Positions 1-64,000 of a stretch of DNA of 64,000 nt are shown here, piece after piece. A program made the translations under genes and the position numbers. The notes under the pieces were generated by a model. That model had not been told where the DNA came from and searched no databases. It was given only the letters and a program-made list of their open reading frames with translations. The stretch comes from Ascidia mentula (lineage: Eukaryota; Chordata; Ascidiacea; Phlebobranchia; Ascidiidae): assembly GCA_947561715.1 (NCBI GenBank), contig OX387202.1:19977001-20041000 (forward strand). Direction: 5' to 3'. The first letter of the stretch is position 1. Every line of letters starts with the position of its first letter.

Positions 1-358
1 AACGATTTTTCTTTTTAGCTCGGCACTTGTGGTGTTGTGTATACAAACTGTCCAAATGTTTGTGTAAATCTGTCTTGCGTCATTAAAGCTTTGAACAGTC
101 CTGACCCGGTTACTCAGCACTTGCGGATCTACGTAAGCATGAGTCAGCAATTCGTTCCCACAGTCACGCGTCAACATTTGAACAAGAATAAATATCATAT
201 TCAGCTCAAACGCCAACGTTTTAAAGAGTTACACGTCTATATATTCATACTACGTTAATGAGAAGCTCCAAAAAATGCACAAAATTTTCTTTGTATTACA
301 TCCTGTGCAACTATAGTCGAACCCATGAAATACTATATTCCTTGTCTCTGATTGGCAG

Positions 359-3057
359 GCCTGCGACTCACGTGACTCCCTTTCTATGGCGCTCTACTCC
401 CAATTATTCCGTTGGATAATCTCGAAGGTGAATCACCGCATCAAGGGACCGGACGACTTCCATTTCATCGGAATTCTCGATATTTTCGGTTTTGAGAACT
501 TCTCGGTAACGAAGTTGCTTTGATTGTATGAAGAAAAAGTCCTTGTATAAAATGTTTTTATTGCAACCGAAGTTACGTCTGCCATCCGGCGAGGGTTGCC
601 ACAAGAACAGTTCCTTTAAACTAACAATACATGTCAGCTAGAGTTACACTGCAGTTGCTATAATTGCTCAAAAACCAGCAGCGTTTCTATCAATGTTGAT
701 TAAAGTCGAATTTACAAACGTTTTTTTTACATTTTTGAAGCCCAGAAACGTGGACATGTAAGTTTGTTTTGCTAAAGGGTTGCTTGGTTACAGTTATTTC
801 TAATTCAAGATATACATTATTTGTTCTTGTTGCATCAATGTATTGTGTGAGAAAGTACTGAAATCTTTGCAATCATTCAGTCACCTTCTATCGCCGGGTC
901 TACATGTGTTGTTTTCAGGTGAATCGTTTCGAGCAATTCTGCATCAACTTTGCAAACGAAAAACTACAGGAATTTTTTAACCGGCACATTTTCAGCTTGG
1001 AACAAATCGAATACAACAAGTGAGTCTTCGTAAAACATCACTTACTGCATTGGACAGCACAAATTAATGTAACAAAAAATGGAAACCATGCAATCTTCCC
1101 ATTCCCCTCCACTTGTTATTTAGATTAATTAAGGACCTAAAAAACCTTTTCTGTATTTTTTTTCTCTACATTTTTCACTTTTTCGCCTGTATTTTATATC
1201 TTCGGTCGTGGTAATATCTGTGGGGAATAACTTTTCGCTTTATCTTAACATACCACGTTGGGACTCGAACCCATGCTATCCTGCACACGAACCCTAGTAA
1301 ATTTGTTAACTTATTTGTGTTTTTTTTGTGATTTCAATCCCAACCATTTTATAATCGTTTTTAACTACACCGGGATTCGAACCCAGGATATCCTGGCCTG
1401 GAATCCCGATCAGGTTCCTACTGGTATATGAGTCGGGCGCTTGACCAATGTTGCCACCATTTCACAATCTTCCACTTTACAGGGAAGGTATAGACTGGTG
1501 CGACGTCCAGTGGTCAGATAACAGTGAGTGTCTCGACCTGGTGGAGAAAAACCTCGGTTTGATGTCACTTATTAACGAGGAGAGTAGATTTCCGAAAGGA
1601 ACGGACAAATCCCTGCTGCAGAAACTCCACAACCAACATGCGGTAAGTAAAAACATATTTTTCACCCTACTTTGTTACGTCACAACTTCCTTAACAACTC
1701 GGTATTTCGAGTTTAAAGCACTAGTGTCCGCTTTGTTACGTCACAACTTTAACTATGTTTTTTTTCGCAGAAAAATCCCTTCTACGTGAAACCTCGAGTG
1801 ACCGGAAACCAGTTCGGGATTCGACATTACGCTGGGGAGGTAAGGGTTGAGGCTGGGTTGAGGCTGGGTTGAGGTTGGGTTTAGGCTGGGTTGAAGTTGG
1901 ATTAAGGCTAGGTTGAGATTGGGTATTCCCAAACCATTTTGCTTTATGCGTTCGTGGGCGATGGCTAACTTAATATTGCAGGTTCTCTACAATATCGATG
2001 GCTTCCTGGAGAAAAACCGCGATACATTTCGTGATGATTTACTCGGCTTGTTGAAGGATTCCAGGTTTATATTTTAACTAATTTAATTATCTAAAAAAAA
2101 ACTCGTGACATTATTTTTCATAGCTGTGATCTTATCTACGACATGTTTGAGAAAGTTCGGGGAACTTCGGAAGACTCCGGGAAAGGTCGGAAAAAGCAGT
2201 CAGCCGTAACAGCAAGTGGCCACTTTAAAGTAAGTTCTCTTTCTACAGTTGAAGTTAATTTGGATTTTCCATACATTTAACAATTTGACAGAAATCCCTC
2301 CACGCTTTAATGGAAAGACTTTCATCTGCAAGTCCGTTCTTCGTGAGATGCGTGAAACCAAATGTGGAGAAGGTGATTACTTGTAAAATGTTCACAATGT
2401 ATAAAATGCATATGTGGGTACCTAGTTACATAAATAATTAACTTTTGTTATTTTTCCTGTGTTGCGCAGGAACAAGGAAATTTAATGCACATAATATACG
2501 CAAATAAACATAAATATTAACAATCACAATCCCGTTCAAAAGCAACAAAAATATCAGCAGAAGTCGCCGCGATCAGAAAGTTTGTAACAAACTTGTTATT
2601 CACCACTAGGTGGCGGAGAACTTCAACCCCGGGGTCGTTCTAAACCAACTTCGTTATTCGGGAATGTTGGAAACTGTGAGAGTGAGGAAGGCTGGCTTTC
2701 CGGTCAGGCGGTTGTACAAAGACTTTCTTGACAGGTGGGTCACGTGACTATCTAGAACTGGTCTGTGATCCAGGTCTGTGATTGGTTGTTGCTTTCACGC
2801 GACATGGATCTAGTAATAACTAAAAATTCATGTGTAGAAATTTCCTCCACTTTCGACCATTTAAAATGTGCATGTTGGACCACAAATCATGCATTAAGTC
2901 ACACCAGTCTCTGTCGCTTAACTGCTAAATGTTTTGACCATTAAGATACGGAATGATTTGCGCTCTGTCGTCATCCAACGAACCACGTGATCACAGCAAG
3001 GAAGTTTTGAACTTGGTTGACCCCGAAGGGACGAATTGGAGACTCGGAAATACAAAG
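359..3057 (+). CDS. MYO10: MYO10 copy A: C-terminal half of motor domain (9 exons)
   Basis: Exons are 359-505, 919-1019, 1483-1642, 1771-1839, 1982-2064, 2124-2229, 2292-2372, 2610-2734 and 2946-3057. The first ends in the switch II/relay region with the motif DIFGFENF. The next reads [14 protein letters not shown], as in all myosins. The exon at 1483 carries the INEES element, 1771-2064 the strut and lower 50K parts (HYAGE, then [11 protein letters not shown]), and 2292 the FVRCVKPN actin-binding element. The exon at 2610 holds the SH1 helix region with [16 protein letters not shown]. The converter follows and ends WRLGNTK, continuing in the lever at 3264. Exon phases are consistent at every junction. 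Loop 2 (exon 2124-2229) is short and Lys/Arg-rich (GKGRKKQ). Confidence 0.95.
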
Positions 3058-6000
3058 GTGGGATTTGAACAAGATCCATTCTTCACAGGTGTAAAGTATT
3101 TGCCGTCTTGGTTTAAGTCACGAACTGCTGGCAGATCTTTCACTCAAGGGTCTAATGCGAAAACCCTGCGTAACCGCGCAATTGCCTCGAACAATGTTTA
3201 CATTCTGTGTTATTTTTATTGATAAGAAATAATGACGTAACGTTGGATGTTTTAACTCTGCAGGCGTTCATGAAGGAAATTCTCGAACAAAAGTTGGAAA
3301 AGGCGCGATTTGAAAAGGTGTCACGTGCCGCTATTATCATCCAATCAGTGATGAGAGCTGTAGCGGCGCGAAAATACTTTCTTCGCCTGAAGAAGAACAT
3401 CGTACACACACAACGATTCGTGCGAGTAAGCAATTTGTATGATTTCTGTGGGTTCAAGTATCGCGATCGAATGCATGCCAATATTATGGAACAACAACGA
3501 CACCAAGTGGCGTAAAATATTACTTGGCCTAACGCGAAACACAGTGAGGTTTTTTTAATTGTCTGGGAGTCCCCAAAGTAAAAGAAGTAAATACCAACGT
3601 TTCTTACTATGGTTAACGTTATCAATTTATTTGTTCTGTTCTCGTGTGCCTGTCGCACAAAAAGTTTACAGACAAATTCAGTGCCTTCATATCTTTTGTG
3701 AAACCCTAGTTTTTGGGGGGTCTGTATAAAAACTTGTTTGTTATTTTCCCGCCATTATTCAGGGGTTTGTTGCGCGGAGGAAGTTCAAACGAGTTCACAA
3801 GGCGATCATCACAATGCAGAAATTCGAGAGAGGAAGGAAAGCAAGAAAATTATTCAAACTTCTTCTCGCAGAAAAACGAGAGAGGGAGAGAAAAAGGGCG
3901 GAGGCGACGATCGTCTTCCAGAAATACACGAGAGGGCGGGCAGCCCGGAAGATGTTTAAGGTAGGATGTTGCTGTTTTTGGATGGTTTCAATGCTGTTGG
4001 TAGTTTTAGCACAGGAGTACACAACCCATGCATGTCATATTAGTTGTCACATGCCAAACATTTGCGTGACCTCTTTTCAGTGATTGATGCTTGCTGGCAA
4101 GGAAACTTGACGCAACATTGTTGGACAAACATACTATCAATAAACACACTTGGAGTTTACGATTTTCTACTTAAAATACTAAATACACCCAAAGCACTGT
4201 CACTTTGTGTAAAAAGTCATTGTGTGCATTTGATGATACGATTTCCATGGCAACCTTCATATTTACACCTTCCCATTATTTAGATCCTGCTTGAGAAACA
4301 CAGACAACTCAAGGCTCTTAAGGAACAAATGGAAAGGGAGAGGAAACAGAGGGAGGAACAGGTTTGTCCGTCCCTTACTTTCCTTTTACCCCCCAGCTTT
4401 ATAAATTTAAAGGTCACAATAACATTGTGTAAGAATCCTGGAACAGAACGGTTTCCTCCACTTTTATGAATTTCCACATAAATTGTTTGGCTAATATTTA
4501 AAGTTTGACTTTGTGTTTGCAATAAGTTTGTTGAGGTTTCAAAAGTTGGGCGAATTGTTCTCAAAAATTAGGTTTTTTGAATAAACTAAGACAAGAAAAT
4601 GGTTTCTGTAGGCACGCTTGGAACGGGAGAGACTCGCGAGGGAGGAAGAAGAAAAAAGGCGAAGAGAGAAACAGGAACAAGAGGTGGTAAAAAAAACCTT
4701 AAAATTTTCTGATTTCCTTGCATAGAAGGAAAAGTTACCTTTCCTGTGTTGATTGTTTGAAGAAACCCAGACACCAAATTGCTTTAAATCTCAACAATCT
4801 GATTTTTGCAGTGGAAATACTGAAAAGATTTATTTTAGCAATTGGTTGACATGTTTGTACAAGTAACACGAAAAGTGCAATATTTTCTGTGTGGTAATCA
4901 TTCCCACAATCCTTGGTCACTCTCTGATTATCTGGTGAAATTTCCCCTTTCCAGATGGCGAGAGAGGCTGAAATGGCCAGGGAAGCGACGGAGAACGGAT
5001 TGGAGGAGGACGCTGAGGGTCTTCCTTCACCCCCACCGCCCCCACCTTGTGAAAAAATGTACAGCCCACGCAAATCCATGGATGGCGAACACGTGGGTGC
5101 TTGTGTGTGCTACGTATACGTTTTTGTGAAACAAATCTTGTTCTTTTAAACAAAATACTTGCTTTTTGGGTTGGTTACTTTCTAACACTTGGAACTTTTA
5201 ATTTAATTGTTTCTTGGTTTCCGCCAGCAAGAGATTCAAATCATATTTCTATTGTAAAAAAACAACTCGCCTATCTCTTCGGGCAGGAATCGGCTCTTGC
5301 GTCACTCGACGCCGTCATAGATTCCGCTGACGTAGACAGTGCTTACTCAACCGTAAACAAGAGGATGCTCTCATCCGGTGGAGAGGAGGAGCTTGATGAT
5401 GCGGAACGGGAGGAGATGGAGAGGATCTTCCAACTTGAACTTGAGATCGCGCAGATGCATCGACGAAGCGAGGCCAGGGAGAGTTTTGCGCTGGAAGTGG
5501 TGAGAATAAGTGTTGTGATGTCATAATATGATTCAGAATACTGGAAGGTATTTAAGAACAATCTAAGTTGGCAAAAAAATAATCTGGTATTTTTACAAAA
5601 AAAGAATTTTTGTTTGTTTTGCTGACTCTAATAATTTTTAATCAGGATCAACCTGAAGCAACCGATGAATTTGTAACGAACGTGGGTGAGGAATATTACC
5701 CCGACGAGAAGGCAGACGAAAACAGAGGAATGGACATTCTACAGGTTACAAATATAAGTTGTTTGCGTGCAAACAACACTGTGAATGTTATTAGGATTTT
5801 ATTTTGTCCATACTAACAATTCAATCCGGCTCGATTGTTTAATGGTGGTTGCTATTTTTAAATTCACTAACAAATGATTTTGCGTAACCCGAGATCATTC
5901 TTATCAGTTGTAATTCCGATAATCAATCCGATGACGTCATCCTCGTTACGTAGCAAGTCAGCTTGTATTAGGTCTGAAATCATCTTAAAATAATTTACCG

Positions 6001-9000
6001 TTTAAATTATAATTGGTCTATAGTTTAATGGCGTTTACTGATTGATTTTAAATTGCCCCCGAGTGCGTAATATTGTGATTTATGCAACGCATAAGCGAGT
6101 TACTCGCAACCACAAAGCAAAGTTCGGGGTGCTGGCGATACTATGGACAAAAAAGAAGGTTTTTTAAACATTTTGTTGCTCCAGGATTTGGGTTTTGAAG
6201 ATTTTGAAAGCCAAGTGGACGCAATGATGCATAACACATCGTATGACGTCGATCAAATGAATGTACGATATTTGTTTTTGTTTTAAGCTGATTTGCACGT
6301 TGTTTTGTAACAGTTACCTGAGTGGCGACGAGTCACATTGTAAGTTTCCGAGACGGGGAAGAGGTTGTGGTTATATTGTTTATGTTTGCAGGGAAGTATT
6401 CTCGCACTGGGTGACAATTAGTAAACAACAATATGGCAGTCGTTTTATTTATGCTAAGAGCAAACGATTTGATATTATTTTATTAAAACGTAACTCTGCA
6501 GTTGCCTGTGTGCGTTTTTCTTTTGCTACAAACAGACAAGGGTTTTGATTCTTGATTATTTAAAGTTAATTTTTGTCGTTTCTCAACTAACAACAAGTGT
6601 AAAAGGTTAATTTCAACCTTACATGGAAAAAGTTAGTAAACAAATATTTCCCCGACCCACAGAACACACAGGATGGAATTGTTCCAGATGACGAGGAGAA
6701 TTACGAAGCGGAAGACATTAAAACGTCTGATATGGACGACGGTAAGTGTTTAAACGCTTTGTTTTAAAATTTCGCAGTTTTGACACGGGGTGCTATTACT
6801 TCTATGGCAAAGTAGTGACGACATCATGTGATTTGTCGTGACGTCATCAATGTTTTTGTATTGAATTGATGGGTTGAACTATTGCTGGTGTTTTCAATCA
6901 AACTTGTTGATAATTAAACATTATTCATGGGTGTTTACCCACTATAGAGAGTTATTACACTGATTCGTCGTTTGATGACGTCGATGATGACGACATGAGT
7001 GACGATGGAACGTCCACTAGTGGCGGTATGGAGGTCGCAGAGAAGTGGAGTCCCAACGTATACTTTCATTCCTACCTCGACGTGAAGGTTAGACGGAATA
7101 ATATGTTGGACTGAGATTTCCACCTTCGTAGATCCCAGTCTTCACAACTCGCATTCGTCCAATATGTTCTCACGGCGCACTGAAATTTCGTGACGTTTTA
7201 AGGATGTAATAGTAATACAGTTGTTGATATTGATCAGTTCGCTTGTTACGTATCACATTGATCAGTGCAACAACTAAATGGCTCAGTTTGTTATGGAAAT
7301 AAAATTCAACTCCACGTAAGTTGGCCAACAACATTTAAGCAACAAACTAGCAAACGTCACACCAACCTCTGCCACTGTGAAGATTGGTTGATATTTGAAA
7401 ACACATCATTGCACAACCTTACAACCTGTTATAGGGTGGCCTCATGAGCCAGTGGAAGAGACGGTGGTGCGTCCTGAGTAACAGCACTTTCATGATCTTC
7501 AGAAGCAAACAGGATAGTTTAAAGTGCGGCTGGCTGTTTAAGAAAGCTGACAGTGGCAAAGGAACTCTGAGAGGAACTCTCCCAAGGAAGAATTGGCAGA
7601 AAAGGTTGGTGGTCGGCGATGTATTTCATATTATATTTCCGTTGTTAGTTCTACGTAGCAGTTAAGTTACACGAAGCTTGAACACTAAACAAGGTACAAC
7701 AACAAAACACTAAACAAGGTACAACAACAAAACACTAAACAAGGTACAACAACAAATAACCAAATCCAGATGGTTCACGCTGCGCAACCAGGAGTTGAAG
7801 TTTTACGATAACGACGAAGAGAACGCCAAGTGTCGGGGGACGATCGACCTCAGTCAAATATCCGACGTAACTGACGTCACAGAGAAAGAGAATGGCATTG
7901 ACATCATTATGACGTCATCAAAAGTGCACCACCTTTCGGCGGAATCGAGCGAGGAGGCGGGGGAATGGTACAGGTGAGTTTAAACCAGAATCGCCAACGT
8001 TTGGTAAAAAGTCTTTGGATGCAGTGCGGACTTTCACTGAAAATACTGTGAAATGTTATTGAGTGGAACTTTTTTTCCGCAGCATGTTGATGAAGATTGT
8101 ATCGAGCACGGAGAAAGAGATAGCAAACATGGAAAGCGAGTTCGCAAACCCGAAGAACGCTCTGATGACGGTCGACGGTCAAACCGTTACCCAGGCAACC
8201 GCAACATCTGTGTCAGGTGACTCTCGTGTATTTGAGCAAGTTGTCAGTTTCTCTTGAGGAAAAGACGTTACAATATAAATAGGCTTTAGGGGTTCTGGCA
8301 CTGATTTTAATCTCAGGAATCGGATACATTATGGATGCTACATTAGAACCAATTACTCCTATCGTGGCATCGTGGCGACAAGATGTGAATAATATTAAGT
8401 GGTTTGTGACTGCAGGAAAGTCGAACACGTTCACTGTGACGACATCGCAACGTGTTTACACTTTCGCGAGTGATTCGGGGGAGGAAATGCATCACTGGAT
8501 CACTTTACTCAATGAGAGCAAGAACACAGCAAGTTCTGGCGACTCGGTACGTGTTAAACAGACAGAAACCAAATCCCATTTGACTTCAGGTTTTATAATG
8601 ATTGCTTCACAATTGGTCACAAATCAAAACGACAAAGTGAATTTTTAGAAAAATTACACAATAAGTTTTGTCAAGAAAATAAAAGTCAGTAACACTTTCT
8701 TTTATAACTCAATACATATTTTCTTGGTGGTAAGAGAACTCTTCATGCTCGCCCACAATCTCAAATATTGTTAATACACTTTCAGGGTGGCCAGGATTCT
8801 TTCATACAGCAAGGTTGGTTGCTTAAAACATCTTACGAGAAGCAGAAAGTGAGTCACCAACGTCGGTGGTTTGTTCTGAAACCAAACGCGATCGAATATT
8901 TCAAGAACAGCAACCGCGATGCCCAGAAGATCGGGTCGATGGGACTCAACAGTCTCTGTGTTGTCACCTCACCGGACGAGAACGTCTTTGTAAGTCCCTG

Positions 9001-12000
9001 GTGCATGTAGGAGTAAAAGTGAGCTTTCGTGTGTTTACTAGAGATGAACACTTGTTAATCGAACCTCGCTGTGAGATCCTGTATAGCTGGACGATTCCGT
9101 CTCACCATGAAAAACACGTAACACTTAAAATCATAAAACGAATGTAATAAAGTTTAATAATATGTATGTTGCCTACACAAAAAGCACTTGTTTAAACATG
9201 ATCAGTCTGGTATAACACAAGGGAAATATACGTTGATTCCTTTAAGCATGTGATTTTTTGTGTAATATTACTGAACATTGACCGGCAGCTGTAGTTTTGA
9301 TCCACACTTTCTATACTAGAAGTTACGCCACCTCTATTTCACTACAGACGCAGACAGGTTTGTGGGAGATTGTGGTGTACGGGAGGAAGCACACCCTCCG
9401 ACTCAGCACGGAGGTAGAGGAAGACGCGAACATCTGGAGCAGTGAGATCCAGGCTATGATAGATGGACAACCTCTGATTATCACCAAAACAAAGATCCTA
9501 ATGGACAAGATCAAGGTACAGAAGTGTAGAATTGAAACTGAGCTTATTGCTTGGAGTAATCTGCTTTCAGGGCAACTGCTTCGATCTAATATGTCGGTGA
9601 TGTGTCTGGTGATTATCTTGCCACTTAGGTAGCCAGGCGAAAAGCTTATTGCATTGAAATTACCTGCTTAAAAAACACATCAGGAAATATTATTACAATG
9701 TTGTTAACAAAACGACTCTGCCCAAAGCATTTCAAACTTTCACTTATATTTAGCATGTTGCCCATAGTGTATGAAAATATGACTAAAAATTTGTGTATGT
9801 TGCAACAGCGTTCAGATGACAATGAAAAGGAGATCGACTTAATCTACAAAAGGAACCCAATCTTCAGGCAATCAAGCGAACCTTTAAGATCCCCTTTGCT
9901 ATCCCTTCCATACGAACAGGTGACCCAGCAATTATTACAACTATCCGTCCCAGAATCCAATGCTAACGCAAACTTAATAGTGCTGCAAGTATCCATGTGG
10001 TTGTCATAAAACCACGATGACGTCAACATCATCTTACCCGAACTATCTGTGACGTAACATTGCTCATATTGTTGTGTTGCTTACGAACCAAGTTGATTAT
10101 TCAAAAAAAATATGAAAGTATTGGTTTCGCTACTTAGAAAAAAAAGGTATAGAAATCATAATCAACCGATGTTTGCTCATAGGTGCCCTCTCGTGACGAC
10201 CACTACACGTTGAGGGACGAGGCTGTGAGGATTTTTAACGTCCTCCTTCAAATGGAAGAACGGACTTTTCAGAACATTGAGGAGGAAGCGAAATCACTCC
10301 AGGTAAAAAAACTGAAAAAATTGTTTTTAAATTTTGCTTTTTGATATTTCTCGAATTCCCGCCTGTAATTGAGTTCCTCCCCTATATATTTGCACATTTT
10401 ATGACGTTTGTCAGGTAATTGTGGATCTTTCTTTGCAATGAGTGGGGAATAATGTTCACATATCACAATTTATATCAAAGTTTTACTTGACGTCAATCAG
10501 CATTCAAAACAGACAATCAAAAAGCATTGCGACACCGTCCAGCCAACAAACTATCTATCTGTTCGTTTCAGGCGATCATGCGAGTGTGCCACGGCTCCAA
10601 GCTATTCCAGGACGAGCTTTATCTCCAATTAATCAAACAAACCGCCATCTACACCCTCCAACTCACCACAGACGAGCAAATGTGTGACCAGCTTCATGTG
10701 ACGTCATGTCCGCATTACTGGCATCTCATAGCTTGTATGTGTTGCGCGTACCACCCATCACGTCCTGTGCTGTCTTACCTGAAGCTGCATCTAAAGAGGT
10801 ATGACGTCACCAAAGTGTGTAAATAACTTGGTTATCCAATGTAGAGTTCGCGGAACCCTTAACACAAAAGGTTTACTGAATTTGGGGGTTCTTGGTTAAG
10901 TTAAACAATCGTTCTAGGTTTCGCAGACGAAAATTTTGTGAATATCTGATCTGAGCGCTAATTCTAAAACATCTCTAATCCCACTTTTGTTGGAAAACCA
11001 GAATTTATTGCTTGCCTCAATGCTTTGTATTTCCAGTGAATTTGAAACGAAATGCTCGTTTAATAAGAGATAAGCCAAGAAATATCTTAAGCTTTCACGC
11101 CCACCGACGATTTTGCCGGGCAAAACTGGTGGGGCGTGCGCCACTGAGAAGCACTTGCTACTAAGCAGTAGTTTTGCATTACAGCGGGTCGGGTTATCTT
11201 ACCTCACGCTGTTGACTGCACACAAATGTGCCATAAGATGCCTGGGAATCTGTACAGTAATGATTATTCGGGGATCCTTTTCACCGTTTGTTTATTAACA
11301 TCCGTTATCAGGGTACAAGAGCGATTTCCTGGTACTCTTGGTGGAGCTTATGCCGAGTTCGGTGAAAATGCGCTGAGTCAGCAGACGTCACGTCGACGTG
11401 AGATGGTTCCTTCCATTGCTGAGATTTGTGCTGTGCTGGAGATGAGGGACCTGGTCACTGTGATTAACTGCTATGGTGGCGCAACATGCGAAATCTACAT
11501 TAACTCTTTCACCACTGCTGGAAAGGCAAGTAGAGCATTGCTGCAAATTGTAATGTCGAACACTCGGAAGTATTTCTTGTATAATTTTGAATTGTATTTT
11601 CTTCTGATGATCTGGTTTTGTTGGTTGGTGGCAAACATGCTTCTTTTTCAATATTTGTTATTAAATTATGTTCTGCATTTTTATGTGTTCAGAAGCGTTT
11701 CGTTGTTTTAGTTACAAAATATTTTTACTTTAAATTAGAGGAGTTACTTTAGACAGTTTACGTCCAACTTTGGTGTTCAGGTTGTCCAGAAACTCCAGCA
11801 TGGAATGAACGTGGAAGGGAATAAGAACACGTTCGCATTATTCGAACACAAGGGCGATGTTGACAGAGCGATTGAACCAAACACTTTCCTCGCTGATATC
11901 GTTGCAAAGTTCGAACAGTAAGTTGCCGTTCGAACTTTTTTACTTGATTTGAGAAGTCTAGTTACAAATTCGTTGCAAGTAATTGGTCACACAGCTCAAA

Positions 12001-14556
12001 GAAGAAAATAAAAATATTATCGTACAAAAGTAGATTTTCGCATCATGTAATTTAACCCTTTCTCATGTAACGCGAAACATTCGAATTTAAACAGAACAAA
12101 CTCGGAATCACAAACGAATCCGGATAGTGGCGGTAAGGATTCGGAATGGGTATTCTACTTCAAACTTTACTGTGTGTTCGATCCGATTGATGCACGGGAA
12201 GACTCAATCGAATATCACTTCGTTTACGAAGACGTGAGTCGGGAGTTTCTCTGTTTCCATTCAGTGATTTTAGTTTTTTTGATTGAAAACTTGCCTCGGT
12301 TGATTCTGTCGTCATGGTAACCTAGCATCCAACGCGGATTTCACGGAGCCGTAGAATTCCTTACATGAGCTACTGGAAACCTTAAATCGTCTGGGTTCCT
12401 TCTCAACTCAAATAACTTTGACGAAAAAATTTCGGGAAACACTGACCTTGAGTGCTTGACTTAACATAAATATTTTACTCATTTTTGTATTTTGTATTTT
12501 CTAAACGCAGGAGTTTCCAATGCAGAAAATAAATTTCATACAACCTCTAGCTTTCTTAAAAACATTAACTCAGAACTTCCCTAATGTTGCAGGTCCACGA
12601 ACAAGTGATACAGGGACTTTACCCTCTATCTGATGACGCATTGAAAGATATCGCAGCTTTAAGGTTGCAATTCGCTGAAGGAAATTACCATCAAATCAAT
12701 ATTGAGTAAGTTTATTTAAGTGGAGCCGAAACTTTATCTTCATTGCTTCGTTCCGTTTAACCAACAAAAAGCATAAAAATATAAAACTGCCAATGGATTT
12801 TCAAGACTTCTTTTGCGAATACAAAACATGGATTTCATTTTCCAGTGCTGACATTGGCAAATATTATCCAATCAACAAGTTGATGGCCGCTTACGAGATC
12901 ACAAACGAAAACGAAGACTTCTACTTCAAACGAACCGATTCTTTCTCGAATGAATTAAATGCAAACTCAATGCCAGCCAAGAAACGTTCTGTGAGTAAAG
13001 GTTTTTATTCGGTCTCAATTTGATTTTTTCGATAATTAAGACGTTCTCATAAATTACGTAAAATTTCAAACTCGCCACGTAGATCTCCCCCTCTTCGAAC
13101 ACATCCTTTCATACCATGCTAGTTATCCGATCCCATGGGGGCCTGACTCGATAAACTGTGGTTTCATCGGTGCCCATGCCATTTTATTCCGCATATTTAT
13201 TGTTCACACGCGTTCAAGTCGTTTTTGTTCAAAAGAAAATTGAGTTATATTTGGACGTTGGCATCAACCGCGCATGAATCGTATTCCACAACTAATCGTC
13301 ATTCTTTAAATCAGCTCGTATATTGATAGTTAGTAAAACAACAAAGGATTTTAATTTGTGGACGAAGCTAATTGAGGCCGAAACGTTAAAATTGAACAAA
13401 TCGTTTTTGTCAACGAAGAGTTTCGTCAGATTTTAATTCTTTCAGGGGTCGAGTCTTTTCAACACGTTCCGGAAGAGAGGGATGAAGAAGGTGAAGGAGG
13501 AAGGTGAGAGCGGTGAGATGAAGAGGACTCTCTTCCTGGAGGAACTGCAGGATGTCAAATCAAACGTCCTGGATAGATGGAGGAGATTGAGAGGAATGCC
13601 GCAAGAAGACGCCGTGGTCAGTATCACAATAATCTCACTAAACAATAAGACTGGAGTTTTGTGTTATTGGATGTCGGTGCATCTCTGCCCGTGGTTGATA
13701 TTTATTGGCATTGTATTTGGCTGCTTGATGTTTAAATATTATTCGCATAATTTTATGTTCAGCATATTTCGCGTTCTCTTCATTCCGTCTAATTCATTTT
13801 ATCTCAACAATTTGTTTCAGGCTGAATATGTTAACCTTGCACGTCGGTGGCCCGGATACGGATCCTACTTGTTTAAAGTTGAAAATCACGACGCGCAGTT
13901 CGGTCAAACCCTTCTCACTCTGGCGATATCGGCGCAGGGAGCAACTGTGTTCAAACGAGGTCACTCACAGTCCCTGGATCATTTCTCATATGAAAAGTAA
14001 GTTTGATCGAACACAATGGTTCGTTTTCAACGCGGGAAGACACGAAACTTGTAGGAGTTATTGGCTCTCAACGTTTCTGCTTATCGGTCTTATGAATATA
14101 ATGCAGTTTATTTTACGAAACATAAACTTACCATAACCATAGTAGTGGGGTAACGTGGAGTCCATATTTCCCTGCAGTTTATTTGGCGTCAGAAAACAAA
14201 ATTGTTGGTAAACTACGGCCCAAATGTTTGATTCGGTCAAATGCCCACTTACAAATCAAGTTTTCAAATAGAGTCTCGGGTTTGCTGCGGCCGGTTTCGA
14301 ATTCGGCTCTGACGTTTTAAAAGTCTCAGAACCACTGTTCCAAACAATTAAACAAGATTTTGCAGCTACATTCCTTGAGTTGAACATGTTATTGTGTCTT
14401 CCTCTCAGGATCCAGTCTTTCGGAGCGGGATCTGCGAATGTTTTCAGACTTCAGACCGAGTCAAGAGGGGACATTTCCTTCACCGCAGAACAAGTTAACG
14501 AGATTGTGAAACTCATGCGAGCTTACGTCACCGCCCTCTTCCGCCGAAAGCATTGA
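359..14556 (+). CDS. MYO10: Myosin X (MYO10-like), copy A, 5' part lies outside the window
   Basis: Unconventional myosin X is a plus-end actin motor that carries cargo to filopodial tips. Thirty-six exons with GT-AG (one GC-AG) borders join in phase into 1673 codons plus a stop at 14554-14556. The order of parts matches vertebrate MYO10 throughout: second half of the motor, IQ motifs, charged helix, acidic linker, split PH1/PH2, PH3, MyTH4, FERM. The C-terminus after the FERM F3 lobe is short and ends RRKH. No exon shows a frameshift or stop. About the first 400 residues (start, P-loop, switch I) lie upstream of base 1, so it is unknown whether this copy has a head. Copy B has the same exons with only a few residue differences (for example Glu to Lys in the linker exon at 6663 and Gly to Ala at 8786). 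The family call rests on domain order and motifs read by eye and is secure. Confidence 0.95.
1250..1460 (-). repeat. tRNA-derived SINE-like relic (copy A)
   Basis: On the minus strand, 1367-1458 has an A-box-like TGGTCAAGCG and a B-box with flanking T stem (CTGGGTTCGAATCCCGG). A second B-box-like site (GGGTTCGAGTCCCAACG) lies at about 1253-1275. The acceptor stem does not pair, so this is not a working tRNA. The same relic is at 28317-28527. Confidence 0.5.
1845..1925. repeat. G/T-rich short tandem repeat in MYO10 intron (copy A)
   Basis: About eight degenerate units of 10 bp of the type GGGTTGAGGCT follow the donor at 1840. The same array is at 28912-28992 in copy B. Confidence 0.8.
3264..3960 (+). 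CDS. MYO10: MYO10 copy A: lever arm with four IQ-like motifs (2 exons)
   Basis: Exons are 3264-3425 and 3763-3960. They start with the end of the converter ([12 protein letters not shown], matching the FLRESLEQKLE of other myosins X). Four IQ-like stretches follow, cores [48 protein letters not shown] and [16 protein letters not shown]. Calmodulin-type light chains normally bind such motifs. Vertebrate myosin X has three; here a fourth follows the [11 protein letters not shown] stretch that in vertebrates begins the single alpha-helix. The second motif spans the exon junction and lacks the usual Ile. Copy B (30330-30491, 30829-31026) encodes the same sequence. Confidence 0.9.
4284..5499 (+). 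CDS. MYO10: MYO10 copy A: charged helix and coiled-coil region (4 exons)
   Basis: Exons are 4284-4361, 4612-4683, 4955-5092 and 5287-5499. The first two are almost only Glu, Arg, Lys and Gln (for example [11 protein letters not shown] and [12 protein letters not shown]), the composition of the stable single alpha-helix followed by the antiparallel dimer coiled coil in myosin X. The third contains a run of six prolines. The fourth ends in an acidic helix ([21 protein letters not shown]) resembling the EIEDLQRMKE part of the vertebrate coiled coil. The start of the fourth exon was placed at 5287 because copies A and B differ by one A at 5266-5269, just upstream, which would break the frame if that stretch were coding. 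Confidence 0.85.
5646..7087 (+). CDS. MYO10: MYO10 copy A: acidic PEST-like linker to PH region (4 exons)
   Basis: Exons are 5646-5744, 6185-6262, 6663-6741 and 6948-7087. They are rich in Asp, Glu, Ser and Tyr (for example [13 protein letters not shown]). This is the position of the PEST region of vertebrate myosin X, which is far longer. The last exon ends in [10 protein letters not shown], matching the first strand of the split PH1 domain (PYFHSFLYMK in vertebrates). Copy B differs by Glu to Lys in the third exon and uses the donor GTACGT instead of GTAAGT at that exon. Confidence 0.85.
7435..9515 (+). CDS. MYO10: MYO10 copy A: split PH1 with nested PH2, then PH3 (6 exons)
   Basis: Exons are 7435-7604, 7770-7973, 8083-8216, 8416-8546, 8786-8989 and 9348-9515. 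PH1N ([20 protein letters not shown]) is interrupted by PH2 (GWLFKKAD, then [28 protein letters not shown], and W in EEAGEWYR). PH1C follows ([16 protein letters not shown], then [10 protein letters not shown]). PH3 begins QQGWLLKT and ends with W in [11 protein letters not shown]. This PH1N-PH2-PH1C-PH3 order is diagnostic of myosin X; PH2 is the PtdIns(3,4,5)P3 reader in vertebrates. The exon start at 8416 follows from phase and from a stop codon in copy B in the open frame just upstream, which must therefore be intron. Confidence 0.95.
7681..7755. repeat. 25-bp intronic repeat, three units (copy A)
   Basis: Three exact units of 25 bp (start AACACTAAACAAGGTACAAC) between the first two PH exons, ending just before the acceptor at 7769. 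Copy B has two units at 34752-34801. Confidence 0.95.
9809..10798 (+). CDS. MYO10: MYO10 copy A: MyTH4 domain (3 exons)
   Basis: Exons are 9809-9988, 10183-10302 and 10572-10798. The domain starts with [10 protein letters not shown], as in MYO10 (IYKRNPILRY), continues through SPLLSLPY and [10 protein letters not shown], and ends with [11 protein letters not shown] and WHLIACMC. MyTH4 with FERM forms one supramodule that binds microtubules and cargo tails such as netrin receptors and integrins in the known family. The first exon is extended to the GTATCC donor at 9989 because this keeps phase with the exon at 10183; an earlier GT donor at 9926 would also keep phase and remove 21 residues, so that border is less certain. 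Confidence 0.9.
11312..14556 (+). CDS. MYO10: MYO10 copy A: FERM domain and C-terminus (8 exons)
   Basis: Exons are 11312-11525, 11781-11917, 12095-12233, 12593-12705, 12846-12990, 13446-13616, 13821-13996 and 14409-14556. F1 shows VVQKLQHGM and [17 protein letters not shown]2 shows WVFYFKLYC and [11 protein letters not shown]3 shows [12 protein letters not shown] and ends [15 protein letters not shown]. The intron after 11525 has a GC donor (AAG then GCAAGT), kept in copies B and C. The FERM domain gives cargo binding together with MyTH4. Confidence 0.93.
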
Positions 14557-16164
14557 AAGTTGACACCGAGCACTTTTATTGCGTTCAGATTTTAACGAAA
14601 CTTTAGCATTTGTCGTTCTAGCCACAAACTTGAATGTTAAGATCAGGGGTTTTCCACAGGGTCACCATATGGACCACAGCGATCTATATCAATGGCTTCC
14701 ACATTACCACACAATATTACCTTCGCCGATGCATGTTTTTGTGACATTACTAAGCAAAAACTTTCGTCGGTTGGGAGGATCCACAGAATTAACCAGGGTG
14801 TCGTTGGACCCGAACAAGCTCGCGAGTTGTTCCAAGTCTTTCACGTCCCAATAAGGTTTATTTACAGGATCATGTATCTTATAGTTTCGGCATATACGCT
14901 TACACCCACTCTCAATACTCCGCTCCAGTGTTTAAACCTTGCAGTGACGATTTTCATTTGTTTTGCCACTTTCACATGTTTTTTTTCGCTAGTCATATTC
15001 TTTCTTGTCGTGAAGCACTTGGTGATCTTTTCTGTCTATTTTGTTTTCGGGAAACCAAATTCCATAACCATAGAAATCACAACCAGTGATAAAGTTGTCA
15101 GTCCCACTCATGGCATTTTAACTTGTGATTTGTAATTTCAATATTATTTCACAATTATTTCGCCCCAATCATGACCCACACCCAAAACATGTGTGTCTGC
15201 TTAATTTTAACATCTAAATAGCGTCATCAACACGACGACGTCACCACGTAAGATGAAATATTCCAACCGCTTTTGTACCGATTGTTGTTAACTCTTTTAT
15301 CCTTAGACTGCCTATCTTTTAACATTGTTATCTGTCTAATATTATTTATTGTACATTTGCATCAATTTATTGCTTCTTCGATTTGGTTGTTTTATAAACA
15401 CAGTTCCTTGTTTGTCTGCGGCAAGCCAGTTGAGGCCTGTGATGTCACAATTGCTTATTGTTACGTTCCAATTACTGCTATTGTTTCACTGTCGCTCGGT
15501 TTTGAAAAAGAAACAAACCCTGAATTGGGATCGAAAAGAAATTCGTATTTTGAGATCTTGTCGGAAAATTCTGGTTTTTGACATGGCCTGAAACTGACGT
15601 CATGACCCTTGGTTTTTGGTGGCTGGAAATTCTATTTATTGAGTAATTTATTTCGGGTTTAGGAATCAATTCTACAAAACTTCACTCTCTCCATGCCATT
15701 TACATTCTTCCATGGAATGCAACCGGCAGACGCATCAGACGCGTCTGTGTCCTCCACAAACTGCTGTGTTAAGTTTGGTTATTACACAAGAGTGTATAAG
15801 GTCTAACCTTGGGGGTGGAAAGAAAATGATTTATAAAGGAAAGCCAAAGCTAGTATGCTACTCATGCCGAAGCAAACGTTTCAAACACCACTGTGTTCAT
15901 CATCAGTGCCAAGTAAGAATGAGTTGCAGCAAGGTGTGCGCAGAGGTAGGAAGGTAACTGAACAGACAAAAACAACAACACAAATAAAACACGTGACAGA
16001 CGCCACTCGAAGGCCCACGGCCGTTACGTCATCATTTGGGCTGCAATGAGGACCTGATATGGGTGTTGACAAGAAACCTTGTTACACAATTTACCCTCAC
16101 ATTAAACCTTTCCCATAAGTCGGTGAAATTGCGCCGCGATATCCGCGCATTTCTGCAAATATTG
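14557..16164. other. 3' flank of MYO10 copy A, no gene seen
   Basis: AT-rich sequence shared with 41605-43202. A single AATAAA at 15983-15988 is not kept in copy B (AATGAA), so the poly(A) site is not settled. Short open frames here are not supported. Confidence 0.6.
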
Positions 16165-18653
16165 TAACGTTTATGCCGTGACGTAATGAGAGTGACTTAG
16201 CAGTTCGTACCAGGAAGTGTAACTCCCATTTTCTGGAACGACACAGGAGAATCGCTCGTAACATGTAATTATGTATCGCGGTTCTCACGCAAGCCGCATA
16301 ACTGGTTAATATGAATTGTCTTTAAATCTGTGGTTCCTGTGGCCCGAATTCACTCTGCGCTGGGCTTCTGCCTAGTGTAGTTTCACCATTCCATTCTACA
16401 TTTTGGTTCGCCTTTAGCGTAGAATCACCGTCTGTATATTCTACTCTGGGGCTCAGTTGTATTCTGCACATATATCTTTCGTCTTTGGTGAATAAAATCT
16501 TCCAAGACGAACGAACTACATTTTTGGTGACCCTCGACTGCGAAGTTTCCCGAACACCAAGCTTTCGGACCGATCGCATCCCTAACAAGTCGGCGATCGC
16601 AATGTTTCTCTCGTGTCTGCGCTTCAGCCCTGCTGATGACCAAACATTTCTTAAATCACGTGTCTTTACCCACTTGTAAACCGGGCCATGAGTCATTATT
16701 GCAACTCGCTACAGAAAGGACGCCTTAACCTCATGATGTATTGATGTATTGATATTCGGAAAAACGGCCTTCGGTTGATCTATGGTTAAGTTAATCTGGC
16801 GCGCCTTGAAGATCGGTTGAGCGTGAAAATAATGCTTGCGTTTAACCGGTCAATGTTGCACGAAAAGTTGTGGTCACCTGGCTTAAACCACGAAGCAGGC
16901 ATTAAACCTTGCTTTAACTAACTTTAGTTTGTTACAAATGCATTGGAAATTCCTGAGAAACATTTACAACATTTCTTGCGAACCAACGTCCGGATATCTC
17001 GTGGCAATCACGTGTTTCTCGGTTGAAAGAGTGGGAGGTATTTTACTTCCTCCTATAATACAGGTAGTTACAGTTCTTCTTGCCATGTGAGTTTGACATT
17101 TGCCGAAACTTACTAATGCTTGCCAAACATTTGCGAGCCGTTTGTAAGGGCGATGTCCTGAATATGTTGACAAAGAAAGTTCATTGAACAAATCACAATT
17201 TGGGACGAAAATATTTTCAAACATTGAAAATCAGCTCCCTTGCCATTTTCAAACCGATGGCGTACCCAAGTTGTCATGCGTGCCTTACGATGTTGTGCCC
17301 CCTGTCCTAACTGTTATGCCACAAAATATGTAGCTGTGGAAGTAACCGATATATAGTACCGGCCGGCCTAGCAACCCTGGCACAAACCTTCACCGCTCCG
17401 TTATAAAACAACTGAAAGTTTTGGGGAGACTTCATGGCTTTGGGCAGTTTCTTTTCACTGTAGTACAGGAGTAATAATCACAATCGAGCGGTTTTCTTTG
17501 GGGCAAAACCAAGGTCGTGGAAAGTTTTGCCGCCTGTCTAATACGTTGCTCTCATCCGCCATTCGAAAAGATACGTGCGAAAGTGACGTCACAAAGTGAT
17601 AACTTGGCGTTTTTAAAGGGAATGCAGAATCGTTTGCGTATTATTGGATTGGTAGAAGATGAATGGTTCTACTGCTGGGGAAAAATTGTTTTCTTTGCCA
17701 AAAAAGGTGACATTTTCAGCGTCACGCACAGAGCTTGTGTATTTCCTGCAACTTAGCTTCCCTGAAAGCTTTAATGTCGCTCAAACTTACTCTGTTCTCC
17801 TGCACAATTTCTCAATGCTTTCGATTTACACAAGATTTCAATGCCCTTAGTTGAAGCCATTGTTGTGAGTTTTGCGTTGAAACGTTTCCTGACACTAAGC
17901 GACTTGAAACACCGGTGAAAGGATTTTGGCTCCCGTCGTTTTGTACGTCACAATGGATGTAGAACTCCTCATTCATTTCAGGACAAGGAGCTTTGCTGAA
18001 ACAAAAAATTCCCGGTTGAACGGCAGCAGGCAACGATCTCAAGGCTGATTCACGAGGAAATTATCTTTTTTATGGACTCATTACTTGATGAATATATCCA
18101 TCCCAATGTCTTTTAAATTTTCTACAAAACATATTTTTATTTTGTTCCATACTTGCAGTTGAACCGACATATTGGTGTTTAACCACGAGCTAAATGCCTT
18201 TAGTTGATAAACTATCTTTACTGTCTCTATATGAACCATGGGCGAAAAAAAAATACCCCCTGCAAACAGGGTGTACGCACTGTTTCAACTTGTAAGGTCT
18301 TATAAGTGCAGCTGTTGACTGTGGCCAACGAATCGACATTGACCGAAAGGTACCACAAAGCGGAAATTAGTGTGCCCGCTAGTGTAAAAGCTAGCACAGT
18401 GCCACTGTCAACAGCTGCACTGCATGATGAGACCTTACAGGCCGAAACAGTGCATGTACACCCTGTCTGCAGATCTCAATTATTACAGCTTTTTATGCAC
18501 GTATATTACCTAAATTAAAGTGTAAACATTACATGCTTGTTGCAATAGTAACCTGACCTGGGGTCAGCCTAATTGGGAACTACAGTGTGCAAATGCATGT
18601 GACCAAGGGTATTTTGTGGATGCTTTAAAAAAAAACTGTTGGATTTATTTTAG
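16165..18653. other. Unique spacer between MYO10 copies A and B
   Basis: Should hold the promoter and first coding exon(s) of copy B, but no frame resembling the myosin N-terminal SH3-like start and no clear core promoter was found. It holds the foldback repeat at 18260-18472. Confidence 0.6.
18260..18472. repeat. Foldback repeat upstream of the MYO10 copy B motor exons
   Basis: Arms 18260-18324 and 18402-18472 are imperfect inverted copies; shared blocks include CAGGGTGTAC, GCACTGTTTC, TGTAAGGTCT and GTGCAGCTGTTGAC. The 77-bp centre is not repeated. It resembles a small foldback or MITE-type element, but no target-site duplication was clear. Confidence 0.75.
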
Positions 18654-21600
18654 GAACAACGAAAGTGGGTTTCGGAGGTAACTGGGTCTGATGTGAAGCC
18701 GATGAATGGAGTCAACGATGGAGTCCCGGACATGGCGAAACTCTCCGAGTTGAACCAAGCTACTATTCTATGCAATCTGAACACCAGATATCAGAAGAAC
18801 GACATTTACGTAAGAGCTTACGTTTTTGCAAACAAGATGTGTTTATAATTTGTACCTTGGGTGGGGTTTGATTGAGAGTGATTTGGTTTTGCATTTGGGC
18901 TGAAAATGATCGCGATTATTGTCGCAAAAGTTGATTTGTGCGACCGACAGAATTGCCTTCGTTGAGTCTCCACACCCTTAGTTCCTCATATCTTAATTGC
19001 AGTGAATAATTTGCGCCTGTGTTTCCTGCGCTTCAACCCGATTGTGATAAAATGAATGTTCGCTCTGCAACACAAAAACATAACATTTTTACCGTTATTA
19101 AAGTTTCATAAAATTATCCATCCGGTGTTAATCGCACTTACTTTGCATAAACATGTAAATAAAAATTTGCTTAAAACACGCATCAATTTTGGCGCACTGA
19201 ATGAACGTAAAGTTTATGCCGAGTAAAAAGGGTTTGGTTCTCGGTTAAGGTTTTGTTGTTGTTTCGGATGTGTGTGATTGTGTTGGAATATTTCGGTGGA
19301 AGTCGGGATTTTTGTCTGAATATGTAAAGGCAACTTTCTGTGGATGCAAAAGTACAAAGGTTTTGTCAACCTGAGGTTTTGGTTTTGTTTTCCCCGAGAC
19401 ATTTGGTTATATGATGTATGTTAATAGCCGAAAACTAATTTTAACTTTAATCGTTGGGTTGTTCGTTCAACGTCTGTTTCACATTTTATGTAAACAACGA
19501 CTTGGGTGTTTATCGATTTGTTTCAACACAAAACACAAATCACGAACGGATTAACTTCGAGAACTGCCAGCGTTACGAACAATTTGTTGCAATATTTTCG
19601 CGTGAACGAACGCTCAAGCCACGTGATCACTTTTCACACGTTAGTTAAGCTATCAATTCCACACATTAACGTCACCGAATGCGCAACACACGAACCTTGA
19701 CAGATTGACGTAGCCCGGGGAAGGGTTTACGCGCACTTACCTCATATAATTACCTGGGAAGTGGAACCGTCTTTAACACCACACATTTGAAGACGCATTT
19801 TCAAACGACCCATCTTATGTAATTAACGATGCTGCGTTAAAGCTTCTGAGTAATCAGAATTTTTTCCAAGTTTGAAGTGATTTAATTGATTTGCTGAGAC
19901 GATGCCCCGACAAATCGGTTGAAATTGATTCAGTGTTTCTGCGAACATCACTCAGACATAACACGATTCACGCCAAAGCTTCACAACATAAACAGACGAA
20001 TATCAAAGCAAATTATTGTCCATGTTCAATAAGCAAAAGCGAAAAACCTCAATCTTCGTATAATGCTGAACCCGCTCAATGTTTTTGTACCACTTTCATA
20101 TTAGGGGTTTCTCCCATTTTAATAACCGAAAGCAGCCGTGTTCGAATCATTAAATCCTGTGTTACGTCATCAGTGATGACGTATAAACCTTGTTGCGCAG
20201 ACCTACATCGGTTCAATCCTAATCTCTGTGAACCCTTACAAACGCCTCCACGACCTCTACTCCGACGATGTTTTGGCGAAATACAAAAACAAGGACCTTG
20301 GAGAGGAACCTCCACACGTGTACGCTGTATCCAATGAGTGCTACACGTGCATGTGGAAGAGGGAGGAAAATCAGTGTGTGCTCATCAGGTGGGTGGACTT
20401 GAATCACATGAGAACAAGTAAAACATCAGGAAGTTTGTTTACGACCTGTAGGAAATGTCAGCCTTGTAGTTGTTTTAGTTGAAAATGTTTTTGAACATTT
20501 ATGTGAGAAACGAATCGTTTTTTTATGCATATCCCGTCACATACTCATGTCGATAGTTTGATAAGTTTGAAAACGCGTTACCTCCGCTCCCCTGGGTCCG
20601 GATTTAAATTCAATCCACATCACCACAGAACGTCATGCGATTATTTCCATTATAAGCAGATTTAAACGAAAGATTTTTTCCCGGAACCCGGTTTCCACCC
20701 CCACAAGCGCATGGTGCATATTTGGCGCCGAATCATGTTTAGCATTTTCCGGTAATGTGTGACGTGGCAAATTAGCTGACCTTTGATTGGCTTAACAGTT
20801 GCCATGGCAACAGGTCACGACTGAGTCTAGTTTGGTGTTTGAACAAAAAATTTAAAATTGGATGATTTGGAGATTAGCGCTAAACATGGACATGCGTGTA
20901 TTTAAACACTTGATGTGAACGCACGGCGTGTTTCGGGGAAAGGTTTTGGTTAATTGCAATTAAATAAGGTTTAAAGATTGATTTGTATGTTGTATTTCCT
21001 CAACAACCACAGGCGTAACTCAAACGAACGTTTAAACAGAATCCTGTTTAAAACATTTTGGAAATCTTATCTATTGTAATCGAACGCAAGCGAATTGTTT
21101 TGGAAATCTTCAAATTAAGTTGACGGACGAGTTGCTGGGACTGCAACTCAAATTTTCCTGCTTTTAGTGTAAACACTTTTTCGTTATCGCTCCTGTTAAT
21201 CCTAAAATTGTAACCGAGCACTTGTCTGTGACGGCGTAAACTGACCAATTGTTCCCTGCTCATCAAGTACAGCAGAAAGTGACTCGCTAATTGACGTTAA
21301 TACGGTTACTATGACAACCGAGGGACACTTGCGAAAGGAACCAACATTTTACCACGGCAGAAAACTTTTTGGAAACACTGTTGCGTGGCCTGTGTTGTTG
21401 CATTCAACTCGTATCGTTACAAACACGTGTTGTTCGGAAACAACGTCGGCAAACGTAACAACTAGCTGACGTCAGACGTGACGTCAAATTTACGTGGTTC
21501 TGTTTTTTAATTGCTTCTAGAATTATGAGAGTTCATTGACAGTTTTTCGCCTCATGTTGTATTCTTTTGAGATTGGACCGAAGGAACTTGCTTCCAACAA

Positions 21601-24600
21601 CATTTCAAATTTCTCTGTATCTCGGTCTTCGTGACGAAAGTGCGTCAGTGCCGGGTATTCCCCCATTATCTTCTGTGCCAAATTTCGGGGAAATTTGAGT
21701 AAAGGAAAAGCAACAGAATTTTCCAAATGCCATATGAATGTTAGGATCCTTCAGTGCGAATTCGTTGCCTACGAATCACTTTTTGCACCAAAGTTTTGCT
21801 GAATGTGCGCCTACCCCTCAAATCCATGTAGCACAATAATGTGATTAATTGTATGATCACTTGCTTGTTATTTTGAAGTAACATATAGGGTGGTTATGAT
21901 GGAATAACGCAATGCAATGTATTGGCTTGTCCGCCACAATTGACAGCTTGGTGTCGCGGCGCCTTCCTCGCCCTTGTGTAAACTCCACCAAACATGACCA
22001 TAAACATGTAGCCCAAAGGCCCAATAATAACCACTGATATCGGTATAACCTGAGATAACCCCGATACAATATTTTACAACCTTTTGTGTGACCTTTAATA
22101 ACCCGAATATTTTATTCAGCGGAGAAAGTGGAGCTGGAAAGACGGAAACGACCAAATTCATGCTCAGTTATCTCTCCCACGTCAGCCGAGCTTCCAGCAA
22201 GACAGAGTGAGTTTAACCTATGACGTCACGGCATGTGGAAATTTATGAATGGGGAAACTGGCAGTAGGTTTTCAAAGGCGTTTGATCCCGAATGCCGGGG
22301 GTGCTTGGGGTTTTTGTGCAGCCAACTTGTGATGTAAAACCCTTGGTCTATATGAGTTGAATCGGCGCATGAATTTTCCCGATCACTAAGCTGTGAAAGC
22401 TGTGTCTCCCAAGATTGTGGAACAATAATAATTCTGCTTCGAGCTTTTGTTTATGTGTGAAAATTATTTAAACCGTTGTAACCGGGCATGAGGTTTCACT
22501 AAATCATCGCTCAAAGAACGATTGACCTTTCGTGACCCCTGCCGTCTCTAAACCCTGTTCCATTTTTTCCCCAACAGACCATCAAAGGACAACGGGCGTT
22601 CGATCGAGCAGTCCATTCTTGAAAGCAGTCCATTACTCGAGGCTCTCGGGAACGCGAAAACCGTGTACAACAATAATTCGAGTCGGTTCGGAAAGTTTAT
22701 CCAGCTTCTCTTCAGTGAGGCTGGCCAGATCAAAGGGGCTCGGATAACTGATTGTATCCTTCAGTGTCTATATAGGACTGCGCTGATATTGTTAGGGACT
22801 TGGGTTGATATGTTGGGATTAAAGGATCTAGGCTTGGTTACCTCGGTTAAAGTCGGTATCAAAGGTGGTCAAATAATCTTATCAATGGTTGTAGGCCAAC
22901 CTTAGCATAAATACATGCGGTTGGAACTCAAATAGTCCCTAATATTGTAAGAGACTCCATGCCTTTCTTGCTGATTCGTATTTACCAAGATGGCTGATAA
23001 CCGTCTGTCGGCACCTCCCCGTCTGCATCAAAAAGTAAGGGACATTTTGCACTTTTTTAAATCGGAAACACCGCTGGCGAACTTGGCCCCCAGCGAACAA
23101 CTATCTGGCGACCATGTTGTTGTTTATTACATCACTATAGCTTAAGCAGTTTCTTGTCGCACCAATTTGGAAGGTTTTTCCAATATATAGTTTTTTGTAA
23201 TTTGCTTTTCCTTCTGTCCGTGCGCTGGGTTTTTGCCTAGCTCGTCTAAAGTGGCCGGTCTTGGTGGGGAAACCCCCTATAATACCAATATTATGAACGT
23301 CACCGTTGTCACCTGGCAAGTCATTGGATAAAGTCGCCGTAAAAAACATTTCATGTAATTTAAAATGGAACAAAACTATGTATTTGAAAATTATCGCCCC
23401 TTAACCCCCTGTGATGTCCGCGAACCCCAGATCTCCTTGAGAAGGTAAGGTTTTCAGAGTTTTAAAATATTATAGAAAGACATTGTAATATTTTATATTT
23501 ATTTGAAAATATTTTGAAACCAATTCAGTTCAATCATGCAAAATACTTAAGGCGTATGATGTATAAGACCGATGACGAGGTCTTCATATTTACATAAAAT
23601 TATAAAAAAACTCTCCAATTATTTTGATATCGTTAGTGGTTTTGTTCGACCGCAGAAATTTATTCGAAGTTAACTTAACACTTATCTCGTGCTGCAACAC
23701 CCAGACGTTTGTCACGGCTCGTTCTCGTTTATCGACGTCGACGAACTTTTATAACTAAAGCGTGACGTTATAATATTTTGCTTACGTCATCACAGCATAG
23801 AGTCGTCCGTCAGAACCCCGGAGAGAGGAATTATCACATTTTTTATCAACTCGTCCGCGGTCTTTCTCAAGATGAAAAAGGTGAGGCTGCTTTGCATGAA
23901 ATAACTAAAAACACGAAATAATCTCGTGATATCTCGATGGATTGTTTTTACTGTATGACGTCATGTTTATGCCGAACGAACGGTTAAGGCAACAATTAAA
24001 CAAAAAAAACCTTGGGGTATCTTTGCTGGGACAATTTAACCATTTTGCAAATACTTGCAGACAAGTTGCACTTGAGTGAACCCGCCAACTACCACTATCT
24101 CAACCAATCAGGATGCGACTCCGATCCTACCCTCGATGACGTCAAAGACTGGGAGCAATTAGAGGTACTTCCCCTAGATTAGGACTGTTTGAAAACAAAT
24201 TGTCGTCTAATTTAAGGCGGTTCTTTCTTCGTGTGTGACCATTAGAAAGCACAGATATATATAACACTACTTTCAATGTTTTGCGACTCCTTGTTCTGTG
24301 TGGTGAATATATTGACCTATAAACGTGTTTATAAATAAACAAAACGAGAATAACCGACCTGTGCTAATTTTGCAATTCAATTGAAACCACGATCTTGAAT
24401 TCAAAACGAATTGACACCTCGGGTCAAATCCTTTCTGAATTAGAAGCCGCAAGGCTTTATATATCCACAAACACCAGTAATGCAAATTCGCAACAGAATA
24501 AACTAAACCCGATACTTGCGGAAATCACGTGACAAGGATCAAATCTTTCAATTGTCCTCCCGCGTAATTTGAAACCTGTTTTTTTCCTGAAACCGTTTCG

Positions 24601-26956
24601 TCATTCCGTGGCCATAGACCACGTGCTGTTCCCTTTACTAAAATACGTGTTTTTTAATTCATATAACAAGGGAAAGAAATGTTGCTCGGTATTCCGATTA
24701 AAATGTCTGCTTTGTGGGTACTTTTGCGTGCAAAGTTACTGATTTCCAAGCAATGTTCCAAGCATTCTTCACAAAGTTTATGTTGATTTGTGAATAATAT
24801 CTCGTCATGTGACTTTGAGTCGTACAAAGCTTTGATTTCGCATGTATTTCCATCAAAAAACCCGTCACAGTTACCAATGTACCAGAAATAGGCAACAAAT
24901 TGTTTTAATCCAAATCAGTTCGAAAGCAAGTCCTGGGTTATACTTTGTTACCGAATGTAAATTGTGATTTTACATCACGTACAAAATATATGTTTTGAAT
25001 AAAATTGGTTTATTTTGAATAGCGTCTCCCTGCCCATACTCTCACATTCTCCATCTGTTTTCATTACTGTAATACCTTGGGCAAAATAAACCAATGAATG
25101 AAAAATATCGTTCGTAGATGAAAAATATAAGCCTCGGTGTAAAAAGAATCGTGAGGTCGAACTTCCCCAGCAAGTTGCAACTTATTTCGTGTCGACCTTA
25201 TTTGATCGCTTTTCATTCACACGCTATCTCTAGTTCGGAAATGATGACGTCACAATACCACGCCGGACGTGACAAGGCCTAAATGTTTTCGTGTCAGTTT
25301 GTTACGTCACAGTGATGAATTATCGTTAAATTTTTATTGTTTTGGAGTTGGGGACATTTGATGCGATGAACTTTCGAGCCAGCGCTGTTTTAAAACTCGG
25401 AATCATGAATTGCTAAACTGTTGCAAATGCAGGCTTTGCCATGGATGGTTTTCACGACCCGAAAAGCTACATATTTTCATAAGAACAAATATCAACCCCT
25501 TAACTTTCCCTTCTTCGTGTTTAGCAAGCGCTCAAAACGATTGGTTTCAAAGACGGCCAACAGCAGGACATGAAAAGTGTGCTTGCTGGGATTCTCCAAC
25601 TTGGCAATGTTGCTTTTGCAAACGCTGGTGGTGCCCAAGTCGTTGATGTGGACGGTAAGTCTTTCTTTCTGATATGTCTTATACAATTACACATGTATAA
25701 CTAATTGGTCAGTACATAACATTCCAACATAGTGTTACACGGGTATCAGTGCTTTAATAATTTGTATCACAAAGTTTATCTATAAGCATTGGTGTTTATC
25801 CTACCTTTGTTGGTGACCCCGATGTTCGACCAAATTTAACCACGGGCGTAAACACTTGGTTTCTTTCTTTGTTCTCTGCTCCTTGTTTATTCCTTGGGCG
25901 TTTGCCTTCTCTCAATCACGTCTTTCGAAATTTAACGCTGATCGGAAACCTTTGATTTTGTACGTTTTAACCTCGACCACTCAACTCAAGCAATCCGTTT
26001 CCTTGCTTGTTTTAAGTTTAGTTTCCTATTATGTAAACTACTTTCGTTTCCTCCACTTTGTAACATAGGAAAAGCGTTTCTTCCACCGGATATCTTGCCA
26101 GGTAAACGTATTGCTGGTTGTAGGCTGTAGCTGTCTGTAGATGGAATCATCCGCATGCTTTTAATTAACTCCCAAGTTAGCCAACACTAATTTGCAACAA
26201 CATGTAGAATGTGCACTAAATCCGATCACCGCAACTAATATTCCCGTGAGTAGGATCCAGGAGGTTTAGTTTGTCTTGCAATGAAGCATTTGTGGTGACA
26301 ACTTCGCGATAAACATAACTAAAACGAAAAATATTGTTCGCTGGATGGAAAAGCCAAACAATAAACCTTTTCGTGTTGTTTTGAATGTTTCATATTTTAA
26401 TTTTTAGAGTTGAATCTTTTGCAAAAACAATTTATGTAAAATAAGCATGGGGTCCTGTAGTTATCACGTTAAATCAAATACCTCACCACGGTATGTTGTA
26501 TTCAGACTCAAGTGCATGCTCGGTAAAACGCTCACATCTAATGGTTTGTGTCTTATCTAATATCACGGCCACAAGCATGTGTAGTTGTTTGTGTGTAGAC
26601 AACTTTGTGTGGTTCATTTAGAAGTAATGTAAACAGATCTTGGATTTCTGCCTACTTTGTGGTAAAAGCTTGCTGTGAAAACTGTGAGTCATTTAATTCA
26701 TAACGTAGCGAGAATAAAGATTCAATAATATGTGCTGTGGAAAGTCGTGCACTTTGCGTGTGTTGCGCAGATCCAGTGTAAAGTAATACAGACTCCCATA
26801 GCTTTCATATTCAGGAACTTACATTTTGTCCCTGCAGTTGTTGAGAGAACGTCCAAGTTGCTCGGGATCGACAGTGAGAGGTTGGAGGCGGTGATGAAAG
26901 AGAGGACGATGAAGTTGAGAGGTGAAAACATAACCTCACCGCAAAGCGTGGATCAG
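18654..26956 (+). CDS. MYO10: MYO10 copy B: N-terminal half of motor, with ATP site (9 exons)
   Basis: The exon at 18654 reads [20 protein letters not shown], aligning with the myosin X stretch before the first motor helix. The exon at 20201 begins [14 protein letters not shown] and ends at the P-loop, which is completed at 22120 as [13 protein letters not shown] across a split Ser codon. The exon at 22578 holds switch I ([16 protein letters not shown]). A 14-nt micro-exon (23431-23444) encodes the YLLEK segment, followed at 23796 by [19 protein letters not shown]. The exon at 24061 reads YHYLNQSGC, and 25525 reads ILQLGNVAF. This half occurs only once in the window; whether copy A has it lies upstream of base 1. 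Confidence 0.95.
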
Positions 26957-29900
26957 GTAGATGAGACAAGCACAAGGTCATGGTGACCTTGCAGTGGAAA
27001 CCACTCAAATTCGTATCCAAACTAGACTTTCTGTACAACGTAATCACGTTCAAACGCACGGTCGGAAAACGATTTTTCTTTTTAGCTCGGCACTTGTGGT
27101 GTTGTGTAAACAAACTGTCCAAATGTTTGTGTAAATCTGTCTTGCGTCATTAAAGCTTTGAACAGTCCTGACCCGGTTACTCAGCACTTGCGGATCTACG
27201 TAAGCATGAGTCAGCAATTCGTTCCCACAGTCACGCGTCAACATTTGAACAAGAATAAATATCATATTCAGCTCAAACGCCAACGTTTTAAAGAGTTACA
27301 CGTCTATATATTCATACTACGTTAATGAGAAGCTCCAAAAAATGCACAAAATTTTCTTTGTATTACATCCTGTGCAACTATAGTCGAACCCATGAAATAC
27401 TATATTCCTTGTCTCTGATTGGCAGGCCTGCGACTCACGTGACTCCCTTTCTATGGCGCTCTACTCCCAATTATTCCGTTGGATAATCTCGAAGGTGAAT
27501 CACCGCATCAAGGGACCGGACGACTTCCATTTCATCGGAATTCTCGATATTTTCGGTTTTGAGAACTTCTCGGTAACGAAGTTGCTTTGATTGTATGAAG
27601 AAAAAGTCCTTGTATAAAATGTTTTTATTGCAACCGAAGTTACGTCTGCCATCCGGCGAGGGTTGCCACAAGAACAGTTCCTTTAAACTAACAATACATG
27701 TCAGCTAGAGTTACACTGCAGTTGCTATAATTGCTCAAAAACCAGCAGCGTTTCTATCAATGTTGATTAAAGTCGAATTTACAAACGTTTTTTTTACATT
27801 TTTGAAGCCCAGAAACGTGGACATATAAGTTTGTTTTGCTAAAGGGTTGCTTGGTTACAGTTATTTCTAATTCAAGATATACATTATTTGTTCTTGTTGC
27901 ATCAATGTATTGTGTGAGAAAGTACTGAAATCTTTGCAATCATTCAGTCACCTTCTATCGCCGGGTCTACATGTGTTGTTTTCAGGTGAATCGTTTTGAG
28001 CAATTCTGCATCAACTTTGCAAACGAAAAACTACAGGAATTTTTTAACCGGCACATTTTCAGCTTGGAACAAATCGAATACAACAAGTGAGTCTTCGTAA
28101 AACATCACTTACTGCATTGGAAAGCTCAAATTAATGCAACAAAAAATGGAAACCATGCAATCTTCCCATTCCCCTCCACTTGTTATTTAGATTAATTAAG
28201 GACCTAAAAAACCTTTTCTGTATTTTTTTTCTCTACATTTTTCACTTTTTCGCCTGTATTTTATATCTTCGGTCGTGGTAATATCTGTGGGGAATAACTT
28301 TTCGCTTTATCTTAACATACCACGTTGGGACTCGAACCCATGCTATCCTGCACACGAACCCTAGTAAATTTGTTAACTTATTTGTGTTTTTTTTGTGATT
28401 TCAATCCCAACCATTTTATAATCGTTTTTAACTACACCGGGATTCGAACCCAGGATATCCTGGCCTGGAATCCCGATCAGGTTCCTACTGGTATATGAGT
28501 CGGGCGCTTGACCAATGTTGCCACCATTTCACAATCTTCCACTTTACAGGGAAGGTATAGACTGGTGCGACGTCCAGTGGTCAGATAACAGTGAGTGTCT
28601 CGACCTGGTGGAGAAAAACCTCGGTTTGATGTCACTTATTAACGAGGAGAGTAGATTTCCGAAAGGAACGGACAAATCCCTGCTGCAGAAACTCCACAAC
28701 CAACATGCGGTAAGTAAAAACATATTTTTCACCCTACTTTGTTACGTCACAACTTCCTTAACAACTCGGTATTTCGAGTTTAAAGCACTAGTGTCCGCTT
28801 TGTTACGTCACAACTTTAACTCTGTTTTTTTTCGCAGAAAAATCCCTTCTACGTGAAACCTCGAGTGACCGGAAACCAGTTCGGGATTCGACATTACGCT
28901 GGGGAGGTAAGGGTTGAGGCTGGGTTGAGGCTGGGTTGAGGTTGGGTTTAGGCTGGGTTGAAGTTGGATTAAGGCTAGGTTGAGATTGGGTATTCCCAAA
29001 CCATTTTGCTTTATGCGTTCGTGGGTGATGGCTAACTTAATATTGCAGGTTCTCTACAATATCGATGGCTTCCTGGAGAAAAACCGCGATACATTTCGTG
29101 ATGATTTACTCGGCTTGTTGAAGGATTCCAGGTTTATATTTTAACTAATTTAATTATCTAAAAAAAAACTCGTGACATTATTTTTCATAGCTGTGATCTT
29201 ATCTACGACATGTTTGAGAAAGTTCGGGGAACTTCGGAAGACTCCGGGAAAGGTCGGAAAAAGCAGTCAGCCGTAACAGCAAGTGGCCACTTTAAAGTAA
29301 GTTCTCTTTCTACAGTTGAAGTTAATTTGGATTTTCCATACATTTAACAATTTGACAGAAATCCCTCCACGCTTTAATGGAAAGACTTTCATCTGCAAGT
29401 CCGTTCTTCGTGAGATGCGTGAAACCAAATGTGGAGAAGGTGATTACTTGTAAAATGTTCACAATGTATAAAATGCATATGTGGGTACCTAGTTACATAA
29501 ATAATTAACTTTTGTTATTTTTCCTGTGTTGCGCAGGAACAAGGAAATTTAATGCACATAATATACGCAAATAAACATAAATATTAACAATCACAATCCC
29601 GTTCAAAAGCAACAAAAATATCAGCAGAAGTCGCCGCGATCAGAAAGTTTGTAACAAACTTGTTATTCACCACTAGGTGGCGGAGAACTTCAACCCCGGG
29701 GTCGTTCTAAACCAACTTCGTTATTCGGGAATGTTGGAAACTGTGAGAGTGAGGAAGGCTGGCTTTCCGGTCAGGCGGTTGTACAAAGACTTTCTTGACA
29801 GGTGGGTCACGTGACTATCTAGAACTGGTCTGTGATCCAGGTCTGTGATTGGTTGTTGCTTTCACGCGGCATGGATCTAGTAATAACTCAAAATTCATGT

Positions 29901-32900
29901 GTAGAAATTTCCTCCACTTTCGACCATTTAAAATGTGCATGTTGGACCACAAATCATGCATTAAGTCACACCAGTCTCTGTCGCTTAACTGCTAAATGTT
30001 TTGACCATTAAGATACGGAATGATTTGCGCTCTGTCGTCATCCAACGAACCACGTGATCACAGCAAGGAAGTTTTGAACTTGGTTGACCCCGAAGGGACG
30101 AATTGGAGACTCGGAAATACAAAGGTGGGATTTGAACAAGATCCATTCTTCACAGGTGTAAAGTATTTGCCGTCTTGGTTTAAGTCGCGACTGCTGGCAG
30201 ATCTTTCACTCAAGGGTCTTATGCGAAAACCCTGCGTAACCGCGCAATTGCCTCGAACAATGTTTACATTCTGTGTTATTTTTATTAATAAGAAATAATG
30301 ACGTAACGTTGGATGTTTTAACTCTGCAGGCGTTCATGAAGGAAATTCTCGAACAAAAGTTGGAAAAGGCGCGATTTGAAAAGGTGTCACGTGCCGCTAT
30401 TATCATCCAATCAGTGATGAGAGCTGTAGCGGCGCGAAAATACTTTCTTCGCCTGAAGAAGAACATCGTACACACACAACGATTCGTGCGAGTAAGCAAT
30501 TTGTATGATTTCTGTGGGTTCAAGTATCGCGATCGAATGCATGCCAATATTATGGAACAACAACGACACCAAGTGGCGCAAAATATTACTTGGCCTAACG
30601 CGAAACACAGTGAGGTTTTTTTAATTGTCTGGGAGTCCCCAAAGTAAAAGAAGTAAATACCAACGTTTCTTACTATGGTTAACGTTATCAATTTATTTGT
30701 TCTGTTCTCGTGTGCCTGTCGCACAAAAAGTTTACAGACAAATTCAGTGCCTTCATATCTTTTGTGAAACCCTAGTTTTTTGGGGGTCTGTATAAAAACT
30801 TGTTTGTTATTTTCCCGCCATTATTCAGGGGTTTGTTGCGCGGAGGAAGTTCAAACGAGTTCACAAGGCGATCATCACAATGCAGAAATTCGAGAGAGGA
30901 AGGAAAGCAAGAAAATTATTCAAACTTCTTCTCGCAGAAAAACGAGAGAGGGAGAGAAAAAGGGCGGAGGCGACGATCGTCTTCCAGAAATACACGAGAG
31001 GGCGGGCAGCCCGGAAGATGTTTAAGGTAGGATGTTGCTGTTTTTGGATGGTTTCAATGCTGTTGGTAGTTTTAGCACAGGAGTACACAACCCATGCATG
31101 TCATATTAGTTGTCACATGCCAAACATTTGCGTGACCTCTTTTCAGTGATTGATGCTTGCTGGCAAGGAAACTTGACGCAACATTGTTGGACAACATACT
31201 ATCAATAAACACACTTGGAGTTTACGATTTTCTACTTAAAATACTAAATACACCCAAAGCACTGTCACTTTGTGTAAAAAGTCATTGTGTGCATTTGATG
31301 ATACGATTTCCATGGCAACCTTCATATTTACACCTTCCCATTATTTAGATCCTGCTTGAGAAACACAGACAACTCAAGGCTCTTAAGGAACAAATGGAAA
31401 GGGAGAGGAAACAGAGGGAGGAACAGGTTTGTCCGTCCCTTACTTTCCTTTTACCCCCCAGCTTTATAAATTTAAAGGTCACAATAACATTGTGTAAGAA
31501 TCCTGGAACAGAACGGTTTCCTCCACTTTTATGAATTTCCACATAAATTGTTTGGCTAATATTTAAAGTTTGACTTTGTGTTTGCAATAAGTTTGTTGAG
31601 GTTTCAAAAGTTGGGCGAATTGTTCTCAAAAATTAGGTTTTTTGAATAAACTAAGACAAGAAAATGGTTTCTGTAGGCGCGCTTGGAACGGGAGAGACTC
31701 GCGAGGGAGGAAGAAGAAAAAAGGCGAAGAGAGAAACAGGAACGAGAGGTGGTAAAAAAAACCTTAAAATTTTCTGATTTCCTTGCATAGAAGGAAAAGT
31801 TACCTTTCCTGTGTTGATTGTTTGAAGAAACCCAGACACCAAATTGCTTTAAATCTCAACAATCTGATTTTTGCAGTGGAAATACTGAAAAGATTTATTT
31901 TAGCAATTGGTTGACATGTTTGTACAAGTAACACGAAAAGTGCAATATTTTCTGTGTGTTAATCATTCCCACAATACTTGGCCACTCTCTGATTATCTGG
32001 TGAAATTTCCCCTTTCCAGATGGCGAGAGAGGCTGAAATGGCCAGGGAAGCGACGGAGAACGGATTGGAGGAGGACGCTGAGGGTCTTCCTTCACCCCCA
32101 CCGCCCCCACCTTGTGAAAAAATGTACAGCCCCCGCAAATCCATGGATGGCGAACACGTGGGTGCTTGTGTGTGCTACGTATACGTTTTTGTGAAACAAA
32201 TCTTGTTCTTTTAAACAAAATACTTGCTTTTAGGGTTGGTTACTTTCTAACACTTGGAACTTTTAATTTAATTGTTTCTTGGTTTCCGCCAGCAAGAGAT
32301 TCAAATCATATTTCTATTGTAAAAAAAACAACTCGCCTATCTCTTCGGGCAGGAATCGGCTCTTGCGTCACTCGACGCCGTCATAGATTCCGCTGACGTA
32401 GACAGTGCTTACTCAACCGTAAACAAGAGGATGCTCTCATCCGGTGGTGAGGAGGAGCTTGATGATGCGGAACGGGAGGAGATGGAGAGGATCTTCCAAC
32501 TTGAACTTGAGATCGCGCAGATGCATCGACGAAGCGAGGCCAGGGAGAGTCTTGCGCTGGAAGTGGTGAGAATAAGTGTTGTGATGTCATAATATGATTC
32601 AGAATACTGGAAGGTATTTAAGAACAATCTAAGTTGGCAAAAAAATAATCTGGTATTTTTACAAAAAAGAATTTTTGTTTGTTTTGCTGACTTTAATAAT
32701 TTTTAATCAGGATCAACCTGAAGCAACCGATGAATTCGTAACGAACGTGGGTGAGGAATATTACCCCGACGAGAAGGCAGACGAAAACAGAGGAATGGAC
32801 ATTCTACAGGTTACAAATATAAGTTGTTTGCGTGCAAACAACACTGTGAATGTTATTAGGATTTTATTTTGTCCATACTAACAATTCAATCCGGCTCGAT

Positions 32901-35900
32901 TGTTTAATGGTGGTTGCTATTTTTAAATTCACTAACAAATGATTTTGCGTAACCCGAGATCATTCTTATCAGTTGTAATTCCGATAATCAATCCGATGAC
33001 GTCATCCTCGTTACGTAGCAAGTCAGCTTGTATTAGGTCTGAAATCATCTTAAAATAATTTTCCGTTTAAATTATAATTGGTCTATAGTTTAATGGCGTT
33101 TACTGATTGATTTTAAATTGCCCCCGAGTGCGTAATATTGTGATTTATGCAACGCATAAGCGAGTTACTCGCAACCACAAAGCAAAGTTCGGGGTGCTGG
33201 CGATACTATGGACAAAAAAGAAGGTATTTTAAACATTTTGTTGCTCCAGGATTTGGGTTTTGAAGATTTTGAAAGCCAAGTGGACGCAATGATGCATAAC
33301 ACATCGTATGACGTCGATCAAATGAATGTACGATATTTGTTTTTGTTTTAAGCTGATTTGCACGTTGTTTTGTAACAGTTACCTGAGTGGCGACGAGTCA
33401 CATTGTAAGTTTCCGAGACGGGGAAGAGGTTGTGGTTATATTGTTTATGTTTGCAGGGAAGTATTCTCGCACTGGGTGACAATTAGTAAACAACAATATG
33501 GCAGTCGTTTTATTTATGCTAAGAGCAAACGATTTGATATTATTCTATTAAAACGTAACTCTGCAGTTGCCTGTGTGCGTTTTTCTTTTGCTACAAACAG
33601 ACAAGGGTTTTGATTCTTGATTATTTAAAGTTAATCTTTATCGTTTCTCAACTAACAACAAGTGTAAAAGGTTAATTTCAACCTTGCATGGAAAAAGTTA
33701 GTAAACAAATATTTCCCCGACCCACAGAACACACAGGATGGAATTGTTCCAGATGACGAGGAGAATTACGAAGCGAAAGACATTAAAACGTCTGATATGG
33801 ACGACGGTACGTGTTTAAACGCTTTGTTTTAAAATTTCGCAGTTTTGACACGGGGTGCTATTACTTCTATGGCAAAGTAGTGACGACATCATGTGATTTG
33901 TCGTGACGTCATCAATGTTTTTGTATTGAAATGATGCATGGGGGTTGAACTATTGCTGGTGTTTTCAATCAAACTTGTTGATAATGAAACATTATTCTTG
34001 GGTGTTTACCCACTATAGAGAGTTATTACACTGATTCGTCGTTTGATGACGTCGATGATGACGACATGAGTGACGATGGAACGTCCACTAGTGGCGGTAT
34101 GGAGGTCGCAGAGAAGTGGAGTCCCAACGTATACTTTCATTCCTACCTCGACGTGAAGGTTAGACGGAATAATATGTTGGACTGAGATTTCCACCTTCGT
34201 GGTTCCCAGTGTTCACAACTCGCATTCGTCCAATATGTTCTCACGGCGCACTGAAATTTCGTGACGTTTTAAGGATGTAATAGTAATACAGTTGTTGATA
34301 TTGATCAGTTCGCTTGTTACGTATCACATTGATCAGTGCAACAACTAAATGGCTCAGTTTGTTATGGAAATAAAATTCAACTCCACGTAAGTTGGCCAAC
34401 AACATTTAAGCAACAAACTAGCAAGCGTCACACCAACTTCTGCCACTGTGAAGATTGGTTGATATTTGAAAACACATCATTGCACAACCTTACAACCTGT
34501 TATAGGGTGGCCTCATGAGCCAGTGGAAGAGACGGTGGTGCGTCCTGAGTAACAGCACTTTCATGATCTTCAGAAGCAAACAGGATAGTTTAAAGTGCGG
34601 CTGGCTGTTTAAGAAAGCTGACAGTGGCAAAGGAACTCTGAGAGGAACTCTCCCAAGGAAGAATTGGCAGAAAAGGTTGGTGGTCGGCGATGTATTTCAT
34701 ATTATATTTCCGTTGTTAGTTCTACGTAGCAGTTAAGTTACACGAAGCTTGAACACTAAACAAGGTACAACAACAAAACACTAAACAAGGTACAACAACA
34801 AATAACCAAATCCAGATGGTTCACGCTGCGCAACCAGGAGTTGAAGTTTTACGATAACGACGAAGAGAACGCCAAGTGTCGGGGGACGATCGACCTCAGT
34901 CAAATATCCGACGTAACTGACGTCACAGAGAAAGAGAATGGCATTGACATCATTATGACGTCATCAAAAGTGCACCACCTTTCGGCGGAATCGAGCGAGG
35001 AGGCGGGGGAATGGTACAGGTGAGTTTAAACCAGAATCGCCAACGTTTGGTAAATAGTCTTTGGATGCAGTGCGGACTTTCACTGAAAATACTGTGAAAT
35101 GTTATTAAGTGGAACTTTTTTTCCGCAGCATGTTGATGAAGATTGTATCGAGCACGGAGAAAGAGATAGCAAACATGGAAAGCGAGTTCGCAAACCCGAA
35201 GAACGCTCTGATGACGGTCGACGGTCAAACCGTTACCCAGGCAACCGCAACATCTGTGTCAGGTGACTCTCGTGTATTTGAGCAAGTTGTCAGTTTCTCT
35301 TGAGGAAAAGACGTTACAATATAAATAGGCTTTAGGGGTTCTGGCACTGATTTTAATCTCAGGAATCGGATACATTATGGATGCTACATTATAACCAATT
35401 ACTCCTATCGTGGCATCGTGGCGACAAGATGTGAATAATATTAAGTGGTTTGTGACTGCAGGAAAGTCGAACACGTTCACTGTGACGACATCGCAACGTG
35501 TTTACACTTTCGCGAGTGATTCGGGGGAGGAAATGCATCACTGGATCACTTTACTCAATGAGAGCAAGAACACAGCAAGTTCAGGCGACTCGGTACGTGT
35601 TAAACAGACAGAAACCAAATCCCATTTGACTTCAAGTTTTATAATGATTGCTTCACAATTGGTCACAAATCAAAACGACAAAGTGAATTTTTAGAAAAAT
35701 TACACAATAAGTTTTGTCAAGAAAATAAAAGTCAGTAACACTTTCTTTTATAACTCAATACATATTTTCTTTGTGGTAAGAGAACTCTTCAGGCTCGCCC
35801 ACAATCTCAAATATTGTTAATACACTTTCAGGCTGGCCAGGATTCTTTCATACAGCAAGGTTGGTTGCTTAAAACATCTTACGAGAAGCAGAAAGTGAGT

Positions 35901-38900
35901 CACCAACGTCGGTGGTTCGTTCTGAAACCAAACGCGATCGAATATTTCAAGAACAGCAACCGCGATGCCCAGAAGATCGGGTCGATGGGACTCAACAGTC
36001 TCTGTGTTGTCACCTCACCGGACGAGAACGTCTTTGTAAGTCCCTGGTGTATGTAGGAGTAAAAGTGAGCTTTCGTGTGTTTACTAGAGATGAACACTTG
36101 TTAATCGAACCTCGCTGTGAGATCCTGTATAGCTGGACGATTCCCTCTTACCATGTAAAACACGTAACACTTAAAATCATAAAACGAATGTAATAAAGTT
36201 TAATAATATGTATGTTGCCTACACAAAAAGCACTTGTTTAAACAGGATCAGTCTGGTATAATACAAGGGAAATATACGTTTATTCCCGTTAAGCATGTCA
36301 TTTTTTGTGTAATATTACTGAACATTGACCGGCAGCTGTAGTTTTGATCCACACTTTCTATACTAGAAGTTACGCCACCTCTATTTCACTACAGACGCAG
36401 ACAGGTTTGTGGGAGATTGTGGTGTACGGGAGGAAGCACACCCTCCGACTCAGCACGGAGGTAGAGGAAGACGCGAACATCTGGAGCAGTGAGATCCAGG
36501 CTATGATAGATGGACAACCTCTGATTATCACCAAAACAAAGATCCTAATGGACAAGATCAAGGTACAGAAGTGTAGAATTGAAACTGAGCTTATTGCTTG
36601 GAGTAATCTGCTTTCAGGGCAACTGCTTCGATCTAATATGTCGGTGATGTGTCTGGTGATTATCTTGCCACTTAAGTAGCCAGGCGAAAAGCTTATTGCA
36701 TTGAAATTACCTGCTTAAAAAACACATCAGGAAATATTATTACAATGTTGTTAACAAAACGACTCTGCCCAAAGCATTTCATTATTTCACTTATATTTAG
36801 CATGTTGCCCATAGTGTATGAAAATATGACTAAAAATTTGTGTATGTTGCAACAGCGTTCAGATGACAATGAAAAGGAGATCGACTTAATCTACAAAAGG
36901 AACCCAATCTTCAGGCAATCAAGCGAACCTTTAAGATCCCCTTTGCTATCCCTTCCATACGAACAGGTGACCCAGCAATTATTACAACTATCCGTCCCAG
37001 AATCCAATGCTAACGCAAACTTAATAGTGCTGCAAGTATCCACGTGGTTGTCATAAAACCATGATGGCGTCAACATCATTTTACCCGAACTATCTGTGAC
37101 GTAACATTGCTCACATTGTTGTGTTGCTTACGAACCAAGTTGATTATTCAAAAAAAAATATGAAAGTATTGGTTTCGCTACTTAGAAAAAAAAGGCATAG
37201 AAATCATAATCAACCGATGTTTGCTCACAGGTGCCCTCTCGTGACGACCACTACACGTTGAGGGACGAGGCTGTGAGGATTTTTAACGTCCTCCTTCAAA
37301 TGGAAGAACGGACTTTTCAGAACATTGAGGAGGAAGCGAAATCACTCCAGGTAAAAAAACTGAAAAAATTGTTTTTAAATTTTGCTTTTTGATATTTCTC
37401 GAATTCCCGCCTGTAATTGAGTTTCCTCCCCTATATATTTGCTCATGTTATGACGTTTGTCAGGTAATTGTGGATCTTCCTTTGCAATGAGTGGGGAATA
37501 ATGTTCACATATCACAATTTATATCAACGTTTTACTTGACGTCAATCAGCATTCAAAACAGACAATCAAAAAGCATTGCGACACCGTCCAGCCAACAAAC
37601 TATCTATCTGTTCGTTCCAGGCGATCATGCGAGTGTGCCACGGCTCCAAGCTATTCCAGGACGAGCTTTACCTCCAATTAATCAAACAAACCGCCATCTA
37701 CACCCTCCAACTCACCACAGACGAGCAAATGTGTGACCAGCTTCATGTGACGTCATGTCCGCATTACTGGCATCTCATAGCTTGTATGTGTTGCGCGTAC
37801 CACCCATCACGTCCTGTGCTGTCTTACCTGAAGCTGCATCTAAAGAGGTATGACGTCACCAAAGTGTGTAAATAACTTGGTTATCCAATGTAGAGTTCGC
37901 GGAACCCTTAACACAAAAGGTTTACTAAATTTGGGGGTTCTTGGTTAAGTTAAACAATCGTTCTAGGTTTCGCAGACGAAAATTTTGTGAATATCTGATC
38001 TGAGCGCTAATTCTAAAACATCTCTAACCCCACTTTTGTTGGTAAACCAGAATTTATTGCTTGCCTCAATGCTTTGTATTCCCAGTAAATTTGAAACAAA
38101 ATGCTCGTTTAATGAGAGATAAGCCAAGAAATGTCTTAAGCTTTCACGCCCACCGACGATTTTGCCGGGCAAAACTGGTGGGGCGTGCGCCACTGAGAAG
38201 CACTTGCTACTAAGCAGTAGTTTTGCATTACAGCGGGTCGGGTTATCTTACCTCACGCTGTTGACTGCACACAAATGTGCCATAAGATGCCTGGGAATCT
38301 GTACAGTAATGATTATTCGGGGATCCTTTTCACCGTTTGTTTATTAACATCCGTTATCAGGGTACAAGAGCGATTTCCTGGTACTCTTGGTGGAGCTTAT
38401 GCCGAGTTCGGTGAAAATGCGCTGAGTCAGCAGACGTCACGTCGACGTGAGATGGTTCCTTCCATTGCTGAGATTTGTGCTGTGCTGGAGATGAGGGACC
38501 TGGTCACTGTGATTAACTGCTATGGTGGCGCAACATGCGAAATCTACATTAACTCTTTCACCACTGCTGGAAAGGCAAGTAGAGCATTGCTGCAAATTGT
38601 AATGTCGAACACTCGGAAGTATTTCTTGTATAATATTGAATTGTATTTTCTTCTGATGATCTGGTTTTGTTGGTTGGTGGCAAACATGCTTCTTTTTCAA
38701 TATTTGTTATTAAATTATGTTCTGCATTTTTATGTGTTCAGAAGCGTTTCGTTGTTTTAGTTACAAAATGTTTTTACTTTAAATTAGAGGAGTTACTTTA
38801 GACAGTTTACGTCCAACTTTGGTGTTCAGGTTGTCCAGAAACTCCAGCATGGAATGAACGTGGAAGGGAATAAGAACACGTTCGCATTATTCGAACACAA

Positions 38901-41604
38901 GGGCGATGTTGACAGAGCGATTGAACCAAACACTTTCCTCGCTGATATCGTTGCAAAGTTCGAACAGTAAGTTGCCGTTCGAACTTTTTTACTTGATTTG
39001 AGAAGTCTAGTTACAAATTCGTTGCAAGTAATTGGTCACACAGCTCAAAGAAGAAAATAAAAATATTATCGTACAAAAGTAGATTTTCGCATCATGTAAT
39101 TTAACCCTTTCTCATGTAACGCGAAACATTCGAATTTAAACAGAACAAACTCGGAATCACAAACGAATCCGGATAGTGGCGGTAAGGATTCGGAATGGGT
39201 ATTCTACTTCAAACTTTACTGTGTGTTCGATCCGATTGATGCACGGGAAGACTCAATCGAATATCACTTCGTTTACGAAGACGTGAGTCGGGAGTTTCTC
39301 TGTTTCCATTCAGTGATTTTAGTTTTTTTGATTGAAAACTTGCCTCGGTTGATTCTGTCGTCATGGTAACCTGGCATCCAACGCGGATTTCACGAAGCCG
39401 TAGAATTCCTTACATGAGCTACTGGACATCTTAAATCGTCTGGGTTCCTTCTCAACTCAAATAACTTTGGCGAAAAAATTTCGGGAAACACTGACCTTGA
39501 GTGCTTGACTTAAAATAAATATTTACTCATTTTTGTATTTTGTATTTTCTAAACGCAGGAGTTTCCAATGCAGAAAATAAATTTCATACAACCTCTAGCT
39601 TTCTTAAAAACATTAACTCAGAACTTCCCTAATGTTGCAGGTCCACGAACAAGTGATACAGGGACTTTACCCTCTATCTGATGACGCATTGAAAGATATC
39701 GCAGCTTTAAGGTTGCAATTCGCTGAAGGAAATTACCATCAAATCAATATTGAGTAAGTTTATTTAAGTGGAGCCGAAACTTTATCTTCATTGCTTCGTT
39801 CCGTTTAACCAACAAAAAGCATAAAAATATAAAACTGCCAATGGATTTTCAAGACTTCTTTTGCGAATATAAAACATGGATTTCATTTTCCAGTGCTGAC
39901 ATTGGCAAATATTATCCAATCAACAAGTTGATGGCCGCTTACGAGATCACAAACGAAAACGAAGACTTCTACTTCAAACGAACCGATTCTTTCTCGAATG
40001 AATTAAATGCAAACTCAATGCCAGCCAAGAAACGTTCTGTGAGTAAAGGTTTTTATTCGGTCTCAATTTGATTTTTTCGATAATTAAGACGTTCTCATAA
40101 ATTACGTAAAATTTCAAACTCGCCACGTAGATCTCCCCCTCTTCGAACACATCCTTTCATACCATGTTAGTTATCCGTTCCCATGGGGCCTGACTCGATA
40201 AACTTGTGGTTTCATCGGTGCCCATGCCATTTTATTCCGCATATTTATTGTTCACACGCGTTCAAGTCGTTTTTGTTCAAAAGAAAATTGAGTTATATTT
40301 GGACGTTGGCATCAACCGCGCATGAATCGTATTCCACAACTAATCGTCATTCTTTAAATCAGCTCGTATATTGATAGTTAGTAAAACAACAAAGGATTTT
40401 AATTTGTGGACGGAGCGAATAGAGGCCGAAACGTTAAAATTGAACAAATCGTTTTTGTCAACGAAGAGTTTCGTCAGATTTTAATTCTTTCAGGGGTCGA
40501 GTCTTTTTAACACGTTCCGGAAGAGAGGGATGAAGAAGGTGAAGGAGGAAGGTGAGAGCGGTGAGATGAAGAGGACTCTCTTCCTGGAGGAACTACAGGA
40601 TGTCAAATCCAACGTCCTGGATAGATGGAGGAGATTGAGAGGAATGCCGCAAGAAGACGCCGTGGTCAGTATCACAATAATCTCACTAAACAATAAGACT
40701 GGAGTTTTGTGTTATTGGATGTCGGTACATCTCTGCCCGTGGTTGATATTTATTGGCATTGTATTTGGGTGCTTGATGTTTAAATATTATTCGCATAATT
40801 TTATGTTCAGCATATTTCGCGTTCTCTTCATTCCGTCTAATTCATTTTATCTCAACAATTTGTTTCAGGCTGAATATGTTAACCTTGCACGTCGGTGGCC
40901 CGGATACGGATCCTACTTGTTTAAAGTTGAAAATCACGACGCGCAGTTCGGTCAAACCCTTCTCACTCTGGCGATATCGGCGCAGGGAGCAACTGTGTTC
41001 AAACGAGGTCACTCACAGTCCCTAGATCATTTCTCATATGAAAAGTAAGTTTGATCGAACACAATGGTTCGTTTTCAACGCGAGAAGACACGAAACTTGT
41101 TGGAGTTATTGGCTCTTAACGTTTCTGCTTATCGGTCTTATGAATATAATGCAGTTTATTTTACGAAACATAAACTTACCATTACCATAGTAGTGGGGTA
41201 ACGTGGAGTCCATATTTCCCTGCAGTTTATTTGGCGTCAGAAAACAAAATTGTTGGTAAACTACGGCCCAAATGTTTGATTCGGTCAAATGCCCACTTAC
41301 AAATAAAGTTTTCAAATAGAGTCTCGGGTTTGCTGCGGCCGGTTTCGAATTCGGCTCTGACGTTTGAAAAGTCTCAGAACCACTGTTCCAAACAATTAAA
41401 CAAGATTTTGCAGCTACATTCCTTGAGTTGAACATGTTATTGTGTCTTCCTCTCAGGATCCAGTCTTTCGGAGCGGGATCTGCGAATGTTTTCAGACTTC
41501 AGACCGAGTCAAGAGGGGACATTTCCTTCACCGCAGAACAAGTTAACGAGATTGTGAAACTCATGCGAGCTTACGTCACCGCCCTCTTCCGCCGAAAGCA
41601 TTGA
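18654..41604 (+). CDS. MYO10: Myosin X (MYO10-like), copy B, nearly complete
   Basis: Forty-five exons join in phase to 2026 codons and a stop at 41602-41604; human MYO10 is about 2058 residues, so only some 50-60 N-terminal residues are missing. Motor exons before the duplicated block are 18654-18809, 20201-20388, 22120-22206, 22578-22753, 23431-23444, 23796-23880, 24061-24164, 25525-25654 and 26838-26956. From 27426 on every exon has its counterpart in copy A. I found no exon resembling the N-terminal SH3-like start (consensus around G-x-x-V-W) between 16165 and 18653, and no clear promoter. The first listed exon begins in phase 0 after a TTTTAG acceptor. No frame breaks were seen, so this copy looks functional. 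Copy A is its near-identical tandem neighbour upstream. Confidence 0.95.
24165..25524. other. Large intron of MYO10 copy B
   Basis: No exon or element recognised; AT-rich, with a few TGACGTCA-like motifs. Confidence 0.6.
27426..31026 (+). CDS. MYO10: MYO10 copy B: C-terminal motor half and IQ lever (11 exons)
   Basis: Exons are 27426-27572, 27986-28086, 28550-28709, 28838-28906, 29049-29131, 29191-29296, 29359-29439, 29677-29801, 30013-30124, 30330-30491 and 30829-31026. The encoded protein matches copy A exon for exon, with switch II (DIFGFENF), the SH1 region and four IQ-like motifs. Most differences from copy A lie in introns, and they are few, so the two copies are recent or are being homogenised. 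Confidence 0.95.
28317..28527 (-). repeat. tRNA-derived SINE-like relic (copy B)
   Basis: Copy of the relic in the matching intron of copy A, with the same A-box-like and B-box-like sites. Confidence 0.5.
31349..34158 (+). CDS. MYO10: MYO10 copy B: charged helix, coiled coil and acidic linker (8 exons)
   Basis: Exons are 31349-31426, 31677-31748, 32020-32157, 32353-32565, 32711-32809, 33250-33327, 33728-33806 and 34019-34158. Residue differences from copy A are Gln to Arg near the end of the second exon, Phe to Leu at the end of the fourth (ESLALEV) and Glu to Lys in the seventh (YEAKDIK). Frame is intact. The donor after 33806 is GTACGT. Confidence 0.9.
34506..37847 (+). CDS. MYO10: MYO10 copy B: PH1/PH2/PH3 and MyTH4 (9 exons)
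   Basis: Exons are 34506-34675, 34816-35019, 35129-35262, 35462-35592, 35832-36035, 36395-36562, 36856-37035, 37231-37350 and 37621-37847. The order PH1N, PH2, PH1C, PH3, MyTH4 is the same as in copy A. The exon at 35832 has Ala in place of Gly at its first codon. The intron between 34675 and 34816 is 25 bp shorter than in copy A because it has two rather than three units of a 25-bp repeat. Confidence 0.95.
34752..34801. repeat. 25-bp intronic repeat, two units (copy B)
   Basis: Same repeat and position as in copy A, one unit fewer. Confidence 0.95.
38361..41604 (+). CDS. MYO10: MYO10 copy B: FERM domain and stop (8 exons)
   Basis: Exons are 38361-38574, 38830-38966, 39144-39282, 39641-39753, 39894-40038, 40494-40664, 40869-41044 and 41457-41604. 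The sequence is near identical to copy A, including the GC donor after 38574 and the C-terminal RRKH. The known cargo-binding role of the family applies. The gene ends here; the homologous downstream sequence runs on to 43202. Confidence 0.93.
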
Positions 41605-43202
41605 AAGTTGACACCGAGCACTTTTATTGCGTTCAGATTTTAACGAAACTTTAGCATTTGTCGTTCTAGCCACAAACTTGAATGTTAAGATCAGGGGTTT
41701 TCCACAGGGTCACCATATGGACCACAGCGATCTATATCAATGGCTTCCACATTACCACACAATATTACCTTCGCCGATGCATGTTTTTGTGACATTACTC
41801 AGCAAAAACTTTCGTCGGTTGGGAGGATCCACAGAATTAACCAGGGTGTCGTTGGACCCGAACAAGCTCGCGAGTTGTTCCAAGTCTTTCACGTCCCAAT
41901 AAGGTTTATTTGCAGGATCATGTATCTTATAGTTTCGGCATATACGCTTACACCCACTCTCAATACTCCGCTTCAGTGTTTAAACCTTGCAGTGACGATT
42001 TTCATTTGTTTTGCCACTTTCACATGTTTTTTTCGCTAGTCATATTCTTTCTTGTCCTGAAGCACTTGGTGATCTTTTCTGTCTATTTTGTTTTCGGGAA
42101 ACCAAATTCCATAACCATAGAAATCACAACCAGTGATAAAGTTGTCAGTCCCACTCATGGCATTTTAACTTGTGATTTGTAATTTCAATATTATTTCACA
42201 ATTATTTCGCCCCAATCATGACCCACACCCAAAACATGTGTGTCTGCTTAATTTTAACATCTAAATAACGTCATCAATACGACGACGTCACCACGTAACA
42301 TGAAATATTCCAACCGCTTTCGTACCTATTGTTGTTAACTCTTTTATCCTTAGACTGCCTATCTTTTAACATTGTTATCTGTCTAATATTATTTATTGTA
42401 CATTTGCATCAATTTACTGCTTCTTCGATTTGGTTGTTTTATAAACACAGTTCCTTGTATGTCTGCGGCAAGCCAGTTGAGGCCTGTGATGTCACAATTG
42501 CTTATTGTTACGTTCCAATTACTGCTATTGTTTCACTGTCGCTCGGTTTTGAAAAAGAAACAAACCCTGAATTGGGATCGAAAAGAAATTCGTATTTTGA
42601 GATCTTGTCGGAAAATTCTGGTTTTTAACATGGCCTGAAACTGACATCATGATCCTTGGTGTTTGGTGACTGGAAATTCTATTTATCGAGTAATTTATTT
42701 CGGGTTCAGGAATCAATTCTACAAAACTTCACTCTCTCCATGCCATCTACGTTCTGCCATGGAATGCAACCGGCAGACGCATCAGACGCGGCTGAGTCCT
42801 CCACCAACTGCTAAGTTTGGTTATTACACAAGAGTGTATAAGGTCTAACCTTGGGAGGTGACAAGAAAATGATTTGTAAAGGAAAGTCAAAGCTAGTATG
42901 CTACTCATGCCGAAGTAAATGTTTCAAACACCACTGTGTTCATCATTAGTGACAAGCAAGAATGAGTTGCAGCAAGGTGTGCGCAGAGGTAGGCAGGTAA
43001 CTGAACAGACAAAAACAACGACACAAATGAAACACGTGACAGACGCCACTCGAAGGCCCACGGCCGTGACGTCATCATTTGGGCTGCAATGAGGACCTGT
43101 GTGTTGACAAGAAACCTTGCTACACAATTTACCCTCACATAAAACCTTTCCCATAAGTCGGTGAAATTGCGCCGCGATATCCGCGCATTTCTGTAAATAT
43201 TT

Positions 43203-43980
43203 GCGGTGAATTGGCGTGACTGCATTTTTGGGGTTTATCGGAGAAAGCCAAACTGAACTGAATCAAATTTACTGACATCCTCGAATCAGAAATCAACTGT
43301 CAAATCTGATGGATCAATGTTTATATTTACATGGATTATCAACATAAAGCATGGAAACGGTTGCATGCGATATTACAACAACGACATGATATACAAGGAA
43401 TGATAAAACGGAATATGTTGCCAATATCTAATTGACACGTTGACATAATTCTATGGAAGAAGTGGCATCCGAAACACACAAAATGTAATAATAAATAGTG
43501 TCGACGTCATATTTGCAATTATTATGTTGTGTTTTGAAGGGACAGAGGACAAAGGACATATAGGACAGAGACTTTTTGTACGCGTGGTTTGTAACGTGTT
43601 ATTGTTAATCCTCGTGCGCTTGTTTATTATGTATTAAACTGATCGATTGACTGTGGGTTTGATAGCAGCCTTTTTATCAGGAGTCAGATATACGGCAGTG
43701 TTATTATTTGTGTAGACGTTTTAAGTAACGCCCTACAAATACCATGATAATAACAAACATGCAGAAAGGTGATGTTTTCGCTACTAACACAAAAATTGTA
43801 AGGATTTGTGGAATAAATTCGGTTCGGTATAATTGCTTTCCTGTTATTTACGATTTAAAGCCTTTTTCAAAACAGGTGAAAGTATTTACAATGTGTGTCA
43901 ATAATTGTCAATTAACACGACGTTACCATGGTAACTAACGACGCAATGTTAATTTTCGTCACTTTAAACCTCCCCAACAT
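43203..43980. other. Spacer downstream of duplication unit B
   Basis: AT-rich, between the end of the duplicated block and the stop codon of the minus-strand fibrinogen-related gene; probably contains its 3' UTR. Nothing else recognised. Confidence 0.6.
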
Positions 43981-46900
43981 TTACTCGCATTTCACTTTCA
44001 TCTTAGAACTCATTATTCCGCTCCATGAGTATTTCCATCCCAACCAACTCATAGTGTTGCTATTAGTAGCAGTTCTCGACCACGGACCATTGAGTTTGGC
44101 ATGTGAACAACTACGATGCCACCAAGCTCCACCATGAACCACAGCACAATTACCTCCTGACCACCTGCAATTATAATTATGTCGGTTGTCAACAACTCTG
44201 TGTTACAACTTATTTAAACTCAGTTAAAACTTGTGTTTAACTAAAACGTTAACGCAACCCCCTGTTTCAGAGCAATTGATTTTTACAATTGTTGATTTAG
44301 GGTAGGCGGTTAACTTTGTCAACGAAAATCAACTATTTGAGGAAATGCATTTCATCTTTATTAGAACAACTCGATTTACTTCGTTAGTAAAACAGAAATA
44401 TAATCAGACACGTTGTATCATTATTACTCACCTATCATTGTCTCTGTTGGGTGTTGTAAATCTCACCCCGTTATCATATTTCATGGAATCTCCTATATTC
44501 CCCGAATATCCGGATATAGTAATTGTGTAAGAACTTCCTTCATCGCCAATGCTGAAAGTACTGAAAACAACAATGTCATAATGTTTAATTTAATGCAAAG
44601 TAATTTAAATAACAACGGATAATTTGTTGTTTTAAATCAATCCGCTTACATTGGTTTGTTGCTCATGGAAATGATTGTTGAACATAAAACCCTTTATGAC
44701 GTAATAAACGACATGTGTCATACATTGTGTTGCGTGGGATAATTATTTGTCAACTAAGCAATAAACACAGAGTGGGATTAGAAGTTTTGAGAAGGAAACC
44801 CAGATATTTTTCAACTTTAAGTTCACAAACGACTGGAGGTCCATTTTTAAGCAACCTGAAACCTGTTCCATTTAAATAAGATGTCAATCAAGCATACGAT
44901 GGTGACATTGCAAGATGTATTAGGAATATCTTACAGGAGAAGCAAAAGTTAGATGAGTTTTTGCCGATACTATTCTGTAACCCGCATTTAACTATGTTGT
45001 TTGTGACAGAGTTTTTTAATATTTCCGAACCTACGTCACTGGCAGGGGACGTGTGCCTCGGTTAAACGTTCGGCGATTACAAAGAGGTAAGTGTATAACA
45101 CACAGTGAATACAGATCATTATATTTCTTTTCCGACTACTTTTGTGTATTTCGGTGCCGACTAATTATCCACCTACAACCCTAAAATTTCCCACCGGATA
45201 AGAACCACTGGCCTAAGGAATTAACTCTGCAGGCCAATGCACCCATTTTCTTGCATAGAGACCCAACAATAGCCAATCAACCACGCAACGACCAGCAGCT
45301 AACCCAGGGGTGGGCAAAGAGAACACAGAGTGTTTACACTATACAACTTATACACTGACAATCAAGTTGTGTCAGCGTCTTACACGTCGCGATTACGGGA
45401 TTTTTGTTGCCTCATTCAAAACATTGGGAGCCGAGCATGTTGGGCAGAAAATCGAAATTTCAAACACTGGATTATGCATGGTTGTTAGATGGAAAATATA
45501 ATAACCATTTGATCCCATATATCGATGTGGGACACAGCACTAATATTCACTGAATTGCTGCCATCAATTGTCAAACGGTTTGGTCGTGGTTAATTTCGCT
45601 TGAACTGACTTCCAGATGCCTACGTTTCGGAAGATTTGGAATCAAGGGAAAGAAAATTTTCTGCAGCCACATTCTCTAAGCGCAAAAAGGTGGCGTTCGA
45701 CCCAATCCGAGCCCCACTGAGCTCGGTCCCGGCAATCCGCGACCAAGCGATCGCGCAAACCTCAAGAGCGTTGATGTGGGGTCGTTACGAGTTGATTACC
45801 ATCCCTATGTTTGTGCGGTATCTAAACTTTTTGTTTCATAATTATTCCGAACTGAGTAAATGCATTGAAACACAGCAAGAATATTCTGTGTTGCTTCAAA
45901 CTTAAATACCGAATTTTGGGAATCTGACGTAATAAGGGGGGTATTTCCCTAATGTCTTTTAAGATTTTGTTAAGTATGACGACCTGGCAGCATCGGGTAA
46001 ATTATCGTTGAAACAATGGCATTAAATTGAAAACGTTAAATTCGTTATAGTCTTACCTATACTCGGCAAAACCATGACCTCCGGAAAAATCCTGAAGGTC
46101 AACACGAAGATGACATCTAGTGGACGCACTGGTGATTTGATGCAGTTTTTCCAAACCTGATCAAATTTGTTGGTTGTAATAATATTGCTGAAAACATTGG
46201 AATTTAAATTGGATTAACTGACACTGTTACATAGCTTGCTTGAAACGTGTTGTTTGGTTCTCTTGTATATAAACTGGGTGTGTACAAGTTATAACAATGT
46301 GTTCAGTAAAACAAACCTGGAACTCCTGTTGCTGCCAGGCATATTGCAATTTAAAATGTACCGCTCTTCTGGCATAAAATATACGTGCTGTATTTTACGA
46401 CGTTTCGTCTGCCATTCAGCGAGACCTCATCAGGTATTGATATCGCAATTTCAAAGTAAACTGCACTAAAACATTCAGGGGCACACAAAAAAAAAGACAG
46501 GTTGGCACCGCTTGTCAGATCATGTGACAGAGGCAAAACACGAAACTCTGCGGGAGGCGAAACAGTTACAACAAATTGTTATAAACTGCCGGAAAGTAAA
46601 CACATTGTTCTTTGTCGTTGACGCATCCGCTGTTTTTGTGAACGTGAAGCGATTCAAGAAAGAGCCGCTTGGTTTGGTCCAACTCCTTTTCCAGAACTTG
46701 GAAAGGGCTTTATCGAAGGCAACTTCGTGTCGCAATGTCACCGCATGCTTGGCCAACGCAGTCTTGCTGGCATCTTTCGATGCGACATCACGGCGATGCT
46801 CTTTCAGTCGCGTCTTAAAGGCCCTTCCGGTTTCGCCGATGTAAATACCATCGCAATATTTGCATGGTATTAAACAGACCATTCCCTTTGGCTCGGAAGC

Positions 46901-48128
46901 TTCCGTAGCAATAGGTCATGATATTAGATTGCCAAGCGTTGTATGGGGCTTAGTGTAGACTTTTATGCCATAATCCGACATCAATCTTCCCAATGTTTCG
47001 TTAAGGCCAGGGACGTAGGAAATAACAACTGTTCCGCTAGTGGGCGTTTCATCCTTACGGGTTATTGCCAGTATATTTTGAGCGTGCCATAACAGTGGTG
47101 ATTGATAGGGATACCGGTACATTGGTGAACAATGACACCACATCAAAGGATACCATGCTGTCATGTTGCTCCACTCGTAAGCTCCGTACCTCGACTGCAA
47201 ACTCGCGGGAGTTTTTTACATGGTGCGGACTATTGCCCAACAAAAGAAGCGATATTTTAGCATTCTTGAGTCGCTTCACATTCACAAAAACAGTGGATGC
47301 GTCAACGACAAACAACAATGTGTTTACTTTCCTGCAGTTTATAACAATTTGTTGTAACTATTTCGCCTCCCGCAGTGTTTCGTGTTTTGCCTCTGCCACG
47401 TGATCTGACAAGCGGTGTCAACCTGTCCCTTTTTCTTTTTTGTGCCCCTGAATGTTTTAGTGCAGTTTACTTTGAAATTGCGGCATCAATACCTGATGAA
47501 GTCTCGCCGCATGGCAGACGAAACGTCGTAAAAATACAGCACGTATATTTTATGCCAGAAGAGCGGTACATTTTAAACTAAAACAAACTATTATTCAAAG
47601 TTTTGCAACATTTGTACTTAGTTAAGGATTGCTTTATTGGAATACAAACCAATCCAAAGTTCTGTTGATAGATCCCCAAACCCGTTCTTGTAATCCACCC
47701 AATCTCTATCGAAACTCACAGATCCATCATAACGACGCTGGAACACCTGGTAATTATAAAGTAAAACACTTGACACTGATTTTCAGTGAATTGGTCTAAA
47801 AAAGTTAGATGACCTCCATGTCAATATATGACTTTTCACTTTCATGTGTAATTTCCTGACCTTTATAAACAACACAATCCCGGGCGTATGGCTAAGTATT
47901 GTAATGTGAAATCGTAAATTACATGGCGTGCATAATCACCTCGCTTACCCAACATAGCGCTGGTGCCAGGGATTGCCCACCCCTGTGTTAGTGATATTTA
48001 CCACAGTATGAATACCTGCCATCCATCTTCACAGTAAACTTCTTCTCCCGATCTGAGATGTTGGCGACCTTTAATATCTGAAGTTTTACAGGAGCCCGGT
48101 GGAAGAGAATCTATGAGATTCTGGAGAT
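43981..48128 (-). CDS. Fibrinogen-related domain exons (5 exons)
   Basis: Exons in order are 48016-48128 ([19 protein letters not shown]: first disulfide pair), 47650-47746 ([32 protein letters not shown]), 46057-46156 ([18 protein letters not shown]), 44432-44560 ([25 protein letters not shown] calcium-site region) and 43981-44164 ([23 protein letters not shown], then MKVKCE and stop). All hallmark elements of a fibrinogen C-terminal globe are present with the four usual cysteines. Phases at the borders are 0, 1, 2 and 2, all consistent. The acceptor of the last exon is placed at 44164; a closer one at 44156 would break phase. Confidence 0.9.
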
Positions 48129-51100
48129 CTGCAGACGGGTAAAACTCATCAGATTGGCAGAAGTATTGAGTTAAACTCATTCACACGCAAGTATGCGGTG
48201 AAAACCCCACAATATTTGCACGACCTGCATTATGACCAGAATATACCGGTGCCAGATGGAACCCTCTCTGATTCGCACGTGATGACGTATATGTTGGGTA
48301 TGCCAATACCTTTGCCCGTAACTCAAGTCATGACTCGCTTTTGCCCCTAGTGGTGTAGATATCTCACCAACCTACACCACTAGGGGCAGAAGCGAGTAAT
48401 GACGTGACTTACGGGCAAAGGTTTTCAGAATTTGACACATATGTGAGATTTATATTTAAATAAAACCAAACTCAACTGTTGGAAGTGTTACTCAGTTGAC
48501 CTTGCAGTTGATCCACTCTGTTCGACAACTCTGTGAATAAAATGTTCGATGTGTGTGTGGGCGTTGGATGTTAAGTGCATGAACTTAACTGTTAGATGTG
48601 CGGTTCTGCTCACTCTGCATTTGATCCACTCTGTTCGACAACTCTGTGAATAAAATGTTAGATGTGTGAGTGGACATTGAATGTTAACTGCATGAACTTA
48701 ACTGTTAGATGTGCGGTTCTGCTCACTCTGCAGTTGATCCACTCTGTTCGACAATTCTGTGAATAAAATGTTAGATGTGTGAGTGGACATTGAATGTTAA
48801 CTGCATGAACTTAACTGTTAGATGTGCGGTTCTGCTCACTCTGCAGTTGATCCACTCTGTTCGACAACTCTGTGAATAAAATGTTAGATGTGTGAGTGGA
48901 CATTGAATGTTAACTGCATGAACTTAACTGTTAGATGTGCGGTTCTGCTCACTCTGCAGTTGATCCACTCTGTTCGACAACTCTGTGAATAAAATGTTAG
49001 ATGTGTGAGTGGACATTGAATGTTAACTGCATGAACTTAACTGTTAGATGTGCGGTTCTGCTCACTCTGCAGTTGATCCACTCTGTTCGACAACTCTGTG
49101 AATAAAATGTTAGATGTGTGAGTGGACATTGAATGTTAAGTGCATGAACTTAACTGTTAGATGTGCGGTTCTGCTCACTCTGCAGTTGATCCACTCTGTT
49201 CGACAACTCTGTGAATAAAATGTTCCATGTGTGAGTGGGCATTGAATGTTAAGTGCATGAACTTAACTGTTAGATGTGCGGTTCTGCTCACTCTGCAGTT
49301 GATCCACTCTGTTCGACAACTCTGTGAATAAAATGTTAGATGTGTGAGTGGACATTGAATGTTAACTGCATGAACTTAACTGTTAGATGTGCGGTTCTGC
49401 TCACTCTGCAGTTGATCCACTCTGTTCGACAACTCTGTGAATAAAATGTTCCATGTGTGAGTGGGCATTGAATGTTAAGTGCATGAACTTAACTGTTAGA
49501 TGTGTGGTTCTGCTCACTCTGCAGTTGATCCACTCTGTTCGACAACTCTGTGAATAAAATGTTAGATGTGTGAGTGGACATTGAATGTTAACTGCATGAA
49601 CTTAACTGTTAGATGTGCGGTTCTGCTCACTCTGCAGTTGATCCACTCTGTTCGACAACTCTGTGAATAAAATGTTAGATGTGTGAGTGGACATTGAATG
49701 TTAACTGCATGAACTTAACTGTTAGATGTGCGGTTCTGCTCACTCTGCAGTTGATTCACTCTGTTCGACAACTCTGTGAATAAAATGTTAGATGTGTGAA
49801 TGGACATTGAATGTTAACTGCATGAACTTAACTGTTAGATGTGCGGTTCTGCTCACTCTGCAGTTGATCCACTCTGTTCGACAACTCTGTGAATAAAATG
49901 TTAGATGTGTGAGTGGACATTGAATGTTAACTGCATGAATTTAACTGTTAGATGTGCTGTTCTGCTCATTCTGCAGTTGATCCACTCTGTTCGACAACTC
50001 TGTGAATAAAATGTTCCATGTGTGAGTGGACATTGAATGTTAAGTACATGAACTTAACTGTTAGATGTGCGGTTCTGCTCACTCTGCAGTTGATCCACTC
50101 TGTTCGACAACTCTGTGAATAAAATGTTAGATGTGTGAGTGGACATTGAATGTTAAGTGCCTGAACTTAACTGTTAGATGTGCGGTTCTGCTCACTCTGC
50201 AGTTGATCCACTCTGTTCGACAACTCTGTGAATAAAATGTTAGATGTGTGAGTGGACATTGAATGTTAACTGCATGAACTTAACTGTTAGATGTGCGGTT
50301 CTGCTCACTCTGCAGTTGATCCACTCTGTTCGACAACTCTGTGAATAAAATGTTAGATGTGTGAGTGGACATTGAATGTTAACTGCATGAACTTAACTGT
50401 TAGATGTGCGGTTCTGCTCACTCTGCAGTTGATCCACTCTGTTCGACAACTCTGTGAATAAAATGTTAGATGTGTGAGTGGACATTGAATGTTAACTGCA
50501 TGAACTTAACTGTTAGATGTGCGGTTCTGCTCACTCTGCAGTTGATCCACTCTGTTCGACAACTCTGTGAATAAAATGTTAGATGTGTGAGTGGACATTG
50601 AATGTTAACTGCATGAACTTAACTGTTAGATGTGCGGTTCTGCTCACTCTGCAGTTGATCCACTCTGTTCGACAACTCTGTGAATAAAATGTTAGATGTG
50701 TGAGTGGACATTGAATGTTAACTGCATGAACTTGACTGTTAGATGTGCGGTTCTGCTCACTCTGCAGTTGATCCACTCTGTTCGACAACTCTGTGAATAA
50801 AATGTTCCATGTGTGAGTGGACATTGAATGTTAAGTACATGAACTTAACTGTTAGATGTGCGGTTCTGCTCACTCTGCAGTTGATCCACTCTGTTCGACA
50901 ACTCTGTGAATAAAATGTTAGATGTGTGAGTGGACATTGAATTTTAAGTGCATGAACTTAACTGTTAGATGTGCGGTTCTGCTCACTCTGCAGTTGATCC
51001 ACTCTGTTCGACAACTCTGTGAATAAAATGTTAGATGTGTGAGTGGACATTGAATGTTAACTGCATGAATTTAACTGTTAGATGTGCTGTTCTGCTCATT

Positions 51101-52845
51101 CTGCAGTTGATCCACTCTGTTCGACAACTCTGTGAATAAAATGTTCCATGTGTGAGTGGACATTGAATGTTAAGTACATGAACTTAACTGTTAGATGTGC
51201 GGTTCTGCTCACTCTGCAGTTGATCCACTCTGTTCGACAACTCTGTGAATAAAATGTTAGATGTGTGAGTGGACATTGAATGTTAACTGCATGAACTTAA
51301 CTGTTAGATGTGCGGTTCTGCTCACTCTGCAGTTGATCCACTCTGTTCGACAACTCTGTGAATAAAATGTTAGATGTGTGAGTGGACATTGAATGTTAAC
51401 TGCATGAACTTAACTGTTAGATGTGCGGTTCTGCTCACTCTGCAGTTGATCCACTCTGTTCGACAACTCTGTGAATAAAATGTTAGATGTGTGAGTGGAC
51501 ATTGAATGTTAACTGCATGAACTTGACTGTTAGATGTGCGGTTCTGCTCACTCTGCAGTTGATCCACTCTGTTCGACAACTCTGTGAATAAAATGTTAGA
51601 TGTGTGAGTGGACATTGAATGTTAACTGCATGAACTTAACTGTTAGATGTGCGGTTCTGCTCACTCTGCATTTGATCCACTCTGTTCGACAACTCTGTGA
51701 ATAAAATGTTAGATGTGTGAGTGGGCGCTGGATGTCTAGTGCATGAACTTAACTGTTAGATGTGTGGTTCTGCTCACTCTGCAGTTGATCCACTCTGTGC
51801 GCCAAAGCTGTCAACAAAACTCACGTTTACGTTGGCATGTATTCGTCAGTCAAAGAGTTTGGGGCTAAATGGTAAAAAAATCCTTTAAGTCGAAAAATCC
51901 TATGAAAAATAAACTTCAGCTTAATCCCTGACAAGTGATGCAAATCTTGACTGTGGTTGCTATATGCAATACTTACTTTGCACAAAACAAATCTCTGCCA
52001 TACATCCAGGTCAATTGTGTCGTACCACGAGGTTTGCATGGGTAAGTCAGATAACTAACAATAAGAACACAATACTTGACATAAACAAACTATTTTCAAA
52101 AAGAATTTGCTTTTTTTGTGGGTGGTACGACATGTTCGTTACGGAGGGGGTTTGAGTTTAGTCACGTGACTGGTGAGTACGCAGGTATTTACACCACTAG
52201 GGGCAGAAGGGAATCATGACGTGAGTTACGGGCAAAGGGGTTAGCATTTGTTATCTTGACACATCTGTGAGATATCAATTTATATGAATATGAAACTCAA
52301 CTGTTGGAAGTGTTACTCAGTTGACCTTGCAGTTGATTCACTCTGTTCGACAACTCTGTGAATAAAATATTCGATGAATTTACTTGAATATGATTTTATG
52401 AGAGTTCACCGTGTAGGGGATTTGTTGTACTGTTGTGTTTGTATCAAATATCTATCTGTACTGCTTGGTTTGTTAAAGCTTCCTATCCAATAATAAATTT
52501 TGTCGAAAAGTGTTTAGAGAAGAATCTTATACCTGTAACAAGTCTCATCAAATCTTCTTTGCCAGCCACAGGTCCTTGGTCTCCCTTTTCACCTCGGTGA
52601 CCTCGAGGTCCACGTGGTCCCATCTTTCCTGGTCTTCCTGTCTCTCCTCTGGCACCTTTCAAGCCGGAATGTTCTATCTCTGATCCTTGTTCTTGTCCAT
52701 CACAAATGGAAACAACTCTGCATACTTGTTGTTGTTGGTGAGTTATGACAAGATGGCCGATCAACAAAACTTCAAACAAAATCAATTTCAACATTTTCAA
52801 ACAAGCTAGACTTTGAAAATCTGTAAATAGTTGCTCAGTCATCAC
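43981..52845 (-). CDS. Secreted collagen/fibrinogen-related protein with a micro-exon stalk
   Basis: Reading the minus strand: exon 52533-52845 (signal peptide, collagen), micro-exon 52326-52355, thirty micro-exons from 51778-51807 down to 48501-48530 at a 113-bp step, then 48016-48128, 47650-47746, 46057-46156, 44432-44560 and 43981-44164 (stop at 43981-43983). Every junction is in phase and GT-AG except two array donors; using all exons gives 621 residues. The layout is 1-104 N-terminus and collagen, about 310 residues of decapeptide stalk, and about 207 residues ending in a complete fibrinogen-related domain. Ficolin-like and FREP proteins of this kind act outside the cell as lectin-type recognition molecules or egg-coat proteins; the role here is unknown. 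A Penelope-like element lies in the intron 46157-47649. I recognise the family, not the specific gene. How many micro-exons are used in real transcripts cannot be told from DNA. Confidence 0.85.
45617..45905 (+). CDS. Unrecognised plus-strand open frame inside a fibrinogen-gene intron
   Basis: After a TTCCAG acceptor-like site an open frame runs about 90 codons (with [20 protein letters not shown], then [20 protein letters not shown]). Base use looks coding for about the first 55 residues. It lies opposite the intron between 44561 and 46056. I know no family for it; it may be a single exon of a nested gene, a captured fragment or chance. Confidence 0.25.
46398..46433 (-). ncRNA. Hammerhead-ribozyme-like core in the left arm of the Penelope-like element
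   Basis: The inverted arm carries the same core on the minus strand: CTGATGA, a stem II with GTCT/AGAC kept, GAAAC and GTCGTA. The loop of stem II differs from the right arm while the pairing parts are kept. Confidence 0.5.
47493..47530 (+). ncRNA. Hammerhead-ribozyme-like core in the right arm of the Penelope-like element
   Basis: CTGATGA at 47493-47499 is followed by a stem II that pairs GTCT with AGAC and GCC with GGC, then GAAAC, then GTCGTA. This gives the A-U and C-G pairs of a two-base-pair stem III with a GTC loop and a cleavage position after GTA. Penelope-like elements are known to carry such minimal type I hammerheads. Stem I is not convincing, so activity is uncertain. Confidence 0.55.
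48308..48422. repeat. Foldback repeat with about 50-bp arms
   Basis: Arms 48308-48358 and 48372-48422 are near-perfect inverted copies (CTACACCACTAGGGGC at the inner end, CGGGCAAAGG at the outer end) around a 13-bp centre. It lies in the intron between the last stalk micro-exon and the fibrinogen exons. The right arm recurs at 52188-52240. Confidence 0.85.
48501..51807 (-). CDS. Tandem array of thirty 30-nt micro-exons
   Basis: Each 113-bp unit holds, on the minus strand, an acceptor (TTTTATTCACAG), a 30-nt exon in phase 1-1, and a donor (GTGAGC), with an 83-bp intron between exons. On the plus strand, exon starts are 48501, 48614, and every 113 bases on to 51778, with no net indel in 30 units. 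The unit encodes LSNRVDQLQ plus a junction codon, Lys in most cases (A from one exon, AG from the next). Variants are LAHRVDQLQ at 51778, Met for Leu at 48614 and 51665, and Asn for Asp at 49744. The last unit (48501) ends in G before GTCAAC and joins the fibrinogen exon. Because each exon is 30 nt and symmetrical, any subset can be skipped without losing frame. Retention of an intron would meet a stop after about 10 residues. Confidence 0.8.
52188..52375. repeat. Duplicate of the array edge (copy of 48372-48540)
   Basis: The stretch with TACACCACTAGGGGCAGAAG, then ACATCTGTGAGAT, CAACTGTTGGAAGTGTTACT and the micro-exon occurs both here and at 48372-48540, in the same orientation. The two ends of the stalk region thus share one ancestral module, with the 30-unit array between them. 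Confidence 0.8.
52326..52355 (-). CDS. Outlying stalk micro-exon
   Basis: A thirty-first 30-nt exon, 548 bp before the array in transcription order, with the same acceptor, phase and length, encoding LSNRVNQLQ. It joins the collagen exon through a Glu codon and the first array unit through an Ala codon. Its donor (G then GTCAAC) and following intron start match those of the last array unit at 48501, so these two are the outer members of the same family. Confidence 0.75.
52533..52845 (-). CDS. First exon of the fibrinogen-related gene: signal peptide and collagen triplets
   Basis: The exon encodes 104 residues and ends in phase 1 at a GTATAAG donor. Residues 20-34 are hydrophobic ([13 protein letters not shown]) and fit a signal peptide; translation may start at Met1 or Met18. 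Cys42 and Cys48 could link subunits. Residues 61-93 are eleven Gly-X-Y triplets ([20 protein letters not shown] and on), too few for a stable collagen alone but like the short collagen parts of ficolins. The last residues (KEDLMRLVT) lead into the stalk. Confidence 0.85.
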
Positions 52846-54086
52846 ATGGAAATTAACAAAGTAAACGCCAACGTTAAATTTGCACCAAAATTACCTAATT
52901 AACAACTACACTGAAAATATGGAAGATTCACTGAGACCTGCTGGCGAAAATCAATACATGTTTATGCTGCGTGGATGAAACAACTATGAAAATAATGCAA
53001 ATGATAAATGTGGAGTTTAAAGGAAAGTCGCGCATAATCCAACCTTAAACTGTTGGCCAATGTTACGTTGCTTAATGTTAAACTTTCAGTGCGGCCAGCA
53101 ATTATGCAAGGAAGTGCTCAGTGCGTGAGTTTGTTGATTGTTAATTGCGCATAACTGCATTATCTCGTCTACTGAGGTCTCAACAACATCAGTAAACGAA
53201 CGCAATGAAAAGAATGCTGTTGTTATGTACATCGTTGCCAAATACACCACAAAACTTTGTTAGGACAAACTGATTTGTCAATTGTTGCGACACAAAAGTC
53301 ACTTTTGCTTGATTTCTTACGTCACGCGTTGTAAAAAGGCACCTGCCACGTAATGCCTTAAGGATCGCAATGCGTCGACCTAGACACGCGGCGATCACGC
53401 ATTCATCACGTGGACCGCTTGGTCTCGACGAAAACTAATATCCAACCGCATTTAAAAAACGTACTTCTACGTCAATTAACATTGTGCGCTAAGGATTTTT
53501 TGATGCACATATAAGTCAGCCGCACAGAAAGTGTTAAGAATATTTGTTTATGATTAAAGTTGTTTTCTGATAACAAAGGAAACACATATCCTTGTAAACG
53601 AGTTTTGCAGGCGAGTTATCCATCGCAAATTACATCTGGCATCTCTACTTGGTTTTAACTTCACCTTCAACTCTATCAGTTATAACTTGTCCAAGCACAA
53701 GTGACATTAAACCACGGTCAGCTGCAATACAAGCTTGATCTGAACTGGATAACGTTGCGTTTCCAACTACACAGACCCGAGCAAACTCCAAGCAGTAATC
53801 ACGACGCAACGGTAACTTGCTAAAACCTCCTTCAATGTGCCGGAAACCTTTGAATTTCCGAGGACCCAATCAGACCTGGCGTAACGAATGACGTCACTGC
53901 GTATCAAAATACATCTAGGCAATGGAAGTCGGTTTTAAATAACTTAAAGTGCGTGCGCTCGATTGCAAGAGTTTGTAAACTTCTACATTGATTCTGGCTT
54001 CGAATTATGGCTACCTTTAATTGGTTTGTTCGGGAACAAGACGTAGTTGATCTTAATGCAATTTAATGAATATTTAAATTAGCTGA
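52846..54086. other. Upstream flank of the fibrinogen-related gene
   Basis: Expected to hold its promoter; no TATA box could be placed with confidence. Contains the unrecognised open frame 53645-53869. Confidence 0.5.
53645..53869 (-). CDS. Unrecognised minus-strand open frame
   Basis: Open frame of up to 74 codons, including LPLRRDYCLEFARVCVVGNA and ending VEGEVKTK before a stop. It may be the last exon of a gene whose other exons are gone or not visible. No family recognised, and no partner exon was found in 53870-54086. Confidence 0.2.
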   Translation of the reverse strand: MGPRKFKGFRHIEGGFSKLPLRRDYCLEFARVCVVGNATLSSSDQACIAADRGLMSLVLGQVITDRVEGEVKTK

Positions 54087-54493
54087 TTTTCATTGCTTCG
54101 TTCCGTTTAACCCCCCCCAAAAAAACCCAAAAACAAAAATATAAAAATGCTAATGGATCAAAAACAAAATCTTTAAATCTCGTATAAATGAGTGCAAGCA
54201 ATGAGCCACTCAGCATTTGCAGCCTGTATAAATGAGTGCAAGCAATAAACCACTCAGCATTTGCAGCCTGTATAAATGTGTGCAAACAATGAACCACTCA
54301 GCATTTGCAGCCTGTATAAATGAGTGCAAACAATGAACCACACAGCATTTGCAGCCTGTATAAATATCTTGCGAATATAAAACATGGATTCTTTTTCCAG
54401 TGCTGACATCGGCAAATATTATCCAATCAACAAGTTGATGGCCGCTTACGAGATCACAAACGAAAACGAAGATTTCTGCTTCAAACGAACCGA
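54087..54493 (+). pseudogene. Myosin X fragment D: part of one FERM exon and its intron
   Basis: Bases 54087-54160 match the intron start near 12735-12800 of copy A. After a 44-bp minisatellite, 54363-54493 match the end of that intron, its acceptor and the first 93 bases of the FERM exon (copy A 12846 on; exon part 54401-54493). The match stops in the middle of the exon, where retroelement sequence begins. It is more diverged than copies A, B and C are from each other (for example Tyr to Cys in the exon), so it is an older or faster-changing remnant. Confidence 0.85.
54181..54365. repeat. 44-bp minisatellite inside fragment D
   Basis: Four units of 44 bp (starts 54181, 54225, 54269, 54313) and a short partial one, each beginning GTATAAATG and ending CATTTGCAGCC. 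The array lies within the intron part of the myosin X fragment and is absent from copies A, B and C. Confidence 0.9.
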
Positions 54494-54495
54494 GA

Positions 54496-57330
54496 ACGTC
54501 AACGCGAAATTCAAGAACGTCGACACCAAGAACAAATGATAGCAATTCTGGGGAAGCCTCGCTCGAGTGAAGGATCGAGAGAAGGAATGGCATCAACGGT
54601 AACTCACGCCAAATTTTTCGCCTTTTGATTCGACATCAGAGCTGTGGGTTGACTACTGGTCTCACGTGGTACCCGACGATCGACTGGCAAAAGTATTTTT
54701 GACGAATCAATCTTCAGCTGTGTACGAGATGCTTTTCAATTTGGCTGCACAGGAATCGCCACCAAGAGATATCAACGAGCTCACGTTAGAAGAAATCGTC
54801 CAACATATGAAGTTTCAGTTCGACCCCAAACGTTTCATAGTCCGTGAAACAAGTTTTGGACCGACATGAAGCGCAAGCCGGGTGAAACCATTCAAGAGCT
54901 CGCTGTTCGCATTCGACAAAGCGCAGCAACTTGCGACTTTGTATCCATCACAGATTGATTGGATGAAGCTTTGCGCACTCGTTTCATCTGTTCAATTGAA
55001 AACGAAGCGGTTTTGAAAGCTCTGTTCAGGACAAAGGATGACGAATTGAGTTTTGCTCGTGCAATTGACATTGCGGTCGAAACCGAAGATGCTGCCAAAA
55101 TGGCTAAAGAAACTGTTAACGGGACGCAGCCATCGACTTCGTTGTTCAAGGTACGTGCTACAGCTAAACCGTGGGTGAAACGTAAAGTGGATTCGAGGTC
55201 GGTGCAATTACCTGAAGGGAGGAAATGTTATCGATGTGGCAAGACTTCGCATCAGGCTTCCGAATGTCGTTTCAAGAATGCAACCTGTCATTTTTGTCAC
55301 CTAACAAGACACATGGAATCCGTTTGCCGCAAAAAGATTCGACAGCGCACGTCCCATGGCATTAAAAGAATTGAGAAACTGACTTGTGTTTCCAATATTG
55401 CAGCAGCCACGCTCAAGTTGGAAGTTCCAATTTCCATGAACGATCGTTCGCTGATCATAGAACTTGATACTGCTACAGGCGGAAATTTTCTGTCAAAAGA
55501 AACATGGAAGAAGATTGGTTCTCCAAAGCTGCACAAAGCAACGTCCCAGTATCAGTCTGCAAGCAGGCACAACTTGCCGGTGATGGGCACATTTACGTCT
55601 GCTACCAGTTGTGCAGATTCCGGAAAGGTAGCTTACCTTCATTTCAACGTCTGCGACATTCAACGTCTGAATTTGGTGGGGCGGAACGGAATACAGAAAA
55701 TAGTATTTCGTTAGACAAAGTTCTGTACGGCAAGTCAAGCTTACAAGCTCGAGAGGTACTACAAGCCGTAACCGCCCAAGAACCGCAAGATATATCACTA
55801 TATGAAGAGTGTGTCAAGTTGTGCTGTGAATTTGCAGAACTGTTAAAGCCCAATCTAGGCTGTCTTCAAGATTATGAACTGGAGGTACAACTCAAGGACG
55901 ACGCAAAACCAGTTTTCTGCAAACCGCGTTCAGTTCCGTTCGCTATGCAGAGTGATTTGTCCCAGGTTTTGGATTCCGGGACAAGCAAAGGAATTTGGAC
56001 TCCAGTGAAGTTCAACGACTGGGGTACGCCAATAGTTCCGGTCCGGAAATCAATCATTCTTCGCAAAAGCCTGCTTTAAGAATTTGTGGTGATTATTCAG
56101 TGACTGTCAATTCACAATTGGAGGTTCATCGTCACCCATTGCCATTACCAGAAGATTTAATGCGAAAGTTAGGTGGTGGTTATGGCTTCACGAAGATCGA
56201 TTAGGCGGATGCGTACAATCAAATCAAGTTGGGACCAAAAAGTCGGAAGAAGCTTGCTCTGAGCACACATCGCGGAGTTTTATTGCAGAACGTATTGCCT
56301 TTTGGTATCAGTTCTGCGCCAGCTTTTTTTCAAGAAATTATGGATGATATCACAAAAGACCTACCGGGTGTTGCAGTATATCTAGATGATATATTGGTCA
56401 GTGGTTGGTCTGCCAAGGACCAACTTCACAATCTCAAACGTTTATTGTAACGGCTCCAACATAAAGGCTTACGTTGCAGGAAGGAAAAATGCAAATTTGC
56501 TCAACAGCAGGTTGAGTACCTTGGCCATGTTCTCTCCAACAAGGGCATCACGAAGGGTTCCAAAGTCGACGCTGTACAAAGGATGCCTGCTCCGCACGAT
56601 CTACCAACGCTGCGGTGTTTCCTTGGATCTGTACAATTTTATGCAAAATTTTTGCCCGCAGAATTTTCAACTGTAGCAGAACCACTCTATCGTCTCACAA
56701 AGAAAGGCATTCCTTGGAAATGGTGTCAAAAAGAAGAACGTTCTTTCAATCAGCTGGAGGAATTGCTATCCAGAGACCAGGTGTTGGTTCATTTCAATCC
56801 ATTCATTCCTGTTGATATTGCTTGTGACGCATCAAGCGTTGGAATTGGTGCTACGTAGTTTCACCGTTTTCCCGACGGCAGTGAGCGGCCAATTGCCAAT
56901 GTATCGAAAACTTTGACACAAAGCCAGAGGAATTGCAGTCAAATTCAAAAAGAGGCTTTGTCAATCGTTTACGCTCTAAAGAAGTTCTTTCAATATTTGT
57001 TTGGAAGAAGATTCATCCTGATAACGAATCATAAACCACTGATGTCTTTATTTGGTCAACAAAAGCCTACACCAGCTTTGGCAGCCAACAGGTTGGCTCG
57101 ATGGGCACTTTTCTTGAACCAATTTCAATACACCATCGAGTATAGAAAAACCAACGAACACAATAATGCTGATGTTTTAAGCCGACTTCCACAAGGCGAT
57201 GATGTCACTTTCGACGGAGAGGAAAGTGCCGATGACGTAGACATCGTTTGTGCAATCGAAACAGAAGGAATGCAAGTGCAAATGCACTCCTCAGCACTTC
57301 GAAAAGAATCTTTTGACGAAGCAGGGTATG
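54496..57330 (+). mobile_element. Ty3/Gypsy-type LTR retroelement fossil
   Basis: In order: gag-like region, two CCHC zinc knuckles near 55225-55330, an aspartic-protease-like stretch near 55460, reverse transcriptase (YLDDILVSG near 56375, with LPFGISSAPAFFQ before it) and RNase H (near 56810-57180). No integrase and no LTRs were recognised at either flank. The element is broken by several disruptions and spread over several frames. It abuts Myosin X fragment D on the left. Family assignment follows the order protease, reverse transcriptase, RNase H and the zinc knuckles. Confidence 0.8.
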
Positions 57331-57765
57331 AAGCCGTAATACATCAGTTTGGACAATATTGCTGTCCAAAACGCAATGTCACTTTTGAGAGGTACAAGTT
57401 TTTTTCTCGACATCAGCATCAAGGTGAGCCCATCGACCAATATATAATGGAATTAAATAACCTTTCTGCAAGTTGCAAGATTCGTTGATAAGAGATCGAA
57501 TTGTGTGTGGACTTTGTGATATTCCATAAAAAAGAAAATCTCACTTTGACTAAAGCTGTACAAATTTGTGTCACAAATCAAACGGTGGCAACGAAAAGTT
57601 TGCACTTGCAACCACGTGTCGAGGCTGGGCATGTTGTTGTGCGCCGGAATGCCCGTCAATTGGAGCGGCGTTACCTCAATCAAGTCGAGAGGCAAGTTCC
57701 AGAGCCTCGTGTTCATACTGTGCTCTACGTCACGTGGCAAGGCAGTGTCCAGCTGGAGGGATTTA
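57331..57765 (+). mobile_element. Second gag-like LTR-element fragment
   Basis: After the RNase H end of the first element the sequence returns to a gag-type pattern (NVTFERYKFFSRHQHQGEPI), then LTLTKAVQICVTNQ and a Cys/His-rich end. This is the pattern of a different gag family from that at 54660, so two elements seem to be joined. It is broken, and ends where copy C of myosin X begins. Confidence 0.6.
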
Positions 57766-60700
57766 ATAAACCTCGCTGTGAGATCCTGTATAGTTGGATG
57801 ATTCCGTCTTACCATGAAAAACACGTAACACTTAAAATCATAAAAGGACTGTAATAAAGTTTAATAATATGTATGTTGCCTACACAAAAAGCACTTGTTT
57901 AAACAGGATCAGTCTGGTATAACACAAGGGATATATACGTTGATCCCCTTTGTGATTTTTTGTGTAATATTACTGAACATTGACCGGCAGCTGTAGTTTC
58001 GATCCACACTTTCTATACTAGAAGTTACGTCACCTCTATTTCACTACAGACGCAGACAGGTTTGTGGGAGATTGTGGTGTACGGGAGGAAGCACACCCTC
58101 CGACTCAGCACGGCGGTAGAGGAAGACGCGAACATCTGGAGCAGTGAGATCCAGGCTATGATAGATGGACAACCTCTGATTATCACCAAAACAAAGATCC
58201 TAATGGACAAGATCAAGGTACAGAAGTGTAGAATTGAAACTGAACTTATTGCTTGGAGTAATCTGCTTTCAGGGCAACTGCCACTTAGGTAGCCAGGCGA
58301 AAAGCGTATTGCTTTGAAATTACCTGCTTAAAAAACACATCAGGAAATATTATTGCAATGATGTTGACAAAACGACTCTGCCCAAAGCTTTCATTCTTTC
58401 ACTTATATTTAGCATGTTGACCATAGTGTATGAAACTATGGCTAAAAAATTTGTGTATGTTGCAACAGCGTTCAGATGACAATGAAAAGGAGATCGACTT
58501 AATCTACAAGAGGAACCCAATCTTCAGGCAATCAAGCGAGCCTTTATGATCCCCTTTGCTATCCCTTCCATACGAACAGGTGATCCTGCAATTATTACAA
58601 CTATCCGTCCCAGAATCCAATGCTAACGCAAATTTATTAGTGCTGCAAGTATCCACGTGGTTGTCATAAAACCACGATGACGTCAATATCATCTTACCCG
58701 AACTATCTGTGACGTAACATTGCTCATATTGTTGTGTTGCTAACGAACCAAGTCGATTATTCCAAAAAAATTAAAAAATTAATAGTTTCGCTACTTAGAA
58801 AAAAAGGCATAGAAATCATAATCAACCGTTGTTCGCTCACAGGTGCCCTCTCGTGACGACCACTACACGTTGAGGGACGAGGCTGTGAGGATTTTTAACG
58901 TCCTCCTTCAAATAGAAGAACGGACTTTCCAGAACATTGAGGAGGAAGCGAAATCACTCCAGGTAAAAATTGTTTTTAAATTTTGCTTTTTGATATTTCT
59001 CGAATTCCCGCCTGTAATTGAGTTTCCTCCCCTATATATTTGCACATGTTATGACGTTTGTCAGGTAATTGTGGATCTTTCTTTGCAATGAGTGGGGAAC
59101 GATGTTCACAGATCACAATTTATATCAAAGTTTTACTTGACATCAATCAGCATTCAAAACAGACAATCAAAAAGCATTGCGACACCGTGCAGCCAACAAA
59201 CTATCTATCTGTTCGTTCCAGGCGATCATGCGAGTGTGCCACGGCTCCAAGCTATTCCAGGACGAGCTTTATCTGCAATTAATCAAACAAACCGCCATCT
59301 ACACCCTCCAACTCACCACAGACGAGCAAATGTGTAACCAGCTTCATGTGACGTCATGTCCGCATTACTGGCATCTCATAGCTTGTATGTGTTGCGCGTA
59401 CCGCCCATCACGTCCCGTGCTGTCTTACCTGAAGCTGCATCTAAAGAGGTATGACGTCACTAAGTGTGTAAATAACTTGGTTATCCAATGTAGAGTTCGC
59501 GGAACCCTTAACACAAAAGGTTTACTAAATTTTTGGGGTTCTTTGTTAAGTTAAACAATCGTTATAGGTTTCGCAGACGAAAATTTTGGGAATATCTGGT
59601 CTGAGCGCTAATTCTAAAACATCTCTAACCCCACTTTTGTTGGTAAACCAGAATTTATTGCTTGCCTCAATGCTTTGTATTCCCAGTAAATTTGAAACAA
59701 AATGCTCGTTTAATGAGAGATAAGCCAAGAAATGTCTTAAACCGTCCCGTCCACCGACGATTTTGCCGGGCCAAATGGGTGGGGCGTGCGCCACTTTGAG
59801 AAGCACTTGCTACTAAGCAGTAGTTTTGCATTACAGCGGGTCGGGTTATCTTACCTCGCGCTGTTGACTGCACACAAATGTGCCATAAGATGCCTGGGAA
59901 TCTGTACAGTAATGATTATTCGGGGATCCCTTTTCACCGTTTGTTTATTAACATCCGTTATCAGTGTACAAGAGCGATTTCCTGGTACTCTTGGTGGAGC
60001 TTATGCCGAGTTCGGTGAAAATGCGCTGAGTCAGCAGACGTCACGTCGACGTGAGATGGTTCCTTCCATTGCTGAGATTTGTGCTGTGCTGGAGATGAGG
60101 GACCTGGTCACTGTGATTAACTGCTATGGTGGCGCAACATGCGAAATCTACATCAACTCTTTCACCACTGCTGGAAAGGCAAGTAGTGTTTTGTTACAAA
60201 TTGTAATGTCGAACACTCGGAAGTATTTCTTGTATAATTTTGAATTGTATTTTCTTCTGATGATCTGGTTTTGTTGGTTGGTAGCAAACATGCTTCTTTT
60301 TCAATATTTGTTATTAAATTATGTTCTGCATTTTTATGTGTTCAGAAGCGTTTCGTTGTTTTAGTTACAAAATGTTTTTACTTTAAATTAGAGGAGTCAC
60401 TTTAGACAGTTTACGTCCAACTTTGGTGTTCAGGTTGTCCAGAAACTCCAGCATGGAATGAACGTGGAGGGGAATAAGAACACGTTCGCATTATTCGAAC
60501 ACAAGGGCGATGTTGACAGAGCGATTGAACCAAACACTTTCCTCGCTGATATCGTTGCAAAGTTCGAACAGTAAGTTGCCGTTGGAACTTTTTTACTTGA
60601 TTTGAGAAGTCTAGTTACAAATTCGTTGCAAGTAATTGGTCACACAGCTCAAAGAAGAAAATAAAAATATTATCGTACAAAAGTAGATTTTCGCAACATG

Positions 60701-63700
60701 TAATTTGACCCTTTCTCATGTAACGCGAAACATTCGAATTTAAACAGAACAAACTCGGAATCACAAACGAATCCGGATAGTGGCGGTAAGGATTCGGAAT
60801 GGGTATTCTACTTCAAACTTTACTGTGTGTTCGATCCGATTGATGCACGGGAAGACTCAATCGAATATCACTTCGTTGACGAAGACGTGAGTCGGGAGTT
60901 TCTCTGTTTCCATTCAGTGATTTTAGATTTTTTGATTGAAAACTTGCCTCGGTTGATTCTGTCGTCATGGTAACCTGGCATCCAACGCGGATTTCACGGA
61001 GCCCTAGAATTCCTTACATGAGCTACTGGACACCTTAAATCGTCTGGGTTCCTTCTCAACTCAAATAACTTTGGCGAAAAAATTTCGGGAAACACTGACC
61101 TTGAGTGCTTGACTTAATATGAATATTTTACTCATTTTTGTATTTTGTATTTTCTAAACGCAGGAGTTTCCAATGCAGGAAATAAATTTCATAAAACCTC
61201 TAGCTTTCTTAAAAACATTAACTCAGAACTTCCCTAATGTTGCAGGTCCACGAACAAGTGATACAGGGACTTTACCCACTATCTAATGACGCATTGAAAG
61301 ATATCGCAGCTTTAAGGTTGCAATTCGCTGAAGGAAATTACCATCAAATCAATATTGAGTAAGTTTGTTTAAGTGGAGCCGAAACTTTATCTTCATTGCT
61401 TCGTTCCGTTTAACCAACAAAAAGCATAAAAATATAAAAATGCCAATGGATTTTCAAGACTTCTTTTGCGAATATAAAACATGGATTTCATTTTCCAGTG
61501 CTGACATTGGCAAATATTATCCAATCAACAAGTTGATGGCCGCTTACGAGATCACAAACGAAAACGAAGACTTCTACTTCAAACGAACCGATTCTTTCTC
61601 GAATGAATTAAATGCAAACTCAATGCCAGCCAAGAAACGTTCTGTGAGTAAAGGTTTTTATTCGGTCTCAATTTGATTTTTTCGATAATTAAGACGTTCT
61701 CATAAATTACGTAAAATTTCAAACTCGCCACGTAGATCTCCCCCTCTTCGAACACATCCTTTCATACCATGCTAGTTATCCGTTCCCATGGGGGCCTGAC
61801 TCGATAAACTGTGGTTTTATCGGTGCCTGTGCCATTTTATTCCGCATATTTATTGTTCGCACGCGTTCAAGTCGTTTTTGTTCAAAAGAAAATTGAGTTA
61901 TATTTGGACGTTGGCATCAACCGCGCATGAATCGTATTCCACAACTAATCGTCATTCTTTAAATCAGCTCGTATATTGATAGTTAGTAAAACAACAAAGG
62001 ATTTTAATTTGTGGACGAAGCGAATTGAGGCCGAAACGTTAAAATTGAACAAATCGTTTTTGTCAACGAAGAGTTTCGTCAGATTTTAATTCTTTCAGGG
62101 GTCGAGTCTTTTCAACACGTTCCGGAAGAGAGGGATGAAGAAGGTGAAGGAGGAAGGTGAGAGCGGTGAGATGAAGAGGACTCTCTTCCTGGAGGAACTG
62201 CAGGATGTCAAATCAAACGTCCTGGATAGATGGAGGAGATTGAGAGGAATGCCGCAAGAAGACGCCGTGGTCAGTATCACAATAATCTCACTAAACAATA
62301 AGACTGGAGTTTTGTGTTATTGGATGTCGGGACATCTCTGCCCGTGGTTGATATTTATTGGCATTGTGTTTGGCTGCTTGATGTTTAAATATTATTCGCA
62401 TAATTTTATGTTCAGCATATTTCGCGTTCTCTTCATTCCGTCTAATTCATTTTATCTCAACAATTTGTTTCAGGCTGAATATGTTAACCTTGCACGTCGG
62501 TGGCCCGGATACGGATCCTACTTGTTTAAAGTTGAAAATCACGACGCGCAGTTCGGTCAAACCCTTCTCACTCTGACGATATCGGCGCAGGGAGCAACTG
62601 TGTTCAAACGAGGTCACTCACAGTCCCTAGATCATTTCTCATATGAAAAGTAAGTTTGATCGAACACAATGGTTCGTTTTCAACGCGGGAAGACACGAAA
62701 CTTGTTGGAGTTATTGGCTCTCAACGTTTCTGCTTATCGGTCTTATGAATATAATGCAGTTTATTTTACGAAACATAAACTTACCATAACCATAGTAGTG
62801 GGGTAACGTGAAGTCCATATTTCCCTGCAGTTTATTTGGCGTCAGAAAACAAAATTGTTGGTGAACTACGGCCCAAATGTTTGATTCGGTCAAATGCCGA
62901 CTTACAAATAAAGGTTTCAAATAGAGTTTCGGGTTTGCTGCGGCCGGTTTCGAATTCAGCTCTGACGTTTGAAAAGTCTCAGAACCACTGTTTCAAACAA
63001 TTAAACAAGATTTTGCAGCTACATTCCTTGAGTTGAACATGTTATTGTGTCTTCCTCTCAGGATCCAGTCTTTCGGAGCGGGATCTGCGAATGTTTTCAG
63101 ACTTCAGACCGAGTCAAGAGGGGACATTTCCTTCACCGCAGAACAAGTTAATGAGATTGTGAAACTCATGCGAGCTTACGTCACCGCCCTCTTCCGCCGA
63201 AAGCATTGAAAGTTGACACCGAGCACTTTTATTGCGTTCAGATTTTAACGAAACTTTAGTATTTGTCGTTCTAGCCACAAACTTGAATGTTAAAATCAGG
63301 GGTTTTCCACAGGGTCACCATATGGACCACAGCGATATATCTCAATGGGTTCCACATTACCACACAATATTACCTTCGCCGATGCATGTTTTTGTGACAT
63401 TACTAAGCAAAAACTATCGTCGGTTGGGAGGATCCACAGAGTTAACCAGGGTGTCGTTGTACCCGAACGAGCTCGCTAGTTGTTCCAAGTCTTTCACGTC
63501 CCAATAAGGTTTATTTACAGGATCATGTATCTTATAGTTTCGGCATACACGCTTACACCCACTCTCAATACTCCGCTCCAGTGTTTAAACCTTGCAGTGA
63601 CGATTTTCATTTGTTTTGCCACTTTCACATGTTTTTTACGCTAGTCATATTCTTTCTTGTCCTGAAGCACTTGGTGATCTTTTCTGTCTATTTTGTTTTC

Positions 63701-64000
63701 GGGAAACCAAATTCCATAACCTAGAAATCACTACCAGCGATAAAGTTGTCAGTCCCACTCATGGCTGTTCAACTTTTGTAATTTCAATATTATTTCACAA
63801 TTTTTCTCCGCAATTATGAACCACACCCAAAATATGTGTTTCTGCTTAATTTTAACATCTAAATAACGTCATCAATACGACGACGTCACCACGCAACATG
63901 AAATATTCCAACCGCTTTCGTACCTATTTTTGTCAACCCTTTTATCCTCAAACTGCCTATCTTTTAACATTGTTATCTGTCTAATATTATTTATTGTACA
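57766..64000 (+). repeat. Large direct duplication, partial unit C
   Basis: Homologous to about 9063-15355 of A and to the matching part of B, and still matching at the window end. The left junction lies directly against a gag-like retroelement fragment. In the intron before the FERM exons (59480-59760) it shares base variants with B (37870-38160) rather than A. Confidence 0.92.
58050..63209 (+). pseudogene. MYO10: Myosin X copy C: headless tail copy with a nonsense codon
   Basis: Twelve exons equal to the last twelve of copies A and B: 58050-58217 (end of PH3), 58469-58648, 58843-58962 and 59222-59448 (MyTH4), 59965-60178, 60434-60570, 60748-60886, 61246-61358, 61499-61643, 62099-62269, 62474-62649 and 63062-63209 (FERM, stop at 63207-63209). 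All splice borders are kept, including the GC donor. The first MyTH4 exon has an in-frame TGA at 58547-58549 where A and B have AGA. Further residue changes include Glu to Ala at the start of the PH3 end, Arg to Ser at the exon 59965 junction, and Tyr to Asp near 60877. Motor, IQ region and most PH exons are absent; homology starts abruptly at about 57766, inside the intron before the last PH3 exon. I infer a partial duplicate that has lost function. In introns it shares more bases with B than with A. Confidence 0.88.

Follow-up and report, generated by a model that had tools for sequence, protein, structure and literature searches.

A candidate ficolin-like lectin gene family in Ascidia mentula with a predicted coiled-coil neck encoded by tandem micro-exons

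A stretch of 64,000 nucleotides from the ascidian Ascidia mentula, referred to here as the window, contains a tandem repeat with a period of 113 bp between an exon that encodes a collagen-like segment and exons that encode a fibrinogen domain. The question raised by this locus is whether the repeat is a passive intronic minisatellite or a series of exons and, if it is the latter, how much protein each unit contributes. In the original prediction, the minisatellite was a series of micro-exons, symmetrical and in frame, belonging to a collagen/fibrinogen gene, and in genomic sequence this reading is upheld by the 31 minus-strand acceptors and the open gene model described below.

Gene model and layout of the array

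The features of the locus are collected in Table 1. The first coding exon has a hydrophobic start, begins with the ATG at 52794 and ends in phase 1 at the junction TTACAG/GTATAA. This phase, and the matching phase of the exon that starts at 48128 on the other side of the array, are as originally predicted. The joined frame is open in three uniform readings, giving a protein of 852 amino acids with 54-nt units, 604 amino acids with 30-nt units and 294 amino acids when all units are skipped, and the 852-residue model is open across 37 exons with GT-AG junctions. The single open frame proposed for the gene is therefore retained, but not its length of 621 codons, because the 30-nt model counted from the same ATG has 604.

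Table 1. Positions in the window of the predicted exons, individual repeat units and the neighboring palindrome
Feature	Positions	Strand	Basis or location
First coding exon: putative signal peptide (by eye), spacer, ~10 Gly-X-Y triplets	52533..52794	-	spliced model
First micro-exon, outlier unit, 54 nt, phase 1-1, acceptor 52355	52302..52355	-	splice-site scan and spliced model
30 micro-exons of 54 nt, acceptors 113 nt apart, introns 59 nt, phase 1-1	48477..51807	-	Tandem Repeats Finder and splice-site scan
Unit 2, most diverged internal unit (LAHRVDQLQ), acceptor 51807	51754..51807	-	splice-site scan
Unit 8, 30-nt donor AT instead of GT, 54-nt donor intact, acceptor 51129	51076..51129	-	
Unit 18, 30-nt donor AT instead of GT, 54-nt donor intact, acceptor 49999	49946..49999	-	
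MITE-like palindrome, arms 54 nt, 91% complementary	48305..48425	.	in intron 3' of array
Exon F1: neck end, then fibrinogen domain start	48016..48128	-	spliced model
Fibrinogen exon F2	47650..47746	-	spliced model
Fibrinogen exon F3	46057..46156	-	spliced model
Fibrinogen exon F4	44432..44560	-	spliced model
Fibrinogen exon F5, including stop codon	43981..44164	-	spliced model

A shortened protein containing 7 of the 31 units was used as the query for domain searches. The Pfam Fibrinogen_C domain is recognized with an E-value of 6e-49 (167.3 bits versus a cut-off of 22), and the Collagen domain scores 21.9 bits, under its cut-off of 27.2, with about ten Gly-X-Y triplets visible in the same query. 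Among solved structures, the nearest to the fibrinogen part are FIBCD1 (1.7e-41) and ficolin-2 (6.8e-39). Known ficolins bind sugars and MASP.

The minus strand of the window has 31 acceptors, one at 52355 and thirty between 51807 and 48530. The acceptor-to-acceptor interval is exactly 113 nt in 29 of 30 cases and 548 nt in the remaining one, and each acceptor opens a short, near-identical open segment in phase 1-1 (31/31 units). Tandem Repeats Finder reports the array at 48503-51819 with a period of 113, 29.4 copies, 97% matches and a score of 6221, far beyond chance. The diverged second unit and the outlying first unit have the properties claimed for them originally, and the final micro-exon is of the terminal type. 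A search of the window array for higher-order periodicity gave no clear shift. Gaps between the matches to TCP-1 chaperonin exons in the same genome provide a rough estimate of ~58-78 nt for introns at several places and, judged from these gaps, short introns appear to be tolerated in this genome. Downstream of the first unit, the stretch 52183-52247 also resembles an arm of the MITE-like palindrome.

Exon length and the coding signal

Each unit has two candidate donors, 24 nt apart and each leaving phase 1: AGA/GTGAGC, which would end the exon at 30 nt, and ACA/GTTAAG, which would end it at 54 nt. In terminal units, the corresponding donor sequences are GTCAAC (30 nt) and GTTGAG (54 nt). We gathered 362 units from 36 genome stretches, selecting for resemblance to the unit's first 28 nt and for a preceding AG. 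GT is present at both donors in 335 of the 362 units; it is missing at the 54-nt donor in 18, at the 30-nt donor in 9 and at both donors in none, and all 18 units that lack the 54-nt GT keep the 30-nt GT. The original claim that every unit in the window keeps the 30-nt splice site is not borne out, because units 8 and 18 have AT in place of GT (2 of 31 units), and the 54-nt GT is missing from none of the 31. Where the 54-nt GT has been lost, the replacement is AT in 14 units, TT in 3 and TA in 1, with the same AT change recurring across paralogs. Units of this kind could be skipped or could use the 30-nt donor.

Related genes were scanned in 16 of 94 loci using only the first nine codons after the AG as an anchor, with the frame and the donors left unconstrained. 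The scan recovered ten related exons in seven loci, including the mildly diverged L010, and close relatives in three (L080, L011 and L012). No micro-exon was found in six of the 16 scanned loci (L085, L086, L089, L090, L055 and L092), and extra matches at nt 1657 of L011 and L012 were rejected as chance, with scores inside the shuffle range. The 24-nt extension beyond nt 30 is open in all ten related exons. At nt 54, nine of them have GT and one has GC; at nt 30, GT is present in five of the ten.

A separate comparison covered 16 exons from nine loci. In 12 of these, intron identity to the reference does not exceed 0.49 and the extension is 0.50-1.00 identical; in the remaining four, the introns are themselves 0.57-0.94 identical to the reference, and these exons are hence uninformative. 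For nine diverged exons, preselected for an open frame and a GT at nt 54, pN/pS is 0.40 in the extension and 0.39 in the first nine codons. When the extension is read in the two other frames, the values are 1.27 (5 stops) and 0.71 (18 stops).

The pattern of hydrophobic residues provides a further comparison of the two lengths. The hydrophobic period of coiled coils is ~3.5-3.67 residues. The period in the array is 3.60 residues in the 54-nt reading and 3.335 in the 30-nt reading, and the hydrophobic residues of the 18-residue unit are spaced 4-3-4-3-4. A five-unit piece gives a total of eight matches with E no higher than 1, among them weak matches to coiled-coil chains that include mitofusin 1, keratin 1 and lamin (best E 0.00019). 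The coiled-coil neck is predicted from this pattern, with its period of 3.60, and from these weak matches.

We have taken 54 nt as the exon because of the related genes, where the extension is open and the 30-nt donor is often missing, the pN/pS values, the 3.60-residue period and the coiled-coil matches. Judged from the genomic data, the exon is most likely 54 nt (18 codons) rather than 30 nt, and the GT of the 30-nt donor probably sits within a Ser codon (AGT). The unit that was first described is thus correct in its 113-bp length, acceptor and 1-1 phase, but its 30-nt exon gives way to the better supported 54-nt one.

The 54-nt donor seems to be a poorer match than the 30-nt donor to the usual donor consensus, and the 30-nt donor, with its seemingly closer resemblance to that consensus, may be used as an alternative. 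There is some chance, although we consider it unlikely, that both donors are used and that a unit adds 18 residues, adds 10 residues or is skipped, which would generate combinatorial isoforms. This account overlaps with the 54-nt reading and would agree with the GT found at both positions in most units, with the absence of units that lack both and with the preservation of frame in all three uniform readings. However, the 30-nt donor is frequently missing in related genes, and about 0.45 units without both donors would be expected by chance, so that observing none is uninformative and joint loss was rejected as a signal.

Variation inside the arrays was analyzed in those 304 of 362 units, 154 of them distinct, that show no more than 20 mismatches to the internal consensus. 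The mean minor-allele frequency in these internal units is 0.029 for nt 1-30, 0.027 for nt 31-54 and 0.057 for nt 61-93. An excess of variants at third codon positions was sought in the 304 internal units and was not found; purifying selection on the repeats is therefore not demonstrated within arrays, and the coding frame of the extension is apparent only between diverged paralogs. The missing excess fits recent homogenization and fits a passive satellite equally well. An array that is merely an intronic minisatellite, with only the terminal unit or units spliced in, or none, would account for the missing codon-position signature and for those paralogs that have a single unit. We regard this explanation as improbable, because none of the 362 units has a stop codon within the 54 nt and the five small indels seen, in four units, are all within the intron part, although units broken in the first 28 nt or the preceding AG escape the search and limit both counts. 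Finally, it is very doubtful that the micro-exons are simply 30 nt long, encoding 10 residues and ending at the GTGAGC donor: this donor looks nearer to the usual consensus, the frame is open and the GT is found in 353 of 362 units, including all 18 without a 54-nt GT, but it is missing in 2 of 31 window units and 5 of 10 related exons, the 24 nt beyond it act as coding in diverged paralogs, and a period of 3.33 residues is ill-suited to a coiled coil, given the range stated above.

A branch-point-like CTAAC is located at nt 96-100 of the unit. In 123 of the 304 internal units, its T is changed to G (CGAAC or GGAAC). We count this variation against the favored 54-nt model; it might also grade exon inclusion.

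Unit number across the gene family

The genome was searched with three kinds of query (unit, collagen exon and fibrinogen exons), and the resulting family counts are lower bounds. Among the matches listed, family sites are mainly at 19.8-21.0 Mb of C70, the contig on which the window spans 19977001-20041000; the rest of C70, C69, C67 and C52 carry further sites. C70 accounts for 37 of the best 40 matches to the terminal unit; 34 of these are no more than 1.5 kb from a fibrinogen match, and the remaining three, which are first units, are separated from theirs by the array. We counted a gene as complete if the collagen exon is present and the last unit is of the terminal type; two diverged genes were also admitted. 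At least 28 genes are complete, including the window gene with its 31 units, and they range from 1 to 40 units. Among these, there are four genes with 1 unit, five with 2, four with 3 and two each with 4, 8 and 33; unit counts of 9, 11, 13, 14, 25, 29, 31, 32 and 40 are represented by one gene each. The 36 stretches that supplied the units consist of the 28 complete genes, 2 partial genes and 6 without a collagen exon in the examined DNA. Among the exons that could be checked for stops, all 22 F1 and all 31 F2 exons are open, as are 29 of 30 collagen exons, the exception being a short one in C69:19444159.

Two close paralogs have 32 and 33 units, of which 27 are identical, 5 have one change and one is extra. 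Two sister genes on C69 carry 3 and 40 units (tree support 95/91). These comparisons demonstrate that whole predicted exon-intron units have been gained and lost between paralogs. The pair that differs by one unit agrees with the original proposal that gain or loss of a unit keeps the frame, but the step would be 18 residues with the 54-nt exon and not the 10 first suggested. In the tree of the family, 18 of 27 branches are unresolved. L013, the gene that has diverged furthest, carries a single unit, which would fit a one-unit ancestor for the family, but it is on a long branch. In genomic sequence, short symmetrical exons thus follow one another in tandem and can be joined in a single frame in the window gene, and unit number varies between paralogs (1-40 among at least 28 genes).

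The plus strand of the window contains tandem copies of a gene that we take to be myosin-X-like, at 1445-15135, 28512-42628 and 57984-63724, the first two at a distance of ~27 kb. Pfam identifies IQ, PH and MyTH4 frames in these copies, and a frame for a myosin head is located at 20180-20482. All 14 matches to the IQ region are on C70, and 13 of them are at 19.8-21.0 Mb amid the lectin genes; the myosin-X-like and lectin genes may therefore be co-amplified. An open frame with a GIY-YIG-like motif in the F2-F3 intron (46523-46915, minus strand) looks Penelope-type by eye, and a Pfam search of it found no domain. Retroelement-like frames are present upstream of the lectin gene (54959-57488, plus strand), zinc-knuckle-like by eye and with RT_RNaseH identified by Pfam in 56859-57488 on the same strand. 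A separate 44-nt tandem repeat at 54182-54365 (4.2 copies, 95% matches) is partly within an open minus-strand frame. In the same genome, GH6 gives two matches above cut-off, with 14 control genomes that are prokaryotes and uninformative on animals; GH6 is not known from animals other than tunicates.

A predicted stalk of variable length and its precedents

We think it likely that the window gene encodes a ficolin-like secreted lectin, and that its coiled-coil neck would be the product of a 54-nt, phase 1-1 micro-exon amplified together with a 59-nt intron as a 113-bp minisatellite. The predicted order of the protein is signal peptide, short collagen stretch, neck and fibrinogen domain. If the micro-exons are spliced in and translated, each unit would add 18 residues, equivalent to five helical turns, and usually one N-glycosylation sequon, which is present in 345 of the 362 units. 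The units could then form a stiff, helical, glycosylated stalk that links the oligomerizing collagen part to the fibrinogen heads. For the window gene, this stalk would have ~559 residues and, if fully helical, a length of ~83 nm. Recombination among units, by unequal crossing over or conversion, would alter the length of the stalk and leave the protein unbroken. Such a molecule would probably serve in innate recognition or in adhesion, with a reach that varies. A more speculative version, to which we give little credence at present, is that stalk length in dozens of ficolin-like genes is set by germline copy number (1-40) plus the skipping or 10- or 18-residue use of units in each transcript; if true, the lectins displayed by different individuals and tissues would vary widely in reach and glycan density.

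The family offers an extreme and clear example of a predicted exon and its intron that evolve jointly as a minisatellite, with near-identical units in arrays of 1 to 40, and its paralogs, at least some three dozen in one genome, provide a natural experiment. Tandem-repeat instability is here tied to the predicted length of a protein rod in a family of the innate-immunity type, which makes selection, polymorphism or splicing of stalk length testable. The arrays are also a warning to gene predictors that coding exons may hide in apparent satellite DNA.

Schistosome micro-exon genes are also on record in the literature. We searched the PMC open literature, a part of all that is in print, for a description of this lectin family and found none. 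Ficolins with a collagen-like domain have been reported in ascidians, and ascidian and vertebrate ficolins have the same combination of collagen and fibrinogen domains; an exon-array neck is not mentioned in the portions of that report available to us (PMC11312191).

The original statement that no gene with such an array has been described fails, because the arrays of the chicken BG genes and of the Schistosoma mansoni polymorphic mucins (SmPoMuc) are published precedents. In the accessible portions of the BG reports, these genes of the butyrophilin family have exons of 21 nt, or sometimes 24 nt, in tandem, each with its first codon split after one base, and 13-36 such exons per gene in the B12 haplotype; the cDNAs examined contain the predicted exons, the exceptions being one exon and cases of alternative splicing or read-through (PMC4046983, PMC5938342). 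The repeats are diverged, with 57 groups among 358 exons (PMC4046983). Insofar as these portions describe them, the BG genes resemble the lectin genes in their tandem short exons, predicted coiled coil and variable number within a multigene family, but they encode the cytoplasmic tail of an Ig-V-domain receptor from a 7-residue unit with more diverged repeats, whereas the lectin arrays encode a predicted secreted lectin neck from an 18-residue unit with near-identical exon-plus-intron units. SmPoMuc genes, as far as the source text at hand describes them, contain a 27-bp exon in tandem with its flanking introns, in 1 to ~20 genomic copies, within a multigene family under concerted evolution (PMC2576457). 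They share with the lectin genes a short exon repeated together with its introns in a multigene family, but their units of ~1 kb encode 9-residue mucin repeats, in contrast to the 113-bp units and predicted coiled coil of the lectin arrays. The lectin arrays differ from both precedents in encoding a predicted lectin stalk, in their 18-residue unit, in their tight exon-intron period of 113 bp and in spanning 1-40 units among close paralogs.
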